The translations under genes and the position numbers were made by a program. Shown piece after piece: positions 1 through 64,000 of a stretch of DNA of 64,000 bases. How positions within the stretch are numbered: position 1 is the stretch's first letter; every line of letters begins with the position of its first letter. This DNA is from Burkholderia sp. USMB20 (GTDB lineage: Bacteria; Pseudomonadota; Gammaproteobacteria; Burkholderiales; Burkholderiaceae), in NCBI RefSeq assembly GCF_000949135.2, contig NZ_JTAN02000021.1, positions 434,001-498,000 of the forward strand, given 5' to 3'. The notes beneath the pieces are model-generated. The model did no database searches. It was not told the DNA's origin and saw only the letters and a list, made by a program, of their open reading frames with translations.

Positions 1-2
1 AC

Positions 3-3000
3 GACATCGTCGTGCCGGCACACGATCCGGATGTGTCGACGCGGCTCTACCTGCATATCCCGGAGGCGCCCGACGCGAACGAACCGCCGCTGGTGTTCGC
101 CCGGCGCGGCGAACCCGTGCAAGGCGCGGTGGCGCACGGGTACGACGGCGCGCCGGTCGAACCGGTGCGCCCGATCGACGCGCAGATCGATCCGGACGCC
201 GACAGCGGGCGGCGCGGCAACACCGGCACGCCGGGCGATGCCGCGCGGCCGGGTGCGACGGCACATGGGCCGGCCCAGCCGCAGCCCCGCGCGCATCCGC
301 GTCTCGCGCCGGAGCCGGACGCGGGCGAGCCGCCCGTCGACGAGCCGGTTCCGGTCGTCGACGTGGCGCCGGGGCAGATCTTCACGGCGGACGAGTGGGC
401 CGCGCGCACCGAGCAGGCCGCCGAGGCCGAAGCCGACGACGGCCTGTCGGGGATTCCGCAGAAGACGTACCGGAACAACAGCCGCGTCTATACGGACCGC
501 ACGATCGCCAACGACGGCGTGATGACGACGACGATTCGCGGCGAGTCGGTACTGCAACCGGGCTTCGACGACGTGACCGGCGTCGACGCGACGCAGCACC
601 CCGAATTCCTGCGTCCGGCCGACACGCTTTTGATGCCGGCCGGCGACCCGCTGCATCCGGTCGGCGCGCGCGGGCTGATGTCGCCGCCGGGCCATCACGT
701 CGTGTTCGGACACGGCATGTCGGCCGATGCGATGCTCGGCCCGGAAGGCCGGCCGGTGACGCCGGACGAGGTGGCCGAGCGTGTCGCGCCGCAGCTCGAG
801 GCAGGGCAGGACGTGACGCTGTATTCCTGTTTCGGCGGGTCGGACAAGCACGATCCGTTGCGCGTCGCGCCGGGCCAGGTGCGGGCCGCGAGCGGGACGT
901 TCGCGGCCGCGCTCGCGCAGCGGCTGTCCGAACTCACCGGGCGGCCGACGTCGGTCTGGGCGCCGCAGGACATCCTGCTCGTCAAGCCGGACGGCTCGGC
1001 CACCGTGCGCGTGACGCGCCGGACCGGCGAGGTCGACAGCGACCGCCTGCCGATGCAGCGCTTCGTCGGCGACCCCGCGCGGGCGGGCCGCCCGGCACTG
1101 CCCGCCGGACCGGACGCGGAGCCGGCACCGAGCGCCGCGCATACGGCGCCGCCGCCACGGGCCGAGCGGCCGGCGCGTCCGACGGTGCCGCGCGTGCCCG
1201 ATCCGACGTTCGCCGATCCCGGCTACGACTTCACGCCGATTCCGGACGGCACGTTCGAATCGGTCACGCTCGACCATCCGTTCCGCAGCGCGCTGGCCGA
1301 CCGGCCGGGCGTGATCGGCGATGCCGCGCGCGTGACGCAGGCCGGCGGCACCGTGAGCCAGCACTGGCCGAGCTATTTCCTCGACGGACCCGAGCCGACC
1401 CGTGTGATCGACGACGTGATGCAGGCGTTCGACGCGGCCGGCCTGACGAACCTGCGCGTCGAATTCGTGACGGGCGACGGCAGCATCGTGCTCGGCAGCG
1501 GCACCGATTTCGGCGCGCTCGATCCCGAGGCGGGCTGGTTCCGGTTCAGCGGCACGGTGCCGGACGCCGCGGCGTCGGCAGCGCACGCGACGGGCCGCAC
1601 GGCCGCCGAAACGCGGCGCGCGTTGCCGGACGGCGTGACGACGGTCGCGCACGACGATCTCGGGCAGGCGCTCGATGCGGCGCAAGCCGGGCCGCGCAAT
1701 CACGCGTACGTGCCGGCCGATGCGCTGCCGGACGACGCCGCGTTCGCGCAGGGCGACCTGACGCCGGCGGAACGCGTCGCGGCCAGCGCCACCGCGCACC
1801 TGGCCGCGGTCGAGGCCGCCGCGCCGACCGACGTCGTGCTGCTGTCGGCACTCGGCCACGATCCGGCAAGTGCGCTGCGCATCACCACGCCCGACGGCGG
1901 TTCGCTGTTCAAGCCGGCCGGCGTCGACATGTACGTCGTGCGCACCCGCGACGCGGCGACGGGCGACGTGTCGTACCGGCTCGTCGGCGTCGATCGTTCC
2001 GGCTTGCCGGAAGGCTATGCGGCCGTGCATGCCGGCGGAACGCGCGCGCTCGGCGCGGTCGACGGCAACCCGACCTGGCCGAGGTTCGGCCACGCGGGGC
2101 CGGCCGGCCGTCTGGCGAGCCCGGCCGGCGACCCGGCAAGCAACAACCCGTCCGCCGCGGCGACGCCGGCCACCGTTTCCGGTCATTCAGCCGCCCCGGC
2201 CGCGCCGCAGGGGGCCGCAGCGGTCGAGGCGGCAAATCAGGCGCGCGCCGCCGACTGGCTCGACACCCTCGGCCGCCGCACGCTCAAGCGTGTCGACGGC
2301 CGGCATGCGCCCACGCTGGACGGACTCGCCCGGCAGCTCGGCCCCAACGCGCATGTGCTGGTCACCGCGCATCACACGCCGCCCGACGGCGCCGCGGCCT
2401 ATACGCCGCCGGCCTTCGTCGCGGTGCTCGAGACCGACGCGAACGGCGCGCTCGGCCCGGTGCGGATGCTGAACGGCAAGCGCGTGCCGCCCGCGCTCAC
2501 CAAGGCGCTGGAAAATGCCGACAGCGGCGGACGACGCGCACGCGGCAAGTTCGATTTCCATGTGTCGCCGGTCGCGCACGACGAACTGGTGGCGTTCGGC
2601 GGCCCGTCGAAGATCGAGACGCCGGACGGCAAGACGTCGTGGGACGTGACGGGCTCGGGCCATGCGATCGAGACGACGCTCGCGGGCGACGTGTCGAAGC
2701 TGCAGGACGCGCCGGTCTTCAAGCGGCCGCGCCAGGCCGTGCGTGCGGTTTCCGGCGCGCAGCGCTGGATTCACGTGGTCGACGACGAGACGGGCAAGGT
2801 GCTCGGCCATGCGGAACGCAACACGAATCACGAGTGGAAATATTTCGAAAAGGCGTCGGTCGGCGATACGGAGATTCCCGAGCAGGATCTGCGCACGGTG
2901 TTCCGGCGCCGCCGCCGCGGCGGCATTCCGGTCGGCCGGTCGCCGCGCCGCGGGATCCGCTTCGTCGTCAGCGACGTGGCGCCGGCCACCGTCGACCGCA

Positions 3001-6000
3001 TCGGCGGGTTCCGGCCGGCGAAGGCGGCCCCGGCCGTCGAGAAGAAACCGATCCGCTCGGCCGGCGACCTGTTCCAGTCGATCGTGCCGGTGCGCCGGCC
3101 GCTGGCGCGCGCGGAGCAGGGCGACGACGCGAACGCCGCGCCGCTGGCGCCGGTCGATCCGCATCTGGTGCCGTCGGACCAGTCCGCGCTCAACGCGGTC
3201 GACTTCAGCGGCAACAGCGTGTCGCACCTGCTGACCGCGATCCGCAACGGCGCGCTGGACGGCGGCCGCCATGTGATCTACGTGTTCAGGACGGACGGCG
3301 CGGTGGCCGAAGCGCTCGGCGATCCGCTCGGCGTGATCGCCGAGCGCGACGGCGAAATGCGCTGGTTCGACAAGATCCCGCAGGTCAACAACAAGAATCA
3401 TCCGGGCGTGCCGCTCGACGCCATGCCGATCGGCAACGATCGCTTCGGCACGGACGTGCATTTTCTGCTCACGCAACTGTCGCCGCGCGATTTCCTGAAC
3501 AGCGCGCGGCCGACGCGCGTCGCCGCGCTCGAAGCGCGCGCGAAGGCGCTGCACGATCAATGGAAGGCGGCGGAAGCGCGCGGCCTGCACTCGGCGCCGT
3601 TCCGCGCGCTCGCGGCGCGCACGCGGCACGGCTACAACGAGGTGCTCGCGGACTTGCGGCGCCTGGGGAGCAAGGGCACCGCGCCCGAGCCGCTGTCGAT
3701 CGAGCCGTACCAGCCGGGGCTGTCGTCGGCGACCTCCGTCGAGTTCAGCCTGCGCCACGGCGCGGCGAAGCCCGAGCAGTATTTCGCGACGCACCAGCAG
3801 ATCGAGGCATACAACAAGCAGGCGCAGCGGCCCGGCGACGTGAACCTCGTGCTGAAGGGCGAGCCGCAGGCCGTGATGGTCGACGTCGGCATGTGGCGCA
3901 CGCTGCTCAACAAGCTGTACGTCGCGCGCGACGTGTCGACGTCCGCATCGCGGTTCCTGCCGGTGCCGGGCAAGCTGCGCGCGCGGACGCGCAACCTGGG
4001 CGCGGCGACCGTCGCCGACAAGCGGATCCGGCAGATCTTCACGCGCTCGAGCGAAGCGTTGCAGGATCGCATGGTGCCGATGGCGCGCTCGTTCTCGCTG
4101 AGCGACGATCCGGCGTTGATGGGCGCGCTGGTCGAGCGGTATGGCGGCGTGATGCCGGTCGCCACGCTCGTGATCGATCCGCATTCGCTCGCGGCGGTGC
4201 TCGGCAAGGCGCACGATCCGGATTTCCTGCGCGCGGTACGCGCGCTCGGCGACCAGAAGCACGCCGTGTTCGACGGCGAGAACGGGATGATCCATCCGGC
4301 GCCGGGCTCCGACGGGAAGGCGCTCGCGCTCGACGATCTCGCGCATCTGCATCGCTGGCTCGACGAGGCCGCACGCACCGGTTTCGCGATCCGGCTCGAG
4401 ACGGCGCCGTCGCGCGCGCTCGTGTCCGGCGCCGACTACCGGTTCCAGTCGGGCACCAACGACACGTATCACGATTACGTGCGTGTGATGACCGCCCTCG
4501 AACGCTGGTCGAACGCGCATCCCGACACGAAGGCGCCGAACGTGATGATCACGTTCCACGGCTGGGACGCGGTGCCGGAATCGGTGCCGGGCGGCGGACA
4601 CGAGAAGCTGCTGCGCGCGGTGCTCGAGCGCAAGGGGCTCGAATGGGTGCACATGGGGCTGTCGTACGGCACCCACGGCGCGGACTTCATCGGCAACCAG
4701 GATCTCACCGGCGCGCTCGCGAAGCTGATCGTGGAGAACCGCAACCGGCCCGAGATCATCGACCGCCTGCATGGCGCCGATGCGCTCACGCGCGTGTTCG
4801 AGCGGGTCGACCGGCAGACGCTGGCGAACCAGCATCAGCTGCTGTTCGCGGAAGTCGAGCGGCTCGGCGCCGCGGACGGCATGACGCCCGCGGACATCGC
4901 CGCGCTGCGCCAGAAGCTCTACGAAGGCAACACGACCGTCTGGCTGAACCAGGCGCGCAAGGCGACGATCGAGCATGCGATGCCGCTGTGGGATGCCGAC
5001 GGCAACCCGCCGCGCACCGGGACGGACGAGGGCGCACGCAGGTTCGGCGGCCGCTGGCTGGCCGACTACGGCGCCGGCGTGCCCGACCGGGTGACCACCG
5101 GCAAGCGGCCGGCCGCCGCCGACCCGCTCGACCACTGGCGCGCGGTCGTGCACGATCCGGCGCTGATCAACGACGGCACCAAGCCGATCGGCACGAGCCG
5201 CTGGGAAGCGGCGCAGCTCGCGAAGGTCGACATTCCCGACGCGAAGCGCGCGCAGGCGGAACTGCATGCGCTGCGGGTGCACGACGAACCGATCGGCGAG
5301 AACACGCCGCCGCCGTCGTCCAGGCGAATCGCCGGCGACATCGCGGCGGCCACCGTGACCGGCGGCGCCGGCGCGGGCGTGCTCGTCGCGGTCGGCCGGG
5401 AGTCGGTGCGCACCGCGACGAACTCGCTGTATGCGGGCCTGCGGGTCGGGCGCGTGTTCCAGGCGCTGCATCACGGCGCGGTCGCCAGCCTGAAGAACGG
5501 CGATCCGCGCGTGTTCGATCGCGTCGTCGACCGGCTCGTGCGCGGGCTGCAGGCACAACTGAAGGCGAACGGCTTCGACGTGGACGCGCGCGGCGCGCAG
5601 CTGGAGCAGATCGCGCACGAAGGCAAGGCGATGGCCGCTCAGCTGCGCGCGCTGAACGACGACGGGATGCTGTCGTTCGACGATACCGTCGCGCATACGA
5701 AGGCGATCGCCGCCGACATGCTCGCGCAGATGCAGGGCGTGGTCGGCGGGACGTCGCTGAAACTGCTGCATCACGGCAGCCCGCGCCATTCGGTCGGCCG
5801 CGTCGGTCGCGTGCTGGCGCTCGGCGGCTACGGCGGCTCGATCACGATGAATGCGTTCAGGGCGATCACGCACGGCGACCTGCTGGCCGGCGGACAGGCG
5901 ATCGGCGGCGCGTTCAGCGCCGTCTATACCGGCATCGTTTACAAGGGCAGCCTGCGCGGCGTGAATGCCGAGAACCGCAGCCAGCTGGCGCGGATCGCGA

Positions 6001-6713
6001 GCGCGACCGGTGACTACCTGACCTCGGCGGTCGGCATCGCAACTGGCGTGCATACCGCGCTGACCGTGGATCCGGTGACCGGCACGCTGACCGCGATGTC
6101 CGGCGCGCTGCTCGGCGCCGGGCGGCTGCATTCGCATTTCCCGAACGCGACGCCGTGGATGGAGCGCTTGCCGACCGGCATCGCGCTGGCGCCCGTGGCG
6201 ATCTTCGGGATCATGCAGGGGATCAGCCTGTACACGTCGGCAACCGCGTCGGACGATCAGCACAAGGCGCCGGGTTCGTCGCCGAAACCGTCGGGTTCGA
6301 GTGCCGGGGCGCCGACGCCGGGCGCGTCGTTTGCGCCGTCGCCCGGCACGACGAGCGCACCGGTGCAGCCGAATGCGTCTGCAACGCCGTCGGGATCGGC
6401 GACGGCATCGGCGTCGGCGAGCGCGCAGCCGTCGGGTACGTCATCGCAACCGGCGCAGCCTTCGACGGGTGCACCGAGCCCCGCGCCCACGCCGCTGACG
6501 GTGACCGTGGCGGCCGGCGATTCGTTGTGGACGATCGCGCAAAGTCACGAAGGATCGTTGCTTGCCGCGGTACACGTGCCGGCCGACGAGCAGCAGCGGA
6601 TGTCGGACGGTCAGCGGATCGACGTCGCGCTCAACGAGATCCTGCAACTGAACCGGAACCTGGCGAGCAAGCCGGGCGAGATCGATCCGGGGCAGCAGGT
6701 CGTGGTCGGGTGA
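3..6713 (+). CDS. Giant multidomain LysM protein with caspase-like region (5' end outside window)
   Basis: The frame is open to the left edge, so the true start is probably upstream; the first internal start is a GTG at 12, giving 2233 residues. Residue numbers count from that GTG. A proline-rich N-terminal stretch is followed by a segment with FGHG (His234) and LYSCFGG (Cys273), the spacing expected of a C80/caspase-like His-Cys dyad as in self-processing toxins. Residues about 1400-1680 look like an alpha/beta barrel with conserved FHGWD (His1516) and YGTHGADF (His1555). Glycine/alanine-rich hydrophobic stretches at about 1770-2060 may be membrane-inserting. A Ser/Ala/Pro-rich linker precedes a LysM domain at 2162-2233 (GDSLWTIAQ), which usually binds peptidoglycan. 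I infer a surface-associated or exported toxin-like protein. I see no adjacent immunity gene, and the function is unproven. Confidence 0.75.
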   Translation, partial: DIVVPAHDPDVSTRLYLHIPEAPDANEPPLVFARRGEPVQGAVAHGYDGAPVEPVRPIDAQIDPDADSGRRGNTGTPGDAARPGATAHGPAQPQPRAHPRLAPEPDAGEPPVDEPVPVVDVAPGQIFTADEWAARTEQAAEAEADDGLSGIPQKTYRNNSRVYTDRTIANDGVMTTTIRGESVLQPGFDDVTGVDATQHPEFLRPADTLLMPAGDPLHPVGARGLMSPPGHHVVFGHGMSADAMLGPEGRPVTPDEVAERVAPQLEAGQDVTLYSCFGGSDKHDPLRVAPGQVRAASGTFAAALAQRLSELTGRPTSVWAPQDILLVKPDGSATVRVTRRTGEVDSDRLPMQRFVGDPARAGRPALPAGPDAEPAPSAAHTAPPPRAERPARPTVPRVPDPTFADPGYDFTPIPDGTFESVTLDHPFRSALADRPGVIGDAARVTQAGGTVSQHWPSYFLDGPEPTRVIDDVMQAFDAAGLTNLRVEFVTGDGSIVLGSGTDFGALDPEAGWFRFSGTVPDAAASAAHATGRTAAETRRALPDGVTTVAHDDLGQALDAAQAGPRNHAYVPADALPDDAAFAQGDLTPAERVAASATAHLAAVEAAAPTDVVLLSALGHDPASALRITTPDGGSLFKPAGVDMYVVRTRDAATGDVSYRLVGVDRSGLPEGYAAVHAGGTRALGAVDGNPTWPRFGHAGPAGRLASPAGDPASNNPSAAATPATVSGHSAAPAAPQGAAAVEAANQARAADWLDTLGRRTLKRVDGRHAPTLDGLARQLGPNAHVLVTAHHTPPDGAAAYTPPAFVAVLETDANGALGPVRMLNGKRVPPALTKALENADSGGRRARGKFDFHVSPVAHDELVAFGGPSKIETPDGKTSWDVTGSGHAIETTLAGDVSKLQDAPVFKRPRQAVRAVSGAQRWIHVVDDETGKVLGHAERNTNHEWKYFEKASVGDTEIPEQDLRTVFRRRRRGGIPVGRSPRRGIRFVVSDVAPATVDRIGGFRPAKAAPAVEKKPIRSAGDLFQSIVPVRRPLARAEQGDDANAAPLAPVDPHLVPSDQSALNAVDFSGNSVSHLLTAIRNGALDGGRHVIYVFRTDGAVAEALGDPLGVIAERDGEMRWFDKIPQVNNKNHPGVPLDAMPIGNDRFGTDVHFLLTQLSPRDFLNSARPTRVAALEARAKALHDQWKAAEARGLHSAPFRALAARTRHGYNEVLADLRRLGSKGTAPEPLSIEPYQPGLSSATSVEFSLRHGAAKPEQYFATHQQIEAYNKQAQRPGDVNLVLKGEPQAVMVDVGMWRTLLNKLYVARDVSTSASRFLPVPGKLRARTRNLGAATVADKRIRQIFTRSSEALQDRMVPMARSFSLSDDPALMGALVERYGGVMPVATLVIDPHSLAAVLGKAHDPDFLRAVRALGDQKHAVFDGENGMIHPAPGSDGKALALDDLAHLHRWLDEAARTGFAIRLETAPSRALVSGADYRFQSGTNDTYHDYVRVMTALERWSNAHPDTKAPNVMITFHGWDAVPESVPGGGHEKLLRAVLERKGLEWVHMGLSYGTHGADFIGNQDLTGALAKLIVENRNRPEIIDRLHGADALTRVFERVDRQTLANQHQLLFAEVERLGAADGMTPADIAALRQKLYEGNTTVWLNQARKATIEHAMPLWDADGNPPRTGTDEGARRFGGRWLADYGAGVPDRVTTGKRPAAADPLDHWRAVVHDPALINDGTKPIGTSRWEAAQLAKVDIPDAKRAQAELHALRVHDEPIGENTPPPSSRRIAGDIAAATVTGGAGAGVLVAVGRESVRTATNSLYAGLRVGRVFQALHHGAVASLKNGDPRVFDRVVDRLVRGLQAQLKANGFDVDARGAQLEQIAHEGKAMAAQLRALNDDGMLSFDDTVAHTKAIAADMLAQMQGVVGGTSLKLLHHGSPRHSVGRVGRVLALGGYGGSITMNAFRAITHGDLLAGGQAIGGAFSAVYTGIVYKGSLRGVNAENRSQLARIASATGDYLTSAVGIATGVHTALTVDPVTGTLTAMSGALLGAGRLHSHFPNATPWMERLPTGIALAPVAIFGIMQGISLYTSATASDDQHKAPGSSPKPSGSSAGAPTPGASFAPSPGTTSAPVQPNASATPSGSATASASASAQPSGTSSQPAQPSTGAPSPAPTPLTVTVAAGDSLWTIAQSHEGSLLAAVHVPADEQQRMSDGQRIDVALNEILQLNRNLASKPGEIDPGQQVVVG

Positions 6714-6832
6714 CGGGGGCGGCGCGCGGAACGTGTGCGGGGCGGATGCAAGCGACGCGTCGCGCTTGACGACGAGCGACGGGCGGGCGCGCCATGACGC
6801 GCATGCATGCGTCGTCGTCGCCGGCCCGTGCG

Positions 6833-7492
6833 TCAGCGCAGCATTGCCTCCGCGCCGACATCGTCGGACCGCGGCAGCACGGTCAGGCCGTCGCGCAGCG
6901 CATACGCGATCACTTCGGCGACGTTGTGCAGCGCCAGTTTCGACATCAGGTTCTGTCGATGCTTGCGTACCGTGAGCACGCTGAGATTCAGCCTGATGGC
7001 GATGTCCTTGCTCGAGTGTCCGTTGGCGATCAGCACGAGGATTTCCTTCTCCCGGGCCGTCACCGGCGGCACGGCGGCGGCGCCGGTGTGCTCGAGGACA
7101 TGGGCGAGCGAGTCGCTGACGTAGCGGATGCCCGACAGCACCAGCGCGACGGCACGCAGCAGCTCGTCGCCGTCTTCGTGCTTGAGCATGTAGCCGTCGA
7201 CGCCGATCGCCATGGCCGCCCGGACCGTGGCCGGGTTCTGATTGCCCGTGACGACCAGGATCCTGGTCTGCGGCGATTGCGCCTTGACTTGCTTCGCCAG
7301 TTCGATGCCGGGGAAGCCGGGTAGGTCGAGATCGAGCAACAGCAAATCGGCCTGCGTATCGCACACCAGCCGACCGACCATCCGGCCGTCGCCGGTCTCC
7401 CCCACGACGGTCCAGTTCGCTCGCGTCTTCAGCAGCAACTTCAGCCCGTCGCGAATGATGGCGTGATCTTCGGCAAGCACGATTTTTTTCAT
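6833..7492 (-). CDS. NarL/FixJ-family response regulator
   Basis: This 219-residue protein has an N-terminal receiver domain (acidic pocket AEDH at residues 7-10, phosphoacceptor Asp54 in LLLLDLDLPG, conserved Thr and Lys further on) and a C-terminal LuxR-type helix-turn-helix (TAREKEILVLIANGHSSKDIA). The ATG at 7490-7492 was chosen because it starts exactly at the receiver domain and has a GGAGAAGG ribosome site about 10 bases upstream. A longer open frame upstream runs across the divergent promoter and the kinase gene. It lies head-to-head with the hybrid kinase gene at 7632, so the two probably form one signalling system. The signal and targets cannot be read from the sequence. Confidence 0.93.
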   Translation of the reverse strand: MKKIVLAEDHAIIRDGLKLLLKTRANWTVVGETGDGRMVGRLVCDTQADLLLLDLDLPGFPGIELAKQVKAQSPQTRILVVTGNQNPATVRAAMAIGVDGYMLKHEDGDELLRAVALVLSGIRYVSDSLAHVLEHTGAAAVPPVTAREKEILVLIANGHSSKDIAIRLNLSVLTVRKHRQNLMSKLALHNVAEVIAYALRDGLTVLPRSDDVGAEAMLR

Positions 7493-7631
7493 TTTTCTTT
7501 CGCCTTCTCCCGGGGCACCCGGAAGCTCGTTCCTTTGCGACAATACGATGCAACCCCGTTGCGACGTGTCATGCGGCGGGCGAGATCGACGCCCGCTCCG
7601 TTCAACGCCGGATCCGCTACGCGATTTTGAA

Positions 7632-9401
7632 ATGGCAAACAGGATAGCGCAAGAATACCGTGCCGACGTGCAGCTGGAACTGGTCAATACGCTGTACCGA
7701 CAGTCTCCGCCGATCCTGTTCGGCAACATCGCCGTCGTCAGCCTGACCACCTTTCTGTTGTGGCACGAGGTGTCGCGGCATGCGCTGCTCGCGTGGGCCG
7801 CGGCGATCTGCGTGCTGACCGCAATCCGTACCGTCATGGTCTGGCGGGATCGCCGCGCGGGCGAACATCCTGCCGGGACGGCCACGCGCCGCGCGCGGAA
7901 ATACATGGTGTTCGCGGGCGTGTCCGGCTGCCTGTGGGGCGCCATGGGCGTGCTGTTCTTTTCGCCGGACAACACGATCGTGACCGCGCTGATCTGCATC
8001 GTGCTGGCCGGCATGACCGGCGGCTCGGTGGCGTCGCTCTCGTCGTGGTGGCCGACCTACGTGGCTTATGCGTTGCCGACGGTGCTGCCGTTCGCGATCC
8101 GCTCGTTCGCGTACGGCAGCGCGCTGTTTTCGGTGCTGGGCTTCCTGTCGCTGTTCCTGCTCGCGGTCAATCTCGCCTTCAGCCGGACGCTGCAGCGTAC
8201 CGTGCGCGATGCCGTGTCGCTGCGCTTCGAGAACGTCGACCTGATCCGGCAACTGACGCAGGAGAAGGAGCGCGCCGAACTCGCCAATCGAAGCAAATCG
8301 CAATTCCTGGCCGCCGCCAGCCACGACCTGCGTCAGCCGACGCATGCGCTCGGCCTCTACATCGCGACGCTGCGGGCGATGGCGCGCGCGCCGAGTGTCG
8401 ACGGAACCGCGCTCGACGACATCGCCGAACGGCTCCGCACCGCGTTGAAAGGCATGTCGCAATTGCTGAACGTGTTGCTGGACATATCCCGGCTCGACGC
8501 GGGCGTGATCGATGTCGAGCCGCGCCGCTTCGCGCTGCAGCAGGCGCTCGACGCGCTGGACAGCCAGTTTCGTCAGGCCGCGCTGGCCAAGGGGTTGACG
8601 CTCAGGATCCGGCCGACCGCGATCTGGCTGGAAACCGATGCGGTGCTGCTGCACACGATCCTGTCGAACCTGCTGTCGAATGCCGTGCGCTATACGCAGC
8701 GCGGCGGCATCCTGCTGGCCTGCCGGCGTCGCGGCACCGACGTCGAGATCCAGGTCTTCGATACCGGCATCGGCATCGCGGGCGATCAACTGCCGCACAT
8801 CTTTCGGGAGTTCTACCAGATCGGCAACGCGGCGCGGGACCGCGAGCAGGGGCTGGGCCTCGGGCTCGCCATCGTGCAGCGCACGGCGGCGCTGATCAAT
8901 GCGAGCGTGCAGGTGCGTTCGACCGCGGGCCGCGGCTCGCTGTTCTCGGTGCGGCTGGCCATGGCCGACCATGCCCCGTCGCGCGCCACCGGCGCGCACC
9001 CGCCGGGCGAGCGTGCGGACCCCGGGCGCAGGCAGGCGCGCAAGACCATCCTCGTCGTCGACGACGATCGCGACGTGCTGGCCGGCATGCAGACGCTGCT
9101 TCAGACCTGGGGGCATACCGTGATCGCCGCGCCATCGCTGGAGCGTGCGATCGAGCTTGCCGCGCCGCGGAGCGCCGAACTGGACATGATCGTGACGGAC
9201 TTCAGGCTGGCGGGGCACGTGACCGGCGCCGATGTCGTCCACCGGGTGTTCCGCGTCATCGAACGCGAGATTCCGGCCATCATCATTACCGGCGATACGT
9301 CGCCCGAGGGCATCCATGCCGCTTCGTCGAGCGGCTTCAGCGTGATGCACAAGCCGCTCGACCCGCAGGAAATGCAGACCTTGATCGACGCGTCGGCGTG
9401 A
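7632..9401 (+). CDS. Hybrid sensor histidine kinase with C-terminal receiver
   Basis: The protein has 589 residues. The N-terminal third is hydrophobic, with about five or six membrane segments and no obvious periplasmic sensor domain. A short coiled linker leads to a HisKA domain with phospho-His231 in ASHDLRQP. An HATPase domain follows (N box SNLLSNAVRYT, G1 DTGIGI, G2 GLGLGLAI), then a receiver domain with acidic residues VVDDD and phosphoacceptor Asp523 in VTDFRLAG. The start at ATG 7632 (MANRIAQEY) is preferred to the upstream ATG at 7548, whose extra 28 residues are arginine-rich and unlike a kinase N-terminus. It is divergent from the response regulator at 6833-7492, its likely partner. 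The ligand is unknown. Confidence 0.93.
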   Translation: MANRIAQEYRADVQLELVNTLYRQSPPILFGNIAVVSLTTFLLWHEVSRHALLAWAAAICVLTAIRTVMVWRDRRAGEHPAGTATRRARKYMVFAGVSGCLWGAMGVLFFSPDNTIVTALICIVLAGMTGGSVASLSSWWPTYVAYALPTVLPFAIRSFAYGSALFSVLGFLSLFLLAVNLAFSRTLQRTVRDAVSLRFENVDLIRQLTQEKERAELANRSKSQFLAAASHDLRQPTHALGLYIATLRAMARAPSVDGTALDDIAERLRTALKGMSQLLNVLLDISRLDAGVIDVEPRRFALQQALDALDSQFRQAALAKGLTLRIRPTAIWLETDAVLLHTILSNLLSNAVRYTQRGGILLACRRRGTDVEIQVFDTGIGIAGDQLPHIFREFYQIGNAARDREQGLGLGLAIVQRTAALINASVQVRSTAGRGSLFSVRLAMADHAPSRATGAHPPGERADPGRRQARKTILVVDDDRDVLAGMQTLLQTWGHTVIAAPSLERAIELAAPRSAELDMIVTDFRLAGHVTGADVVHRVFRVIEREIPAIIITGDTSPEGIHAASSSGFSVMHKPLDPQEMQTLIDASA

Positions 9402-9871
9402 CGGCGCTGCGATTTCATCGCACCGCGCCCGCTCGGCACCCGCACGCGAATGCGACGCGTTCGCGACGGCGGCCGGCGCGGCCGGTGCAGCGGCGACGGC
9501 ACTACTGCATCTGCGGTATTTCCCAAACGAAACGGGTGCAGTACCTTCGCACCTGCTGGCAATCGTAAAAGAACAGTCGCGCGGGGTAGCGAAGAAGGCA
9601 GGACAGCCGGGGAGACCAACCCACGGTTCGGGCCGCACGTCCGATCGAATCGGCACGGCGCCGGCACGGCCTGATGCCGCGGAACAGGATCGGTCGCAGT
9701 GCGGCCGACCCTGTTCCAGGCGTCGTCCTTTCTGAAAGCAACGCGACAGGGTGCCGTGCCTGCACCCTGAATCGCGCTCGCCTTGCGCATGAGCCGACCG
9801 GCCTCTCGCGGTCGAATCCTTGAACGGTCATGGCGCGGCCTCGCCGCCCGCCTGCCTGGAGCGCAACGGTG
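9402..9871 (+). other. Intergenic region, no gene recognised
   Basis: These 470 bases between the kinase gene and the desaturase-like gene hold no frame with a recognisable product. Open frames in both directions are arginine-rich and lack ribosome sites. The promoter of the downstream operon must lie here, but I could not pick convincing -35/-10 hexamers. Confidence 0.5.
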
Positions 9872-10753
9872 ATGGACAATCTGCCCAATATCATGGTGGC
9901 CGCGTTCCCGGCCTTCGCGGTGCTGATCGCCGTGGAAATCGCACTCGCGGCGGTGCTCGGCCGGTCGCTGTACCGGACCCGCGACACGCTGGCGAACCTC
10001 GCGCTCGCGGCCGGCGCATTCGTCGCCAGCGCGCTGACCGGCGGGCTGGTGCTCGCGGTGCTGAGCTGGGTGTACGCGCACCGGCTCTTCACGATCCCGA
10101 CAAACGTCTGGTGGGCGTGGGTGATGTGCTTCTTCGCCGACGATTTCAGCTACTACTGGTTCCACCGCCTGAGTCACGAGGTGCGCTGGTTCTGGGCGTC
10201 GCATTCGGTCCACCATTCGTCGGAACAATACAACCTGTCGGTATCGCTGCGCCAGACGTGGACGGGCACGATCACCGGATCGTTCCTGTTCTGGGCGTGG
10301 ATGCCGTGGGTCGGGTTCCATCCGAAGATGATCCTGTTCATGCAGTCGGTGAGCCTGATCTACCAGTTCTGGATCCACACCGAAGCGATCGGCAAGATGC
10401 CGCGCTGGTTCGAGGCGCTGCTGAACACGCCGTCGCAGCATCGCGTCCATCACGGCAGCGATTTCGACTATCTCGATACCAACTATGCCGGCACCACGAT
10501 GATCTGGGATCGGCTGTTCCGCTCGTACACGCCCGAGCGATTCACGCCGCACTACGGGCTGACGTCGAGCATCGGCACCGACAATCCGTTCAGGATCGCG
10601 TTCTACGAGTGGCGCAATATCGCGCGCGACCTCGCGAAGGCGGACAGCCTGCACACCGCGATCCAGTATCTGATCCGGCCGCCCGGCTGGAGTCCCGACG
10701 GCAGTTCCCTGACGACGCGCGATGCGCGGCGTGCCGCACAGCAGGTTTCCTGA
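9872..10753 (+). CDS. Sterol desaturase / fatty acid hydroxylase family membrane enzyme
   Basis: This 293-residue integral membrane protein carries the histidine clusters of the fatty acid hydroxylase superfamily: HRLSH, HSVHH and HRVHH, which bind a di-iron centre. Hydrophobic segments flank them. Family members insert oxygen or double bonds into lipid-like substrates. The ATG at 9872 was chosen over 9830 because GGAG lies upstream at suitable spacing and the protein then begins with a membrane helix. The next gene starts nine bases after the stop, so the two are almost certainly co-transcribed. The substrate cannot be deduced; hopanoid-like or fatty acyl lipids are possible. Confidence 0.88.
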   Translation: MDNLPNIMVAAFPAFAVLIAVEIALAAVLGRSLYRTRDTLANLALAAGAFVASALTGGLVLAVLSWVYAHRLFTIPTNVWWAWVMCFFADDFSYYWFHRLSHEVRWFWASHSVHHSSEQYNLSVSLRQTWTGTITGSFLFWAWMPWVGFHPKMILFMQSVSLIYQFWIHTEAIGKMPRWFEALLNTPSQHRVHHGSDFDYLDTNYAGTTMIWDRLFRSYTPERFTPHYGLTSSIGTDNPFRIAFYEWRNIARDLAKADSLHTAIQYLIRPPGWSPDGSSLTTRDARRAAQQVS

Positions 10754-10762
10754 GAAGGCGAT

Positions 10763-12679
10763 ATGGCTCACACACGCGATCCACACGACCGGCGCCACGA
10801 TGCGGCGCCATCCCGCGCCGGCCGCCGGCAATTCCTCGAATACGCGGGCGCGGGGTTGTTGTCCGCGATGCTGCCCGGGTGCGGCGGCGCGGACACGATT
10901 CAGCGGTCGACCTACGACGCGACCATCGCGGCGGGGCGGCAAACGATCCAGGCCGCGCTCGATGCCCATCCGCGGAACCTCGCGGGCATCTCGGTCGCGT
11001 TGCTCAAGGGCAATCAGGTCGTGTGGGCGCAGGCGTTCGGGAATGCGTCGATCGACCCGGCGGTCGCCGCCACGCCGACGACGCGCTACAACATCGGTTC
11101 GGTATCCAAAGTGATCGCGGCGCTGGCCGGCGTGATCCTGCAGGATCGCGGGCTGATCGACCTCGACGCGCCGATCGTCCGGTACGTGCCGTCGTTCACC
11201 ATGCTGTCGCCGCAGTATGCGCAGATCACGTCGCGTCATCTGCTGTCGCATTCGTCCGGGCTGCCCGGCCAGAACGTCGACGACATGTTCTCGTATGCGC
11301 CGATTCCGGGCTATGCGGCGACCGCGCAAAAGGTGCTAGCCAACGAACACCTGAATCATCCGCCGGGCCAGTTCGCGGTGTACTGCAACGACGGTTTCAC
11401 GATCTTCGAACTGGTGGTCGCGGCAGTCACCGGGCTGAGCTTCGCCGATTTCGTTCAGCGCGAGATCCTCGCGCCGCTGAACATGACGAATTCCGGCTTC
11501 CTGACCAGCGTGCCGACGAGCGGCCAGTTCGCGCTGGCGTACGCGAACGGCATCCAGTACGGGCAGGAATTCGCGAATCCGTACGCCACCGGCGGCCTGT
11601 CGACGACGCCGCTCGACATGATGAACCTCGCGCAACTGTTCATCGGCAACGGCGTGTTCCAGGGGCGGCGCATCGCGTCGGCGGCCGGAATTGCCGACAT
11701 GCTGACGGACCAGACCGACCGGTGGCAGATCAAGTCGACCCGGCTCGGTTACTCGTATGCCTATGGTCTCGGCTGGGACGACGTCGACGATCCGGTCCTG
11801 CGCGTGGCCGGCGCCGCCGGCGCGTACAAGAGCGGCGGCACGCAGTTCTTTTCAAGCCATTTCTACGTGCTGCCGGCGGCGCAAATGGCGCTGATGATCA
11901 CCGGCAGCACCGGCTATGACGCGGCCGGCATCGCGCCCGCGATCCTGCTGCAGGCGTTGCAGGAAGACGGCAGCATCGCCGGTGCGCCCGCGAAGGTGAA
12001 TGTCGCTGCACCGCCGGCGGCCGCGTCGCCGGACGTTTCCGCCGTCGGCGGCGTCTACGGCAACGAATCGGCGCCGATGCAGGTCGTCGTGAACGCGGAC
12101 GGCAGCCTGGCGTTGACGCAATGGAACGGCACGGCGTGGATGGACGCCGGCCCGAGCAGCGCGCCGTACGTGTATCGCAGCGACGGCTGGTGGTGGAGCG
12201 ACGGCGATACCGTGTCGTACCGGTTCGATATCCTGCCCGGCACGGACGACGCGGGCAACGCGGTGAGCAATCGGTATCTGACCAAGCGTGTCGTCGACGG
12301 CTCGGGCTATGTGTTCCGCGTCACGCCGTATGCACAGCAATTGCAGGCATTGCCGGCGCTCGGCGCCGCCTGGCAGGCACGTGTGAACACGTCGTGGAAC
12401 GTGATCAACGAATCGGCGCAGTCGGTGTTCTCGGGCGGCAAGCTGCGGGTGTCGCTCGGCAGCCTCGACGCGTTGCCGGGCTATGTCCTGTTCGCCTACA
12501 GCACCAGCGGCGGCGCCCACTTCAACTACCAGTTGTTGAAGCCGCTGGCCGACGACCGCTGCGGGATGACGGTGCAGATACCGGTGATGCCCGGCCGCGA
12601 TCTGTTCGAAATCAGCATGACGAACGTGAGCAATGTCGAGACGATGGCGGCTTCCGGATGGCTGTGCCAGCGCGCGTGA
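10763..12679 (+). CDS. Exported serine hydrolase, beta-lactamase class C / esterase family
   Basis: The 638-residue protein starts with a twin-arginine-like leader (GRRQFLEYAGAGLL) that also ends in a lipobox-like LPGC, so it is probably exported and may be lipid-anchored. The catalytic domain shows the penicillin-binding-protein/class C signature: SVSK at residues 113-116 (Ser nucleophile and Lys) and YCN at 207-209. Such enzymes act as esterases, D-aminopeptidases or beta-lactamases. From about residue 420 a second region rich in Trp, Tyr and Gly resembles the beta-barrel C-terminal domains common in this family. The gene follows the fatty-acid-hydroxylase-type gene by nine bases with GAGAAGG as ribosome site. 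Lipid ester hydrolysis is a reasonable guess; true antibiotic hydrolysis is unproven. Confidence 0.87.
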   Translation: MAHTRDPHDRRHDAAPSRAGRRQFLEYAGAGLLSAMLPGCGGADTIQRSTYDATIAAGRQTIQAALDAHPRNLAGISVALLKGNQVVWAQAFGNASIDPAVAATPTTRYNIGSVSKVIAALAGVILQDRGLIDLDAPIVRYVPSFTMLSPQYAQITSRHLLSHSSGLPGQNVDDMFSYAPIPGYAATAQKVLANEHLNHPPGQFAVYCNDGFTIFELVVAAVTGLSFADFVQREILAPLNMTNSGFLTSVPTSGQFALAYANGIQYGQEFANPYATGGLSTTPLDMMNLAQLFIGNGVFQGRRIASAAGIADMLTDQTDRWQIKSTRLGYSYAYGLGWDDVDDPVLRVAGAAGAYKSGGTQFFSSHFYVLPAAQMALMITGSTGYDAAGIAPAILLQALQEDGSIAGAPAKVNVAAPPAAASPDVSAVGGVYGNESAPMQVVVNADGSLALTQWNGTAWMDAGPSSAPYVYRSDGWWWSDGDTVSYRFDILPGTDDAGNAVSNRYLTKRVVDGSGYVFRVTPYAQQLQALPALGAAWQARVNTSWNVINESAQSVFSGGKLRVSLGSLDALPGYVLFAYSTSGGAHFNYQLLKPLADDRCGMTVQIPVMPGRDLFEISMTNVSNVETMAASGWLCQRA

Positions 12680-12832
12680 GGGCCGGCGGGAAGGGCGCGA
12701 GGCGCGACGATCGGCGGCATGACCGACGCGCCGGCAAGCCGGCTCCGGTGTTAAGGCCGGAACGTGTGCCTTCGTGACCTTGTGCCGCATGACGATCGAC
12801 AGGCAGTCAACCTCGAGGGCAAGCTCGAGCGG

Positions 12833-13045
12833 TCACGGCCTCGCTCGCAACGTCACATCGGCATTCGGCGTCGCGCCCACCTTTTCGAGTGCCGCAACCG
12901 CGGCGTCGTTGCCTTGCAGGATGGCGTTCTGCAGTGCAGTGCGGCCGAGCGCATCGACGTGATCCGGGTTCGCGCCACGGGCGACGAGCAACGGCAACCT
13001 GCAGGTGCGGTTCAACCGCGGCGTGATCCAGTATCGGCAGGGCAC
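12833..13045 (-). pseudogene. Ankyrin-repeat gene remnant
   Basis: Read on the minus strand, this stretch gives about 55 residues with ankyrin-repeat character (LLVARGANPDHVDALGRTAL, then AILQGNDAAVAALEKVGA). It ends at a natural stop, but upstream the frame soon loses the pattern and neighbouring frames show no full repeat array or signal peptide. I read it as the 3' tail of a decayed ankyrin-repeat gene. A short functional gene cannot be excluded. Confidence 0.5.
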
Positions 13046-13480
13046 CGGCGCCTGGACCGACGCGTAGGCGGCCCGCCCGGGTGAAGCCGGCGCGGGACAC
13101 GCGAGCGTGCGCCGGCGCAGTTGTCATGGCCGAGTCGATCAGCGTCATGCTGCCGCTTGTTTCAGCCGCGACGGCCGCTCGGCGGTTGAAAGGGGCTAAA
13201 GGAATCGAACAAGATCCCGAGTTGTCCGGTACTAGGTGTCTTCCCTGAACGGGATTGCCATGGCCGCTCACCGCGGCTGCCGCAGAGCCGGCGATGACGG
13301 CGTACGGCCTTGACCCGCAAGGCTTCCGGGCGGAATGGACGCATCCGGCAGCCCGATGGACCCATGCCTGAACGTAATGACTTTGAGCAATTTTGGCAAT
13401 TTTCAAACAATGCATCGAATCCCATACTGCGGCTCATCCAATCACCGCCAGCCTGAGTGGCGAACCGCAGAGGACTCGAG
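13046..13480 (+). other. Leader region before the mandelate cluster
   Basis: No gene is seen here. The last hundred bases are clearly more AT-rich than the surroundings and include the promoter-proximal element described separately. Confidence 0.5.
13382..13428 (+). promoter_or_regulatory. AT-rich promoter/operator candidate upstream of mdlC
   Basis: TTTGA at 13382-13386 and TCAAA at 13403-13407 form an interrupted inverted repeat enclosing two direct copies of GCAATTTT (13387-13394 and 13396-13403). A weak TTTTCA (13400-13405), 17-base spacer and CATACT (13423-13428) could be the promoter. It lies about 50 bases before the mdlC ATG. No dedicated regulator gene is adjacent. Confidence 0.35.
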
Positions 13481-15070
13481 ATGCAACGAAACACAAGTGG
13501 GCAGCCGACCGTTCGCGATGCCGTCGTGGACTTGATGCGGCGCCTCGGAATGACGTCGGTGTTTGCCAATCCCGGCTCGACCGAGCTGCCCATGTTCCGC
13601 GACTTCCCGGAGGACTTCCGGTACGTGCTGGGATTGCAGGAAGCCGTCGTCGTCGGTATGGCGGATGGATATGCCCAGGCCACCGGCAATGCCGCTCTGG
13701 TCAATCTGCATTCGGCGGCCGGTGTCGGCAACGCGATGGGCAACATATTCACGGCTTTCAGGAACCGGACGCCGCTGATCATTACTGCCGGCCAGCAGGC
13801 CCGTTCAATTCTGCCGTTCGATCCGTTTCTGTCGGCATCGCAAGCAACCGAGTTGCCGCGGCCCTATGTGAAGTGGAGCATCGAACCGGCTCGTGCCGCG
13901 GATGTTCCGCTTGCGCTCGCCCGTGCTTATCACGTGGCGATGCAGGAGCCGCGTGGCCCGGTGTTCGTTTCCATTCCGGTCGACGACTGGGATCAGCCGG
14001 CCGACCTCGTCGAGGCGACACGGGTCAGCACCCGGTTCCGCCCCGATCCGGCATCGATCGCGGAGATCGGTGACGCGCTGGACAACTGCAAACGGCCGGC
14101 CATCGTCGTCGGCGCGGAACTCGATCGCGCCGACGCCTGGAGCGAGGCCATCCAGCTCGCCGAGCGCCACAATGCGCGGGTTTATGTCGCGCCGATGTCG
14201 TCACGCTGCAGCTTCCCTGAAGATCACCGACTTTTCGCCGGATTCCTTCCGGCGATGCGCGAAAAAATCGTTCGGATACTGGATGGGCATGACCTGATCT
14301 TCGTCGTCGGGGCGCCGGCTTTTGCGTATCACGTCGAAGGCAGTGGGCCACATGTGCCTGATGGCGCGGCGTTGTACCAGTTGATCGACGATCCGGCTAC
14401 CGCGGCGTGGACCCCGGTCGGCACGTCGGTGGTGGCGAACGTTCGCCTGGGGCTGGCGGACCTGCTCGCCCGTCCGGCGCCGCGCGGCCGGCCGCTGCCG
14501 GCGCCTCGCGAGGTCGTCGAGCGAGCCGAGCCCACGGCGGTCATGTCGGTCGCGTATGCGTTGCAGACGCTCTCCGAGGTGCGCGACGCAGCGGATATCG
14601 TGGTCGAGGAGGCGCCAAGTTCGCGGCCCGTCATGCAGCGTTATCTGCCGTTCACGCGCAGTCAGACGTTTTACACGATGGCAAGCGGCGGTCTGGGCTA
14701 CGGCATGCCCGCCGCGGTGGGCGTGGCGTTGGGCAAACCCGGCCGCCGCGTGATCGGCCTCATCGGTGACGGCTCGACGATGTATTCGCCCCAGGCGATC
14801 TATAGCGCGGTCCAACTCGATCTCCCGATCACCTTTGTCATCCTGAATAACGCCCGCTACGCCGCCTTGCAGGAATTTGCGCCCGTCTTTGGCTTCTCCG
14901 CGTCGGATCCGGTACAGGGCACCGACCTCGCGGGGCTGGATTTCGTTTCTCTGGCCAACAGCATGGGTTGCGAAGGGGTGCGAGTGAGCGACGCGCCGTC
15001 GCTGAAGTCCGCGCTGGAAGACGCATTGTCTTCGGGCAAAACGCGCCTTGTAGAAATTGTCGTGGCCTGA
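13481..15070 (+). CDS. mdlC: Benzoylformate decarboxylase
   Basis: This thiamine-diphosphate enzyme decarboxylates benzoylformate to benzaldehyde in mandelate catabolism. Its 529 residues match the length of the Pseudomonas putida enzyme (528). Visible family features are the N-terminal PYR domain with NPGSTELP (Ser33, equivalent to the substrate-binding Ser26), the Glu in GLQEAV that activates thiamine, HSAAGVGNAMGN carrying the first catalytic His, and AFAYH carrying the second. The C-terminal cofactor motif is GDGSTMYSP followed by NN. ATG 13481 has an AGAGGA ribosome site. The benzaldehyde dehydrogenase-like gene follows by 55 bases and mdlB lies three genes on, which supports the assignment over related decarboxylases. 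Confidence 0.9.
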   Translation: MQRNTSGQPTVRDAVVDLMRRLGMTSVFANPGSTELPMFRDFPEDFRYVLGLQEAVVVGMADGYAQATGNAALVNLHSAAGVGNAMGNIFTAFRNRTPLIITAGQQARSILPFDPFLSASQATELPRPYVKWSIEPARAADVPLALARAYHVAMQEPRGPVFVSIPVDDWDQPADLVEATRVSTRFRPDPASIAEIGDALDNCKRPAIVVGAELDRADAWSEAIQLAERHNARVYVAPMSSRCSFPEDHRLFAGFLPAMREKIVRILDGHDLIFVVGAPAFAYHVEGSGPHVPDGAALYQLIDDPATAAWTPVGTSVVANVRLGLADLLARPAPRGRPLPAPREVVERAEPTAVMSVAYALQTLSEVRDAADIVVEEAPSSRPVMQRYLPFTRSQTFYTMASGGLGYGMPAAVGVALGKPGRRVIGLIGDGSTMYSPQAIYSAVQLDLPITFVILNNARYAALQEFAPVFGFSASDPVQGTDLAGLDFVSLANSMGCEGVRVSDAPSLKSALEDALSSGKTRLVEIVVA

Positions 15071-15125
15071 CCGCGAGTCGGTGGTTCGACAGGCTGGCTT
15101 TTCAAACATATTCCAGGAGACGGCA

Positions 15126-16577
15126 ATGAATCAGGTATCGATGTTGATCAACGGCGAGCGCACGATGGCGCGCGATGGGGCGACATTCGAGCGCCGTAAT
15201 CCGCTCGATGGCACGGTTGCATCGACCGCACCCGCCGCGACCGTCGCCGATGCACAGGCCGCGGTGCACGCTGCCGCCGCCGCGTTTCCCGCTTGGTCGG
15301 CGATGGGGCCCGGCGAGCGACGCGCATTGCTGAATCGAGCCGCAGATGCGCTCGAAGAAAAGCGCGACGCTTTCGCGCTGGCAATGGCAACCGAAACGGG
15401 CGCGTCCCGCCTGTGGGCCGATTTCAACGTCAAGCTCGCGGCCGACGGGTTGCGCGAAGCTGCTGCGATGACCACGCAGATTTCGGGCGAAGTGATTCCG
15501 TCGGACGTGCCCGGCAATCTCGCGCTCGGGGTTCGGCAGGCCGCCGGCGTCGTGCTCGGGATTGCACCGTGGAACGCGCCCGTCATCCTCGGCGTGCGTG
15601 CCATCGCGCTGCCGCTGGCTTGCGGCAATACCGTCGTGCTCAAGGGTTCGGAAATTTGCCCCGCGACCCACGGCCTCATCATCGAGGCGTTGCAGGACGC
15701 CGGGCTGCCGCGCGGCGTCGTGAACTTCGTCACGAATGCGCCGGCGAATGCCGGCGCCATTGTCGAAGCGCTCATTGCCGAGCCCGCGGTCAGACGGGTG
15801 AACTTCACGGGCTCGACCCGCGTCGGCCGCATCATCGCCACCCAGTGCGCGAAGTATCTGAAGCCCTCGGTACTTGAGCTCGGCGGAAAGGCTCCGTTTC
15901 TTGTTCTTCACGATGCCGATATCGACGCTGCGGTTCAGGGCGCGGCATTCGGGGCGTTCGCAAATTCCGGTCAGATCTGCATGTCCACCGAACGCATCGT
16001 CGTCGACGCGAACATCGCCGACGAATTCGTCGCGCGCCTGGCCGAAAAGGCGAAGAGCCTGCCGCTTGGCGATCCGAGAAAGGGCCCGGCCGTACTCGGC
16101 TCCGTTGTAGACATGGCGACCGTCAGGAAGTGCAACGACCTGATCGACGACGCGCTGGCGAAAGGTGCGACGTTGGTCTGCGGAGGAAAATCCGAGACCA
16201 CGCTCATGCCGGCCACGCTGCTCGATCACGTCACGGCCGACATGCATATCTACCGGGAGGAGTCGTTCGGGCCGGTCAAGGCGATCGTCCGCGTCGAGGG
16301 AGACGAAGCGGCCATCGCATGCGCGAACGACAACGAATATGGTCTGTCGGCGGCAGTCTTCAGCCGTGACGTCGCGCGTGCGTTGACGGTAGCGAAGCGT
16401 ATCGAGTCCGGGCTTTGCCACGTCAATGGGCCGACGGTTCACGACGAGGCGCAAATGCCGTTTGGCGGGATGAAGTCCAGTGGTTTCGGGCACTTCGGCG
16501 GCAAGGCGGGAATCGCGGAATTTACCGATTTGCGCTGGATCACCGTGCAAACGACGCCTCGTCACTATCCGTTCTGA
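15126..16577 (+). CDS. Aromatic aldehyde dehydrogenase (benzaldehyde/vanillin dehydrogenase type)
   Basis: The 483-residue protein is an NAD(P)-dependent aldehyde dehydrogenase with catalytic Cys285 (SGQICMSTE) and general base Glu251 (LELGGKAPF). The APWNAPV and GNTVVLKGSE motifs, and the truncated C-terminus ending RHYPF, resemble vanillin/benzaldehyde dehydrogenases. Between mdlC and mdlB it most likely oxidises the benzaldehyde released by benzoylformate decarboxylase to benzoate, so it is the functional counterpart of mdlD, although it belongs to a different aldehyde dehydrogenase group from the classical P. putida MdlD. The start at ATG 15126 has AGGAGA just upstream and removes a 23-residue extension overlapping mdlC. 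Confidence 0.87.
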   Translation: MNQVSMLINGERTMARDGATFERRNPLDGTVASTAPAATVADAQAAVHAAAAAFPAWSAMGPGERRALLNRAADALEEKRDAFALAMATETGASRLWADFNVKLAADGLREAAAMTTQISGEVIPSDVPGNLALGVRQAAGVVLGIAPWNAPVILGVRAIALPLACGNTVVLKGSEICPATHGLIIEALQDAGLPRGVVNFVTNAPANAGAIVEALIAEPAVRRVNFTGSTRVGRIIATQCAKYLKPSVLELGGKAPFLVLHDADIDAAVQGAAFGAFANSGQICMSTERIVVDANIADEFVARLAEKAKSLPLGDPRKGPAVLGSVVDMATVRKCNDLIDDALAKGATLVCGGKSETTLMPATLLDHVTADMHIYREESFGPVKAIVRVEGDEAAIACANDNEYGLSAAVFSRDVARALTVAKRIESGLCHVNGPTVHDEAQMPFGGMKSSGFGHFGGKAGIAEFTDLRWITVQTTPRHYPF

Positions 16578-16718
16578 TGGTTGCCACGGTCGGGGCGCGT
16601 CTTGTTCGCGACGGACGAGACGGGCCGCTGGATCGTGGGCGCGAACAAAACAACAGCCCTGTACCGGTGAGTAGCCTTCGCTCGTGGAACAACGAGCGAT
16701 CGGCTTAAGGAGACTGCA

Positions 16719-16844
16719 ATGCCTATTGTCAATTTTGAGTGGTCGCTCGATCGCACCCGGTTCGAGTCGGGCCATCACGTCGGAAAACGAATTACCCAGG
16801 CCGGCGATTCAGGCTTCACTGCTCTGGTCGGGGGTGCGGAATGA
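16719..16844 (+). CDS. 41-residue ORF, tautomerase-like N-terminus, coupled to transporter gene
   Basis: A strong AAGGAGA site precedes ATG 16719. The product begins MPIVNFEW, which resembles the start of 4-oxalocrotonate tautomerase-family proteins, where Pro after the initiator Met is the catalytic base. After about 30 residues the likeness is lost and the frame stops. Its TGA overlaps the ATG of the next gene (ATGA at 16841-16844), the pattern of translational coupling. It may be a truncated tautomerase, or a leader peptide whose translation opens the transporter start. Confidence 0.45.
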   Translation: MPIVNFEWSLDRTRFESGHHVGKRITQAGDSGFTALVGGAE

Positions 16845-18187
16845 ACGATCGTAATCCCGGTCTGCCGATCGTCGACATAGGCCGCACCCTTGATGACGGA
16901 CCGTTCTCGGCGTTTCAGCGAATGGTCGTCTTTCTCGCCGCGTTCGCGATCGTGATGGATGGCTTCGATGGGCAACTCATCGGGTTCGCGATTCCCAGCT
17001 TGATCAAGGAATGGGGCATTACGCGCAACGCATTTGCGCCCGCCGTTGCTGCCGGCCTCGTAGGCATGGGTATCGGTAGCGCGTTCGCCGGCCTTTTCGC
17101 GGACAGGTTCGGTCGGCGCTGGGCCATTATTGGAAGCGTGCTGGTATTTGGCCTGGCGACGAGTTCGATTGCGCTATCGCCGGACGTCATGACCATTGCA
17201 ATCCTGCGCTTCTTCGCGGGACTGGGTATCGGTGGTGCGCTGCCAAGCGCGACGACCATGACGGCGGAATTTACGCCGGCTCGCCGGCGGACGCTCGCAG
17301 TCACCGCAACCATCGTGTGCGTACCGCTGGGGGGCATGCTTGCCGGACTGTTCGCGAGCGTCGTGCTTCCTCACTATGGCTGGCGTGGGCTCTTTCTCAT
17401 CGGCGGCACGCTTCCCGTGGCACTGGCGTTCCTGCTGTATCTCGCCATGCCGGAATCGCCCCGTTATCTTGTCCGCCATGACGAACGCTGGAACGAACTG
17501 CGTCACCTGCTGACCCGCATGTCCCGCTCGATTCAGCCGGACGCCGTGTTCGCCGATCAGAAGGAACAGAAAGCGGTACAGCGTCCGGGCTTTCGTGCTC
17601 TGTTCGCGGACGATCAAGGCCGTGACACGATTGCAATCTGGATCGCTTTCTTCATGAACCTGATCGCGGTCTACAGCGCATTCAGCTGGCTGCCGACGAT
17701 GCTTGCAGGCGAGGGGCTCAGCCCTTCGGTGGCAGGTTCGGGCCTGACCGCCTACAACCTGGGGGGCGTCATCGGCGCACTGGGCTGCGCAGTGGCAATC
17801 GGCCGGTTCGGGTCACGCTGGCCTTTGCTCTTGTGCTGCCTGATGGCATCCGCGAGCGCGCTTTTCCTGCGCGGTATCGACGTCTCTGCCCACACGACGT
17901 TGCTCGTGTTCGGAATTGGTTTGCACGGCCTCTTCGTGAATGCGGTTCAGTCGACGATGTATGCCCTTTGCGCCTACGTCTACCCGACCGAGATACGCGC
18001 GACCGGGACCGCATCCGCGCTTGCATTCGGGCGGCTCGGAGCGATCCTCAGCGCGTTCGCCGGGGCATTCGTGATCACGCAGGGGGGAGCGTCCGCGTAC
18101 CTGGGCATGCTTGGTGGGGCGATGTCGATGGTCTTTATCTGCCTGATGATCGTGCGTCGTCATGTTCCGCCCGTCAATCGCGGCTGA
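16841..18187 (+). CDS. Aromatic acid:H+ symporter, MFS (AAHS family)
   Basis: This 448-residue protein with about twelve membrane segments has the hallmark DGFDGQ motif in helix 1, GLFADRFGRR between helices 2 and 3, and the PESPRYL motif before the central loop, as in BenK/PcaK-type transporters of aromatic acids. The ATG at 16841 overlaps the stop of a 41-residue ORF, so translation is probably coupled. Placed between the aldehyde dehydrogenase and mandelate dehydrogenase genes, it most likely imports mandelate, benzoylformate or benzoate. Which substrate is actually carried cannot be read from sequence. Confidence 0.88.
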   Translation: MNDRNPGLPIVDIGRTLDDGPFSAFQRMVVFLAAFAIVMDGFDGQLIGFAIPSLIKEWGITRNAFAPAVAAGLVGMGIGSAFAGLFADRFGRRWAIIGSVLVFGLATSSIALSPDVMTIAILRFFAGLGIGGALPSATTMTAEFTPARRRTLAVTATIVCVPLGGMLAGLFASVVLPHYGWRGLFLIGGTLPVALAFLLYLAMPESPRYLVRHDERWNELRHLLTRMSRSIQPDAVFADQKEQKAVQRPGFRALFADDQGRDTIAIWIAFFMNLIAVYSAFSWLPTMLAGEGLSPSVAGSGLTAYNLGGVIGALGCAVAIGRFGSRWPLLLCCLMASASALFLRGIDVSAHTTLLVFGIGLHGLFVNAVQSTMYALCAYVYPTEIRATGTASALAFGRLGAILSAFAGAFVITQGGASAYLGMLGGAMSMVFICLMIVRRHVPPVNRG

Positions 18188-18280
18188 CCTCAGGCTCCAG
18201 CTTGACAGAGGCGCGCGAACCCGGACTCCAGCGCGCCTCGTGTTCTTCGCATCACGATCTACTCTGTCAGTACGTCAATC

Positions 18281-19453
18281 ATGACAACAGGATTTCCCGG
18301 CATTTTCTCCGTCAGCGACTATCGTGACGAAGCCAGACGGCGGCTGCCACGAATGGTGTTCGACTATCTGGAAGGCGCGGCGGACGATGAATCGGGACTG
18401 AGGCACAACCGTTCGGCGTTCGATAAATTGCAGTTGTTGCCGCGCCGGCTGTCGGATGTCAGCATACGAGAGCAGTCGGTGGAACTTTTAGGCCAGCGGA
18501 TTCCATCACCGCTGGTGATCGCACCCACGGGCCTGAATAGCGCATTCTGGCCCAAGGGCGACCTCGCCCTTGCGCGTGCGGCGGCCAAGGCCGGTATTCC
18601 CTTTGCGCTATCGACGGCTTCCAACATGTCCATCGAAGAGGTGGCAAAAGGAGCCGACGGAGAACTGTGGTTTCAACTGTATGTGGTTCATCGCAACCTC
18701 GCGAAGAGCCTGGTCAATCGTGCCCGCGCGGCTCGCTATTCGACCTTGATCCTCACCACCGATGTAGCGGTCAACGGTTTTCGCCAACGCGATCTTCGCA
18801 ACGGCTTTGCCATGCCGTTCAAGGCAAGTGCGCGCGCGGCCGTCGATGGACTGTCGCACCCGCGTTGGCTTTGGTCCTATCTGATGCACGGCATGCCGGA
18901 GTTGAGAAATTTCGCTACGGACGATGCATCGGACACGGCTTCCCAGGCAGCGATTCTTCGCAGACAGATGGATGCGAGCTTCAGTTGGGACGACCTGCGC
19001 CGTTTGCGGGACGAATGGCCTGGCAAACTCCTGGTCAAGGGCATCGTGACGGCCGACGATGCCGCACGGTGCGTCGAGCTCGGCGCGGACGGCGTGATCG
19101 TTTCGAACCACGGCGGCCGGCAGCTCGCCGACCTGCCCGCGACAGCCGATGTGCTGCCGGATATTGTCGAGCGCACCTCGGGAACGACTGTCATTCTCGA
19201 CAGTGGGATACGGACAGGAGCTGACGTCGTCAAGGCGATCGCCTTGGGGGCACATGCCGTGATGCTCGGGCGCGCCACGTTATACGGGTTGGCAGCCAGA
19301 GGGGAAATCGGCGTGAGCGACGTCATCGAGATGATCAAACGGGAAACAGACCGGACGCTCGCCCTCATCGGTTGCCGCTCGGTCGGGGAGCTCGATCGCA
19401 GCTACATTTCGAAGCGAACGACAATAGCAATTGATGGTTTGTCGTTGCCTTGA
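18281..19453 (+). CDS. mdlB: (S)-mandelate dehydrogenase, FMN-dependent
   Basis: The 390-residue protein belongs to the FMN-dependent alpha-hydroxy-acid dehydrogenases. It follows P. putida MdlB closely through the whole barrel: FDYLEGAADDE near the N-terminus, WPKGDLALARAA, STASNMSIEE, LTTDVAVNG, HPRW, RQMDASF, the substrate-proton-abstracting His in SNHGGRQL, and LGRATLYGLAARGE. It oxidises (S)-mandelate to benzoylformate, the substrate of mdlC in the same cluster. Family members are often membrane-associated through a variable internal loop. No mandelate racemase gene is present in the window, so only the S isomer would be used unless a racemase lies elsewhere. Confidence 0.92.
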   Translation: MTTGFPGIFSVSDYRDEARRRLPRMVFDYLEGAADDESGLRHNRSAFDKLQLLPRRLSDVSIREQSVELLGQRIPSPLVIAPTGLNSAFWPKGDLALARAAAKAGIPFALSTASNMSIEEVAKGADGELWFQLYVVHRNLAKSLVNRARAARYSTLILTTDVAVNGFRQRDLRNGFAMPFKASARAAVDGLSHPRWLWSYLMHGMPELRNFATDDASDTASQAAILRRQMDASFSWDDLRRLRDEWPGKLLVKGIVTADDAARCVELGADGVIVSNHGGRQLADLPATADVLPDIVERTSGTTVILDSGIRTGADVVKAIALGAHAVMLGRATLYGLAARGEIGVSDVIEMIKRETDRTLALIGCRSVGELDRSYISKRTTIAIDGLSLP

Positions 19454-19568
19454 TAAATCAATCGGAATCCGTATTAAGTTTCTGCATTGCGGCGACGCCG
19501 GCACGCGACGTCGCCGCGCGGCCACGCCTGACCCTGCCCGCGGCCGACGCCGAATGCTGTCCGAACGT

Positions 19569-19643
19569 CTACAGGTACCGGTCGAGTGTCTTCAGGATGC
19601 CCGTCTCGAAGGTTTCCGTCGGCTTCCATCTCAGCGGAAACAG
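19569..19643 (-). pseudogene. Remnant of dTDP-glucose 4,6-dehydratase C-terminus
   Basis: On the minus strand the last 21-25 codons before a TAG read LRWKPTETFETGILKTLDRYL, close to the conserved C-terminal WKPxETFExGIxKTxxWYL signature of RmlB-type sugar-nucleotide dehydratases. Upstream the match disappears and no NAD-binding GxxGxxG exists. I infer a short leftover of an rmlB-like gene in the 347-base gap between the mandelate and PrpD clusters. Confidence 0.4.
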
Positions 19644-19800
19644 CTCGAAGCCGGCACGCAGCGCGCTCGCGCCGCGCGTCTGCTGCAGGTAAAGGCTCGG
19701 CAGGACGCGCACGCGTGGCTGCGCGGTCGCGTCGTCGAGGTCGCGGAAGCGCTCGAGCGGCATGGCGTCGCGGCGGAGGCTTAGGGTTTGTTCACGCGGG

Positions 19801-21261
19801 TCAGCCGACGACGAGCAGCGGCGGCAGCGTCGCGACGTCGGGCTGCTCGTCGAGCCGCCACAGGTAATCGAGCGCCGCGCGGATCTGCATCGGCCTCCAG
19901 TGCCGCCGGCAGTTCTTCGTAAACTTTGCCTCGTAGTCGTCGCGCCGCATCGGCCGCGTCGGCGAGCCGGGCAGCTCGTCCACCTGCTTCGCGCAGGTCG
20001 TGCCGTCTTCGCACACGGCCATCACCCGGTTCGGCGCCTGCGCCGGATAGCGGGCGGTCAGCGCCGGGTCCTCCTGCACCGTGACCCGCTCGATCAGCGC
20101 GCGCAGCGCCGGATCGTGCAGCGCGTCGTGCCGGTAGCTCTCGGTCGTGATGTCACCGTCGAGCATCGCGCGCGCGACGATATACGGCAGGCTGTGATCG
20201 GCGGTCTCGTGGGTCGACGGCGCCCATTTTTCGCGGTCGCGGCCGGCCGTCACGTAGCCGACCGCGGTGGTGTGGATCTCGATGCGTCGGATGCGGCGCA
20301 GGTCGCCGACCTGCGCGGCGACGTCGAGCGCGGCCGGAATCGCGGTTTGGGTGAGTCCTTGCGCGGGATAGAACTTCACGAAGCACTTGCCGATCCGGAA
20401 CGCGCCGTCGCGCCCGCCGAATTCGCGCGTATCGACGGCGAACGGCCCGGACACCTGCGGAAAGAACCCCGCCATGCCTTCGAAGATCGGCGCGGGGCCG
20501 GTCAGCCCGGCGCGCGCGAGCTGCGTCGAGAACACCGCGTTGCGCGCCGCGTCCGCATCGGCGAGCGCCTTCCAGTTCGACAGCTGCTGGACGCGCGTCT
20601 GGTTCAGCGCGAGATGGCTGTTGATCGACAGGTTGACCGCCTGCACCAGTTGCGGCGCGGGCATGCGCATCAGCTTGCCGGCGGCGAGCGCGACGGCGGG
20701 CAGGCTGTAGCACGTGTGGTCCCAGCCGCGCGGGCTGATCGCGGCGGCGTCCATCAGCCGGCACGCGATCTCGTACGCGATCGCGATCGACAGGATCAGG
20801 TCGCGGCCGCTCGCATGCTGCGCTTCGGCGACGGCGAGGCACGCGGACATGTTGTCGCTCGGATGGCCGGTTTCCTTGCCGGCGTACGCGTCGTTGAAAT
20901 CGTAGTAGCGCAGCGCGGTGCCGGTCGCGAACGCGGCGAGATCGGGGCTCGTGCGTCGGTTCGTGCCGACGATCGTCGACACGCCGCCCGGCGACGCGAG
21001 CGCCGCGTCGCGCGCGATCTGCACCGGGCGTTCGTCGTGCGCGGCGATCGCGCAGCCGAGCGCGTCGATCAGATGCGCCTTGATCGTCTCGATCGTCGCG
21101 GCGTCGAGGTCGCGATACTGCAGGCCGGCCACGTAGTCGGCGAGCTGTTGCGCGAGATCGGGGCGGCCGGCGGCCGTCGGCAGCGAGCCGGCGCGGGCAC
21201 GGCCAAGTGGTAGCGCGAGCGCGGCGCCGGTCAGCGTGGAAAGGAAGTGGCGGCGGTTCAT
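19801..21261 (-). CDS. MmgE/PrpD-family protein with Tat-type leader
   Basis: The 486-residue protein begins with NRRHFLSTLTGAALALPL and a following ARAG, a twin-arginine export leader, then a complete MmgE/PrpD fold (IDALGCAIAAHDERP, FNDAYAGKETGHPSDN, FVKFYPAQG). The family contains cofactor-free 2-methylcitrate dehydratase and cis-aconitate decarboxylase, so a lyase or dehydratase reaction on a di- or tricarboxylic acid is expected. Export would place it in the periplasm, which is unusual for the family's metabolic role. It lies 45 bases after the porin gene and is transcribed from the same direction as the CitE-like lyase, so the three form an operon. Confidence 0.88.
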   Translation of the reverse strand: MNRRHFLSTLTGAALALPLGRARAGSLPTAAGRPDLAQQLADYVAGLQYRDLDAATIETIKAHLIDALGCAIAAHDERPVQIARDAALASPGGVSTIVGTNRRTSPDLAAFATGTALRYYDFNDAYAGKETGHPSDNMSACLAVAEAQHASGRDLILSIAIAYEIACRLMDAAAISPRGWDHTCYSLPAVALAAGKLMRMPAPQLVQAVNLSINSHLALNQTRVQQLSNWKALADADAARNAVFSTQLARAGLTGPAPIFEGMAGFFPQVSGPFAVDTREFGGRDGAFRIGKCFVKFYPAQGLTQTAIPAALDVAAQVGDLRRIRRIEIHTTAVGYVTAGRDREKWAPSTHETADHSLPYIVARAMLDGDITTESYRHDALHDPALRALIERVTVQEDPALTARYPAQAPNRVMAVCEDGTTCAKQVDELPGSPTRPMRRDDYEAKFTKNCRRHWRPMQIRAALDYLWRLDEQPDVATLPPLLVVG

Positions 21262-21306
21262 GGTTTGAAGACTCCGAAGATTCCTGAAAGGGCGCGAGAG
21301 GCGGGC

Positions 21307-22389
21307 TCAGAACAGCTTGCGCAGGCCGAGCGCCACGCCCGCGCTGCCGGCGCGGTCGGCGGCCAGCGTGTAGTGGAGGAAGTTGTAGTTGTAGTTGTCG
21401 AAATCGAGCGCGGCGCGGCGCGCGTAGCCGGCCGCGAGGTACAGCGTGACGGATTTCGACAGCAAGTAGTTCAGCTGCAGCGTGACCTGCTGCGGGTTGG
21501 CCGGGTGCGGCGCGCTCGCCTGCGCGTCCGGCGGATTCTGCGCACGGATGTCCTCGTAATAGAACGCGCCGAGCGCCTGCAGGTAAGGGGTGATCATGTA
21601 GCGCACGCCGGCCCACCAGAACGTGTAGTTCGTCACGACCGACCGCGTGGCGACGCCGCTCTGTCCGTGCGTGACGCCGGCCAGCAGCTGCGCGCGGTCG
21701 ACCGACACGATCGCGGCGGCGGCGTAGCGGCGGAAATGCGCGAAGCCGCCAGGCTGCGGCGTGTTGACGTTGTCGAATGCGGCGGCGAACGAGAACGCGG
21801 CGCCGGCATAATCGAAGCCGGCGCCGTAGGCGGCATTCGACTGGAACGCGCCGGGCGTGCCGCCGAACGAATAGTGCGTTTCGAGCGTCAGCGAGCCGAG
21901 CTTCGCCAGGTACTTGGCGACGTTGTTCTCGCGGAAGTTGACGCCGACGATCGCGCCGGCCGGCTCGTACAGCGTCGAGTACGCGCCCGTCGGCGAATAG
22001 CGCTCCATGACGTCGAACAGCGTCGAATACTGGTGGCCGAGCCGCAGCGTGCCCCAGCGCTCGTGCTGCAGCCCGATCCACGCGGAGCGGTCGAAGCCGC
22101 CCGCGCCGGTGCCGGAACCGTTGTTCAGGTTGATGCCGCTTTCGAGCCGGAATGCGGCCTGCCAGCCGCCGCCGAGATCCTCGACGCCCTTCAGGCCCCA
22201 GCGCGAGCCGCTCTTGCCGCCCGACGCCATCCGCACGAGCGATGCCGACGACTTGTCGCCGGGCGCGGCCTGGTGGGTGAGGAATTCCGTATAGATGTCG
22301 GCCACGCCGTACAGCGTGATCGTGCTTTGCGCGCAGGCGCCGGCCGATACGAGGCCCAGTCCGCACAATGCGGACATTCGCTTGCCCAT
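21307..22389 (-). CDS. Gram-negative porin, OmpC-like
   Basis: This is a 360-residue outer-membrane porin: signal peptide ending ACAQS, first strand SSITLYG-like (STITLYGVADIY), SGSRWGLKGVEDLGGG, an L3 constriction-loop region around YSPTGAYS, and the terminal aromatic residue (RKLF) needed for outer-membrane insertion. Burkholderia-type general porins share all of these. It sits between a CitE-like lyase gene and an exported PrpD-family gene, so it probably admits the organic acid they process. Several alternating hydrophobic strands are visible through the sequence. Confidence 0.92.
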   Translation of the reverse strand: MGKRMSALCGLGLVSAGACAQSTITLYGVADIYTEFLTHQAAPGDKSSASLVRMASGGKSGSRWGLKGVEDLGGGWQAAFRLESGINLNNGSGTGAGGFDRSAWIGLQHERWGTLRLGHQYSTLFDVMERYSPTGAYSTLYEPAGAIVGVNFRENNVAKYLAKLGSLTLETHYSFGGTPGAFQSNAAYGAGFDYAGAAFSFAAAFDNVNTPQPGGFAHFRRYAAAAIVSVDRAQLLAGVTHGQSGVATRSVVTNYTFWWAGVRYMITPYLQALGAFYYEDIRAQNPPDAQASAPHPANPQQVTLQLNYLLSKSVTLYLAAGYARRAALDFDNYNYNFLHYTLAADRAGSAGVALGLRKLF

Positions 22390-22572
22390 GGCTTGTCTCC
22401 TTCGAGGGTTTGTTGTTTGTTTGATTGCGGCGCCGCGCTGGTCGAGCGGCGCGGCGGTGCTGCGGGCGGCGCTATCCGGGCCGGGCGGCGAACCGGCTGC
22501 GTCGCGGCGGGACGCACGCGCGACGTGCGCATGTGCCGGGGTGAAGCACGGCGATGCAGGACGGCGCGTGCA

Positions 22573-23475
22573 TCACCGGGGTGCGCCGTCGGCACGCGCC
22601 TGCACGGCCGCGTGACGCGCGAGCACGCGCTTCGCGCGGGCGACGCCAGGCGCGTCGACCATCCTGCCGTCGACGCGCAGCGCGCCGCGCCCGTTCGCGC
22701 GCGCGTCGTCGTAGGCGGCCAGCACCGCATTCGCGTCGCGCACCGCGTCTTCGTCGGGACGGAACGCGCGGTTGAGCGCGCCGACCTGCAGCGGATGGAT
22801 GCAGGTCGCGCCCGCATAGCCGAGCTCCGCGGACGCGCGCGCGATGCGCTCGAACGCGTCGAGATCGCGCAGCTCGTCGAGGCCGCCGATGAGGCCGAGC
22901 GGCAGGACGCCGGCGGCGCGCGCGGCGATGATCAGCAGTTGCTTCGGCACGCGCAGCACGTCGGCGCTCGCGGCGCTTTCGCAGTTCAGCGCGAAGTCGC
23001 CGCCGCCCAGCATCATCGCGACGACGCGCGGCGACGCCTGCGCGATCCGGTCCATCGCCTGGAACGCGCGCGGCGTTTCGACGATCGCGACGATCCGCGT
23101 GCGGCCCGGCGGCGCGCCGCTTTCCTCTTCGAGCGCGGCCAGCAGTTCGTCGATCGCCTCGACGTGCGAGCCGCCGCGCACCTTCGGCAGCACGACGCCG
23201 TCCACGCCGGCCCGGACGGCCGCGCGCAGGTCGGGCACCAGCAGGGCGAGCGGGCCGTTGGCGCGCACCAGCACGTCGCGGCCCGGCGCGCGCAGCGCCG
23301 GCACGGCATCGGCCAGCCCGTCGCGAGCGGTCTCCTTGCATGCTGGCGGGACGCTGTCCTCGAGATCGAGGATCAGGGCATCGGCGTCGCTCGCGGCGGC
23401 CGAAGCGACGAAACGGGGGACGTGGGCGGGGACGTACAGCAGCGAGCGCCAGACCGGTTGAGACGAGAATTCCAT
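22573..23475 (-). CDS. HpcH/HpaI aldolase / CitE-like acyl-CoA lyase
   Basis: The 300-residue protein has the citrate-lyase-beta signature: RSLLYVPAH at the N-terminus, DALILDLEDSVPP (Mg-binding acidic residues), KVRGGSHV, IVETPRAF with a conserved Glu, and GGGDFALN. Relatives cleave citramalyl-CoA, malyl-CoA or hydroxymethylglutaryl-CoA-like substrates to an acyl-CoA and pyruvate or glyoxylate. The ATG at 23475 was chosen because the longer frame starts inside the palindromic operator region. It is the first gene of a minus-strand operon with a porin and a PrpD-family gene. A CoA-transferase gene on the divergent side could supply its CoA ester. Confidence 0.88.
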   Translation of the reverse strand: MEFSSQPVWRSLLYVPAHVPRFVASAAASDADALILDLEDSVPPACKETARDGLADAVPALRAPGRDVLVRANGPLALLVPDLRAAVRAGVDGVVLPKVRGGSHVEAIDELLAALEEESGAPPGRTRIVAIVETPRAFQAMDRIAQASPRVVAMMLGGGDFALNCESAASADVLRVPKQLLIIAARAAGVLPLGLIGGLDELRDLDAFERIARASAELGYAGATCIHPLQVGALNRAFRPDEDAVRDANAVLAAYDDARANGRGALRVDGRMVDAPGVARAKRVLARHAAVQARADGAPR

Positions 23476-23486
23476 CGATGATCCAT

Positions 23487-23511
23487 AAAAATGAAAGTCG
23501 CTTTCATTTTT
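23487..23511. promoter_or_regulatory. Perfect 11-bp inverted repeat, putative IclR operator (lyase side)
   Basis: Two 11-base arms separated by three bases form a perfect palindrome whose core is ATGAAAG-N3-CTTTCAT. It lies 11 bases upstream of the lyase ATG on the minus strand. A TTGACG hexamer (23530-23535, minus) about 17-18 bases from an A-rich -10 inside the palindrome suggests that binding would block RNA polymerase. Confidence 0.75.
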
Positions 23512-23607
23512 GAGGCAGGTGATGGCATTCGTCAAGATTATCGTTAACGCCTAGTTTTAAAGGGGATTTTCAAAAATGACGAGCGAGTGAATCTGTGTTG
23601 ATTCATG

Positions 23608-23651
23608 TTGCTGTCGTCGATGATCTGCGTATAATGAAAGCAACTTTCATT
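23608..23651 (+). promoter_or_regulatory. iclR promoter overlapped by the same palindrome
   Basis: TTGCTG at 23608-23613, a 16-base spacer and TATAAT at 23630-23635 make a strong sigma-70 promoter. The inverted repeat AATGAAAG-N3-CTTTCATT at 23633-23651 overlaps the -10 and the expected start point. It has the same core as the site at 23487-23511, so the regulator probably represses its own gene. Confidence 0.75.
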
Positions 23652-23708
23652 TTTAGATGCCGGCAGCCGCGCCGCGGTACGACTCTGCCGGCATCGCACG
23701 AGGTGGAC

Positions 23709-24473
23709 ATGAGCAAGATGGAGACAAGCAATCCCGCAGAGGGCGGCGTGGCCGCGGTCAACCGCGCGCTGACCGCGCTGCTGGCGTTCGGCAACGCGCC
23801 CGGCGGGCTGATGCTCGCGCAGGTCAGCGAGGAAACGGGGCTCAACATGAGCACGCTGTTGCGGATGTTCGAGTCGCTCGAGCAGTTCCGCTTCATCAAG
23901 CGCCTGCCGGATGGGCGCTACGTGCTGGGGCCCGCCGTGTTCCAGCTCGGGATGATGTATCGCGAGTCGTTTCAGCTGCGCGAGTACGTGATGCCGATCC
24001 TGTCGACGCTATCGGCGGAAACCGGCGAGACGGCCGCGTTCTACGTGCGCGAAGGGGATCAGCGCGTGTGCCTGTTCCGCATCCAGGCGCAGCGCTCGGT
24101 GCGCACGCACCTGCGCGAAGGCGACCGCTTTCCGCTCGACGTCGGCGCGGCCGGGCGCGTGCTGCTCGCGTTCAGCGGCACGCGCGGCGGCGACTACGAG
24201 AAGACGGCCGAGCAGGGCTACGCGGTGTCGATTGCCGAGCGCGACCCGGAAAGCGCGGCGATCGCGTGCCCGGCGTTCGGCGTCGGACGCGTGCTGAGCG
24301 GCGCGATCTCGCTCGGCGTGCCGCGCTATCGCTTCAACAAGAAGGTGCTGGCCGACTACCTGCCGCGCGTGCAGGCAGCCGCCGCCGAGCTGACGCGTGC
24401 GCTGGGCGGCGATCTGCCCGCCGCGGGCGCGGCGTTTCGCGCGGCCGACCAACTCGGCGAGCTGCTCGAGTAG
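23709..24473 (+). CDS. IclR-family transcriptional regulator
   Basis: The 254-residue protein has an N-terminal winged helix (VNRALTALLAFG, LAQVSEETGLNMSTLLRMFESL, GRYVLGPAVFQLG) and the IclR effector-binding domain (GETAAFYVREGDQRVCLFR, HLREGDRFPLDVGAAGRVLLA, VGRVLSGAISLGVPR). ATG 23709 has GAGGTGG upstream and leaves a leader of about 70 bases from the predicted promoter. It is divergent from the lyase-porin-PrpD operon and upstream of the CoA-transferase genes. Identical palindromes at both promoters indicate that it controls both arms. The ligand is probably the organic acid or its CoA ester. Confidence 0.92.
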   Translation: MSKMETSNPAEGGVAAVNRALTALLAFGNAPGGLMLAQVSEETGLNMSTLLRMFESLEQFRFIKRLPDGRYVLGPAVFQLGMMYRESFQLREYVMPILSTLSAETGETAAFYVREGDQRVCLFRIQAQRSVRTHLREGDRFPLDVGAAGRVLLAFSGTRGGDYEKTAEQGYAVSIAERDPESAAIACPAFGVGRVLSGAISLGVPRYRFNKKVLADYLPRVQAAAAELTRALGGDLPAAGAAFRAADQLGELLE

Positions 24474-24546
24474 CGCCAGCGCGCGGCCGAGCGCGCGCAC
24501 TTCGAAGTCCGCATCGAACGACTCAACCACCAACCAGGAGACAAGC

Positions 24547-25827
24547 ATGTTCGTTCCCGACCCGCAGGCCGCTCACGCGGCCGGCGCGCGCCGTCGCGCG
24601 TCCACCGGCCCGATCCATCCGAAACCGTTCGACGCCGGCGCGCGGGGGCCGCTCGCGGGCGTGCGCGTCGTCGATCTGTCGCGCCTGATGGCGGGCAACA
24701 TGCTGAGCGTGCAGCTCGCCGATTTCGGGGCGGATGTCGTCAAGGTCGAGAGCGAGCGCGGCGATACGCTGCGCGCGGTCGGCGCGGGCGGGATCAGCAC
24801 GAACTGGAAGGTGTACGGACGCAACAAGCGCAGCGTGTGCGTCGACCTGCGCGCGCCCGAGGGGATCGACATCGTCCGCCGGCTGGTGCGCGACGCGGAC
24901 GTGTTCGTCGAGAGCTTCAAGCCCGGCGTCGCCGAAAAGATGGGGCTCGGCCCGGACGACCTGCTCGCGATCCGTCCCGAGCTGGTGATCGCGCGGATCT
25001 CCGGCTGGGGGCAGACAGGGCCGTACCGCCACAAGCCGGGCTTCGGCACGCTCGCGGAAGGGTATGCGGGATTCGCGGCGATCAACGGCTTCGCCGATCG
25101 CGAGCCGGTGTTGCCGCCGATGTTCCTCGGCGACATGACGGCCGGGCTGTCCGGCGCGATCGCCGTGCTGGTCGCGCTGCATGCGCGTGACGCGCACGGC
25201 GCGGCGGGGCAGGTGATCGACGTGTCGCTGTTCGAGCCGCTGCTGTCGATCCTCGGGCCGGCTGCAGCGAACTACGTGATGACCGGCGAGATCAAGGCGC
25301 GCACCGGCAGCCGCTCGTCGAACACCGCGCCGCGCAACGCGTATCGCACGCGCGACGGCAAGTGGCTGTGCCTGTCGAGCTCGACGCAGGCGATGGCCGA
25401 GCGGCTGTTCCGCGCGATCGGCCGAGCGGACCTGATCGACGATCCGCGCTACGCGACCAACGTGCAGCGCGTGCAGCACGCGGAGGCGCTCGATGCGATC
25501 GTCGGCGAATTCATCGCCGTGCGCGATCTCGACGCCAATCTCGCGTTCTTCGAGGAAGCAGGCGTGACGGTCGGGCCGATCCAGGACATCGCGCAGATCG
25601 TTCAGGATCACTACGTAATAGAGCGCGAGGCGCTCGTCGAGCTGCCGGACGACGACGTCGGCAGCCTGCCGATGCACAACATCACGCCGCGCCTGTCGGC
25701 CACGCCCGGCGCGTTCCGCCGGCCTGCGCCCGCGCTCGGCGAGAACAATCGCGAGATCCTGCTGCCGCTGCTCGGCGAACGCGAATACGAGCGGCTCGCC
25801 GGGCTGGGCGTGATCCGCACGCGCTAG
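24547..25827 (+). CDS. CaiB/BaiF-family (class III) CoA-transferase
   Basis: The 426-residue protein carries the class III CoA-transferase fold: PLAGVRVVDLSRLMAGNMLS near the N-terminus, FGADVVKVE, NKRSVCVDLR, ISGWGQTGPYRHKPGF, and catalytic Asp196 in FLGDMTAG, the residue that forms the acyl-CoA anhydride. It follows iclR by 73 bases with GGAGA before the ATG. I infer that it activates the carboxylic acid imported by this cluster, using another CoA ester as donor, so that the CitE-like lyase at 22573 can cleave it. Substrate identity is not visible in the sequence. Confidence 0.9.
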   Translation: MFVPDPQAAHAAGARRRASTGPIHPKPFDAGARGPLAGVRVVDLSRLMAGNMLSVQLADFGADVVKVESERGDTLRAVGAGGISTNWKVYGRNKRSVCVDLRAPEGIDIVRRLVRDADVFVESFKPGVAEKMGLGPDDLLAIRPELVIARISGWGQTGPYRHKPGFGTLAEGYAGFAAINGFADREPVLPPMFLGDMTAGLSGAIAVLVALHARDAHGAAGQVIDVSLFEPLLSILGPAAANYVMTGEIKARTGSRSSNTAPRNAYRTRDGKWLCLSSSTQAMAERLFRAIGRADLIDDPRYATNVQRVQHAEALDAIVGEFIAVRDLDANLAFFEEAGVTVGPIQDIAQIVQDHYVIEREALVELPDDDVGSLPMHNITPRLSATPGAFRRPAPALGENNREILLPLLGEREYERLAGLGVIRTR

Positions 25828-25893
25828 GCGCGCCGTGCGAGGCGGCCGCGAACGACGGCCGCCGCACACTGGACATTGCATGGAGGAGACACC

Positions 25894-26913
25894 ATGAAGC
25901 CACGCTGGACCCATCGGCCGCCCGGCTCGAACTGGGGGGATTTCGGCCCTGACGATCAGAAAGGGCGCTTGAACTGGCTGACGCCCGACGCGGTGCTGCG
26001 CGGCGTCGCGGAGGTGCGCGAAGGCCGCGTGTTCTCGCTGAGCCTGCCGCTCGACGTGCCGCGCGGCGGCGGGCTGAACGCGCGGCGCCGGCCGCCGGCG
26101 ATCATGCCGGCGCTGCTCGGCGACAGGCCGTACTTCGGCTATCGGGCGGACGAACAGGTTGCCAACGCAACCGATGTGGTTTGCGACGATTCGTTCTGCA
26201 TGCACTCGCAGTTCTCGACGCAATGGGATGCGCTGTCGCACGTCGGCTCGCTGTTCGATCCGGCGGGCGACGGCGAGCGTGCCCGCGTGTTCTACAACGG
26301 CTACCGGATGGACGAGCACATCCAGGTGCCCGAAGCGGGTGCGCCGCGCGGCGGTGCGCGCGCGCTCGGCATCGAGGTGATGGCGCAAACCGGCGTCCAG
26401 GGGCGCGGCGTGATGGTCGACCTGCGCCGCCACTTCGGCGACGAGCGGCGCAAGATCGGCTACGTGGAATGGATGTCGGTACTGCGCGCGGACGACGTGG
26501 TCGTCGAGCGCGGCGACATCGTATGCGTGCATACGGGCTTCGCCGATCGCCTGATCGAAGCCGACGCGCTCGGCGAGCCCGCCGCGCCGGACGTGTGCTG
26601 CGTGCTCGACGGCAACGATCCGCGCCTGCTCGATTGGATCGACGCATCGGGGCTTGCCGCGCTCGCGGCGGACAACCATGCGGTCGAGGAGCGCCCGCGC
26701 CATGCGTCGGCGCGCGAGCGGCCCGGCGCGCTGATGCCGCTGCACGAGCTGTGCCTGTTCAAGCTCGGCATTCATCTCGGCGAGCTGTGGCATCTGACGC
26801 CGCTCGCCGACTGGCTACGCGCGCATCGGCGCAACCGCTTCCTGCTGACCGCGCCGCCGCTGCACCTGCGCGGGCTCGTCGGGTCGCCGGTCAATCCGGT
26901 CGCCACCGTATGA
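25894..26913 (+). CDS. Cyclase-family metal-dependent hydrolase
   Basis: The 339-residue protein belongs to the cyclase / kynurenine-formamidase-like family. The expected HxGTHxDxPxH metal site is represented by His104, Asp112 and His116 in a segment reading MHSQFSTQWDALSH, slightly divergent from consensus. VERGDIVCVHTG and AADNHAVEE are further family landmarks. Members hydrolyse amides, lactones or esters. A GGAGGA ribosome site precedes ATG 25894. It lies between the CoA-transferase and the MFS genes on the same strand with short gaps, so it belongs to the IclR-regulated unit and may open a lactone or release the free acid used by the pathway. Confidence 0.82.
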   Translation: MKPRWTHRPPGSNWGDFGPDDQKGRLNWLTPDAVLRGVAEVREGRVFSLSLPLDVPRGGGLNARRRPPAIMPALLGDRPYFGYRADEQVANATDVVCDDSFCMHSQFSTQWDALSHVGSLFDPAGDGERARVFYNGYRMDEHIQVPEAGAPRGGARALGIEVMAQTGVQGRGVMVDLRRHFGDERRKIGYVEWMSVLRADDVVVERGDIVCVHTGFADRLIEADALGEPAAPDVCCVLDGNDPRLLDWIDASGLAALAADNHAVEERPRHASARERPGALMPLHELCLFKLGIHLGELWHLTPLADWLRAHRRNRFLLTAPPLHLRGLVGSPVNPVATV

Positions 26914-26995
26914 ACGCCGGCGCCGCGCGCACCCGCGCCGGCGCCCTGTCCGCCGCTTCGCGCAGACCGCGCGGGCGGATCACCGAGGAATCGCC

Positions 26996-28483
26996 ATGTC
27001 CCATTCCCATGCGGCGTCGATCGCCGCGCGCATCGACCGCCTGCCCGCGACGGCCAGCATCTGGACGCTCGTGTTGTTCCTGAGCGTCGGCGGTTTTTTC
27101 GAGGTCTACGACCTGTTCCAGATGACCTACCTGCCGCCCGGGCTGATCCGCGACGGCATCTTTCACGCGGGCTCGCACGGCGTGCTCGGCATGTCGGACC
27201 AGGGCGCACTCGGTGCGGCGACGTTCGCCGGGCTGTTTGTCGGCGAGATGTTCGTGTCGCGCCTCGCGGACCGCATCGGACGGCGCGCGCTGTTCACCGG
27301 TGCGCTGCTGCTCTACACGGCGGCAAGCCTTGCGATGTGCGTGCAGACGCATGCGCTCGGCATTCTCGTGTGCCGCTTCGTCGCGGGCTGCGGCATCGGT
27401 GCGGAGCTGATCACGATCGGCGCGTTCCTGACCGAGCTGGTGCCGAAAGCAGTGCGCGGGCGTGCGTTCGCGCTGTGCTTCGCGATCGGCTATCTCGCGA
27501 TGCCGGTGCTCGCGCTGGTGTCGTGGCTATGGGTGCCGCGCGATCCGCTCGGGGTGTCCGGGTGGCGCTGGGTCGTGCTGCTCGGCGGCAGCGGCGCGGT
27601 CGTCGTCTGGTGGCTGCAGTCGCGGCTGCCGGAGTCGCCGCGCTGGCTTGCCAGCACCGGCCGCGAGGCCGACGCCGAAGCCGTGCTGCGGCGGCTCGAG
27701 CAGGCGGTCGAGCGGGAATCCGGCCGGCCGCTGCCCGCGGTCAGGATGCCGGCCGTCGCAACGCCGGCCGCGCGGCGCGCGCCGTCGATGTGGGATGCGC
27801 GGCATCGCGGCCGCACGGCGATGCTGATCGTATTCAACGCGTTCCTGAGCATCGGCTTCTTCGGCTTCAGCCAGTGGCTGCCGACGCTGCTGGCCGCGCA
27901 GGGCGCGAGCGTCACGAAGAGCCTCTGGTATGCGTTCGTGATCGCGTTCGCGTATCCGGTGTCGCCGTTCGTTGCCGGCGTGCTCGCGGACCGCATCGAG
28001 CGCAAGTGGCTGATCGTCGCGTCGGCGTTCGGCGTCGCGCTGTTCAGCACCGCGTTCGCGATGTCGGCGCAGGCGCCGTTCGTGATCGCGTTCGGCCTGC
28101 TCGTCACGCTGTCCAACACGGTGCTCGCGAGCAACGGCACCGCGTACCAGTCGGAAGTGTTTCCGACCGAGATCCGCGGGCGCGCGCTCGGCTTCGTGCA
28201 TTCGATCGGCCGCCTGACCGGAATCGCGAGCAGCTTCATCGTCGCGCTGCTGCTCGAGCGCGCCGGGGTGTCCGCAGTGTTCGTGCTGATCGGCGGCAGC
28301 ATGCTGATCGTGATGGTGTCGATCGGTGTGTTCGGGCCGTACACCAACAACCGGGCGCTGGACGAGATCACCGGCCGCAGCGACGATGGCGCCGAGAACG
28401 CGGCGGCGGTGCGCGGGCTCGCCGCGTTGCCGACTCGGCGTGTCGATGGGCGGCATAAAGGAGCCGGGGATGGGGCGGTGTAA
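26996..28483 (+). CDS. MFS organic-acid transporter
   Basis: This 495-residue carrier has about twelve membrane segments. Features include GGFFEVYDLFQ in helix 1, RLADRIGRRALF between helices 2 and 3, GIGAELITIGAFLTELVP in helix 4, RLPESPRWL before the central loop, and VFPTEIRGRALGF near helix 11. This is the sugar/metabolite:H+ symporter layout shared by organic acid carriers. It is the last gene of the IclR-linked plus-strand operon, so it probably imports the substrate that passes through the porin encoded on the divergent arm. The C-terminal tail is hydrophilic and low-complexity. Confidence 0.88.
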   Translation: MSHSHAASIAARIDRLPATASIWTLVLFLSVGGFFEVYDLFQMTYLPPGLIRDGIFHAGSHGVLGMSDQGALGAATFAGLFVGEMFVSRLADRIGRRALFTGALLLYTAASLAMCVQTHALGILVCRFVAGCGIGAELITIGAFLTELVPKAVRGRAFALCFAIGYLAMPVLALVSWLWVPRDPLGVSGWRWVVLLGGSGAVVVWWLQSRLPESPRWLASTGREADAEAVLRRLEQAVERESGRPLPAVRMPAVATPAARRAPSMWDARHRGRTAMLIVFNAFLSIGFFGFSQWLPTLLAAQGASVTKSLWYAFVIAFAYPVSPFVAGVLADRIERKWLIVASAFGVALFSTAFAMSAQAPFVIAFGLLVTLSNTVLASNGTAYQSEVFPTEIRGRALGFVHSIGRLTGIASSFIVALLLERAGVSAVFVLIGGSMLIVMVSIGVFGPYTNNRALDEITGRSDDGAENAAAVRGLAALPTRRVDGRHKGAGDGAV

Positions 28484-28754
28484 TGGCACCGGCAGCAACG
28501 GGGCAAGGCGCGGATCCGAACGGTTTCAAGACGGCAGACACCGTCGGCGTAGTCGATCGAGCGTCGCCGCGTCGTGACAGGATTGCCCGGTTCAAAAACG
28601 CATCGCAAGGCAATGCCACTTATCCCGGGAGCCGGAATTCGCGTCCGTCACGAATCTCCGGCTCAATCTGGATGCACGTGATTCCATGCTCACCGGCGAA
28701 ACCTGAAGCGGCAGCGCGCCTGCCGGTATTCGTGCCGTGACACCGAGACGCGAA

Positions 28755-29573
28755 TCACGCAGATTCGCCGGATCTGCCCCGATCGTAGAACATCGCGAAC
28801 AATTCGGATTGCGATCCGACACCCAGCTTCGCGTAAATGTGCTTCTTGTGCGCACGTACGGTCTCGAACGAAATCGACAGCTTTTCCCCGATCGCGCGTG
28901 ACGAAAATCCGCTCAATGACAGCATCGCGACTTCGATTTCGCGCGTGGTCAACGCGCCGCGCCCGCTCTTTCCGGTCAGCATCCCGAAGCGCGCCTGCGG
29001 GTCGGGCGCTTCGCCTTCGGTCACGCGCGGCGCATCCTTGATCGCGAACGTCTCGAAGCGCAAGCGCTGCTGCATCAACGACAGGACCCAGGGCGTGTAC
29101 AGCGTGAGCAACGCAATCTCGCGATCGTCGTACTTGCTCGTCTTGCCGAGCGAAAAGCCCAATGTGTGATCGCGATCGATCATGACGTTGAAATGCACTT
29201 CGTCGCCGACGATGTTTTTCTTGAAGTACCGCTGGTAGTACTCGGTCATCCGGAAATTGTCCGGCGCGACGTCGGCGAGCGTGTAGAAGCCCGACGCCTG
29301 CGTTTCGAACGCGGCGAGATAGAACGGATCGAGTTGATAGAGGGCGGCCAGATAGTCCTGAAACATCAGGTCGATCTTGCCGTCGGGCATCGCCTGCTCG
29401 GCAAGCACGAGAGGCGGCGCGGCGCGCGCGAAACGCAGCGCGACCCAGTTGTCGAACTCGAGATGCCGCTCGAGCACACGCGTGAGGCGTGCCCAGAAAT
29501 GCGGGCCATCGAGGGCGTCGATGGCCGAGCCAATCTCCCGATGAAAAACGAGATCTCGCCATTCGAAGTCCAT
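28755..29573 (-). CDS. LuxR-family transcriptional regulator
   Basis: The 272-residue protein ends in a LuxR/NarL helix-turn-helix (LTTREIEVAMLSLSGFSSRAI, EKLSISFETVRAHKKHIYAKL). The N-terminal 190 residues are aromatic-rich, with no receiver aspartate pattern and no obvious autoinducer-binding signature; they resemble the sensing regions of stand-alone LuxR regulators that control amino acid or amide catabolism. It is divergent from the carbon-nitrogen hydrolase and APC permease genes, which are its likely targets. The shared intergenic region holds repeated GGGTAA motifs. Confidence 0.9.
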   Translation of the reverse strand: MDFEWRDLVFHREIGSAIDALDGPHFWARLTRVLERHLEFDNWVALRFARAAPPLVLAEQAMPDGKIDLMFQDYLAALYQLDPFYLAAFETQASGFYTLADVAPDNFRMTEYYQRYFKKNIVGDEVHFNVMIDRDHTLGFSLGKTSKYDDREIALLTLYTPWVLSLMQQRLRFETFAIKDAPRVTEGEAPDPQARFGMLTGKSGRGALTTREIEVAMLSLSGFSSRAIGEKLSISFETVRAHKKHIYAKLGVGSQSELFAMFYDRGRSGESA

Positions 29574-29588
29574 CGTGTGCTCCGGTGA

Positions 29589-29664
29589 GGGTAACCCTGG
29601 CGGGGAATTTCAGGTCAAAAATAATAACCCGATAATCGGCCTCACTTCGACAGGCAGGGGTAAC
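29589..29664. promoter_or_regulatory. GGGTAA-type repeats between luxR-type and hydrolase genes
   Basis: GGGTAACCC at 29589-29597, ATAACCC followed by the palindrome CCGATAATCGG (29629-29639), and GGGGTAAC at 29657-29664 are spaced within 76 bases of the divergent intergenic region. They are candidate binding sites for the adjacent LuxR regulator. No experimental motif is known to me for it. Confidence 0.4.
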
Positions 29665-29751
29665 ACGGCCTGTTTCGCTCGACCGCGCGTCGTATCAGAA
29701 GGGCAGGGCAGACGACGCGCCGATGAAAGGCTATTGGAAGGAGACGGTTTC

Positions 29752-30597
29752 ATGCAGGTAGAACTCGCGCAACTCTCGCTGATCGACGGCGACGTCGCGC
29801 ACAACACGCGCAAGGTGATCGACACGATCGGGCGCGTCGACGTGGCAGGCGGCACGAAACTGATCGTGTTCCCCGAGACGACGTTGTCGGGCTTTCCGAC
29901 CCGGGACAATGTCGCCGAAGTCGCACAGACGCTCGATGGCCCCGGATTATCCGCGGTACGCGACGCGGCACGACAAAAGGGCGTCGCTGTCGCCGTGGGC
30001 CTCGCGGAGCGCGACGGCAACCGGTTTTACAACACCACGGTACTTGTCGACGAGCAGGGCGACATCGTGCTGCGCTATCGCAAGACGCATCTGTGGGCAT
30101 CGGATGTCGGTGTCTTCACGCCGGGTGACCGCTTCGCGACGTGCATCTGGAACGGCCTGACGGTCGGCCTGCTGATCTGCTACGACATCGAATTTCCCGA
30201 AACGGCGCGAGCCGTCGGCGCGCTCGATGCCGATCTGCTGATCGTCACGAACGGCAACATGGACCCGTTCGGCCCGGTGCATCGCCGCGCGATCGCGGCA
30301 CGCGCGATGGAAAACCAGATGTTCGCGGTGATGGTGAACCGCTGCGGGGCCGGCGACGACAATCTGACGTTCGCGGGCCTTTCCGCGCTCGTCGATCCGT
30401 TCGGCGAGACCGCGATCGAACTGGGCAGGGACGAGGCGGTCGTGCGGGCGAACCTCGATCTCACGCGTCTCGAAGCGAGCCGCGAACACTACAGCTACCT
30501 GCACGACACGCGCGTGGCGCTTGATCTCGCGCCGCTCGAACAGTCGGACGGCCATCGCGCGTTCATGATCGAAGCGCGTTGTCAGCGCGGCGAATAA
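29752..30597 (+). CDS. Carbon-nitrogen hydrolase (nitrilase superfamily amidase)
   Basis: The 281-residue protein shows the nitrilase-superfamily triad: Glu42 (VFPETTLSG), Lys111 (RYRKTHLW) and Cys143 (LICYDIEFPE). These enzymes hydrolyse amides or, less often, nitriles, here most likely a small aliphatic or amino-acid-derived amide. ATG 29752 is preceded by AAGGAGA and gives the usual length for the single-domain branch; a longer frame begins in the divergent promoter. The APC permease gene follows after 127 bases on the same strand, so the pair probably imports and deaminates the substrate. A LuxR regulator is divergent. Confidence 0.9.
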   Translation: MQVELAQLSLIDGDVAHNTRKVIDTIGRVDVAGGTKLIVFPETTLSGFPTRDNVAEVAQTLDGPGLSAVRDAARQKGVAVAVGLAERDGNRFYNTTVLVDEQGDIVLRYRKTHLWASDVGVFTPGDRFATCIWNGLTVGLLICYDIEFPETARAVGALDADLLIVTNGNMDPFGPVHRRAIAARAMENQMFAVMVNRCGAGDDNLTFAGLSALVDPFGETAIELGRDEAVVRANLDLTRLEASREHYSYLHDTRVALDLAPLEQSDGHRAFMIEARCQRGE

Positions 30598-30724
30598 TCC
30601 GGTTTCGCAGTCCATTCACGGCATCGCGCGGGCGTCATGCGTCGCCCGGGCGTGCCCGTTCAATCGAAATGTCGGCCGAAGGCACACAGGCATTCGCATC
30701 GGCCCCGAAGGTCCAGGAGATAAC

Positions 30725-32065
30725 ATGCAAGCGTCGTCATCCCATGAATCGCCGAGCCTGAAGCGCACGCTCGGCCTGCCGTCCGTGCTGCTGTTCGGCC
30801 TCGCCTATATGGCGCCGCTGATCGTCTACGGTACCTACGGCGTGCTCGCCAAGGCCAGCGACGACACGGCCGCGCTCGCCTATCTGCTCGCGCTGATCGC
30901 CATCGCGTTCACCGCGCTCAGCTACGGCAAGCTCGCCAGGCTCTATCCGACTGCAGGCTCAGCCTATACGTACACGCGCAAGACGTTCAACCCGCACCTC
31001 GGCTTCATGATCGGCTGGGCGACGCTGCTCGACTATTTCTTCCTGCCGATGGTGATCTGGTTGATCGGCGCTGCATATCTGAACGCCGCGTTTCCACATG
31101 TGCCGACCTGGATCTGGATCGTCGCGTTCATCGTGTTGACGAGCGGCCTGAACATCGTCGGCATCGAACTGGCTGCGCGCTTCAATATCGTGCTGATGAT
31201 CGTGCAGCTCGCGATCGTCGTGATGTTCGTGGCGCTGTGCTGGCACTATGCGTCGGCCGCGGCCGGGCCGGGCGGCATCGCGATGGCGGAGCCGTTCTTC
31301 AAGCCGCACGTGCCGTTCGGCGCGACGATGGCGGGCGCCGCGATCGCTGCGTATTCGTACCTCGGCTTCGACGCGGTGTCGACGCTGACCGAGGAAACGA
31401 TCGAGCCAAAAAAGAACATGCCGCGTGCGATCTTGCTGATTGCGCTGATCGGTGGGGCGATCTTCGTGATCGCAGCGTACACGATGCAGCTCGCGCACCC
31501 GGGCGTCGAATTCAAGGACACGGATTCAGCCGCGTTCGAGGTCGCCAAGATGATCGGCGGCGATGTGTTCGTCACCGTATTCCTCGCGGGTCTGATCCTC
31601 GCTCAATTCGCGTCGGGTATCTCCGCGCAAGCGAGCGTCGGCCGACTCCTCTATGCGATGGGGCGCGACGAAATCCTGCCGAAACGCGTCTTCGGATTCA
31701 TTCACCCGCGTTTCAAGACACCGGCGATCAACATCGCGCTGGCGGGCGTGGTCGGCCTGATCGCGCTGAAGCTGGACGTCGCGACGTCGACGTCGTTCAT
31801 CAACTTCGGCGCGTTCCTTGCCTTTACGGCCGTCAATCTGTGCGTGATTCGCCTGTATCTGTCGGGTAATCACGGCGAGCGCCGGATCGGGGTGTTCGGC
31901 GGGCTCGTGTTCCCGGTGATCGGCGCGGTGTCCGATATCTGGCTGCTCGTGAGTCTCGAGAAGGCGGCACTGATCCTCGGCATCGCGTGGTTCGTGCTCG
32001 GGCTGGGATATCTGTGCTGGATTACGCGGCTGTTTCGTCAGGCACCGCCGGAAGTGGCGATTTGA
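30725..32065 (+). CDS. APC-family amino acid/amine permease
   Basis: This 446-residue protein with about twelve membrane helices matches the APC superfamily: SVLLFGLAYMAPLIVYGTYG in helix 1 with the unwound GxG-like region, SYGKLARLYPTAGSAYTYTR, and GFDAVSTLTEETIEPKKNMPRAI in the helix 6-7 loop, typical of putrescine/amino acid transporters such as the PuuP group. It follows the amidase-like gene, so it probably imports an amine or amide. An AGGAGA site precedes ATG 30725. Confidence 0.88.
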   Translation: MQASSSHESPSLKRTLGLPSVLLFGLAYMAPLIVYGTYGVLAKASDDTAALAYLLALIAIAFTALSYGKLARLYPTAGSAYTYTRKTFNPHLGFMIGWATLLDYFFLPMVIWLIGAAYLNAAFPHVPTWIWIVAFIVLTSGLNIVGIELAARFNIVLMIVQLAIVVMFVALCWHYASAAAGPGGIAMAEPFFKPHVPFGATMAGAAIAAYSYLGFDAVSTLTEETIEPKKNMPRAILLIALIGGAIFVIAAYTMQLAHPGVEFKDTDSAAFEVAKMIGGDVFVTVFLAGLILAQFASGISAQASVGRLLYAMGRDEILPKRVFGFIHPRFKTPAINIALAGVVGLIALKLDVATSTSFINFGAFLAFTAVNLCVIRLYLSGNHGERRIGVFGGLVFPVIGAVSDIWLLVSLEKAALILGIAWFVLGLGYLCWITRLFRQAPPEVAI

Positions 32066-32159
32066 TCGAGGTGAGGCGGGCTGCAGTGCGGTTGCTATCG
32101 ACCGGTGCCCGTCGTCGACGTGCGAAATGGCTTCCTGGCGTCGGAATGAGTGCCGGTGC

Positions 32160-32415
32160 CCAGGTCAGGCCCGACGCGCCGTATTCCCGCAGCCGGGCGA
32201 CCAGCCGGCGAATCTACCGCGTCGTCAATTCCAGCCGTTCGGCCGCGCGCCACGGCTTGAGCTTGCCGTCCGCCACGTCCTGAATGACCTTGAATCGGTC
32301 CAGCTCGCGCATCGTCATCGTGATCCGCTCCGTTGCAGCCATCGCAGCCTCCGGCCCGGACACCCGGCGGCCGGACAGCTTACGCGGCCCGAACGCGACA
32401 TTACAACTTTGCTCC
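32160..32415 (-). mobile_element. Truncated ISNCY-like element remnant
   Basis: On the minus strand this segment repeats the first roughly 60 codons of the neighbouring transposase (ITMTMRELDRFKVIQDVADG, then KPWRAAERLELTTR). A CAG-to-TAG nonsense change follows TTR, then IRRLVARLRE, after which the likeness ends. Its outer side ends in CGACATTACAACTTT (about 32396-32410), matching the intact element's terminal repeat. It is an older, dead copy cut off at its left side. Confidence 0.8.
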
Positions 32416-32423
32416 CACACCAG
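32416..32423. repeat. 8-bp direct repeat (left), candidate target duplication
   Basis: CACACCAG stands immediately left of the intact element and recurs at 34109-34116 immediately to its right, as expected for a target-site duplication. Confidence 0.55.
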
Positions 32424-34108
32424 TGTCAAAGCCATTCTCAAATGTCCGCGTCTCGGCTAAGTTGAAATGTCCGGGTTTACGGGCTTGAGGCTTGTTTCTC
32501 TTGGGTTGCAGATCACGCCGTGTCGAAGAGCTGATCCTGAACGGGCAGGGTGCTTACGCTTGCGTCACGGCCCCTTGCAGACCGACGGCCAGGTTTGCGC
32601 GCGGGCTGTTGGACCTGTCTGCGTTCGGCGAGATCCACGATCACTTTCTCGACGTCCGCCTGCACGAACTCGCGCTGCTTCTTCTTGCCCGGCTGAGTGG
32701 CGCAGCGATTCGTCTTGGTCGAATCGCCCCGATGCGTTCGAGACGGTGCCTTACCGATTCGGCTGTTATCGCGCTGCGCCTGAAGCGCTTGCGCGATCTG
32801 CAGCACGTGACTCAGACGCTTGTGTTCGACGATGGCACCTTGATCGATCTCAGCCAGCCGGTCGTACTGCCTGCAGGGCAACACGCGACCCTCTGTTCGG
32901 AGTTCGATGCGCCCATCCGGGTACTCCCACACCTCGATCTGCCGGTCGATCAACTTTCGATTCTCCGGCGTGTCCTCCAGCAAGTACATCACCCGGTCGT
33001 ACTGCACCGTGAGCGACTTCGTCACTTTTCGCGGCTCGCGCCACGTCAGCACCAAGTCAAGATTCTCATCGGCGCGCAACGGTCGATGCGCATTGAAGTC
33101 GCTCTTCGGCGGCTTCGCAAAACGTGCGTTGTAAGCGGCCATGAAGGAGGGCGCATACGCATTGGCGTCAGCCACCGTGTTGATCCCGCGCAATCGCATC
33201 TCCTTGACCAAGCGATCCTGCAGCGTCAGATGTGCTCGCTCGACTCGCCCCTTGGCCGGACTGCTGTTTGCGCAGAACGCGTCGATGTTCAGCTCGTACA
33301 TCGCGCGACCGAAGTGCGTCACACGATTACCAGTCTTGCCTGGCGTTACGTTGCGGAACACGCTGTACTTGTCGCTATAGAACGCCCCCGGCTTGCCGTG
33401 GCACTCGATGTACGCGCGCGTCGCCTCGAAGTAGCTGAAGGTCGATTCGGTCTGCGTGAAGTGCAGCATCATCAGCCGACTCGTCGCGTCATCCACATAC
33501 ACCAGCAACGTGCAGGCCGGCGCCCGTTCCTCGAACCACCGATGATCGCTGCCATCGATCTGGATCAGTTCACCCAGGCACGCGCGTCGCGCCCGCGGTT
33601 GATAAACCTTCGGTGGCCGCTGCCGGCGCGGCACCCACAGGCCAGCGTCGGTCATCAGCTTCCGGACCGTCTCCTTGGCCAGCCGAATGCCGTGACATTC
33701 CCAGAGCTTCTCGCAGGCCAGCGTCGGGCCAAAATCGGCGTAGCGATCACGGATGATCGACAGCACCCGGTCAGCCGTCATGCTGTCCAATCGGTTGTTG
33801 CTGGGCTTCGCGCGCCTTTGCGACACGAGACCTTGCGGCCCGTGCTCACGCAATCGGCCGACCAGTCGCCGAATCTGCCGCGTTGTCAGCCCGAGTCGCT
33901 CGGCCGCGCGCCACGGCTGAAGCTTGCCGTCCGCGACGTCCTGAATGACCTTAAACCTGTCCAGCTCGCGCATCGTCATCGTGATCCGTTCCGTTCCAGC
34001 CATCAAAGCCTCCGGCGCTGGATTCCCAGCGGCCGATCAGCTTACGATGGGTCGAAAAGCGGACATTTGAACTTGGCTAGAAGCGGACATTACAACTTAG
34101 CCACTACA
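32424..34108 (-). mobile_element. Intact ISNCY-like insertion sequence
   Basis: The 1685-base element encodes one transposase on the minus strand. The ends are related: GGCTAAGTTGAAATGTCCG at 32455-32473 on the left inner side, and its inverted counterpart (one mismatch) at 34086-34104 on the right. Each end holds a second diverged copy of this unit (32431-32448 and 34060-34078), which look like paired transposase-binding sites. Eight-base direct repeats CACACCAG flank it. The element separates the amidase/permease genes from the efflux block. Confidence 0.75.
32513..34003 (-). CDS. ISNCY-family DDE transposase
   Basis: The 496-residue transposase begins with helix-turn-helix DNA-binding segments (PWRAAERLGLTTRQIRRLVG, LACEKLW). 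The catalytic core has the first Asp in QIDGSDHRWFE, the second in FYSDKYSVF, and the Glu in SPAKGRVERAHLTLQDRL. This spacing and the HRWFE motif fit the ISNCY (IS1202-like) group. The ATG at 34003 has GGAGGC upstream. The frame is complete and undamaged, so the element may still be active. Its closest relative is the fragment at 32160-32415. Confidence 0.88.
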   Translation of the reverse strand: MAGTERITMTMRELDRFKVIQDVADGKLQPWRAAERLGLTTRQIRRLVGRLREHGPQGLVSQRRAKPSNNRLDSMTADRVLSIIRDRYADFGPTLACEKLWECHGIRLAKETVRKLMTDAGLWVPRRQRPPKVYQPRARRACLGELIQIDGSDHRWFEERAPACTLLVYVDDATSRLMMLHFTQTESTFSYFEATRAYIECHGKPGAFYSDKYSVFRNVTPGKTGNRVTHFGRAMYELNIDAFCANSSPAKGRVERAHLTLQDRLVKEMRLRGINTVADANAYAPSFMAAYNARFAKPPKSDFNAHRPLRADENLDLVLTWREPRKVTKSLTVQYDRVMYLLEDTPENRKLIDRQIEVWEYPDGRIELRTEGRVLPCRQYDRLAEIDQGAIVEHKRLSHVLQIAQALQAQRDNSRIGKAPSRTHRGDSTKTNRCATQPGKKKQREFVQADVEKVIVDLAERRQVQQPARKPGRRSARGRDASVSTLPVQDQLFDTA

Positions 34109-34116
34109 CACCAGCC
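34109..34116. repeat. 8-bp direct repeat (right)
   Basis: CACACCAG directly follows the right terminus of the insertion sequence and matches 32416-32423. Confidence 0.55.
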
Positions 34117-34345
34117 ATATCGATAATTCACGTTATGTAAAATCAAACTAAGGGCATCGACACGCTCGACGGTCAAACCCTCCTTTTTTTCCTACCCCGT
34201 GCCGAGGCGCCCAACACTGTTGCAGTGACATCCCGCAACCGCGAATCAAATTGAGTCTGCCAGTACGCTCGCCACCGGACCTGATAGTGGCACCGCCTTC
34301 GTTGCCCCGCTCGACGAGCCAGACCCGCGTCGACGGAACCAACCG
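34117..34345 (+). other. Intergenic region, AT-richer, no gene seen
   Basis: The first 60 bases after the insertion sequence are notably AT-rich, and a CCTTTTTTTCC tract lies further in. No open frame with a recognisable product occurs. It may hold the end of the preceding transcription unit. Confidence 0.4.
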
Positions 34346-35110
34346 TCAACAGCTCTCCGCAGCCGTGAAGTCGCCGGGCGGCAATGGTCGATTCGCCACG
34401 TCCTTTGCTTCGGCGCGCGTCAGGCCGAGCGTCTGCAATACCATCGCCGCGGCCCGCTCGGGAAGCCGGCCTTCGTCTCCCGCCGGCTTCCTCGCTTCGC
34501 CCTCAGCCGTGTCGGCCGCGTAGCACTCCGCCGCGATCGCCGCCAGGATCGTCCCCGTCATCGCGAGCACGCTCATGAACGGATCGCCGACGACGAAGCG
34601 GCGTGCCGCGATTCCGCGCTCGCTGTCCCGCCGCAAGTGCCGGCCCAGCCCGTGGTCGAGCGCACGCGCGGAGAAGCCCTCCCGCATCAGGAACCGCCCC
34701 CAGAGCCGCTCGCGGCGCGCGCGCATCAGCGTGTGACGCACGCAAACCGACACGACCTCGGCCGGATCCGACAAACCGCTCGCAAGGCGCTCGAGCCCGT
34801 CCGCGAAATCGTCGAACACCCACTCGGTCAGCGCGGCGAAGATGCCGTCCTTCGATTCGAAGTGGTAGTAAAACGAGCCGAACCCCACATCCGCCGCCTC
34901 GGTGATCTCGCTGATCGCGACGTTGTCCCTGCCCTTTTCCGCCATCAGGCCGAACGCCGCCCGCAGCAAGCGCATACGTGTCGCCTCCTTGCGCCGGGCA
35001 CCGCGCGGTTGACGCTGTTCCGCTTCGGTCACTGACGCATTCGGGCGACGCGGCCGGACCGGTTTGTCGTCCACGAGCGCACCTTCCCTTTCCATAAGAA
35101 TTTTCTGCAT
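34346..35110 (-). CDS. TetR-family repressor of the divergent RND pump
   Basis: The 254-residue protein has a basic N-terminal tail and a TetR helix-turn-helix (RMRLLRAAFGLMAEKG, AISEITEAADVGFGSFYYHF). The C-terminal ligand domain is close to that of the TetR at 45772-46521 (SGLSDPAEVVSVCVRHTLMR, REGFSARAL, RRFVVGDPF, LGLTRAEA). It is divergent from the efflux genes. The predicted minus promoter TTGTCA-N17-TAGAAT would start the mRNA at about the ATG at 35110, so the message may be leaderless or translation may begin at the ATG at 35095. I infer that it represses the pump and itself until a hydrophobic ligand binds. Confidence 0.9.
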   Translation of the reverse strand: MQKILMEREGALVDDKPVRPRRPNASVTEAEQRQPRGARRKEATRMRLLRAAFGLMAEKGRDNVAISEITEAADVGFGSFYYHFESKDGIFAALTEWVFDDFADGLERLASGLSDPAEVVSVCVRHTLMRARRERLWGRFLMREGFSARALDHGLGRHLRRDSERGIAARRFVVGDPFMSVLAMTGTILAAIAAECYAADTAEGEARKPAGDEGRLPERAAAMVLQTLGLTRAEAKDVANRPLPPGDFTAAESC

Positions 35111-35116
35111 GACGCA

Positions 35117-35167
35117 ATTCTAGATGACTCACTCATACTTGACAACATTATCAGTTATGAGTTTAAT
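35117..35167. promoter_or_regulatory. Overlapping divergent promoters with inverted repeat (tetR / RND)
   Basis: On the plus strand TTGACA (35139-35144), 17 bases, TTTAAT (35162-35167) points at the efflux genes. On the minus strand TTGTCA (35140-35145), 17 bases, TAGAAT (35117-35122) points at tetR. The two -35 boxes overlap by five bases. Inverted arms ACTCATA (35131-35137) and TATGAGT (35156-35162) lie within the spacers. The same layout recurs at 46549-46599. Confidence 0.8.
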
Positions 35168-35452
35168 CTCGAAAACAGCAGAACCGGTTCCTGTCCAGAC
35201 ACTGTTCCGGACCCACGCCAGCGAGCGTCGGTGACGCGCAGGCGGCCCCGTCGGCACACTCGGAGGCCATCGTCGTGCGCAAGCCGTGTCATGTCGGCAA
35301 TCGGAACGATCTGCACCTCGAACGTCGGAGTACTGATTGATCGTCATGCGCACCGTCGGCGGAGACGCCCTCGCGCGCCTGCATAAACCGGGGTGACCCG
35401 CCGTGGTCGCCGAACCATTTTTAGTTTGACCCTCACTTGTCTTGGAAACATC

Positions 35453-36619
35453 GTGAAATCACCCGGACTTGACGCGCGGACCCCAACGCGCCCGCTTCTG
35501 ACACGCATCGCGCCACCGCTTCGGCGCGCCCCGATCGCATTCGCCTGCTGTGCGATTCTTCTCGCGGCTTGCCACTCGCACGAGGCCCCGGCGCCCGAAC
35601 TGCAACCGGTGGTCGCGCTGCCGGTTCATGCGGACGACGGCGCCGTGCAGCGCGTGCTGCCCGCGCAGGTTCAGGCGCGATATTCGACGCCGCTGTCGTT
35701 CCGGGTCGGCGGCAAGATCGTCGAGCGGCGCGTGCGAATCGGCGACACCGTCAAGGCCGGCCAGACCCTCGCGATGCTCGATCCGGCCGATCTGCACAAC
35801 ACGTTGCTGAACGCGCGCGCGCAGCTCGATGCCGCCGAGCATCGCGTCGCCTATGCGAAGCAGCAACTGGATCGCGACCGCGCCCAGGCTCAGGCCAACC
35901 TGATCGCGCCCGCGCAGCTCGAGACAACGCAGGACGCGTATGCATCGGCGGTCGCGCAACGCGATTCCGCGCTCGCGCAAATGGCGCTCGCGGGCGATCA
36001 CCTGCGCTACGCGACGCTGGTCGCGGATCACGACGGCGTCATCACGTCGGAGGATGCCGATACCGGGCAGAACGTCGAGCCCGGCCAGGCGGTGTTTCAT
36101 CTGGACTGGAGCGGCGACCTCGACATCGTCTGCGACGTCGCGGAGCGCGACCTGCGCGATCTCGCGGTCGGCCGCACCGCGCACGTCAGCCTGACGGCAC
36201 TGCCGGGCAAGGTGCTCGACGCACGCGTGCGCGAAGTCGCGGCGGCCGCTGATCCGCAAAGCCGCACCTGGCGCGTGAAGCTGACGCTGGTCGCGCCGGG
36301 GCCGGACGTCCGCTCCGGGATGACCGCCAGCATCTCGTTCGACGGCGCCGCCGACACCGCCGTGGACCACGCGATCACGCTGCCGGCCACCGCACTCTTC
36401 CATCGCGGCGAAGCGCCGGCGGTCTGGGTCATTCGCAAAGGCAGCGACACGCTGGAACTGCGCCCGGTGACGGTCGGACGCTACGACGAGCGTACGGTCA
36501 CGGTCACGTCCGGCCTCGCGGAAAACGAGCGCGTCGTGATGCAAGGCGTCCATACGGTGAGTACCGGCCAGCACGTGCGCGTCGTGCCGCCGCTGCATGC
36601 GGAGGACTTCGCATCATGA
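35453..36619 (+). CDS. RND efflux periplasmic adaptor (membrane fusion protein), lipoprotein
   Basis: The protein starts with a signal sequence ending in a lipobox (ILLAAC), followed by HlyD-type features: a barrel-sandwich segment (FRVGGKIVERRVRIGDTVKAGQ), a coiled-coil hairpin (about residues 100-180), the second lipoyl half (VADHDGVITSEDADTGQNVEPG) and beta-barrel strands. It joins the inner-membrane pump to the outer-membrane channel. I chose GTG 35453, which gives 388 residues; an upstream GTG at 35393 is possible, and neither has a strong ribosome site. Its stop overlaps the pump start (ATGA), so the two are translated together. The divergent TetR controls it. Confidence 0.88.
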   Translation: MKSPGLDARTPTRPLLTRIAPPLRRAPIAFACCAILLAACHSHEAPAPELQPVVALPVHADDGAVQRVLPAQVQARYSTPLSFRVGGKIVERRVRIGDTVKAGQTLAMLDPADLHNTLLNARAQLDAAEHRVAYAKQQLDRDRAQAQANLIAPAQLETTQDAYASAVAQRDSALAQMALAGDHLRYATLVADHDGVITSEDADTGQNVEPGQAVFHLDWSGDLDIVCDVAERDLRDLAVGRTAHVSLTALPGKVLDARVREVAAAADPQSRTWRVKLTLVAPGPDVRSGMTASISFDGAADTAVDHAITLPATALFHRGEAPAVWVIRKGSDTLELRPVTVGRYDERTVTVTSGLAENERVVMQGVHTVSTGQHVRVVPPLHAEDFAS

Positions 36620-39600
36620 ACGCTCCAGAACACCGGTCCTCGACGGACGGTGCGCTCGGCGCACAAAGCGGTGCCGCGTCGCGCGACGACGGCGGTTTCA
36701 ATCTGTCGGCATGGGCGCTGAAGCATCAGCAACTGGTGATCTTCCTGATCGGCCTCGCGACGATCTTCGGCATGATCGGCTATACGCGCCTCGCGCAATC
36801 GGAGGATCCGCCGTTCACGTTCCGCACCATGGTGATCCAGACCTATTGGCCGGGCGCCACCGCGCGCGAAGTGCAGGAACAGGTCACGGACCGGATCGGC
36901 CGCCAGCTCCAGGCCGCGCCTTACGTCGACAACATCAAGAGCTATTCGCGCCCCGGCGAGTCGATGATCTTCTTTGCGATGAAGGATTCGGCGCCGGTCG
37001 ACCAGGTGCCGGAAACCTGGTATCAGGTGCGCAAGAAGGTCGGCGACATCCGGGCGACGCTGCCGAAGGGCACTGTCGGCCCGTTCTTCAACGACGAATT
37101 CGGCGACGTCTATACCAACATCTATGCGCTCGAAGGCGACGGCTACTCGCCCGCGCAACTGCACGATTACGCGGACAAGCTGCGCACCGTGCTGTTGCGC
37201 GTGCCGGGTGTCGCGAAGGTCGACTACTTCGGCGACCCCGCCCAGCACGTATTCGTCGAGATCTCGAACGCGCAACTGACGCGGCTCGCGATCACGCCGC
37301 AGCAGCTCGCGCAGGCCATCGACGCGCAAAACGCCGTCGCACCGGTCGGCACGATCACGACATCGGACGACCGCGTGTTCGTGCGGCCGAGCGGCGCGTT
37401 CAAGGACACGCAGGCGCTCGCCGACATGCTGATCACGGTGAACGGCCGGACGTTCCGGCTCGGCGACGTCGCGAAGGTCACGCGCGGCTACGACGATCCG
37501 CCCGTCACGCAGATGCGTACGAACGGTCACGCGGTGCTCGGCATCGGCGTCACGATGCAAAAAGGCGGTGACGTGATCGACCTCGGCAAGGCGCTCGACG
37601 CGAAGGCAGCCGAGCTCCGGGCCGGCTTGCCGGCCGGACTGAAGCTGGCCGCGGTGTCGAGCATGCCGCATGCCGTCAAGCACTCGGTGGACGATTTCGT
37701 CGAAGCGGTCGGCGAAGCCGTCGCGATCGTGCTCGTCGTCAGCCTCGTGTCGCTGGGCCTGCGCACCGGCATGGTCGTCGTCATCACGATTCCGATCGTG
37801 CTCGCCGTGACGGCACTGTGCATGCACGTGTTCGGCATCGGCCTCGACAAGGTGTCGCTAGGCACGCTCGTGCTCGCGCTGGGGCTGCTGGTGGACGATG
37901 CGATCATCGCCGTCGAAATGATGGCGGTGAAGCTCGAGCAGGGTTGGAGCCGCGCGCGCGCGGCGGCCTTCGCCTACACGAGCACGGCGTTCCCGATGCT
38001 GACCGGCACGCTCGTCACGGTATCCGGCTTCCTGCCGATCGCGCTCGCGAAATCGAGCACCGGCGAATACACGCGGTCGATCTTCGAGGTGTCCGCGATC
38101 TCGCTGATCGTGTCGTGGTTCGCGGCCGTCGTGCTGGTGCCGCTGCTCGGCTACCACATGCTTCCCGAGCAGCAGCATCACGACGCTCATGCACATGGGC
38201 AGGACGTTTATGAAACGGGCTTTTACCGGCGGCTGTCCGGATGGATCTCGGCGTGCATCGAGCGCCGCTGGGTGGTGCTGGGCGTAACGGCCGTGCTGTT
38301 CGCGATCGCGATGGCGGCATTCACGCGCGTGCCACAGCAATTTTTCCCGAACTCGGAGCGCCCCGAGCTGCTGGTCGACCTGCGCCTGCCGGAAGGCGCT
38401 TCGTTCGACGCGACACTGCGTGAGGCCACGCGGCTCGAGAAGGTGCTCGACGGTCGGCCCGAAATCGATCACGTCGTCGATTTCGTCGGCACCGGTGCGC
38501 CGCGCTTCTACCTGCCGCTCGACCAGCAGCTCCAGCAGCCGAACTTCGCGCAGTTCGTGATCACGGCCAAGGACGTCGAATCGCGCGACCGCTTGTCGCA
38601 TTGGCTCGAGTCGACGCTGGCAAGCCGCTTCCCGACCGTGCGCACGCGCGTCGCGCGCCTCGAGAACGGGCCGCCCGTCGGCTTTCCGATCAAGTTCCGC
38701 GTGAGCGGCGACGACATCGCGACCGTTCGCGGCATTGCCGAAAAAGTGGCGGACAAGATGCGCGCCGATGCCCGCACGCGCAACGTGCAGTTCGACTGGG
38801 ACGAGCCGGCGGAGCGATCGGTGTCGTTCGAAATCGATCAACTGAAGGCACGCCAGCTCGGCGTGACGTCGGAAGACGTGTCGAGTTTCCTCGCGATGAC
38901 GCTGTCCGGCTATACGGTCACGCAGTATCGCGAACGCGACAAGCTGATCGACGTCGACCTGCGCGCGCCGAAGCGCGAACGGATCGACCCGTCGCAGCTC
39001 GCCGGCCTGGCGATCCCGACGCCGCACGGCCCGGTGCCGCTCGGCACGATCGGCCACGTGCGCGACACGCTCGAATACGGCGTGATCTGGGAACGCGACC
39101 GCCAGCCGACCGTCACGGTGCAGGCCGACGTTCGTGGCGAAGCGCCGAGCATCGGCGTGACGCGCGCCATCGACGGCACCCTGGCGACGCTGCGCGCCAC
39201 GCTGCCGACCGGCTACCGGATCGAGGTCGGCGGTGCAGCCGAGGAGAGCATGAAGGGCCAGACGTCGATCAACGCGCAGATGCCGCTCATGATCATCGCG
39301 GTGCTGACGCTGCTGATGATCCAGCTCAAGCGCTTCTCGCGCACCTTCATCGTCGTGCTGACGGCCCCGCTCGGCCTGATCGGCGTGGTCGCGGCGCTGC
39401 TGCTGTTCGGCAAGCCGTTCGGCTTCGTCGCGCTGCTCGGCGTGATCGCGATGTTCGGGATCATCATGCGCAACTCGGTGATCCTGGTCGACCAGATCGA
39501 CCAGGACATCGCGGCCGGGCAGCCACGCTTCACCGCGATCGTGGGCGCGACCGTGCGCCGCTTCCGGCCGATCATGCTGACCGCCGCGGCCGCCGTGCTC

Positions 39601-39786
39601 GCGCTGATTCCGCTGTTGCGTTCCGGCTTCTTCGGCCCGATGGCCACCGCGCTGATGGGCGGCATCACGATCGCGACGGTGCTGACCATCTTCTTCCTGC
39701 CGGCCCTCTACGCGACCTGCTTCAAGGTGCGCAGCGACGAACGCGAGTCGCGCGCGATGGACGTCGCGTCCTCGGAGACATGCTGA
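36616..39786 (+). CDS. RND-family efflux transporter, inner-membrane pump
   Basis: The 1056-residue pump has the RND arrangement of two repeats, each with one helix, a large periplasmic loop and a helix bundle. Visible markers are YWPGATAREVQEQV in the porter domain, GLLVDDAIIAVEMM in helix 4 carrying the paired Asp of the proton relay, and FGIIMRNSVILVDQI in the second half. The helix-4 sequence VEMMAVK differs from the usual VEN of AcrB-like pumps and resembles the branch of smaller-substrate RND exporters common in proteobacteria. It overlaps the adaptor gene (ATGA) and the outer-membrane factor gene (TGATG), giving a tight tripartite operon under the TetR at 34346. Confidence 0.93.
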   Translation: MNAPEHRSSTDGALGAQSGAASRDDGGFNLSAWALKHQQLVIFLIGLATIFGMIGYTRLAQSEDPPFTFRTMVIQTYWPGATAREVQEQVTDRIGRQLQAAPYVDNIKSYSRPGESMIFFAMKDSAPVDQVPETWYQVRKKVGDIRATLPKGTVGPFFNDEFGDVYTNIYALEGDGYSPAQLHDYADKLRTVLLRVPGVAKVDYFGDPAQHVFVEISNAQLTRLAITPQQLAQAIDAQNAVAPVGTITTSDDRVFVRPSGAFKDTQALADMLITVNGRTFRLGDVAKVTRGYDDPPVTQMRTNGHAVLGIGVTMQKGGDVIDLGKALDAKAAELRAGLPAGLKLAAVSSMPHAVKHSVDDFVEAVGEAVAIVLVVSLVSLGLRTGMVVVITIPIVLAVTALCMHVFGIGLDKVSLGTLVLALGLLVDDAIIAVEMMAVKLEQGWSRARAAAFAYTSTAFPMLTGTLVTVSGFLPIALAKSSTGEYTRSIFEVSAISLIVSWFAAVVLVPLLGYHMLPEQQHHDAHAHGQDVYETGFYRRLSGWISACIERRWVVLGVTAVLFAIAMAAFTRVPQQFFPNSERPELLVDLRLPEGASFDATLREATRLEKVLDGRPEIDHVVDFVGTGAPRFYLPLDQQLQQPNFAQFVITAKDVESRDRLSHWLESTLASRFPTVRTRVARLENGPPVGFPIKFRVSGDDIATVRGIAEKVADKMRADARTRNVQFDWDEPAERSVSFEIDQLKARQLGVTSEDVSSFLAMTLSGYTVTQYRERDKLIDVDLRAPKRERIDPSQLAGLAIPTPHGPVPLGTIGHVRDTLEYGVIWERDRQPTVTVQADVRGEAPSIGVTRAIDGTLATLRATLPTGYRIEVGGAAEESMKGQTSINAQMPLMIIAVLTLLMIQLKRFSRTFIVVLTAPLGLIGVVAALLLFGKPFGFVALLGVIAMFGIIMRNSVILVDQIDQDIAAGQPRFTAIVGATVRRFRPIMLTAAAAVLALIPLLRSGFFGPMATALMGGITIATVLTIFFLPALYATCFKVRSDERESRAMDVASSETC

Positions 39787-41252
39787 TGAAATTTCCCCTT
39801 ACCACATCGGTGCTCGCCGCGAGCGCGGCGCTCTGCCTGAGCGGCTGTGCAATGGCCCCGAGCAGCACGCCGCCCGCGATGCCGTCGCCGGCGCACTACG
39901 GCGCGACGCCTCAGGCGCCGCGCACCGCCGAAGCGGCAGGCGTCGCGCAGCAGTTCGACGTCGGCGCCGCGCCCGTCCCGCAATGGTGGCGCCTGTATCG
40001 GTCCAGCGCGCTCGACGCGCTGGTCGACGAAGGCCTGCGCGCGAACCCGACGCTGGCCGCGGCGGAAAAGACGCTCGCCGCCGCGCAGGAGGAGCTGCGC
40101 GCGCAGATCGGCGCGTCGACGCTGCCGTCGATCGACGCGAACGCGCAGGTGGCCCGCACGCGCACACCGGACATCTCCGGCGCGGGCGCGCAAAGCCTGC
40201 GCTACAACGTCTTCGTCGGACAACTGCAGGCGCATTACACCTTCGACCTGTTCGGTGCCACGCGATATGCGAACGAGGCGAGCGCCGCGCGCGTCGACGT
40301 GCGCGGTTGCGAGCTCGAAGCGGCAAGGCGTGCGCTGGCGGCCAACATCGTCGGCACCGCCATCCGCGCCGCGACGCTCGACCGCCAGATCCTGCTGACG
40401 GAGCGCCTGGTCGCCGTTGCCGAGGCATCCGCGCTCGAAGACCAGCAGCGTTACGTGCTCGGCGCGGTGTCCCACGTGCAGTCGCTGGCGTCGACGCAAG
40501 GTGCGGCGTCGCTCGCCGCGACGCTGCCGCCGCTGCGCCAGCAGCGTGCGAGCGCGGTTCACGCGCTGGCGATCCTGCTGGGCCGCACGCCCGACGCGCC
40601 ACCGCCGGTCCCCTCCTTCACCGGACTGTCGCTGCCGGAACACGTGCCCGTGGTCGTGCCGTCCGACCTGCTGAAGGCACGGCCGGACATCCGCGCGGCC
40701 GCGGCAGCCGTGAAAGCGGCATCGGCGGACGTCGGCGAGGCGACCGCCCAGTTGTTCCCGAGCCTGTCGCTCACCGCGACGATGGGGCGCGGCGGCTTCA
40801 GCTGGCCAGCGCTGTTGTCGGGTGCGGGCGGGCTGTGGGCCGTCGGCGCCGGGCTGTCGCAGCCGATCTTCCACGGCGGTGCGCTGCTGGCTCACCGGCG
40901 GGCGTCGCGCGATGCGTACGACGCCGCGGTGCTGCAGTACAAGGCGGCGGTGCTGTCCGCATTCGGCGATGTCGCCGATTCGCTCGCCGCGCTGGACAAC
41001 GACGCGCAAGGACTGGCCGCGAACGAACTCGCGGCGCGCGCGGCAGGCGAGGCTTTCCACGAAACGGCGCAACGCCGCACATTGGGTGCCGTTCCGATGT
41101 CCGCGCAACGGTCGAGCGAACAGCTCTATCTGAACGCGGAACTCGATGCGGTGCGTGCCGCGAGCCGCCGGATGACCGATACCGCGGCGCTGCTGCAGGC
41201 AATGGGCGAACTGCCGCCCGCCACCGGCACGACGGTCGCGGCCCGGCAATAG
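39786..41252 (+). CDS. Outer-membrane efflux factor, NodT family lipoprotein
   Basis: The 488-residue protein has a lipoprotein signal (AALCLSGCAM) and the two-fold TolC-like repeat: PQWWRLYRSSALDALVDEGL starts the first half, the second contains LLKARPDIRAAAAAVKAASA and FPSLSLTATMG. It forms the outer-membrane tunnel of the tripartite pump. The ATG at 39786 shares bases with the pump's stop codon (TGATG), indicating coupled translation. It closes the efflux operon; the pqi genes begin 129 bases later. Confidence 0.92.
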   Translation: MKFPLTTSVLAASAALCLSGCAMAPSSTPPAMPSPAHYGATPQAPRTAEAAGVAQQFDVGAAPVPQWWRLYRSSALDALVDEGLRANPTLAAAEKTLAAAQEELRAQIGASTLPSIDANAQVARTRTPDISGAGAQSLRYNVFVGQLQAHYTFDLFGATRYANEASAARVDVRGCELEAARRALAANIVGTAIRAATLDRQILLTERLVAVAEASALEDQQRYVLGAVSHVQSLASTQGAASLAATLPPLRQQRASAVHALAILLGRTPDAPPPVPSFTGLSLPEHVPVVVPSDLLKARPDIRAAAAAVKAASADVGEATAQLFPSLSLTATMGRGGFSWPALLSGAGGLWAVGAGLSQPIFHGGALLAHRRASRDAYDAAVLQYKAAVLSAFGDVADSLAALDNDAQGLAANELAARAAGEAFHETAQRRTLGAVPMSAQRSSEQLYLNAELDAVRAASRRMTDTAALLQAMGELPPATGTTVAARQ

Positions 41253-41381
41253 CCGCTGCTTGCGTCGATGGACCGGCTGCGCGCCTTCGGGCCGCACCGG
41301 TCCGCAATCTCGAAGCCCGATGCCCGGCGTACCGTGCATCGCGCGGCGCCGCGCCTTCATTACCCGCATGGTTGATTCCCG

Positions 41382-42716
41382 ATGAAATCCGACAACCTGG
41401 TCGCCTGCCACGAATGCGACCTGCTGATTCAGCGTCCGCCGCGCCTGCGCGCGCTGACGGCGCACTGCCCGAGATGCCACGCTCGCGTGAGCGGTGCGGC
41501 GCACGGCCGCCGCTCGCTCGACCGGCTGTGCGCATTGACGGTCGCCGCGCTGGTGACGTGTTGCGTCGCGCAGGCCTTTCCGATCGTCGCGCTCGATGCG
41601 GCCGGCATCGCGTCGCATGCGACGCTCGGTGACGCGGTTCGCGCGCTATGGTCGAACGGTCAGCCGCTGGTGGCCGCGCTCGTGTTCTGCACGACGATGC
41701 TGTTTCCGATACTGGAGCTGGCCGCATGGATGTACCTGCTCGTGCCGTTGCGCGCGGGCCGCGTACCGCGCCACTTCGCGCAAGTGCTGCGCGGCATTCA
41801 CCGATTGCGGCCGTGGAGCATGGTCGAGGTGCTGATGCTCGGCGTGCTCATCACGATCGTCAAACTGACGAGCCTCGCACACGTGCTTGCCGGGCCCGCG
41901 CTATTCGCGTTCGCCGGGCTTACCGTGATGCTCTGCGTGCTGTCGACGATCGAACCGGCCCGACTGTGGGAAGCGCACGACGAACTCGTCGCACTGCGGC
42001 CAGGCGATGCCGACCGTACGAAACCGCCCCGCCCCGACACGACGCGACATGCTGCGCCCCGGGCCGCGGAAAGCAGCGGATCGGCGGGCATGACGGCCCG
42101 CGCCGCGGGATGGATCGCCTGTCACCTCTGCGCGCGCGTGCAGCCGGCACACACATGCGGCGAGCGCTGCACGCGCTGCGGATCGCCGCTGCACGCGCGC
42201 CGTCCGCACAGCATCGCGCGCACGGGCGCGCTCGTCGCTGCCGCTGCGTTGCTCTATATCCCGGCGAACCTGTTGCCCGTCATGCACGCGACCTCGCTCG
42301 GCCGGGCCGAGGACGACACGATCCTCGGCGGTGTCGCGTACTTCTGGACGTCCGGCGACTGGGCGCTCGCCGTCATCGTGTTCATCGCGAGTGTGCTCGT
42401 GCCGATGCTCAAACTTGCGGCCCTCGCATTCCAGGCGATCGCCGCCCATCGCGGCGTGCAATGGCGGCCGCTCGAACGAGCCCGGCTGCATCGGCTGGTC
42501 GAGCGCGTGGGCCGCTGGTCGATGCTCGACGTATTCGTCGTGGCGCTCACGATCGCGCTCGTGCATTTCGGCTCGCTCGCCGACATCACGCCCGGCCCCG
42601 GCGCGCTCGCGTTCGGCGCCGTGGTCGTGCTGACCATGTGCGCGTCGATGCAGTTCGATCCTCGGCTCATCTGGGACGGCGCGCCCCGCCCCGCCGCCGC
42701 CCATCACCAACCTTGA
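41382..42716 (+). CDS. pqiA: Paraquat-inducible protein A-type membrane protein
   Basis: The 444-residue protein has two PqiA modules. Each begins with a zinc-ribbon-like Cys pattern (CHECDLL and CPRCHARV; CHLCARV and CGERCTRCGSPLHAR) followed by four hydrophobic segments. PqiA proteins work with PqiB and PqiC in moving lipids across the envelope and supporting membrane integrity. The adjacent pqiB-like gene starts 40 bases downstream, and a pqiC-like gene completes the set. The module lies directly after the RND operon on the same strand, so it may be expressed from the same promoter. Confidence 0.88.
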   Translation: MKSDNLVACHECDLLIQRPPRLRALTAHCPRCHARVSGAAHGRRSLDRLCALTVAALVTCCVAQAFPIVALDAAGIASHATLGDAVRALWSNGQPLVAALVFCTTMLFPILELAAWMYLLVPLRAGRVPRHFAQVLRGIHRLRPWSMVEVLMLGVLITIVKLTSLAHVLAGPALFAFAGLTVMLCVLSTIEPARLWEAHDELVALRPGDADRTKPPRPDTTRHAAPRAAESSGSAGMTARAAGWIACHLCARVQPAHTCGERCTRCGSPLHARRPHSIARTGALVAAAALLYIPANLLPVMHATSLGRAEDDTILGGVAYFWTSGDWALAVIVFIASVLVPMLKLAALAFQAIAAHRGVQWRPLERARLHRLVERVGRWSMLDVFVVALTIALVHFGSLADITPGPGALAFGAVVVLTMCASMQFDPRLIWDGAPRPAAAHHQP

Positions 42717-42755
42717 ACCGGCGCAAGCGCCCGCTTTATTTCGAATTCCAAAACG

Positions 42756-44351
42756 ATGTCTTCTTTCGATTTCTCGCCACCCGAGATCCGGCCGCGCAGC
42801 CGCTGGATCCCGTCTCTCGTCTGGATCGTGCCGCTCGTTTGCGCGCTGATCGGGCTGTCGCTCGTGATCCGGACCGTCACCGCCAACGGTCCGGCGATCA
42901 CGGTCACGTTCGCCAACGCCGAGGGCCTCGAAGCCGGCAAGACCAAGGTCCGCTACAAGGACGTCGATATCGGCTCCGTCCAGACCATCACGCTCACCCC
43001 TGATTTCAAGCGCGTGGTCGTCGGCATTCAGCTGACGCACGACGCCGCGCGCTTCGCGAACCGCGACACGCGCTTCTGGGTCGTTCGACCGCGCGTCGGT
43101 GCCACCGGCATTTCCGGCCTCGGCACGCTGCTCTCCGGCGCATTCATCGGCGCGGATCTTGGCCGCTCGTCGCAGAAGCAGACCGATTTCACCGGTCTCG
43201 AGACGCCGCCCGCCGTCACCACGGACCAGCAGGGCCGACGCTTTCTGCTGCACGGCGACTCGCTGGGCTCGGTCGACATCGGCTCGCCGGTGTTCTACCG
43301 GCATGTGCAGGTCGGTCAGGTCGTGGGATTCTCGCTCGACAAGGACGGTACCGGCGTCGACGTTCAGGCGTTCGTGAAAGCGCCCTACGACAAGTACGTC
43401 AGCGTCAATACGCGCTGGTGGCACGCGAGCGGCGTGGATCTTCGGCTCGATTCGAGCGGCCTGAAACTCAACACGCAGTCGCTGGCGACCGTGATCGTCG
43501 GCGGTCTCGCGTTTCAGTCGCCGCCCGGACAAGCGGACGCGCCGCAGGCAGCCGACAACACGCCGTTCCGGCTCGCCCCCGACGAAGCCGACGCGATGCG
43601 CGACCCCGACGGCACGCCGCTGATGGTCGTCATGCGCTTCGACCAGTCGCTGCGCGGGCTGTCGGTCGGCGCGCCGGTCGATCTGCGGGGCATCGTGCTC
43701 GGTCAGGTCACGAACATCGGGATCGAGTACAACGAACACACGCGCAACTTCAGCATGAAGGTCGCGATGGCGCTGTATCCGTCGCGACTGAGCCGACACA
43801 GCGATACGGCGCTGCCCGCGCCCGATACGGCCGGCGGCCACGAACTGCTCGAGCACCTGGTGCTCCAGGGGCTGCGCGGGCAGTTGCGTACCGGCAGCCT
43901 GCTGACCGGTCAGCTCTATGTGGCGCTCGACATGTTCCCGAAGGCGCCGCACGCGAGCGTGGACGCGCGCCGCACGCCGGTGGAACTGCCGACCGTGCCC
44001 AACACGCTCGACGAACTGCAGGTGCAGATCGCCGACATCGCGCGCAAGCTCGATCAGGTGCCGTTCGACCGGATCGGCAACAATCTGAACGGCGCGCTCG
44101 CGCATGCGAACCAGTTGTTCGGTCACCTCGATGAGCAGGTCGTGCCGCAGGCGCGCGACACGCTGGCCGCCGCGCAACGCACGTTCAGCGCGGCAGAGTC
44201 GACGTTGGGGCAGAATTCGCCGATGCAGTCGGACGTTCATGAGGCGATGCAGTCGCTCACGCAAACGCTGCAGTCGTTGAATGCGCTTGCGGACTATCTG
44301 GAACGTCATCCCGAATCGCTGCTGTTCGGCAAGAAGGGAGACCGCCAATGA
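42756..44351 (+). CDS. pqiB: PqiB-type MCE-domain protein
   Basis: The 531-residue protein has one N-terminal membrane helix (SLVWIVPLVCALIGLSLVIR) and successive MCE/MlaD domains (ITVTFANAEGLEAGKTKVRY, SLGSVDIGSPVFYRHVQVGQ, LRGLSVGAPVDLRGIVLGQV), with a helical C-terminal region including LDELQVQIADIARKL. E. coli PqiB is similar in length, has three MCE domains, and forms a hexameric needle that carries lipid across the periplasm. The pqiC-like gene overlaps its end (ATGA), so the two are translated together. Confidence 0.9.
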   Translation: MSSFDFSPPEIRPRSRWIPSLVWIVPLVCALIGLSLVIRTVTANGPAITVTFANAEGLEAGKTKVRYKDVDIGSVQTITLTPDFKRVVVGIQLTHDAARFANRDTRFWVVRPRVGATGISGLGTLLSGAFIGADLGRSSQKQTDFTGLETPPAVTTDQQGRRFLLHGDSLGSVDIGSPVFYRHVQVGQVVGFSLDKDGTGVDVQAFVKAPYDKYVSVNTRWWHASGVDLRLDSSGLKLNTQSLATVIVGGLAFQSPPGQADAPQAADNTPFRLAPDEADAMRDPDGTPLMVVMRFDQSLRGLSVGAPVDLRGIVLGQVTNIGIEYNEHTRNFSMKVAMALYPSRLSRHSDTALPAPDTAGGHELLEHLVLQGLRGQLRTGSLLTGQLYVALDMFPKAPHASVDARRTPVELPTVPNTLDELQVQIADIARKLDQVPFDRIGNNLNGALAHANQLFGHLDEQVVPQARDTLAAAQRTFSAAESTLGQNSPMQSDVHEAMQSLTQTLQSLNALADYLERHPESLLFGKKGDRQ

Positions 44352-45049
44352 AAGCGCGTTCGTTCGGTCGTCTCCGTATGCCGGCGCGCATCGCGACGTC
44401 CGTCGCACTCGCGGTGCTGAGCGCGTGCGCGTCGCCGCCGGTGCATTTCCATACCCTCGCGGTGGCGGACGATGCGGGTGCCGCGGCCGCCGCATCGCAT
44501 CCCGCCTGGCTGATCGACATCCAGGCCGTGCACGTCGTGGCGCCTGCGGACGGCAACCGGCTCGTCGTGCAACGCGGCCCCGATCGGGCCGACATCCTGG
44601 AGCAGGAGCGCTGGGCCGCGCCGCTCGGCGACGAGATGCGCGGCGGACTGTCGACGCGCGTCGCGTCCCGGCTCGGCACGATCGATGTTCATCGCGTCGC
44701 CCACCCGGACGGCGCGCCCGTCTACCGGGTCGCGGTGGACGTCCAGCGAATCGAATCCTGGCCGGCATCGCACGTGCTGCTCGATGCGACGTGGAGTGTG
44801 AGTTCCGGGTCCGGACAGCCGGCACTGACGTGCCGCAGCATCGTTCGGTCCGGTGCGTCGACGGGCTACGAAGCACTCGTCGACGCGCAGCGTCGCGCGC
44901 TCGATGCGCTCGCGCTCGGGATCGCCGCGGGCATTCGCGCGGCGGCCGCGCATGCCGCGCCGCCGGCCGATTGCCGCGCGGGCGCACCCGGGCGCCCGAT
45001 CACGCCCCCCGCTGTCGATCGCGGCGCGCCGGACGCGCTCGACGATTGA
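44348..45049 (+). CDS. pqiC: PqiC-type ABC-transport auxiliary lipoprotein
   Basis: This 233-residue protein has a lipoprotein signal (LAVLSACASPPVHF) and the fold of the YmbA/PqiC auxiliary component: FHTLAVADD near the mature N-terminus, DNRLVVQRGPDRADIL-type strand, ERWAAPLGDEM and a C-terminal helix. It anchors the PqiB tunnel at the outer membrane. The start overlaps pqiB (ATGA at 44348-44351). Confidence 0.87.
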   Translation: MKARSFGRLRMPARIATSVALAVLSACASPPVHFHTLAVADDAGAAAAASHPAWLIDIQAVHVVAPADGNRLVVQRGPDRADILEQERWAAPLGDEMRGGLSTRVASRLGTIDVHRVAHPDGAPVYRVAVDVQRIESWPASHVLLDATWSVSSGSGQPALTCRSIVRSGASTGYEALVDAQRRALDALALGIAAGIRAAAAHAAPPADCRAGAPGRPITPPAVDRGAPDALDD

Positions 45050-45130
45050 ATCTGCGCCGTGACGACGCGACATTTCCCGCGGCGCGATATCGCGCCGCTT
45101 CAGCCCTTTCCACTGCACGGACAGCCCAGG

Positions 45131-45625
45131 ATGAAACCCGCCCGCCTCACCCGTATGCAGCGCCGGCTCGACACCCGCGAACGGCTCATCGCCGCCGCTC
45201 GCGAATGCTTCATCGCGAACGGCTTCGCCGATACGACCGTCGAGCACATCGTCGAACGCGCTGGCTATACGCGCGGCGCGTACTATGCGAACTTCGGGCA
45301 CAAGCGCGAGCTGTTGATCGAAATCCTGCGTCGCGACCGCCCGAAATTACTGGCGAAAATGCGGCCGGCAGCGCATGAGCACCGAGGCTCCCACACCGCC
45401 GGCTCCGCAGACATCGCCGCCGGCTGGGAATGTTTCCCGCTGTGGGTCGAGGTGCACCTGTACGCGCTGCGCGATGCCGGGATCCGGCAGATCGTCGACC
45501 GGCTGCACGCCGAGCCGGCGCCGCCGGCTGCGGCGAGCGATACGGCAGACGCGTCGGAGCGCATGCCATCGTCGGCCGAATGCGCGGCAGTGCTCGGCGT
45601 TGCGCTGATGCGTGCCGGTGCGTAG
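45131..45625 (+). CDS. TetR-family regulator, short
   Basis: The N-terminal DNA-binding region is clear: LDTRERLIAAARECFIANGF, TTVEHIVERAGYTRGAYYANF, KRELLIEIL. From ATG 45131 the product has only 164 residues, about 30-40 fewer than a typical TetR, and the effector domain ends soon after a Ala/Pro-rich stretch. An upstream GTG at 45059 would add 24 residues. In the same frame beyond the TAG at 45623 the codons continue open for about 35 more residues, so a nonsense truncation is possible. It follows pqiC on the same strand and converges with the next TetR gene. Confidence 0.72.
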   Translation: MKPARLTRMQRRLDTRERLIAAARECFIANGFADTTVEHIVERAGYTRGAYYANFGHKRELLIEILRRDRPKLLAKMRPAAHEHRGSHTAGSADIAAGWECFPLWVEVHLYALRDAGIRQIVDRLHAEPAPPAAASDTADASERMPSSAECAAVLGVALMRAGA

Positions 45626-45771
45626 TACGCACGGCACGAAGAGCTGACCCAGGACACCGCGATGCGTGCGCGGGCTGAACGGTGCACGCCAGGCCCGGCG
45701 CCCGAGTTAGCGGCCGGGTACCACACGAGCGCACGCGGTGGCTTGGCCGCCGCCTGCGTCACCCCATTACG

Positions 45772-46521
45772 TCACTGCGCCGTCTCGGCCGCATCCACAA
45801 CGGGCAGCGGCCGGCTTGCGATCTTCTCGGCTTCCGCACGCTTGAGCCCCAGCGTATGCAGCAGCGTCGCCGCCGTGCGTTCCGGAAAGTGCTCTCCGCT
45901 GAAGCCGAGTTCCTTCAGGACACCCGCTGCCGGTGCGCCCGGAGCGACGAAGTTGAGTTCGGCGGCAATCGCGGTCAGCACCGTACCGCCGACCGAAAGG
46001 AAGCCGACGAATGGGTCGGCGACCACGAAGCGTTTCTCGGCGATACCGCGCTCCATGTCCCGCAGCAGGCGTTGACCCAGGCCGAGCGTCAGGACGCGCG
46101 CCGAAAAGCCCTCGCGTATCAGGAAGTGTCCCCACACCGGCTCGCGCCGCGCGCGCATCAGCGTATGTCGCACCGAGACGGAAATGATTTCCGCCGGGTC
46201 GGACAAGCCGCTGGCCACGCGATCGAGCGAATCCGCGAACTCCTCGAATACCGATTCCACGAGGGTCGCGTAGATCGCCTCCTTCGATTCGAAGTGGTTG
46301 TAGAACGAGCCGAAGCCGACGTCGGCGGCCTCGGTGATTTCGTTGATGGCGACGCCTTCCATGCCCTTCTCGGCCATCAGTCTGAGCGCGGCATCCAGCA
46401 GGCGGGCACGGGTCTCCCGCTTGCGGCGCGCGCCACGCGGCTCGCGCTCTTCGGCGACCGCGGGACTGGATGCTTCCGGAGCGGAGCGCTTTGGTGTGCG
46501 GCGGCTCGGTGTATTCGTCAT
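45772..46521 (-). CDS. TetR-family repressor of the divergent aromatic cluster
   Basis: The 249-residue protein is a close paralogue of the TetR at 34346-35110 along its whole length. Its recognition region (INEITEAADVGFGSFYNHFE) is nearly identical, and so are SGLSDPAE, SVRHTLMRARRE, REGFSAR and RFVVADPF. A basic proline-rich tail precedes the domain. The promoter TTGTCA-N17-TATACT on the minus strand gives a 20-base leader with AAGGA before ATG 46521. It is divergent from the dioxygenase-to-Mo-enzyme cluster, its expected target. The shared recognition helix suggests that the two TetR proteins can bind each other's operator. Confidence 0.92.
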   Translation of the reverse strand: MTNTPSRRTPKRSAPEASSPAVAEEREPRGARRKRETRARLLDAALRLMAEKGMEGVAINEITEAADVGFGSFYNHFESKEAIYATLVESVFEEFADSLDRVASGLSDPAEIISVSVRHTLMRARREPVWGHFLIREGFSARVLTLGLGQRLLRDMERGIAEKRFVVADPFVGFLSVGGTVLTAIAAELNFVAPGAPAAGVLKELGFSGEHFPERTAATLLHTLGLKRAEAEKIASRPLPVVDAAETAQ

Positions 46522-46548
46522 GACGTTTTCGATCCTTGTTCGTGCCCA

Positions 46549-46599
46549 AGTATAGATTCAAACGTCTACATTGACAAAGTCATCATCTATGATTTTAAT
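46549..46599. promoter_or_regulatory. Overlapping divergent promoters (tetR / aromatic cluster)
   Basis: Plus strand: TTGACA (46571-46576), 17 bases, TTTAAT (46594-46599). Minus strand: TTGTCA (46572-46577), 17 bases, TATACT (46549-46554). As at 35117-35167, the -35 boxes overlap by five bases and TATGA precedes TTTAAT. Inverted arms ATAGAT (46552-46557) and ATCTAT (46585-46590) flank the core. Confidence 0.8.
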
Positions 46600-46670
46600 G
46601 TCATCAAGGACGGCAGAACACGGCCTCGAGAACCGATCGAACGACGAATGGAGATACGGTGGAGACACAC

Positions 46671-46979
46671 ATGCACACGGGCGCCAGCGCGTCCATTCAC
46701 AACAGCTCGCACGCGTCGCCGAAGTGCGGGCTGCCTTCGATGCTCGGCGTATTGATCGCAGGATTCACGCCGGTCGGCGCCGCATCGGGCCATTTTTCGG
46801 CCAGTCACGGCGCCGGCGGCGAGGCGCGCCGCTCCCATGCGAAATCGACGAGCGACCTCGCGACATTCGTGGTCCGGCCAGTGATGTCCTGCGACGGTGA
46901 GATTGCATGCCCGCCGTTGCGCGGCAAGCCCCTCGATGCGACGGCGCCCGCCTTCGCAATTGTCATTCGACCTGCCTGA
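46671..46979 (+). CDS. Hypothetical 102-residue ORF in the leader of the aromatic cluster
   Basis: GGTGGAG lies six bases before ATG 46671 and the stop falls 12 bases before the dioxygenase start, so the spacing fits a first operon gene. The product is Ser/Ala/His-rich with one hydrophobic stretch (LGVLIAGFTPVGAASG), three Cys and no family I recognise. It could equally be a chance frame inside a leader of about 390 bases that otherwise holds nothing I can name. Confidence 0.3.
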   Translation: MHTGASASIHNSSHASPKCGLPSMLGVLIAGFTPVGAASGHFSASHGAGGEARRSHAKSTSDLATFVVRPVMSCDGEIACPPLRGKPLDATAPAFAIVIRPA

Positions 46980-46991
46980 TTGTCATCCGCC

Positions 46992-48062
46992 ATGAAACTG
47001 ACCACCACACAACCGGCTCGCCACCCGCACCCCACGACGAAGGCATCGGCGCTCGCCTATCTGATCTTCGATCGCCCCGATCTCGACGAAGCAGAGCACT
47101 TTCTCAACGACTTCGGTCTCCGAACGGTGCTGCGGGATGACACGCAATTGCTGCTGCGCGGAACCGGCAGCGCACACTTCTGTTATGTCGTTCGCCACGC
47201 GCCGAAGGCCCGCTTCGTAGGCTTCGGATTGCAGGTCGACAGTCGTGCCGATCTCGAGGCGCTCGCCAAAATCCCTGGCGCGTCGGAGATCGAGGCATCG
47301 GATTGGCCAGGCGGCGGCCTCCGGGTGCGGCTCGCCGATCCGTCGGGTTTTCGGGTCGACGCGATTGCCGGCCAGACCCGGGCCGACACGTTGCCGCATC
47401 GTGCCGCGCTTTCATTCAACTCGGTCGACACGCCGTTGCGGATCAACGAAACGCAGCGGCCGCCGGCGAGCGCGCCTGAAGTCATTCGGCTCGGACACGT
47501 CGTGCTCGAACTCGCCGACTACCAGGAAACCTGCGCGTGGTACACGCGACATTTCGGGTTCATCCCCAGCGATGTCCAGGTGCTGCCGGACGGCTCACCC
47601 GCGGTTGCCTTCATGCGGCTCGATCTCGGCGACCGGCCGGCCGACCACCATACGCTCGCGCTCGCCCAGGGGTTCGTGCCGACTTATAGCCATAGCGCGT
47701 ACGAACTGGTCGACGCCGATGCCGTCGGCATGGGCCAGCGCACGCTCCGCGACAACGGGTGGGCACACGCGTGGGGCATCGGCCGACACATTCTCGGCAG
47801 CCAGATCTTCGATTATTGGCAGGACCCGTGGGGCGACAAGCACGAACACTATTGCGACGGCGACCTGTTCACGGCCGACGAGCCGACGGGCGTGCACGCG
47901 GTCAGCCGCGAAGCGATGGCGCAGTGGGGCCCGACGATGCCGCGCAGCTTCACGAAGCCCCGGCTCACGCCGTCGAGCCTTGCGGCGCTGTTCCGCAACC
48001 TGCGCCGCAGTCCCGATCTGACGGTCAGCAAGCTGCTGACCCTGGCGAAGCTGTTCGCCTGA
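46992..48062 (+). CDS. Extradiol-type VOC-superfamily dioxygenase
   Basis: The 356-residue protein has two tandem VOC domains. The C-terminal one carries the 2-His-1-carboxylate iron site of type I extradiol dioxygenases: His169 (RLGHVVLEL), His234 (YSHSAYEL) and Glu285 (KHEHYC). These enzymes open catecholic rings beside the two hydroxyls using O2. The ATG at 46992 was taken; a TTG four codons upstream is possible and neither has a good ribosome site. It is followed by FAH-family and acyl-CoA synthetase genes, and four genes downstream lie the Mo hydroxylase subunits. I infer that it cleaves a trihydroxylated or catecholic product of that enzyme. Confidence 0.87.
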   Translation: MKLTTTQPARHPHPTTKASALAYLIFDRPDLDEAEHFLNDFGLRTVLRDDTQLLLRGTGSAHFCYVVRHAPKARFVGFGLQVDSRADLEALAKIPGASEIEASDWPGGGLRVRLADPSGFRVDAIAGQTRADTLPHRAALSFNSVDTPLRINETQRPPASAPEVIRLGHVVLELADYQETCAWYTRHFGFIPSDVQVLPDGSPAVAFMRLDLGDRPADHHTLALAQGFVPTYSHSAYELVDADAVGMGQRTLRDNGWAHAWGIGRHILGSQIFDYWQDPWGDKHEHYCDGDLFTADEPTGVHAVSREAMAQWGPTMPRSFTKPRLTPSSLAALFRNLRRSPDLTVSKLLTLAKLFA

Positions 48063-48098
48063 TCCCCAACCGCCCATTCGACTCACGAGAGATCATTC

Positions 48099-49055
48099 AT
48101 GTCACTGCATGTCCTGCACTTCCGGCATCATGGCCGCGCCCAATGGGGCGTGGTCGCCAACGGCGCCGTCACGCCGATTCCCGGCGACTTCGAGACAACC
48201 GCGAGCTTTCTCGCGGCGAATCCGGTTGAACGACTCGTCTCGCTCGACGGACCGACGATTCCGGAGTCGGACGTGGAGTGGCTGTCACCGGTGACCGCCA
48301 ACCAGCAGTTCGTTTGCCAGGGGGCGAATTACCGTCGCCACATGATCGAATCGGGCATGGATCCGGACGCGAAAAAGTTCAACATGATCTTCACGAAGGC
48401 GACGAGTTGCATCGTCGCCGCCGACTCACGAGTCGTGAAACCCCGGCACGTCCGGTTTCTCGACTACGAAATCGAGCTCGGCCTCATCCTCAAACGCGAC
48501 ATCACGTCTCATCGGCAGATCACGGACGCGAACCTGCACGACTATGTCGCCGGCACCGTGATCGTCAACGACTATTCCGCGCGCGATGTCCAGATCCCGC
48601 AGATGCAGTTCTACAAGGGCAAGAGCTTCCGGACGTTCGGCCCGGTCGGCCCCTATCTGTGCCTGCTCGAGCGGCATGACTTCCCGAAGCTGAAGGCGCT
48701 CGACCTGACGTTGACCGTCAACGGCGCGGTGCGCCAGCAGGACTCGACATCGAACCTCGTCTACGGTCCGGCGGAAACGTTGACCGAGTTGTCGGGCGTG
48801 CACGACCTTCGCGCCGGCGACCTGCTCGCGACCGGCACGCCGGCCGGTTGCGCACTCAGCATCCCGTCGCCGTTCAAGCAGCGGGCCGTCGCGCTTTTCC
48901 CCGAATCCGTCAAATGGAAGATGTTCATGAAGGTGCAGGCGGGGCGCGCGCAGTATCTGAAGGCCGGAGACATCGTCGAAGCCAGGATCGCGAGCCGCGA
49001 CGGATCGATCGACCTGGGCGTGCAACGTAACGAGATCGTGGACGAAGCAGCATGA
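48099..49055 (+). CDS. Fumarylacetoacetate hydrolase family protein
   Basis: The 318-residue protein belongs to the FAH superfamily: GANYRRHMIESG, the metal-binding acidic cluster in FLDYEIELGLIL, NDYSARDVQ, FRTFGPVGPY, and GDLLATGTPAGC. Members hydrolyse, hydrate, isomerise or decarboxylate ring-cleavage products such as acylpyruvates or oxalocrotonate-type acids. Directly after an extradiol dioxygenase, it most likely processes the ring-opened compound. Its stop overlaps the start of the acyl-CoA synthetase gene (ATGA), so those two are translationally coupled. Confidence 0.88.
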   Translation: MSLHVLHFRHHGRAQWGVVANGAVTPIPGDFETTASFLAANPVERLVSLDGPTIPESDVEWLSPVTANQQFVCQGANYRRHMIESGMDPDAKKFNMIFTKATSCIVAADSRVVKPRHVRFLDYEIELGLILKRDITSHRQITDANLHDYVAGTVIVNDYSARDVQIPQMQFYKGKSFRTFGPVGPYLCLLERHDFPKLKALDLTLTVNGAVRQQDSTSNLVYGPAETLTELSGVHDLRAGDLLATGTPAGCALSIPSPFKQRAVALFPESVKWKMFMKVQAGRAQYLKAGDIVEARIASRDGSIDLGVQRNEIVDEAA

Positions 49056-51046
49056 ACGGCATCGCGACCCAAGACGACGTGCTGGCGATCGAAGCGCCGG
49101 GCCTTCCGCCGGACCTTCCGGCCAGCACGTACGAGATGATCTGCGCCGGTGCGGCCATCGATCCGTCCGCCCCCGCCCTTTCCTTTTTCATGACCGCCGA
49201 CGCGCACCGCGACGCCGAGTGCTGGACCTACCGCGAGCTGGTTCGCGACATCACGCGCACGGCCAACATGTTCGCGCGCCTCGGTGTGAATTCGCAGTCG
49301 GTGATCGCTTATGTGCTGCCCAATCTGCCCGAAACGCATTTCGTGATCTGGGGCGGACAGGCAACCGGCATCGTATGCGCGATCAATCCGCTGCTTGAAG
49401 GCGAAGCGATCGGTCAGCTGCTCAAAGCCGCCGGCGCCAGCGTGCTCGTGACGCTCGCGCCATTTCCCGGGACCGATCTCTGGCAAAAAGTCGCGGACAT
49501 CCTTCATGAGGTCGAGCCGCTGCGGCATCTCGTGCTGGTCAACCTGGCCGATCGCGTGCGGGGCATGGCGCAATCGGCGGCACGCACGCTCCAGCACGAC
49601 GCGTGTGCGCAGTTGTACGGCGCTGGCGGTTTGCGCAGCGCCGTGCCTGCGCACATCCAGATCCACGACTTCGGTACGGCAATCGCGCACGAATCCGGTA
49701 CGGCGCTCGACAATGCGCGCCGCATTCAACCCGGCGACATGTCCTCTTACTTCTGTACCGGTGGAACCACCGGGTTGCCGAAAATCGCGATGCGCAGTCA
49801 CGGCAACGAAGTGGCGAATGCCTGGAGCGCCGGCCGGTTCTTCGGCGACAGTATCGGCCCCGGCAAAACGACTTTTTGCGGCTTGCCGCTCTTTCACGTC
49901 AACGCCGCGATGGTGACCGGCCTCCTGCCGTTCTCGCGCGGTGCCCATGTCGTGCTCGGCACACCGCAGGGTTACCGGGGCGACGGCGTCGTCAAACGCT
50001 TCTGGGAAATCGTCGAACATCACCACATCAATTTCTTCAGTGGCGTCCCGACGCTTTATGCTTCGCTGCTCGACATTCCCTCCGAGGATCATGTCATCGA
50101 CTCGCTCGAATACGGCCTGTGCGGTGCCGCGCCGATGCCGGTCGGCGTCTTCAGGTCCTTCCAGGAAAAAACGGGCATCCGGATTCTCGAAGGTTACGGC
50201 CTGACCGAAGGAACGTGCGTGAGCAGCGTCAACCCGCCGAACGGCGAGCGTCGGCTGGGATCAATCGGGCTTCGCATCCCCTTCCAGGCGATGAAGGCGG
50301 TCGTCGTGGACGATGCGGGACGGTATCTGCGCGACTGCGCGGCTAACGAGGAAGGATTGCTCGTGATCTCCGGGCCGAACGTGTTCACCGGCTACACGCG
50401 TGCCGACCAGAACGAGGCCCTGTGGCTCGATCTCGGCGACGGCAAGCGCTGGCTCAACACGGGCGACCTCGGCCGCTGCGACATCGACGGTTACTTCTGG
50501 CTGACCGGCCGCAAGAAGGAGTTGATCATCCGCGGCGGACACAATATCGACCCGGCGACGATCGAGGAACCGCTGCATCGACACCCGGCAGTCCAGATCG
50601 CAGCGGCGATCGGGCGCCCCGATGCCTATGCCGGTGAGTTGCCGGTCGCGTATGTTCAGCTCAAGCCGGGCATGACCGCTAGCGAACACGATCTGGAAGT
50701 GTTCATGCAGCAGGAGATCGCGGAACGCGCCGCCCTGCCCAAGCACGTCCGAATCGTCGAGACGATCCCGCTCACCGGCGTCGGCAAGATATTCAAACCC
50801 GAACTCAAGCGCCGCGAGACGAGTGACGCACTCCGCGCGGCATTGGACCAGGGCGGAGCGCCCGGCGCATCAGTCGACGTCTCGACCAGTGGTTCCGGCG
50901 GAATGTCGGTCTCGGTCGAGCTGAGCAATCCCGGGCTCGAGACTGCCGCGCGCTTCGTGCTGGGGCGTTTTCCGTTTGCGTTCTCGATCTCGTTCGCAGC
51001 GGAACCCATTCGGTCGTCCGGTCCGGCAGCGACAGATCTGCGGTGA
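49052..51046 (+). CDS. AMP-forming acyl-CoA synthetase
   Basis: The 664-residue protein has the adenylate-forming motifs: CTGGTTGLPKIAMRSH (ATP loop), GLPLFHVNAA, EGYGLTEGTC, LNTGDLGRCD, and GRKKELIIRGGHNI at the hinge, with the catalytic-Lys region VGKIFKPELKRRE. The C-terminus runs about 80 residues past the usual end and is Ser/Gly-rich with no recognised domain. It joins CoA to a carboxylic acid, presumably the acyl side chain or the acid released downstream of ring cleavage. The start overlaps the FAH-family gene. Confidence 0.9.
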   Translation: MNGIATQDDVLAIEAPGLPPDLPASTYEMICAGAAIDPSAPALSFFMTADAHRDAECWTYRELVRDITRTANMFARLGVNSQSVIAYVLPNLPETHFVIWGGQATGIVCAINPLLEGEAIGQLLKAAGASVLVTLAPFPGTDLWQKVADILHEVEPLRHLVLVNLADRVRGMAQSAARTLQHDACAQLYGAGGLRSAVPAHIQIHDFGTAIAHESGTALDNARRIQPGDMSSYFCTGGTTGLPKIAMRSHGNEVANAWSAGRFFGDSIGPGKTTFCGLPLFHVNAAMVTGLLPFSRGAHVVLGTPQGYRGDGVVKRFWEIVEHHHINFFSGVPTLYASLLDIPSEDHVIDSLEYGLCGAAPMPVGVFRSFQEKTGIRILEGYGLTEGTCVSSVNPPNGERRLGSIGLRIPFQAMKAVVVDDAGRYLRDCAANEEGLLVISGPNVFTGYTRADQNEALWLDLGDGKRWLNTGDLGRCDIDGYFWLTGRKKELIIRGGHNIDPATIEEPLHRHPAVQIAAAIGRPDAYAGELPVAYVQLKPGMTASEHDLEVFMQQEIAERAALPKHVRIVETIPLTGVGKIFKPELKRRETSDALRAALDQGGAPGASVDVSTSGSGGMSVSVELSNPGLETAARFVLGRFPFAFSISFAAEPIRSSGPAATDLR

Positions 51047-51161
51047 CGGAGGCGCGCGACTAGCCGCGACAACACAAATTCCGAGAGCGGCTTGTCACTA
51101 TCAATAAGGTATCCAAAGCAACTGTAGTTCTTTAATCGGACCGAGACAGAGGAGACGCAAA

Positions 51162-51899
51162 ATGAAATTGAGGCGAACGACGAGTTTCGCAGGTGCGATG
51201 GTCTGCATCTGCACGGCTGCACTTGCCGACAACGCAGATGCGCAGACGGCCGGAAGCATCACTACGTCGGTTGGATGGCTGCACGTCGCGCCCCAGGGCG
51301 ACGCGACGCCCCTGACCGTGCAAAGTGTCGGCGGCGTAACGGTGAATCAGCAAATGGGTGGTACCGGGGCGCATGCCAGCTCGACGGATACGATGGGCAT
51401 CACCACCGAGTACTACGTCACCGACAACATTGGTGTCGCCATGCTGTTCGGACTGCCACTGACAGTCAATCTGGTCGGTGACGGGACGTTGCAGAAGTAC
51501 GGAACCCTCGGCACGACAAGGCCGATGCCGCCCGCCATCGAACTTCGATATCACCTGTTTTCAGCTGAATCGAAATTCCGTCCGTACGTAGGACTTGGCG
51601 TCAACTACACGTGGTTCACCCAGGTTCGGGCGACCAATCGCCAGTTCGTCACCGACAGCTTCGGGCCGGGCGGCTCGGCGCGCGCGACACTCAGTTCATC
51701 GTGGAACCCGGTGTTCGAGCTCGGGGCGAGTTACGCGATGACCAAACACTGGTCGGTCGGTGCTTCCGTCGGCTACATGCCGGTGAAGACCCACCTCACG
51801 TTATACGGACAGACCGCGACCGGCACGCAGATCGTTTCCACATCGACGCTCCGACTCAATCCCGTCAACGTTTTCCTGAACGTCGCTTACACGTTCTAG
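51162..51899 (+). CDS. OmpW-family outer membrane protein
   Basis: The 245-residue protein has a signal peptide ending ADNADAQT and eight-strand barrel features of OmpW: TTSVGWLHVAPQGD in the first strand, TEYYVTDNIGVAMLFGLP, ELRYHLF, RPYVGLGVNYTWF, and the terminal aromatic VAYTF. OmpW/AlkL-type barrels let hydrophobic compounds cross the outer membrane. A strong GAGGAGA ribosome site and a separate 115-base gap suggest it can also start its own transcript. Its place inside the aromatic cluster supports uptake of a poorly soluble substrate. Confidence 0.92.
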   Translation: MKLRRTTSFAGAMVCICTAALADNADAQTAGSITTSVGWLHVAPQGDATPLTVQSVGGVTVNQQMGGTGAHASSTDTMGITTEYYVTDNIGVAMLFGLPLTVNLVGDGTLQKYGTLGTTRPMPPAIELRYHLFSAESKFRPYVGLGVNYTWFTQVRATNRQFVTDSFGPGGSARATLSSSWNPVFELGASYAMTKHWSVGASVGYMPVKTHLTLYGQTATGTQIVSTSTLRLNPVNVFLNVAYTF

Positions 51900-51953
51900 C
51901 GGGTGCGCCCCGATGCCAGCCCCCTGCATGGAAGCAACACTTCGGATCGAACG

Positions 51954-54932
51954 ATGAAACGACAGGCTCTCAAGACCATTCTTTTTGCATTGCCCAAGGT
52001 TCTGGACCTGACGGCGCGCCGCTTCCCCGCCTATCGCGATCGCCTCAAGGAGCGCAATCTCGTCGCGTGGATCGGGCTCATGGATCAAAGCATCGGTCGC
52101 GCCATCGAGTTCAGGAATGGCCGCATTCGGTCGCGCGCCGGCAAGCATGCGCGGCCCGATGTGCGCATGGCCTTCAAGGACGTCGCCACCGCCCTGAAGT
52201 TCCTTTCCCCGAACCCGGACCAGGGCGAAATCGTCCACGCCGCCAAGAACTTCAAGGTGGTCACCGAGGGCGAGGACGAACTGCTGGTTTGGCTCATGCA
52301 AACCCTGAGCGTGATGCGCACGGTCGGCCTGACGATGGGCACGCCCATGCGCGACGGCACCCGACGCTACACCACCTGTACCAATGGCGGCCCCCTGTTC
52401 GTCTACGTCAAGGATGGCCGCATCGTCCGCGTGACGCCCATCGAGCTGGACGATACGGATGCGTCAAGCTGGGTGATCGAGGCACGTGGACGCCGCTTCA
52501 GCCCGCCACGGCGCGGACTGGTCGCGCCCCACGCGTTGACCCTCAAGTCGCTGGTCTACTCCGACAAGCGCATCCTTCACCCGATGAAACGGGTCGACTT
52601 CGACCCGGACGGCGAGCGCAATCCGCAGAACCGGGGCAAGTCCGGCTATGTGCGCATCAGCTGGGACGAGGCCCTGGACATCGTCGCCAAGGAGATCAAC
52701 CGGCAGAAGCGTGTTCACGGCCCCGGTTCCATCACGTTCCCGATGTCGTCCCACCACCAGTGGGGCAACGTCGGCTACTACCTCAGCGCGCTGACGCGCT
52801 TCGCCAACCTGATCGGCTTCACCCGGGTGGCCGCGAATCCGGACAGCTGGGAAGGCTGGTACTGGGGGGCCATGCATCATTTCGGCAACTCGATGCGCGT
52901 CGGCGTGCCCGCCGGCTACGGCGGCCTCGAGGACGGTCTCAAGGAGGCCGAAATGATCGTCTTCTGGTCCTGCGACCCCGAAAGTACCAACGGGGCCTAC
53001 GCAGGATTCGAGGGAACCCCGCGCCGCCTGTGGGCCAAGGAGCTCGGCATCGAGTTCGTTCACATCGACCCGCACTGCAATCCCACCGCACAGCTGCTGG
53101 GCGGCCGCTGGATCCCGATCCGGCCGCAAACCGATGCCGCGCTGGCGACCGCCATCATGTACGTCTGGACCGTGGAGGGCCTGTACGACAAGGATTACGT
53201 CGCGACGCGCACGACCGGTTTCGACGATTGGAAAGCCTACCTTCTGGGCGAAACCGACGGTACCCCCAAGACGCCCGAGTGGCAGGAGAGCGAGACCGGC
53301 GTGCCGGCCAAGGACGCCCGTGCGCTTGCGCGCCTGTGGGGGAAGAAGAAGGTGCATCTCGCCGTCGGGATGACCGGCGCGGGATTCGGCGGCGCGGGCC
53401 GCGGGGCGACCGGCGCGCAATGGGCGCGCTGCATGATCATGATGATGTCCATGCAGGGCTGGGGCAAGCCGGGGGTGAATTTCGGCTGCCTCGAAATCGG
53501 CGTCCCGCACGATCTCCAGTTCTACTTCCCCGGCTACGCGGACGGCGGCATTTCAGGCGACCTGGCGTGGACCGCCAATGCGGTGGACAACTACCAGCGC
53601 ATGCCGCATATCCTGACCATGAATCCCGTCAAGCAAATGGTGCCGCGACAGCAGATGCCCGATGCGATTCTCAACGGTCACGCCACCGGTTATCTCTGGG
53701 ACGGCATGTCCCAGGAAGCCCAGTTTGCGCCGTTCACGTACCCGATGCCCGGCTATTCGCCGATCCACATGATCTATCGCTACGGCGGATCCGCGTTCAG
53801 TACCGTGACGAATTCCGGACGCTGGACGCAGGCCTACCGGCACTCGAGCATCGAGTTCGTCGTCAATCAGTCGATCTGGATGGAAGGCGAAGCCCAGTTC
53901 GCCGACATCATCCTGCCCGCGTGCACTTCGCTGGAGCGTTGGGACATCGGAGAATGGGCGAATTCGGGCGGCTACGCCCACCACGGGTATGGCACGGTCA
54001 ACCATCGCATGCTGACGCTGCAGCACAAGTGCATCGAACCCCTGGGCGAGTCCCGCTCCGACTACGACATTTTCACTGCCATCCTGACCCGGTTGGGCCT
54101 GGGTGGCATTTTCACCGAAGGCTGCGGGGATCTCGACTGGGTCAAGCGCGTCTTCGACTCGTCGGATCTGCCCGATCACATTTCGTGGCGCGAATTTTGC
54201 CGCAAGGGCTATTTCGTCGTGCCGCCCGAAAAGCCCGAACTGCGCCATCCCGTGGATATGCGCTGGTTTGCGGAAGACAGGAAGAAGGACCTGCCGGAAC
54301 CTCATCCCCTGCCGTCACAGTTCTCGGAACGGTTCGGCAAGGGCCTGCAGACGCCGAGCGGCAAGCTGGAGTTCGTGCCCGAGTTGCTGAAGCGGCACAC
54401 CGCGGACAATCCGGAGCGCCCCCCGCTCAACCGATATATCCCCTCCTGGGAGGGGTTGCGCTCGGACCTGGCCCGGCGCTACCCGCTGCAACTGATCGCC
54501 ACCCACAGCCGCTACAGCTTTCATACCCACGGTGACGGAAAGAATTCTGCCGTGAACGGCATCGACGATCATCGCGCGCTGATCGCGGGGCACCGGTTCT
54601 GGCTGCTGAGGCTCAATCCGGCAGACGCCGCTGCTCGATGCATCGCCCATCGCGATCTCGTCAAAGTACACAACGACCGCGGCGCCGTGATCTGTGCGGC
54701 CGATGTCTCGCCCCTGGTGAACGCCGGAGTGGTGAAATCCTACGAGGCGAGCGCTGAATTTCAGCTGATCGAAATCGATGGCGAGCAAGTCGAGATCGGC
54801 GGCTGCATGAACATGCTGACCCCCGATCGGCCGCAGACCGCCGGCACCAGCAGCATGAGCCCGAATTCCTGCCTGGTGCAGGTCGAGAAATGGCGCGGTG
54901 CCGAAGCATTCATGCTCGGTCGCGCAGCGTGA
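51954..54932 (+). CDS. Transhydroxylase-like Mo enzyme, large subunit, with SCP2-like N-terminal extension
   Basis: The 992-residue protein follows the large subunit of Pelobacter pyrogallol:phloroglucinol transhydroxylase (AthL) from about residue 140 to the end. It keeps SSHHQWGNVGY (His267/268), NPDSWEGWYWGAMH with Asp297 and Ser298 (the Mo-ligand Ser in AthL), and YFPGYADGGISGD (Tyr528 region), as in the known active site. AthL is about 875 residues; the extra N-terminal residues 1-135 resemble an SCP2 sterol-carrier fold (IGRAIEFRNGRIRSRAG, RPDVRMAFKDVATALKFL, GEDELLVWLMQTLS). No Tat leader is seen, so it is cytoplasmic. The likely reaction is O2-independent hydroxylation or hydroxyl transfer on a phenol such as resorcinol or pyrogallol. 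I started at ATG 51954; the small subunit gene follows after 10 bases. Confidence 0.88.
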   Translation: MKRQALKTILFALPKVLDLTARRFPAYRDRLKERNLVAWIGLMDQSIGRAIEFRNGRIRSRAGKHARPDVRMAFKDVATALKFLSPNPDQGEIVHAAKNFKVVTEGEDELLVWLMQTLSVMRTVGLTMGTPMRDGTRRYTTCTNGGPLFVYVKDGRIVRVTPIELDDTDASSWVIEARGRRFSPPRRGLVAPHALTLKSLVYSDKRILHPMKRVDFDPDGERNPQNRGKSGYVRISWDEALDIVAKEINRQKRVHGPGSITFPMSSHHQWGNVGYYLSALTRFANLIGFTRVAANPDSWEGWYWGAMHHFGNSMRVGVPAGYGGLEDGLKEAEMIVFWSCDPESTNGAYAGFEGTPRRLWAKELGIEFVHIDPHCNPTAQLLGGRWIPIRPQTDAALATAIMYVWTVEGLYDKDYVATRTTGFDDWKAYLLGETDGTPKTPEWQESETGVPAKDARALARLWGKKKVHLAVGMTGAGFGGAGRGATGAQWARCMIMMMSMQGWGKPGVNFGCLEIGVPHDLQFYFPGYADGGISGDLAWTANAVDNYQRMPHILTMNPVKQMVPRQQMPDAILNGHATGYLWDGMSQEAQFAPFTYPMPGYSPIHMIYRYGGSAFSTVTNSGRWTQAYRHSSIEFVVNQSIWMEGEAQFADIILPACTSLERWDIGEWANSGGYAHHGYGTVNHRMLTLQHKCIEPLGESRSDYDIFTAILTRLGLGGIFTEGCGDLDWVKRVFDSSDLPDHISWREFCRKGYFVVPPEKPELRHPVDMRWFAEDRKKDLPEPHPLPSQFSERFGKGLQTPSGKLEFVPELLKRHTADNPERPPLNRYIPSWEGLRSDLARRYPLQLIATHSRYSFHTHGDGKNSAVNGIDDHRALIAGHRFWLLRLNPADAAARCIAHRDLVKVHNDRGAVICAADVSPLVNAGVVKSYEASAEFQLIEIDGEQVEIGGCMNMLTPDRPQTAGTSSMSPNSCLVQVEKWRGAEAFMLGRAA

Positions 54933-54942
54933 GGAATGTCAA

Positions 54943-55812
54943 ATGAGCAAGTGGAACCTGATCATCAACGTCGGCCGTTGCGAGAACTGCCAGAACTGTG
55001 TGATCGCCGCGCGGGACGAGCACGTCGGCAATGACTTCCCCGGCTACGCGGCACCCGCTTCGGCCAGTGCCGAGAGCCCCATCCGCATCCTGCGTCGTGT
55101 ACAGGGTGCTTCGCACATGATCGAGACCACTTATCTGCCGGTCATGTGCAACCACTGCGACGACGCGCCCTGCATGCGTGTGGGCGGCAGCGCCATTCGC
55201 AAGCGCGCCGACGGCATCGTCATCATCGATCCGGACGAGGCGCGAGGCCGAAAGGACATCGTCAAGGCGTGCCCTTACAAGGCGATCGTGTGGAACGAAG
55301 AGCTGCAACTGCCGCAGATCTGGATCTTCGATGCGCATTTGCTCGACCAGGGCTGGTCCCGCCCGCGTTGTCAGCAGTCGTGCCCCACCGATGTCTTCGA
55401 GACGGTCAAGCTCGATGACACGGCGATGGCCGAGAAGGCCCGGCGCGAGGGACTCAAGGTATTGCGACCCAACCTGAGCACGAAGCCCCGCGTGTGGTAC
55501 AGCGGCCTCGAGCGGTGGGAAACGTGCTTCGTCGGTGGAAGCGTCAGTGCCCAGGCAGGAGACGTGGTCGAGTGTGTCACGGATGCGGTCGTCGCCTTGT
55601 ATGCAGGTAATCGGCAGGTAGCCGAAACCGTCTCGGACGGCTTCGGCGATTTCCGGTTCGACGGCCTGGCCAGGGGCAGCGGCCTCTACCGAGTCCAAAT
55701 CCGGCATGCCCGCGGCAATGCCTGGCGCGAGTGCAGATTGGGCGACAGCGCCTACCTGGGCGAGATCAGGCTCAGTCAATCGACAAACGCCGTGGCGATG
55801 GAGTGCTCGTGA
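54943..55812 (+). CDS. Transhydroxylase-like Fe-S small subunit with lost cluster ligands
   Basis: The 289-residue protein matches the AthS/RhS-type electron-transfer subunit: Cys13, 16 and 19 in RCENCQNC, Cys69, 72 and 77 (CNHCDDAPC), Cys110, and Cys143/147 (RCQQSC). The C-terminus is a transthyretin-like Ig barrel (VTDAVVALYAGNRQVAETVS, GDFRFDGLARGSGLYRVQI), a feature of this family. The fourth Cys of the first motif is Ala23, and the CxxC that normally precedes AHLL is replaced by IWIFD (residues 126-130). So at least one and perhaps two clusters cannot form in the standard way. A GAGGA site precedes ATG 54943. Confidence 0.88.
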   Translation: MSKWNLIINVGRCENCQNCVIAARDEHVGNDFPGYAAPASASAESPIRILRRVQGASHMIETTYLPVMCNHCDDAPCMRVGGSAIRKRADGIVIIDPDEARGRKDIVKACPYKAIVWNEELQLPQIWIFDAHLLDQGWSRPRCQQSCPTDVFETVKLDDTAMAEKARREGLKVLRPNLSTKPRVWYSGLERWETCFVGGSVSAQAGDVVECVTDAVVALYAGNRQVAETVSDGFGDFRFDGLARGSGLYRVQIRHARGNAWRECRLGDSAYLGEIRLSQSTNAVAMECS

Positions 55813-55856
55813 TCCGGGCGAGACTGGACGCCGCGGTGACCGACGGTGAACGAATC

Positions 55857-55886
55857 AGAAAAAACAAGGCCGGGCGAAACACCCCG
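55857..55886 (-). terminator. Terminator candidate after the aldehyde dehydrogenase gene
   Basis: Read on the minus strand, a GC-rich hairpin (CGGGG/CCCGG arms around 55871-55886) is followed by TTGTTTTTT (55858-55867). It lies between converging genes. The stem is only four to five pairs, so confidence is modest. Confidence 0.4.
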
Positions 55887-55951
55887 CTCTCGGCAACGCC
55901 ATGCGGCGTGCGCACCGCCCAAACGGCGGCACGCACGCGACCACCCGGTCG

Positions 55952-57412
<1,461 letters not shown>

Positions 57413-57574
57413 TTACGTCGATAAAACGCGCGCGGCCGCGAACGGCCGCACGCCGGTTGACAGAAAGAGCTGCGCCACCGGGCGCCCCGCACCCGGCACA
57501 ATGTTCGACGACGGCGTGCGGCACGCATGCCCGTCGTCGTCCGCCACGGTCGGCCGCGCTTCGGCGCTCCGCGC

Positions 57575-58903
57575 TCAGCGCGCGGCCGCCGTCGCCTTGC
57601 GGAGTTTCGCGACCTCCGCCGCCTGCACGGCCGGCGCGCCGTTGTTCCAGCCGGCGCGCATGAACGTCAGCACGTCGGCGATCTGCTGGTCGTTCAGCTG
57701 GTTCGCGAACGCCGGCATCGGGTACGCGGACGGCACGCCACCGATCACGAGCGACTCGCTGCCGTTCAACGTCACGTTGATCAGCGACGCGGCATCGGCC
57801 TCGAGCACGTTCGGGTTGCCGGCGAGCGGCGCGAGCAGCGGCGCGTAGCCGCGGCCGTCCGCGCCATGACAATGCAGGCAGTAAGCGTTATACACCTTTG
57901 CGCCCGGATCGTTCGCCGGCCGGCCCAACACGACCTGCGTCGCCTTCGGCTCATAACGGTAAGGCGGCGCGCCCGTGCCGCCCGCTGCCGGCAGCGATTT
58001 CAGGTAGCGGGACATCGCCGCCAGATCGTCGTCGGTCAGTTCCTGCGTGCTGTGGTTGATCACGCTGACCATCGAGCCGAACGCGGTCGCATGCCGGTTC
58101 GCGCCGGTCTTCAGGAATTGCGCGATATCCGCATCGCTCCAGCGGCCCAGCCCGGTATTGTGCTCGCCGGTCAGGTTCGACGCGAACCAGTTGTCGATCG
58201 GCGCGCCCGACAGGAACGCCGCACCGCCCTCGTCCAGCGCCTTCTCCTGGAAGCCGACACCGCGCGGCGTATGGCACGATCCGCAGTGCCCGAGCCCCTG
58301 CACGAGATACGCGCCGCGGTTCCACATCGCGTCCTTGGCCGGCTTGTCGGCATAAGGCGTCGTATCGAGGAACACCATGTTCCACAACGCGAGCGGCCAG
58401 CGCATGTTGAGCGGCCACGGGATGTCGGACGCCCGGTTCGCCTGCTTCACCGGCTCGACGCCGTGCATGAAGTACGCGTACAGCGCCTTCACGTCGTCGT
58501 CCTTCAGCTTCGCGTACGACGGATACGGCATCGCCGGATACAGGTTGTGGCCGTCCTTCGCGACGCCCTTGCGCAACGCGTTCGTAAAATCGGCTTCCGT
58601 ATAGCCGCCGATGCCCGTGTCCGGGTCGGGCGTGATGTTGGTCGTGTAGATCGCGCCCATCGGCGTGACCATCTTCAGGCCGCCGGCGAACGGCGTGCCG
58701 CGCGGCGCGGTGTGGCACGCGACGCAATCGCCGGCCTTCGCGAGATACGCGCCGCGTGCGACCAGCGCGCTGTCGGCGGCCGCCGCTTGCGCGGCGTGCG
58801 CCGCCGTGCCGGCCATCAGTGCGGACAGCGCGATCAACGACGTGCCGAACGTGCGAGCGGCGCGACTCAGGCGGTTCGGACGATTCGAGGTGAGGTTTCG
58901 CAT
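57575..58903 (-). CDS. Three-haem cytochrome c (alcohol/aldehyde dehydrogenase electron acceptor)
   Basis: The 442-residue protein has a signal peptide ending AAHAAQ and three CxxCH haem sites: DCVACHT, HCGSCHT and YCLHCHG, each in a cytochrome-c-type domain. It matches the cytochrome subunit of membrane-bound alcohol, gluconate or aldehyde dehydrogenases. Encoded 16 bases after the large molybdoenzyme subunit gene on the same strand, it is the likely electron acceptor of that enzyme, passing electrons to quinone or the oxidase. Confidence 0.92.
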   Translation of the reverse strand: MRNLTSNRPNRLSRAARTFGTSLIALSALMAGTAAHAAQAAAADSALVARGAYLAKAGDCVACHTAPRGTPFAGGLKMVTPMGAIYTTNITPDPDTGIGGYTEADFTNALRKGVAKDGHNLYPAMPYPSYAKLKDDDVKALYAYFMHGVEPVKQANRASDIPWPLNMRWPLALWNMVFLDTTPYADKPAKDAMWNRGAYLVQGLGHCGSCHTPRGVGFQEKALDEGGAAFLSGAPIDNWFASNLTGEHNTGLGRWSDADIAQFLKTGANRHATAFGSMVSVINHSTQELTDDDLAAMSRYLKSLPAAGGTGAPPYRYEPKATQVVLGRPANDPGAKVYNAYCLHCHGADGRGYAPLLAPLAGNPNVLEADAASLINVTLNGSESLVIGGVPSAYPMPAFANQLNDQQIADVLTFMRAGWNNGAPAVQAAEVAKLRKATAAAR

Positions 58904-58919
58904 GGTTCGTGTCCTCCCC

Positions 58920-61139
58920 TCAAGCCGTCTTCAGCTGGTTGCCGACCGGCAGCTTGCGCAGCCGCGTGCCGGTCGCCGCGAAGATCGCGTTCGACACAGC
59001 AGCCGCGGTCGCCGCGGTGCCCGGCTCGCCGATTCCGCCCGGCGCCTCGGCGCTTTTGACGAGATGAACCTCGATCGGCGGCGTCTCATTGATGCGCATC
59101 ACCCGGTAGTCGGTGAAGTTGCTCTGCACGACGCGGCCGTCCTCGATCGTGATCTCGCCATACAGCGCGCCCGTGATCCCGAAGATGATGCCGCCCTGCA
59201 CCTGTGCCTCGATCGTGCTCGGATTCACGGCCATCCCGCAGTCGACCGCGCACACGGCACGCTTGACCTGCACCTCGCCGCCTTCCACCGCGACGTCGAT
59301 GACGATCGAGAAGAAGCTGCCGAACGCGTGCATCACCGATACGCCGCGCCCTTGCCCCTTCGGCAGCGGCGTGCCCCAGCCGGCCGCCTTCGTCGCGACG
59401 TCGAGCACGTTGCGCGCACGCGGCGTCTTGTCGAGCAGCGCGCGGCGGTACTGGACGGGATCGGTCTTGGCCTGCGCCGCGAGTTCGTCGATGAAGCTCT
59501 CGACGACGAACGTGCTGCGGGTCGGCCCGACACCGCGCCAGAACGCGGTCGGCACGTGGCGCGGTTCCTGGCGCACGTAGTCGATCAACTGGTTCGGCAG
59601 GTCGTACGGCAGGTCGTTGGCAACCTCGACCGCGTCGGGATCGACGCCGTCCTTGAAGGCCGGCGGTGCGAAGCGCGCGAGGATCGACGAACCGACGATC
59701 CGGTGCTGCCATGCGACCGGCTTGCCGTTCGCGTCGAGGCCGGCCGAGATCCGGTCGTAGTAGTACGGGCGATACATGTCGTGCTGGATGTCTTCCTCGC
59801 GCGTCCACACGACCTTCACCGGCGCGTTGACCTGCTTCGCGATCTTCACGGCCTGGCCGATCATGTCCGTTTCGAGCCGTCGGCCGAAACCACCGCCGAG
59901 CAGGTGGTTGTGCACGACGATCCGGTCGGGCGCGAGACCCGTGAGCTTCTGCACGGTGTCGACCGCCCGCGTCGGCACCTGCGTGCCGACCCAGATCTCG
60001 CAGCCGTCGCCGCGCACGTGCACCGTGCAGTTCACCGGCTCCATCGTTGCGTGCGCAAGGAGCGGCTGTTCGTAGACGGCATCGATGCGCGTCTTCGCGT
60101 TCGCGAACGCGCGGCCGACGTCGCCGTCCTTGCGCGCGACCGCACCCTTGCCATTCGCTGCGGCCTGCGCGAGATCGGCGACGATGTCCTTCGTCGACAC
60201 CTTCGCGCCCGCGCCTTCGTTCCACTTCACGACGAGCGCCGACGCGCCGCGCTTCGCGGCCCACGTGTGATCACCGACCACCGCGACCGCGTTGTCCGCG
60301 CGCACCACCTGGCGCACGCCGGGGATCTTCTTCGCGGCCGTGTCGTCGACGCTCGCGACCGTGCCGCCGAACACCGGGCTGTTCACGATCACCGCATACA
60401 GCATGCCGGGCACGCGCACGTCGAGCCCGAACTGCGCGGTGCCGTCGACCTTCTCCGGCGAATCGAGCCGCTTCACCGGCTTGCCGATCAGCTTGAAATC
60501 GGCCGGCTGCTTCAGTGCGACGTCCTTCGGCACCGGCAGCTTCGACGCGGCGTCCGCGAGCTGGCCGTACGATGCGCGCCGGCCGCTCGGCGTGTGCTGC
60601 ACTTCGCCGTTCGCCGCCCGGCAGGTGGCCGGATCCACGTTCCATTGCTTCGCCGCCGCCGAAACCAGCAGCGTGCGCGCGGTCGCGCCCGCGCGGCGCA
60701 GCGGTTCCCACGCGTAGCGCACCGACGTCGAGCCGCCGGTCAGCTGGCCGCCGAGCAGCGGATCGAGGAACAGCTTCTCGTTCGGGGGCGCATGGTCGAG
60801 CGTGACGTTCGACAGCGGCACCTCGAGTTCCTCGGCGATCAGCATCGGCAGCGCCGTGTAGACGCCCTGGCCCATTTCGACCTTCGGCATCACCAGCGTG
60901 ACCTTGCCGGCGCGGTCGATCTGCACGAACGCATTCGGCGCGAATACGCCGGCGCGCGCGTTTTCGTCCGCATCGCCGCCGATCACCGAGCGCCGTGCAT
61001 CATCGCCCGCCGCCGGCATGCTGAAGCCGAGCAGCAGGCCGCCGCCCGCCGCCGCGCCGAGCGACATGCCCGCCTTGAGAAACGAACGGCGCGACACGCC
61101 CGCGCCGGCCCGACCTGCTTCGATCAGTCCTCGCGACAT
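58920..61139 (-). CDS. Xanthine-oxidase-family molybdopterin subunit (IorB type)
   Basis: The 739-residue protein starts with a twin-arginine leader (SRRSFLKAGMSLGAAAGGGL) and continues with the Mo-binding architecture of isoquinoline 1-oxidoreductase beta/membrane aldehyde dehydrogenase subunits: PKVEMGQGVYTALPMLIAEE, LLGGGFGRRLETD, RGVGPTRSTFVVESF, and GGIGEPGTA at the Mo active site. The duplicated Mo-domain order without an FAD domain is typical. Start ATG 61139 lies just after the small-subunit stop at 61141, so the two are co-translated. It oxidises aldehydes or heteroaromatic rings in the periplasm, with the adjacent cytochrome c as acceptor. Confidence 0.9.
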   Translation of the reverse strand: MSRGLIEAGRAGAGVSRRSFLKAGMSLGAAAGGGLLLGFSMPAAGDDARRSVIGGDADENARAGVFAPNAFVQIDRAGKVTLVMPKVEMGQGVYTALPMLIAEELEVPLSNVTLDHAPPNEKLFLDPLLGGQLTGGSTSVRYAWEPLRRAGATARTLLVSAAAKQWNVDPATCRAANGEVQHTPSGRRASYGQLADAASKLPVPKDVALKQPADFKLIGKPVKRLDSPEKVDGTAQFGLDVRVPGMLYAVIVNSPVFGGTVASVDDTAAKKIPGVRQVVRADNAVAVVGDHTWAAKRGASALVVKWNEGAGAKVSTKDIVADLAQAAANGKGAVARKDGDVGRAFANAKTRIDAVYEQPLLAHATMEPVNCTVHVRGDGCEIWVGTQVPTRAVDTVQKLTGLAPDRIVVHNHLLGGGFGRRLETDMIGQAVKIAKQVNAPVKVVWTREEDIQHDMYRPYYYDRISAGLDANGKPVAWQHRIVGSSILARFAPPAFKDGVDPDAVEVANDLPYDLPNQLIDYVRQEPRHVPTAFWRGVGPTRSTFVVESFIDELAAQAKTDPVQYRRALLDKTPRARNVLDVATKAAGWGTPLPKGQGRGVSVMHAFGSFFSIVIDVAVEGGEVQVKRAVCAVDCGMAVNPSTIEAQVQGGIIFGITGALYGEITIEDGRVVQSNFTDYRVMRINETPPIEVHLVKSAEAPGGIGEPGTAATAAAVSNAIFAATGTRLRKLPVGNQLKTA

Positions 61140-61140
61140 G

Positions 61141-61596
61141 TCATGCCCCCTTCGCGGCGTGTTTGACCGCCGCGCGAATCCGGTTGTAGGTACCACAGCG
61201 GCAGATGTTGCCGGCCATCGCCGCGTCGATGTCGGCGTCGCTCGGGTTCGGGTTCGATGCGATCAGCGCGGTGGCCGCCATCACCTGCCCGGACTGGCAA
61301 TAGCCGCACTGGACGACGTCGAGCTCGCGCCATGCCTGCTGGACCTTCTGCCCGGCCGGCGTCGCGCCGACGGCTTCGATCGTCGTGATCTTGCGGCCCG
61401 CGACGGCCGCGACCGGCAGCACGCACGCGCGTGCGGCGACGCCGTCGAGATGCACGGTGCACGCGCCGCATTGTGCGATCCCGCAGCCGAATTTCGTGCC
61501 GGTCAGGCCGACGAGGTCGCGCAGGACCCACAGCAGGGGCATGTCGTCGGGGGCGTCGACCGTGCGGTTCTCGCCGTTGATGTTGAGGGTGACCAT
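61141..61596 (-). CDS. [2Fe-2S] small subunit of the molybdoenzyme (IorA type)
   Basis: The 151-residue protein binds two [2Fe-2S] clusters: the plant-type motif [17 protein letters not shown] plus a Cys in RACVLP, and the helical motif [10 protein letters not shown] with [11 protein letters not shown]. The ATG at 61596 has GGAGG upstream. It lies immediately before the IorB-type gene and relays electrons from the Mo centre to the cytochrome. Confidence 0.93.
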
Positions 61597-61739
61597 TCGG
61601 CCTCCGGGGGCGGTGTATTGGGGAAGCGGCGCGAACGATGCGCAGCGCCGCGTTGTCGTTGTCGTCGCCGTTGCGTCATGCGTGACGGCTGCCGCACGGT
61701 CCCGGGCGAGAACGGGCCGTGACGGGGGGTACCGCGTCG

Positions 61740-62039
61740 TTACTCGGCCACGTCGATGCCCGACAGCACCTTGATGACGGGCGGCGCCGCGAACCAGTCG
61801 GCCGACTTCACGCGAAATTCCGTGAAATGCGGGCTGGCGAGGTGCGCGTCGAACGCGGCCTGGTCGTCGTAGATCTCGTACAGGTGCAGGTTCGGCGAAC
61901 CGTCCTGCTCGCGGAACAGGTCGTAGCGCCGGTTGCCCGGCTCGACGCGCGTCTTGGCGACCATGCTGCGCAATTCGGCCTCGGCGGCCTGCGCGTGTTC
62001 GGGTTTCAGGAACAGGGAAGCAATCACGTGAAGCGCCAT
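61740..62039 (-). CDS. ABM-domain quinol monooxygenase-like protein
   Basis: The 99-residue ferredoxin-like protein follows the antibiotic biosynthesis monooxygenase / YgiN fold: [52 protein letters not shown]. Such dimers oxidise quinols or act on reactive aromatics without cofactor. GGAG precedes ATG 62039. It sits between an NADP reductase gene and the molybdoenzyme genes on the same strand, suggesting a role in aldehyde or quinone stress. Confidence 0.88.
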
Positions 62040-62133
62040 CTTTGTCACTCCTTTCGAAACGGAATCGAGCATGCCACAAGCCGGCGTCTCGCGACGCCAG
62101 CGTGCAATCGTCGTGTGTCGTCTTGCGCCGGTG

Positions 62134-63177
62134 TCAGGCCAGTTCGTCCGGACCCACGCGCACGACGACCTTGCCGAAATTCTTGCCGGCGAGCAAGCCG
62201 ATCAGCGCATTCGGCGCATCGGCGAGATCGGGGATGACATCCTCGAGCGCCTTCACCTTGCCCTGCGCGAGCCACTCGCTCATCTCCGTCAGGAACTGCG
62301 CGTAGCCCGTCGCGTAATGATCGAAAATGATGAAGCCCTGCATCCGGATGCGCTTGCGCAGGATCGTCCCCATCAGCAGCGGCAGGCGATCGGGGCCGGC
62401 CGGCAACGCGGTGTCGTTGTAATGGGCGATCAGCCCGCATACCGGCACGCGCGCATGCTCGTTGAGCAGCGGCCACACCGCATCGAACACGGCGCCGCCG
62501 ACGTTCTCGAAATAGACGTCGATGCCCTTCGGACAGGCTTCCTTCAGCCGGGCGGCGAATTGCGGATCGCGGTGGTCGACGCAATCGTCGAAGCCAAGCG
62601 TGCCCTTCACGTACGCGACCTTGTCGGCGCCGCCCGCGACGCCGATCACGCGGCAGCCCTTCAGCTTCGCGATCTGGCCGACCACAGCACCGACCGCCCC
62701 GCTCGCGGCGGCGACGACCACGGTTTCGCCGGCCTTCGGCTCGCCGATCTTCAGCAGCCCGGTGTACGCGGTGAACCCCGGCATGCCGAGCACGCCGAGT
62801 GCATGCGACGGATGCGCGAAGTCGCGGCCGAGCGGAATGAGACCGCTGCCGTCCGACAGCGAATAGTCCTGCCAGCCACCGCGCGCGACGACCAGGTCGC
62901 CTTCGCGATACGCGGGCAGGTTGGACGCCACGACACGGCTGACCGTGCCGCCGACCATCACGTCGCCGAGCTCGACCGGCGGCGCATATGACGGCGCGTC
63001 GCTCATCCGGCCGCGCATGTACGGGTCGAGCGACAGCCAGATCGTGCGCAGCAGCACCTGGCCGGCACCGGGCACCGGTACGTCGCCGGTTTCGAGACGA
63101 AAGTCGTTCGGGGTGGGCGCGCCGACCGGGCGCGTATTCAGGATGATTCTGCGGTTTGCTGCCTTGCCTTGCGGCAT
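62134..63177 (-). CDS. Zinc-independent NADP-dependent oxidoreductase (MDR, CurA/LTB4DH type)
   Basis: The 347-residue medium-chain reductase lacks the structural-zinc cysteines and carries TIWLSLDPYMRGRMSD near the N-terminus and the NADP-binding VAAASGAVGAVVGQIAKLKG, both typical of the leukotriene-B4 12-hydroxydehydrogenase/CurA branch. These enzymes reduce the double bond of enones and alkenals. ATG 63177 is chosen over TTG 63192. A TetR gene lies upstream on the same strand with a NemR-like palindrome in between, so the pair resembles electrophile-responsive nemR-type units. Confidence 0.9.
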   Translation of the reverse strand: MPQGKAANRRIILNTRPVGAPTPNDFRLETGDVPVPGAGQVLLRTIWLSLDPYMRGRMSDAPSYAPPVELGDVMVGGTVSRVVASNLPAYREGDLVVARGGWQDYSLSDGSGLIPLGRDFAHPSHALGVLGMPGFTAYTGLLKIGEPKAGETVVVAAASGAVGAVVGQIAKLKGCRVIGVAGGADKVAYVKGTLGFDDCVDHRDPQFAARLKEACPKGIDVYFENVGGAVFDAVWPLLNEHARVPVCGLIAHYNDTALPAGPDRLPLLMGTILRKRIRMQGFIIFDHYATGYAQFLTEMSEWLAQGKVKALEDVIPDLADAPNALIGLLAGKNFGKVVVRVGPDELA

Positions 63178-63326
63178 GGGAACCTCCGTCAACAGGAAGG
63201 GACGTGCACGGGCACGATCGGATCAACGTTGGACAACCGTGATGCGCGAAGCTGCAGCCTTGCCGGCGAATCAGCCGGCGGCCGGGCCGCCGCCTCGCGG
63301 GTAAAACAATGTGACTTCAGCGTAAG

Positions 63327-63341
63327 TAGACCAGTCGTCTA
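63327..63341. promoter_or_regulatory. NemR-like palindromic operator candidate
   Basis: TAGACCAGTCGTCTA has arms TAGAC and GTCTA; on the minus strand it reads TAGAC-GACT-GGTCTA. It lies between the TetR stop and the reductase start. It resembles TAGACC-N4-GGTCTA sites of NemR-group TetR repressors. Confidence 0.55.
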
Positions 63342-63382
63342 GCGCTCACGCAAAAAACAAGGCGCGCCTGCGCGCGCCCACA

Positions 63383-64000
63383 TTACGACTGCACTCCGTC
63401 CGGCTCGAAGGACGGCAGGTTCAGCATCCGCCGTGTTTCGAGCATCGCGCGTTCGAGCGGTTTGCGGTCGCGGTGAATCTTCTCCAGCAGCGTCGCGCCC
63501 AGCCACAGCTCGTAAAGGATCGCGGCCGTATGCGCCGGATCGTCGACGCCGCCCAGCGAACCGTCGGCCAACCCGGCCTCGATCCCGCCCGCGAGCCGCT
63601 CGATGATCTGGCCGGTGCCGCGCCGCAGGACCGCGCGCATCGCCTCCGACAAATCGGACACTTCCGCGCCGAGCTTCACCGCGAGGCACTTGCCTTCCGG
63701 ATCGTCCGCGCACTGCGTGCGCAGCCAGTTGCCCCAGTACGTCATCAGGCGCTGCGCGCCCGTGCCGGCCGGGTGCTTGAGCAGGTTGTCGAGGTGCTCG
63801 AGATAGCCTTCGAAATACGATTCGAGCAGCGCCTCGCCGAACGCCTCCTTCGAGCCGAAGTAATGGTAGAACGAGCCCTTCGGGATACCCGCCGCGGCGA
63901 GAATCTCGTTCAGACCGACCGCCGAAAACCCCTTGTGGAGCATGATCGGCTTCGCGATATTCAGGATGTGCTGGCGGACTTCCGCGCCTGAAGATGCATT
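63383..64000 (-). CDS. TetR-family regulator (5' end outside window)
   Basis: The frame is open through the right edge, reading NASSGAEVRQHILNIAKPIM before the first internal Met at 63943, so the start is beyond the window. The helix-turn-helix (AVGLNEILAAAGIPKGSFYH, YFGSKEAFGEALLESYF) and effector region (GNWLRTQCADDPEGKCLAVK with a Cys, LGAEVSDLS) fit the NemR/AcuR-like TetR group, in which that Cys senses electrophiles. It precedes the NADP reductase gene by about 200 bases, its expected target. Confidence 0.9.
   Translation of the reverse strand, partial: NASSGAEVRQHILNIAKPIMLHKGFSAVGLNEILAAAGIPKGSFYHYFGSKEAFGEALLESYFEGYLEHLDNLLKHPAGTGAQRLMTYWGNWLRTQCADDPEGKCLAVKLGAEVSDLSEAMRAVLRRGTGQIIERLAGGIEAGLADGSLGGVDDPAHTAAILYELWLGATLLEKIHRDRKPLERAMLETRRMLNLPSFEPDGVQS

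Follow-up and report, generated by a model that had tools for sequence, protein, structure and literature searches.

A resorcinol-hydroxylase-type molybdenum enzyme appears to have taken over ring hydroxylation from a flavin enzyme in an extradiol operon of Burkholderia

In this study, we examined a 64,000-nucleotide stretch of the Burkholderia sp. USMB20 genome (here called the window) and found a discrete module of about 10.1 kb at 45673-55837, consisting of a gene for a TetR regulator and, all in one direction, six genes for, in this order, a VOC extradiol dioxygenase, an FAH-type hydrolase, an acyl-CoA synthetase (ACS), OmpW, a molybdenum enzyme large subunit (MoL) and its Fe-S subunit (FeS). 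The explanation we favor as probable is that of a TetR-linked operon for lipophilic phenols, in which a Mo pair of the resorcinol hydroxylase (RhLS) type carries out the hydroxylation that a flavin enzyme performs elsewhere; the chemistry, substrate, electron path and order of steps are those we infer below. RhL and its relative, the transhydroxylase large subunit AthL, are known from O2-free phenol breakdown. The enzyme kind itself is familiar; new here are this variant of it and its setting in an O2-dependent extradiol operon.

RESULTS

Organization and conservation of the module

The open reading frames named in an earlier note on this DNA were all present at its coordinates. The features of the module are as follows.

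45772-46521, minus strand: TetR-family regulator (TetR_C_40; PF00440, PF21306), divergent from the operon
46522-46991, no strand: TetR-VOC gap, read as what a deletion left of an MhpA-like flavin hydroxylase gene (blastn and tblastn against loci L102 and L107)
46992-48062, plus strand: VOC-type (type I) extradiol dioxygenase, 356 amino acids (PF00903; presumed iron ligands H169, H234, E285)
48099-49055, plus strand: FAH-superfamily C-C hydrolase, 318 amino acids (PF01557, 162 bits)
49052-51046, plus strand: acyl-CoA synthetase of the PRK07529 subfamily, 664 amino acids (NCBIfam, 927 bits; cut-off, 632)
51162-51899, plus strand: OmpW-family outer-membrane protein (PF03922, E 2e-28)
51954-54932, plus strand: MoL, RhL/AthL type, 992 amino acids (molybdopterin domain at residues 206-712; H267, D297, S298, Y528, Y674)
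51954-52364, plus strand: predicted SCP2-fold domain of MoL, about residues 1-137 (AlphaFold2 pLDDT 85.7; Foldseek)
54943-55812, plus strand: FeS small subunit (4v4c_B, E 8e-59) with a CarboxypepD_reg-like C-terminal domain (below the Pfam cut-off)

B. ubonensis and B. stagnalis each carry the module as a single 10.1-kb block (45673-55778 and 45686-55837, respectively; 94 to 95% identity), the longest among the matches listed. Its GC content in 2-kb windows is 0.61 to 0.65 across 46 to 56 kb, versus 0.69 to 0.70 on both flanks. The lipid transport genes PqiABC lie directly upstream; a link to them was set aside, since among the 28 close loci with good flanks PqiB was present in 13, and it was not found in L001.

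Homologous loci were sampled as the best 80 of 331, of which 62 had at least 6 kb on both flanks and 18 were dropped. In the sequence fetched, which reached at most 10 kb to either side, the VOC, FAH, ACS and OmpW genes accompany MoL in all 28 of these 62 loci with a MoL identity of at least 86%, and the TetR gene is kept in 27 of the 28. In the next group of loci, FAH is found near MoL in 16 of 17. Six genomes of 2.9 to 10.9 Mb hold 5 to 28 FAH genes each, a density at which an FAH gene would lie within 10 kb on either side by chance in about 2 to 6% of cases; since 28/28 close loci keep the arrangement, co-location goes beyond chance. The earlier note's claim that the Mo pair shares one cluster with the other four families is therefore confirmed by profile matches and by this conservation, and the search for the gene order in other genomes that it proposed recovered the same set in every close locus. 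None of the seven annotated module genes is a 2-oxoacid-dehydrogenase-like E1/E2 gene, and no electron-acceptor gene lies within the module. A moaA-type gene was seen near MoL in four Pseudomonas loci.

MoL belongs to the RhL/AthL group

MoL combines the AhtL-like domain PF21423 (96.2 bits; cut-off, 27) with the Pfam domains Molybdopterin and Molydop_binding. In the PDB, pyrogallol hydroxytransferase (4v4c_A) stands far ahead at 919 bits, with DMSO reductase next at 235 bits. It is 66% identical over 980 columns to a protein of Aromatoleum (Azoarcus) anaerobium LuFRes1 (L056), which we infer from strain, plasmid and gene context to be the characterized RhL, and shares 51% identity with AthL over 841 columns. 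Placement relative to the AthL/RhL clade had been set beforehand as the refutation test of the earlier reading: the tree groups MoL with LuFRes1 RhL, with AthL outside on a long branch, and so does not refute that reading. MoL belongs to the RhL/AthL group of DMSO-reductase-family enzymes, in which resorcinol hydroxylase is its nearer relative by sequence and transhydroxylase the more distant one.

The earlier note had also seen the Asp-Ser pair and the His and Tyr active-site segments of AthL in MoL, and these residues indeed align: H267, D297-S298, Y528 and Y674 correspond to AthL H144, D174-S175, Y404 and Y560, whose active-site roles in AthL (with the serine as Mo ligand) we take as given. 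In AthL numbering, H144, S175 and Y404 occur in 54 of 54 rows of the alignment, D174 in 53 and Y560 in 52. By analogy with RhL, MoL would hydroxylate a phenol with oxygen derived from water. The pocket is more variable. AthL F546/C557/I561 are replaced by L/S/A in all 24 rows of the close clade, whereas LuFRes1 RhL has F/C/I. Eight Comamonadaceae-type rows with a dioxygenase show F/G-or-A/L, and some rows without one (e.g., L066 and L076) show L/A/A; because both break the pattern, the pocket residues are not coupled to the dioxygenase. The full-length AlphaFold2 model of MoL was poor (pLDDT 64.4) and so was not used for pocket claims.

The N-terminal domain of MoL is predicted to have an SCP2 fold. 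Foldseek matched it to alkylsulfatase Pisa1 (E 1.2e-5), UbiJ-SCP2 (E 3.3e-5) and AF1534 SCP2 (E 4.2e-5), with a probability of 1.00 and a query TM score of 0.47 to 0.57 for the twelve best matches. SCP2 Pfam models gave no sequence match up to E 1, and querying PDB sequences with an alignment of this region returned chance-like matches only. The domain is absent from AthL and present in RhL; as the latter comes from a resorcinol locus, the fold is no proof of a lipid substrate. In a literature survey with a broader aim than this point, we met no account of a DMSO-reductase-family enzyme that carries an SCP2 fold.

As in the RhL/AthL group, the gene for an Fe-S small subunit adjoins that of MoL. 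FeS lacks three of the twelve cluster cysteines of AthS (Cys23, Cys126 and Cys129), which are likewise missing in all 75 non-AthS rows, including the RhL partner in L056. They are probably ligands of one cluster. AthS presumably carries three Fe-S clusters; with these cysteines absent, FeS departs from that arrangement.

Ring-cleavage enzymes

The family profile of VOC matches homoprotocatechuate 2,3-dioxygenase and BphC. H169, H234 and E285 are invariant in 15 of 15 rows and align with the His, His and Glu of homoprotocatechuate 2,3-dioxygenase that we take to be its iron ligands; by this alignment, the 2-His-1-carboxylate iron site of type I extradiol dioxygenases is kept. Solved relatives of FAH include HpcE-type enzymes, L-2,4-diketo-3-deoxyrhamnonate hydrolase and acylpyruvase FAHD1. 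A second VOC gene lies right upstream of MoL in 10 of the best 80 of 331 loci, and Pseudomonas loci carry two VOC-FAH pairs.

Remains of a flavin hydroxylase gene

Sister modules carry an MhpA-like flavin hydroxylase in place of the Mo pair; a B. multivorans plasmid, for example, has TetR and then flavin hydroxylase-VOC-FAH-ACS-OmpW without Mo. Three pieces of the TetR-VOC gap of the window match the region of the intact flavin gene in L102: 46522-46784 its upstream part and 5' end (81%), 46817-46916 a middle piece (71%) and 46909-46991 the 3' end (73%). The pieces are collinear, at 2-262, 1183-1282 and 1758-1840 of the 1,840-bp TetR-VOC region of L102, and none of 20 shuffled sequences gave a match. 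In tblastn, the gap matched the open frame of L102 with E 5e-28 and L107 with E 2e-9 (codon-shuffled controls, 0/330). The sequence evidence thus identifies the gap as the remains of a deleted MhpA-like flavin hydroxylase gene. Inverted repeats in it, considered as a TetR operator, were weak only.

Inspection of all 26 VOC places in 65 Burkholderia genomes (including G778, the same as L125) revealed eight with Mo genes, all without an intact flavin gene; the other 18 lack Mo, and 17 of them have a full-length flavin gene. This bears on the reading that the Mo pair, whose place in a dioxygenase operon would be incidental, simply hydroxylates resorcinol or serves as a fallback only when O2 is absent. 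Its 66% identity to the RhL of a denitrifying resorcinol degrader would fit, but the E1/E2 dehydrogenase genes found beside RhL in LuFRes1 are missing from the module, co-location holds in 28/28 close loci and, for FAH, in 16/17 of the next group, and no intact flavin hydroxylase is left at any of the eight Mo-type places. We regard this reading as very unlikely.

Across the sample there are 34 distinct Mo-type modules (from 36 rows, L122 and L121 being repeats of L019 and L061). A partial flavin-gene remnant was found in 10 of them and no trace in 21. L125 holds a remnant, L007 a shortened copy with an open frame of 511 residues, and in L005 (Paraburkholderia elongata) and L044 both flavin and Mo genes are intact. 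Conversely, 19 flavin-side loci (L095 and L102-L119) show no trace of MoL or FeS, so that Mo loss there is unsupported. L119 retains only a piece of the flavin gene, without Mo, and L100 has an interrupted flavin gene and just a remnant of the start of MoL; from these states, Mo can also be lost. Sister modules with the flavin gene, the scar in the window and the two relatives with both make it most likely, as judged from gene comparison, that the Mo pair has taken the place of the flavin hydroxylase at one and the same step.

The two enzymes also coexist elsewhere. Besides L005 and L044, the Burkholderia genomes G812 and G819 each carry one module of either type at different places, and L033, L035 and L037 have a 54 to 55% flavin homolog 5 to 8 kb from MoL. 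Flavin and Mo enzymes might therefore have different substrates. The Mo pair could accordingly have been added for a second substrate or step, such as another ring position or a co-occurring phenol, with loss of the flavin gene marking a substrate switch. The extra VOC gene upstream of MoL (10/80 loci, best 80 of 331), the two VOC-FAH pairs of Pseudomonas and the variation of pocket residues by clade would agree with this. However, VOC, FAH, ACS and TetR are unchanged between the types, and the VOC+FAH tree mixes them: the 10-row group of the window comprises five Mo and five flavin types (support, 100/99). On balance, we consider an added function unlikely.

Displacement at the same step is our preferred reading. 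Identity at 4-fold sites between the window and L005 is 70% for MoL and 69% for FeS, compared to 61% for OmpW, 58% for VOC, 54% for TetR, 52% for FAH and 45% for ACS; compared with the other genes, MoL and FeS have diverged less, a pattern that a later move of the Mo genes would produce. A wider reading, which may well hold but which we stop just short of backing, sees in Mo pairs of the RhLS type a mobile replacement part for aerobic extradiol operons. They would have entered lipophilic-resorcinol operons beside a working flavin hydroxylase, probably more than once, after which the flavin enzyme would have become redundant and its gene decayed. A first step consuming O2 and nicotinamide would thereby turn into a water-using, electron-yielding one, with O2 needed for ring opening only, and the SCP2 domain may bring to the Mo site either the lipid substrate or a quinone that accepts the electrons.

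Proposed route and substrate

In the proposed route, the Mo pair would hydroxylate the ring, the step of the flavin monooxygenase in sister operons. On the model of RhL, water would supply the new hydroxyl and two electrons would pass to an acceptor. VOC would then open the trihydroxylated ring with O2 beside the substituent, FAH would split the resulting di- or trioxo acid, and ACS would activate the freed acid for beta-oxidation. With three hydroxyls on the ring, neither a hydratase nor an aldolase would be needed. From 5-alkylresorcinol-type lipids, the most likely substrate class, the route would release pyruvate together with a 3-oxo acid, much as the classical orcinol pathway does. The earlier note had proposed such a hybrid route, and O2-free hydroxylation followed by O2-dependent cleavage is well supported by comparison, namely by flavin sister operons, intermediates with both enzymes, and the scar.

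The substrates are likely lipophilic resorcinols, such as 5-alkylresorcinols. A lipophilic compound is suggested by the SCP2-fold domain together with outer-membrane or transport families of hydrophobic type, which occur in 52 of the best 80 of 331 loci and are missing from 28: OmpW in Burkholderiaceae, FadL/TodX in seven rhizobial loci, and DUF1302/DUF1329/MMPL in Pseudomonas and Betaproteobacteria. For each family, Pfam was used to check one or two members. The LuFRes1 locus instead has a periplasmic-binding and an ABC gene. One sister operon from Streptomyces encodes an acetoacetate-CoA ligase (816 bits; cut-off, 521), and acetoacetate-decarboxylase-type genes flank three rhizobial and three Comamonadaceae/Pelomonas loci (one of each checked by Pfam); both point to a 3-oxo acid product.

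Alternatively, the Mo pair might act on the resorcinol ring of a flavonoid-like compound or another polyphenol, hydroxylating it before extradiol cleavage. Judged by record titles, many hosts are plant-associated Burkholderiales and rhizobia, and the ifc (isoflavone) and fde (naringenin) pathways pair a flavin hydroxylase with a glyoxalase-fold dioxygenase on the A-ring, according to the available part of PMC11069340. The fatty-acid-type ACS, the SCP2-fold domain and the acetoacetate-type ligase and decarboxylase genes better fit an alkyl-chain 3-oxo acid, and we hold a polyphenol substrate to be improbable.

DISCUSSION

Among known systems, RhLS of LuFRes1 resembles the window's Mo pair most in whole-subunit identity, active-site residues, the N-terminal domain and a small subunit without the three AthS cysteines. 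It differs in adjoining 2-oxoacid-dehydrogenase-like E1/E2 genes and in its pocket, and relatives of neither the extradiol nor the FAH gene of the window were found in the LuFRes1 stretch. AthLS (PDB 4v4c) shares the conserved His144, Asp174, Ser175, Tyr404 and Tyr560, but has no SCP2-fold counterpart in AthL, keeps Cys23, Cys126 and Cys129 in AthS and branches outside.

The orcinol pathway proceeds by hydroxylation and then O2 cleavage. The B. multivorans-type operon matches the module in both the families and the order of its dioxygenase, hydrolase, synthetase and OmpW genes. The ifc and fde pathways, likened here by description and not by sequence, also hydroxylate before O2 cleavage, as far as the available text of PMC11069340 goes. 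In all these flavin-type systems, a flavin enzyme hydroxylates with O2 and reduced nicotinamide, whereas the window has a Mo enzyme; the available text of that isoflavone paper, consulted for the polyphenol alternative, contains no word starting with "molybd." Xanthine-oxidase-family Mo hydroxylases of aerobic N-heterocycle pathways likewise join Mo hydroxylation to O2-dependent extradiol cleavage (LumJ before LumE for riboflavin, in the available part of PMC12746152). That route differs, by the same text, in enzyme family (xanthine oxidase, not DMSO reductase), in acting on an N-heterocycle and not a phenol, and in an intervening Rieske dioxygenase. Sorgoleone degradation is treated in a preprint cited in the accessible part of PMC12642758. 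The earlier note knew of no pathway with this exact gene set, and we found none by titles and abstract openings; preprints and most subscription papers lie outside this survey, so an earlier description is possible.

In soil Burkholderia and relatives, a Mo enzyme thus appears, from gene comparison, to have taken over ring hydroxylation from a flavin enzyme. This suggests that bacteria can exchange the O2-demanding first step of a ring-opening pathway for a water-using one. The predicted joining of an SCP2 fold to a DMSO-reductase-family enzyme would extend even to resorcinol hydroxylase itself. Natural operons differing mainly in the hydroxylase form matched pairs, which make a clear test possible. 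If the reading is true, catabolic pathways can shed their O2 demand stepwise, and the module would offer a likely route by which bacteria of soil and roots break down plant lipids of the alkylresorcinol type.

Layout of the module

The module occupies 45673-55837 of the window and comprises the following genes.

45772-46521 (minus strand): TetR gene, divergent from the operon
46992-55812: six co-directional genes for a VOC dioxygenase, an FAH hydrolase, an acyl-CoA synthetase (ACS), OmpW, a Mo large subunit (MoL, 51954-54932) and an Fe-S small subunit (FeS, 54943-55812)

The FAH and ACS genes overlap by 4 bases, and MoL and FeS are spaced by 10 bases. GC content is 0.61-0.65 at 46-56 kb versus 0.69-0.70 in the windows flanking both sides. 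Among the 25 longest matches listed, the longest match per genome in B. ubonensis LMG 20358 and B. stagnalis LMG 28156 is a single 10.1-kb block within 45673-55837 (94-95% identical), and both loci extend past this block. Gene order is identical on an annotated B. stagnalis replicon.

Directly upstream lie genes for PqiA, MlaD/PqiB and PqiC (ABC_trans_aux; 41382-45049, plus strand), and a short second TetR-family gene (45059-45625, plus strand) separates PqiC from the TetR gene of the module. Of the 28 close loci with good flanks, 13 also have PqiB, as does one distant locus (L066); it was not found at the Burkholderia locus L001. About 2 kb downstream (57575-61531, minus strand), inspection by eye revealed a putative second Mo enzyme set of a different family, with a xanthine-dehydrogenase-type large subunit, a 2Fe-2S subunit and a c-type cytochrome.

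Kinship of the Mo pair

The best solved relative of MoL is AthL of pyrogallol-phloroglucinol transhydroxylase (4v4c_A, 919 bits), followed by DMSO reductase (235 bits). Nearer than AthL is a pLuFRes1 plasmid protein of Aromatoleum anaerobium LuFRes1 (locus L056; 66% to MoL over 980 columns), which adjoins E1/E2 2-oxoacid-dehydrogenase-like genes and, from strain and context, is taken to be RhL of resorcinol hydroxylase. A 56-row tree placed MoL in a 12-row group of Burkholderiaceae plus one Acetobacteraceae MAG, nested in groups of 24 and 32 rows (SH-aLRT 100 each); the RhL group (4 rows, 99) falls outside both larger groups, and AthL, which like DorA has a long branch, lies farther out with several partial rows.

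The positions of AthL H144, S175 and Y404 are identical in all 54 other rows (DorA excluded), D174 in 53 and Y560 in 52 of them. F546/C557/I561 of AthL, also F/C/I in the L056 RhL, are L/S/A in 24/24 rows of the 24-row group. Since the eight Comamonadaceae-type rows of the 32-row group have F/G-or-A/L here and some rows without a dioxygenase have L/A/A, these residues mark the clade, not the dioxygenase link. In the small subunit, none of the 75 non-AthS rows, among them the partner of RhL, has Cys23, Cys126 or Cys129 of AthS; this part of AthS has nine more cysteines, eight of which are conserved in 76/76 rows and the ninth, Cys145, in 71/76. By ferredoxin logic, one of three clusters would have been lost.

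The matched part of AthL lacks an equivalent of MoL residues 1-137, which are aligned throughout a 39-row alignment that includes the window and RhL (three rows start at residue 6). An AlphaFold2 model of this domain (pLDDT 85.7) matches SCP2-fold proteins, namely, alkylsulfatase Pisa1, UbiJ-SCP2 and AF1534 (E 1e-5 to 4e-5), suggesting such a fold. As SCP2 domains bind lipids, it may serve a lipid substrate or a quinone; the fold should not be over-read as evidence for lipids, because RhL of a resorcinol degrader shares the domain.

Two family members occur in the genome of Pseudomaricurvus alkylphenolicus, a species named for alkylphenols (L065/L086), and four Pseudomonas loci (L033, L035, L036 and L037) have a moaA-type molybdenum-cofactor gene within a few kb of the Mo pair.

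Linkage to ring-cleavage genes

H169, H234 and E285 of the VOC family occur in 15/15 rows and align with the His, His and Glu of homoprotocatechuate dioxygenase. Solved relatives of the FAH protein, whose genes number 5-28 per genome (six genomes), include diketo-acid hydrolases and acylpyruvases. Among the best 80 of 331 MoL loci, 18 with short flanks were dropped and 62 counted: at MoL identities of at least 86%, VOC, FAH, ACS and OmpW were all present in 28/28 loci; at 80-86%, FAH was found in 16, ACS in 14 and VOC in 7 of 17, the VOC count missing nine rhizobial loci whose two half-length VOC genes the query does not detect; and at 60-80%, VOC and FAH in 9 each and ACS in 0 of 17. At L023 (16559-17847) and eight more rhizobial loci, the place taken in other lineages by a single two-domain VOC dioxygenase is occupied by a pair of neighbouring single-domain glyoxalase-fold genes. 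No VOC, FAH or ACS gene was seen at the RhL-type loci L054, L056 and L063.

Probable displacement of the flavin hydroxylase by the Mo pair

Four plasmid records with a 74-81% VOC relative (H22, H24, H25 and H26) were absent from the MoL matches. Two were inspected; B. multivorans (H24) has the order TetR / MhpA-like flavin hydroxylase-VOC-FAH-ACS-OmpW, and an MhpA-like hydroxylase is likewise paired with VOC and FAH in the inspected Microvirga, Streptomyces and Prescottella loci. A literature search of partial coverage found no description of the window's gene set.

A survey of 65 Burkholderia genomes located the VOC gene at 26 places, spread over 23 of the genomes; nine genomes carry MoL. Inspection covered every one of these 26 places (L102-L119; L120, L121, L122, L124 and L125; and L001, L002 and L010, which handle or coordinates assign to genomes G001, G827 and G774). 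MoL without an intact flavin gene is present at eight of them, and the other 18 lack MoL in the stretch. At 17 of these 18, the flavin gene match spans no fewer than 520 of 557 residues and its frame is open, the L103 match continuing beyond a stop after ~560 open codons; L119 has only a piece of it. Both module types occur in G812 and G819, at separate places. A further genome, G799, has MoL without a nearby VOC; there (L123), the MoL match begins only at ~residue 65, FeS is present, and VOC, FAH and ACS are all absent from the 19-kb stretch.

A remnant scan covered 36 rows (34 distinct Mo-type modules). Besides the Mo pair, L005 (Paraburkholderia elongata) and L044 have an intact flavin gene, and L007 has a shortened copy whose frame is open for 511 residues; ten modules, window included, have a partial flavin remnant and 21 no trace. 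Codon-shuffled controls gave 0/330 matches. L125 has a remnant, too. The window's TetR-VOC gap is collinear with the intact region of L102 (start 81%, middle piece 71%, end 73%), with two internal deletions. Traces of MoL/FeS were sought at 19 flavin-side loci and none were found. At L100 (a Paraburkholderia sp. PGU19 plasmid), the flavin gene is interrupted by ~3.4 kb of other DNA and 118 bp of the MoL start survive after OmpW, indicating that loss can affect Mo pairs, too. On another plasmid of this strain, MoL and VOC are separated by a few kb.

A tree of VOC+FAH built from 59 rows, including two repeats, united the window's five Mo rows with five flavin rows (support 100/99), the order within this group being less sure (89/62). 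It required at least 3 changes for Mo-only versus flavin-only and 4 for Mo presence versus absence. Rows here and among the intermediates are related, and the counts are therefore not independent events. At 4-fold sites, identity between the window and L005 is 70% for MoL, 69% for FeS, 61% for OmpW and 45-58% for TetR/VOC/FAH/ACS, the pattern that a transfer of the Mo genes subsequent to divergence of the other genes would produce.

Proposed pathway

The Mo pair would hydroxylate a resorcinol-type ring, VOC would then open it with O2, FAH would split the product, and ACS would activate the acid released. After cleavage of plain catechols, a hydratase and an aldolase are required; neither gene is among those of the module. 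A ring with three hydroxyls would yield a beta-diketone, directly cleavable by FAH-type enzymes. A second hydroxylation or a different substrate is also possible, given that relatives of the flavin hydroxylase occur close to MoL in Pseudomonas loci and that some loci of rhizobia and Acetobacteraceae contain further flavin monooxygenases.

Hydrophobic-type transport families lie near MoL in 52 of the best 80 of 331 loci and vary by lineage (OmpW, FadL/TodX or DUF1302/DUF1329/MMPL; some members checked), the DUF families being ones that we take to belong to this type. The ligase of one Streptomyces sister operon is an acetoacetate-CoA ligase, and acetoacetate-decarboxylase-type genes flank MoL in three rhizobial and three Comamonadaceae/Pelomonas loci (one member of each checked by Pfam). 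Both would fit a 3-oxo acid product, as 5-alkylresorcinols would give.
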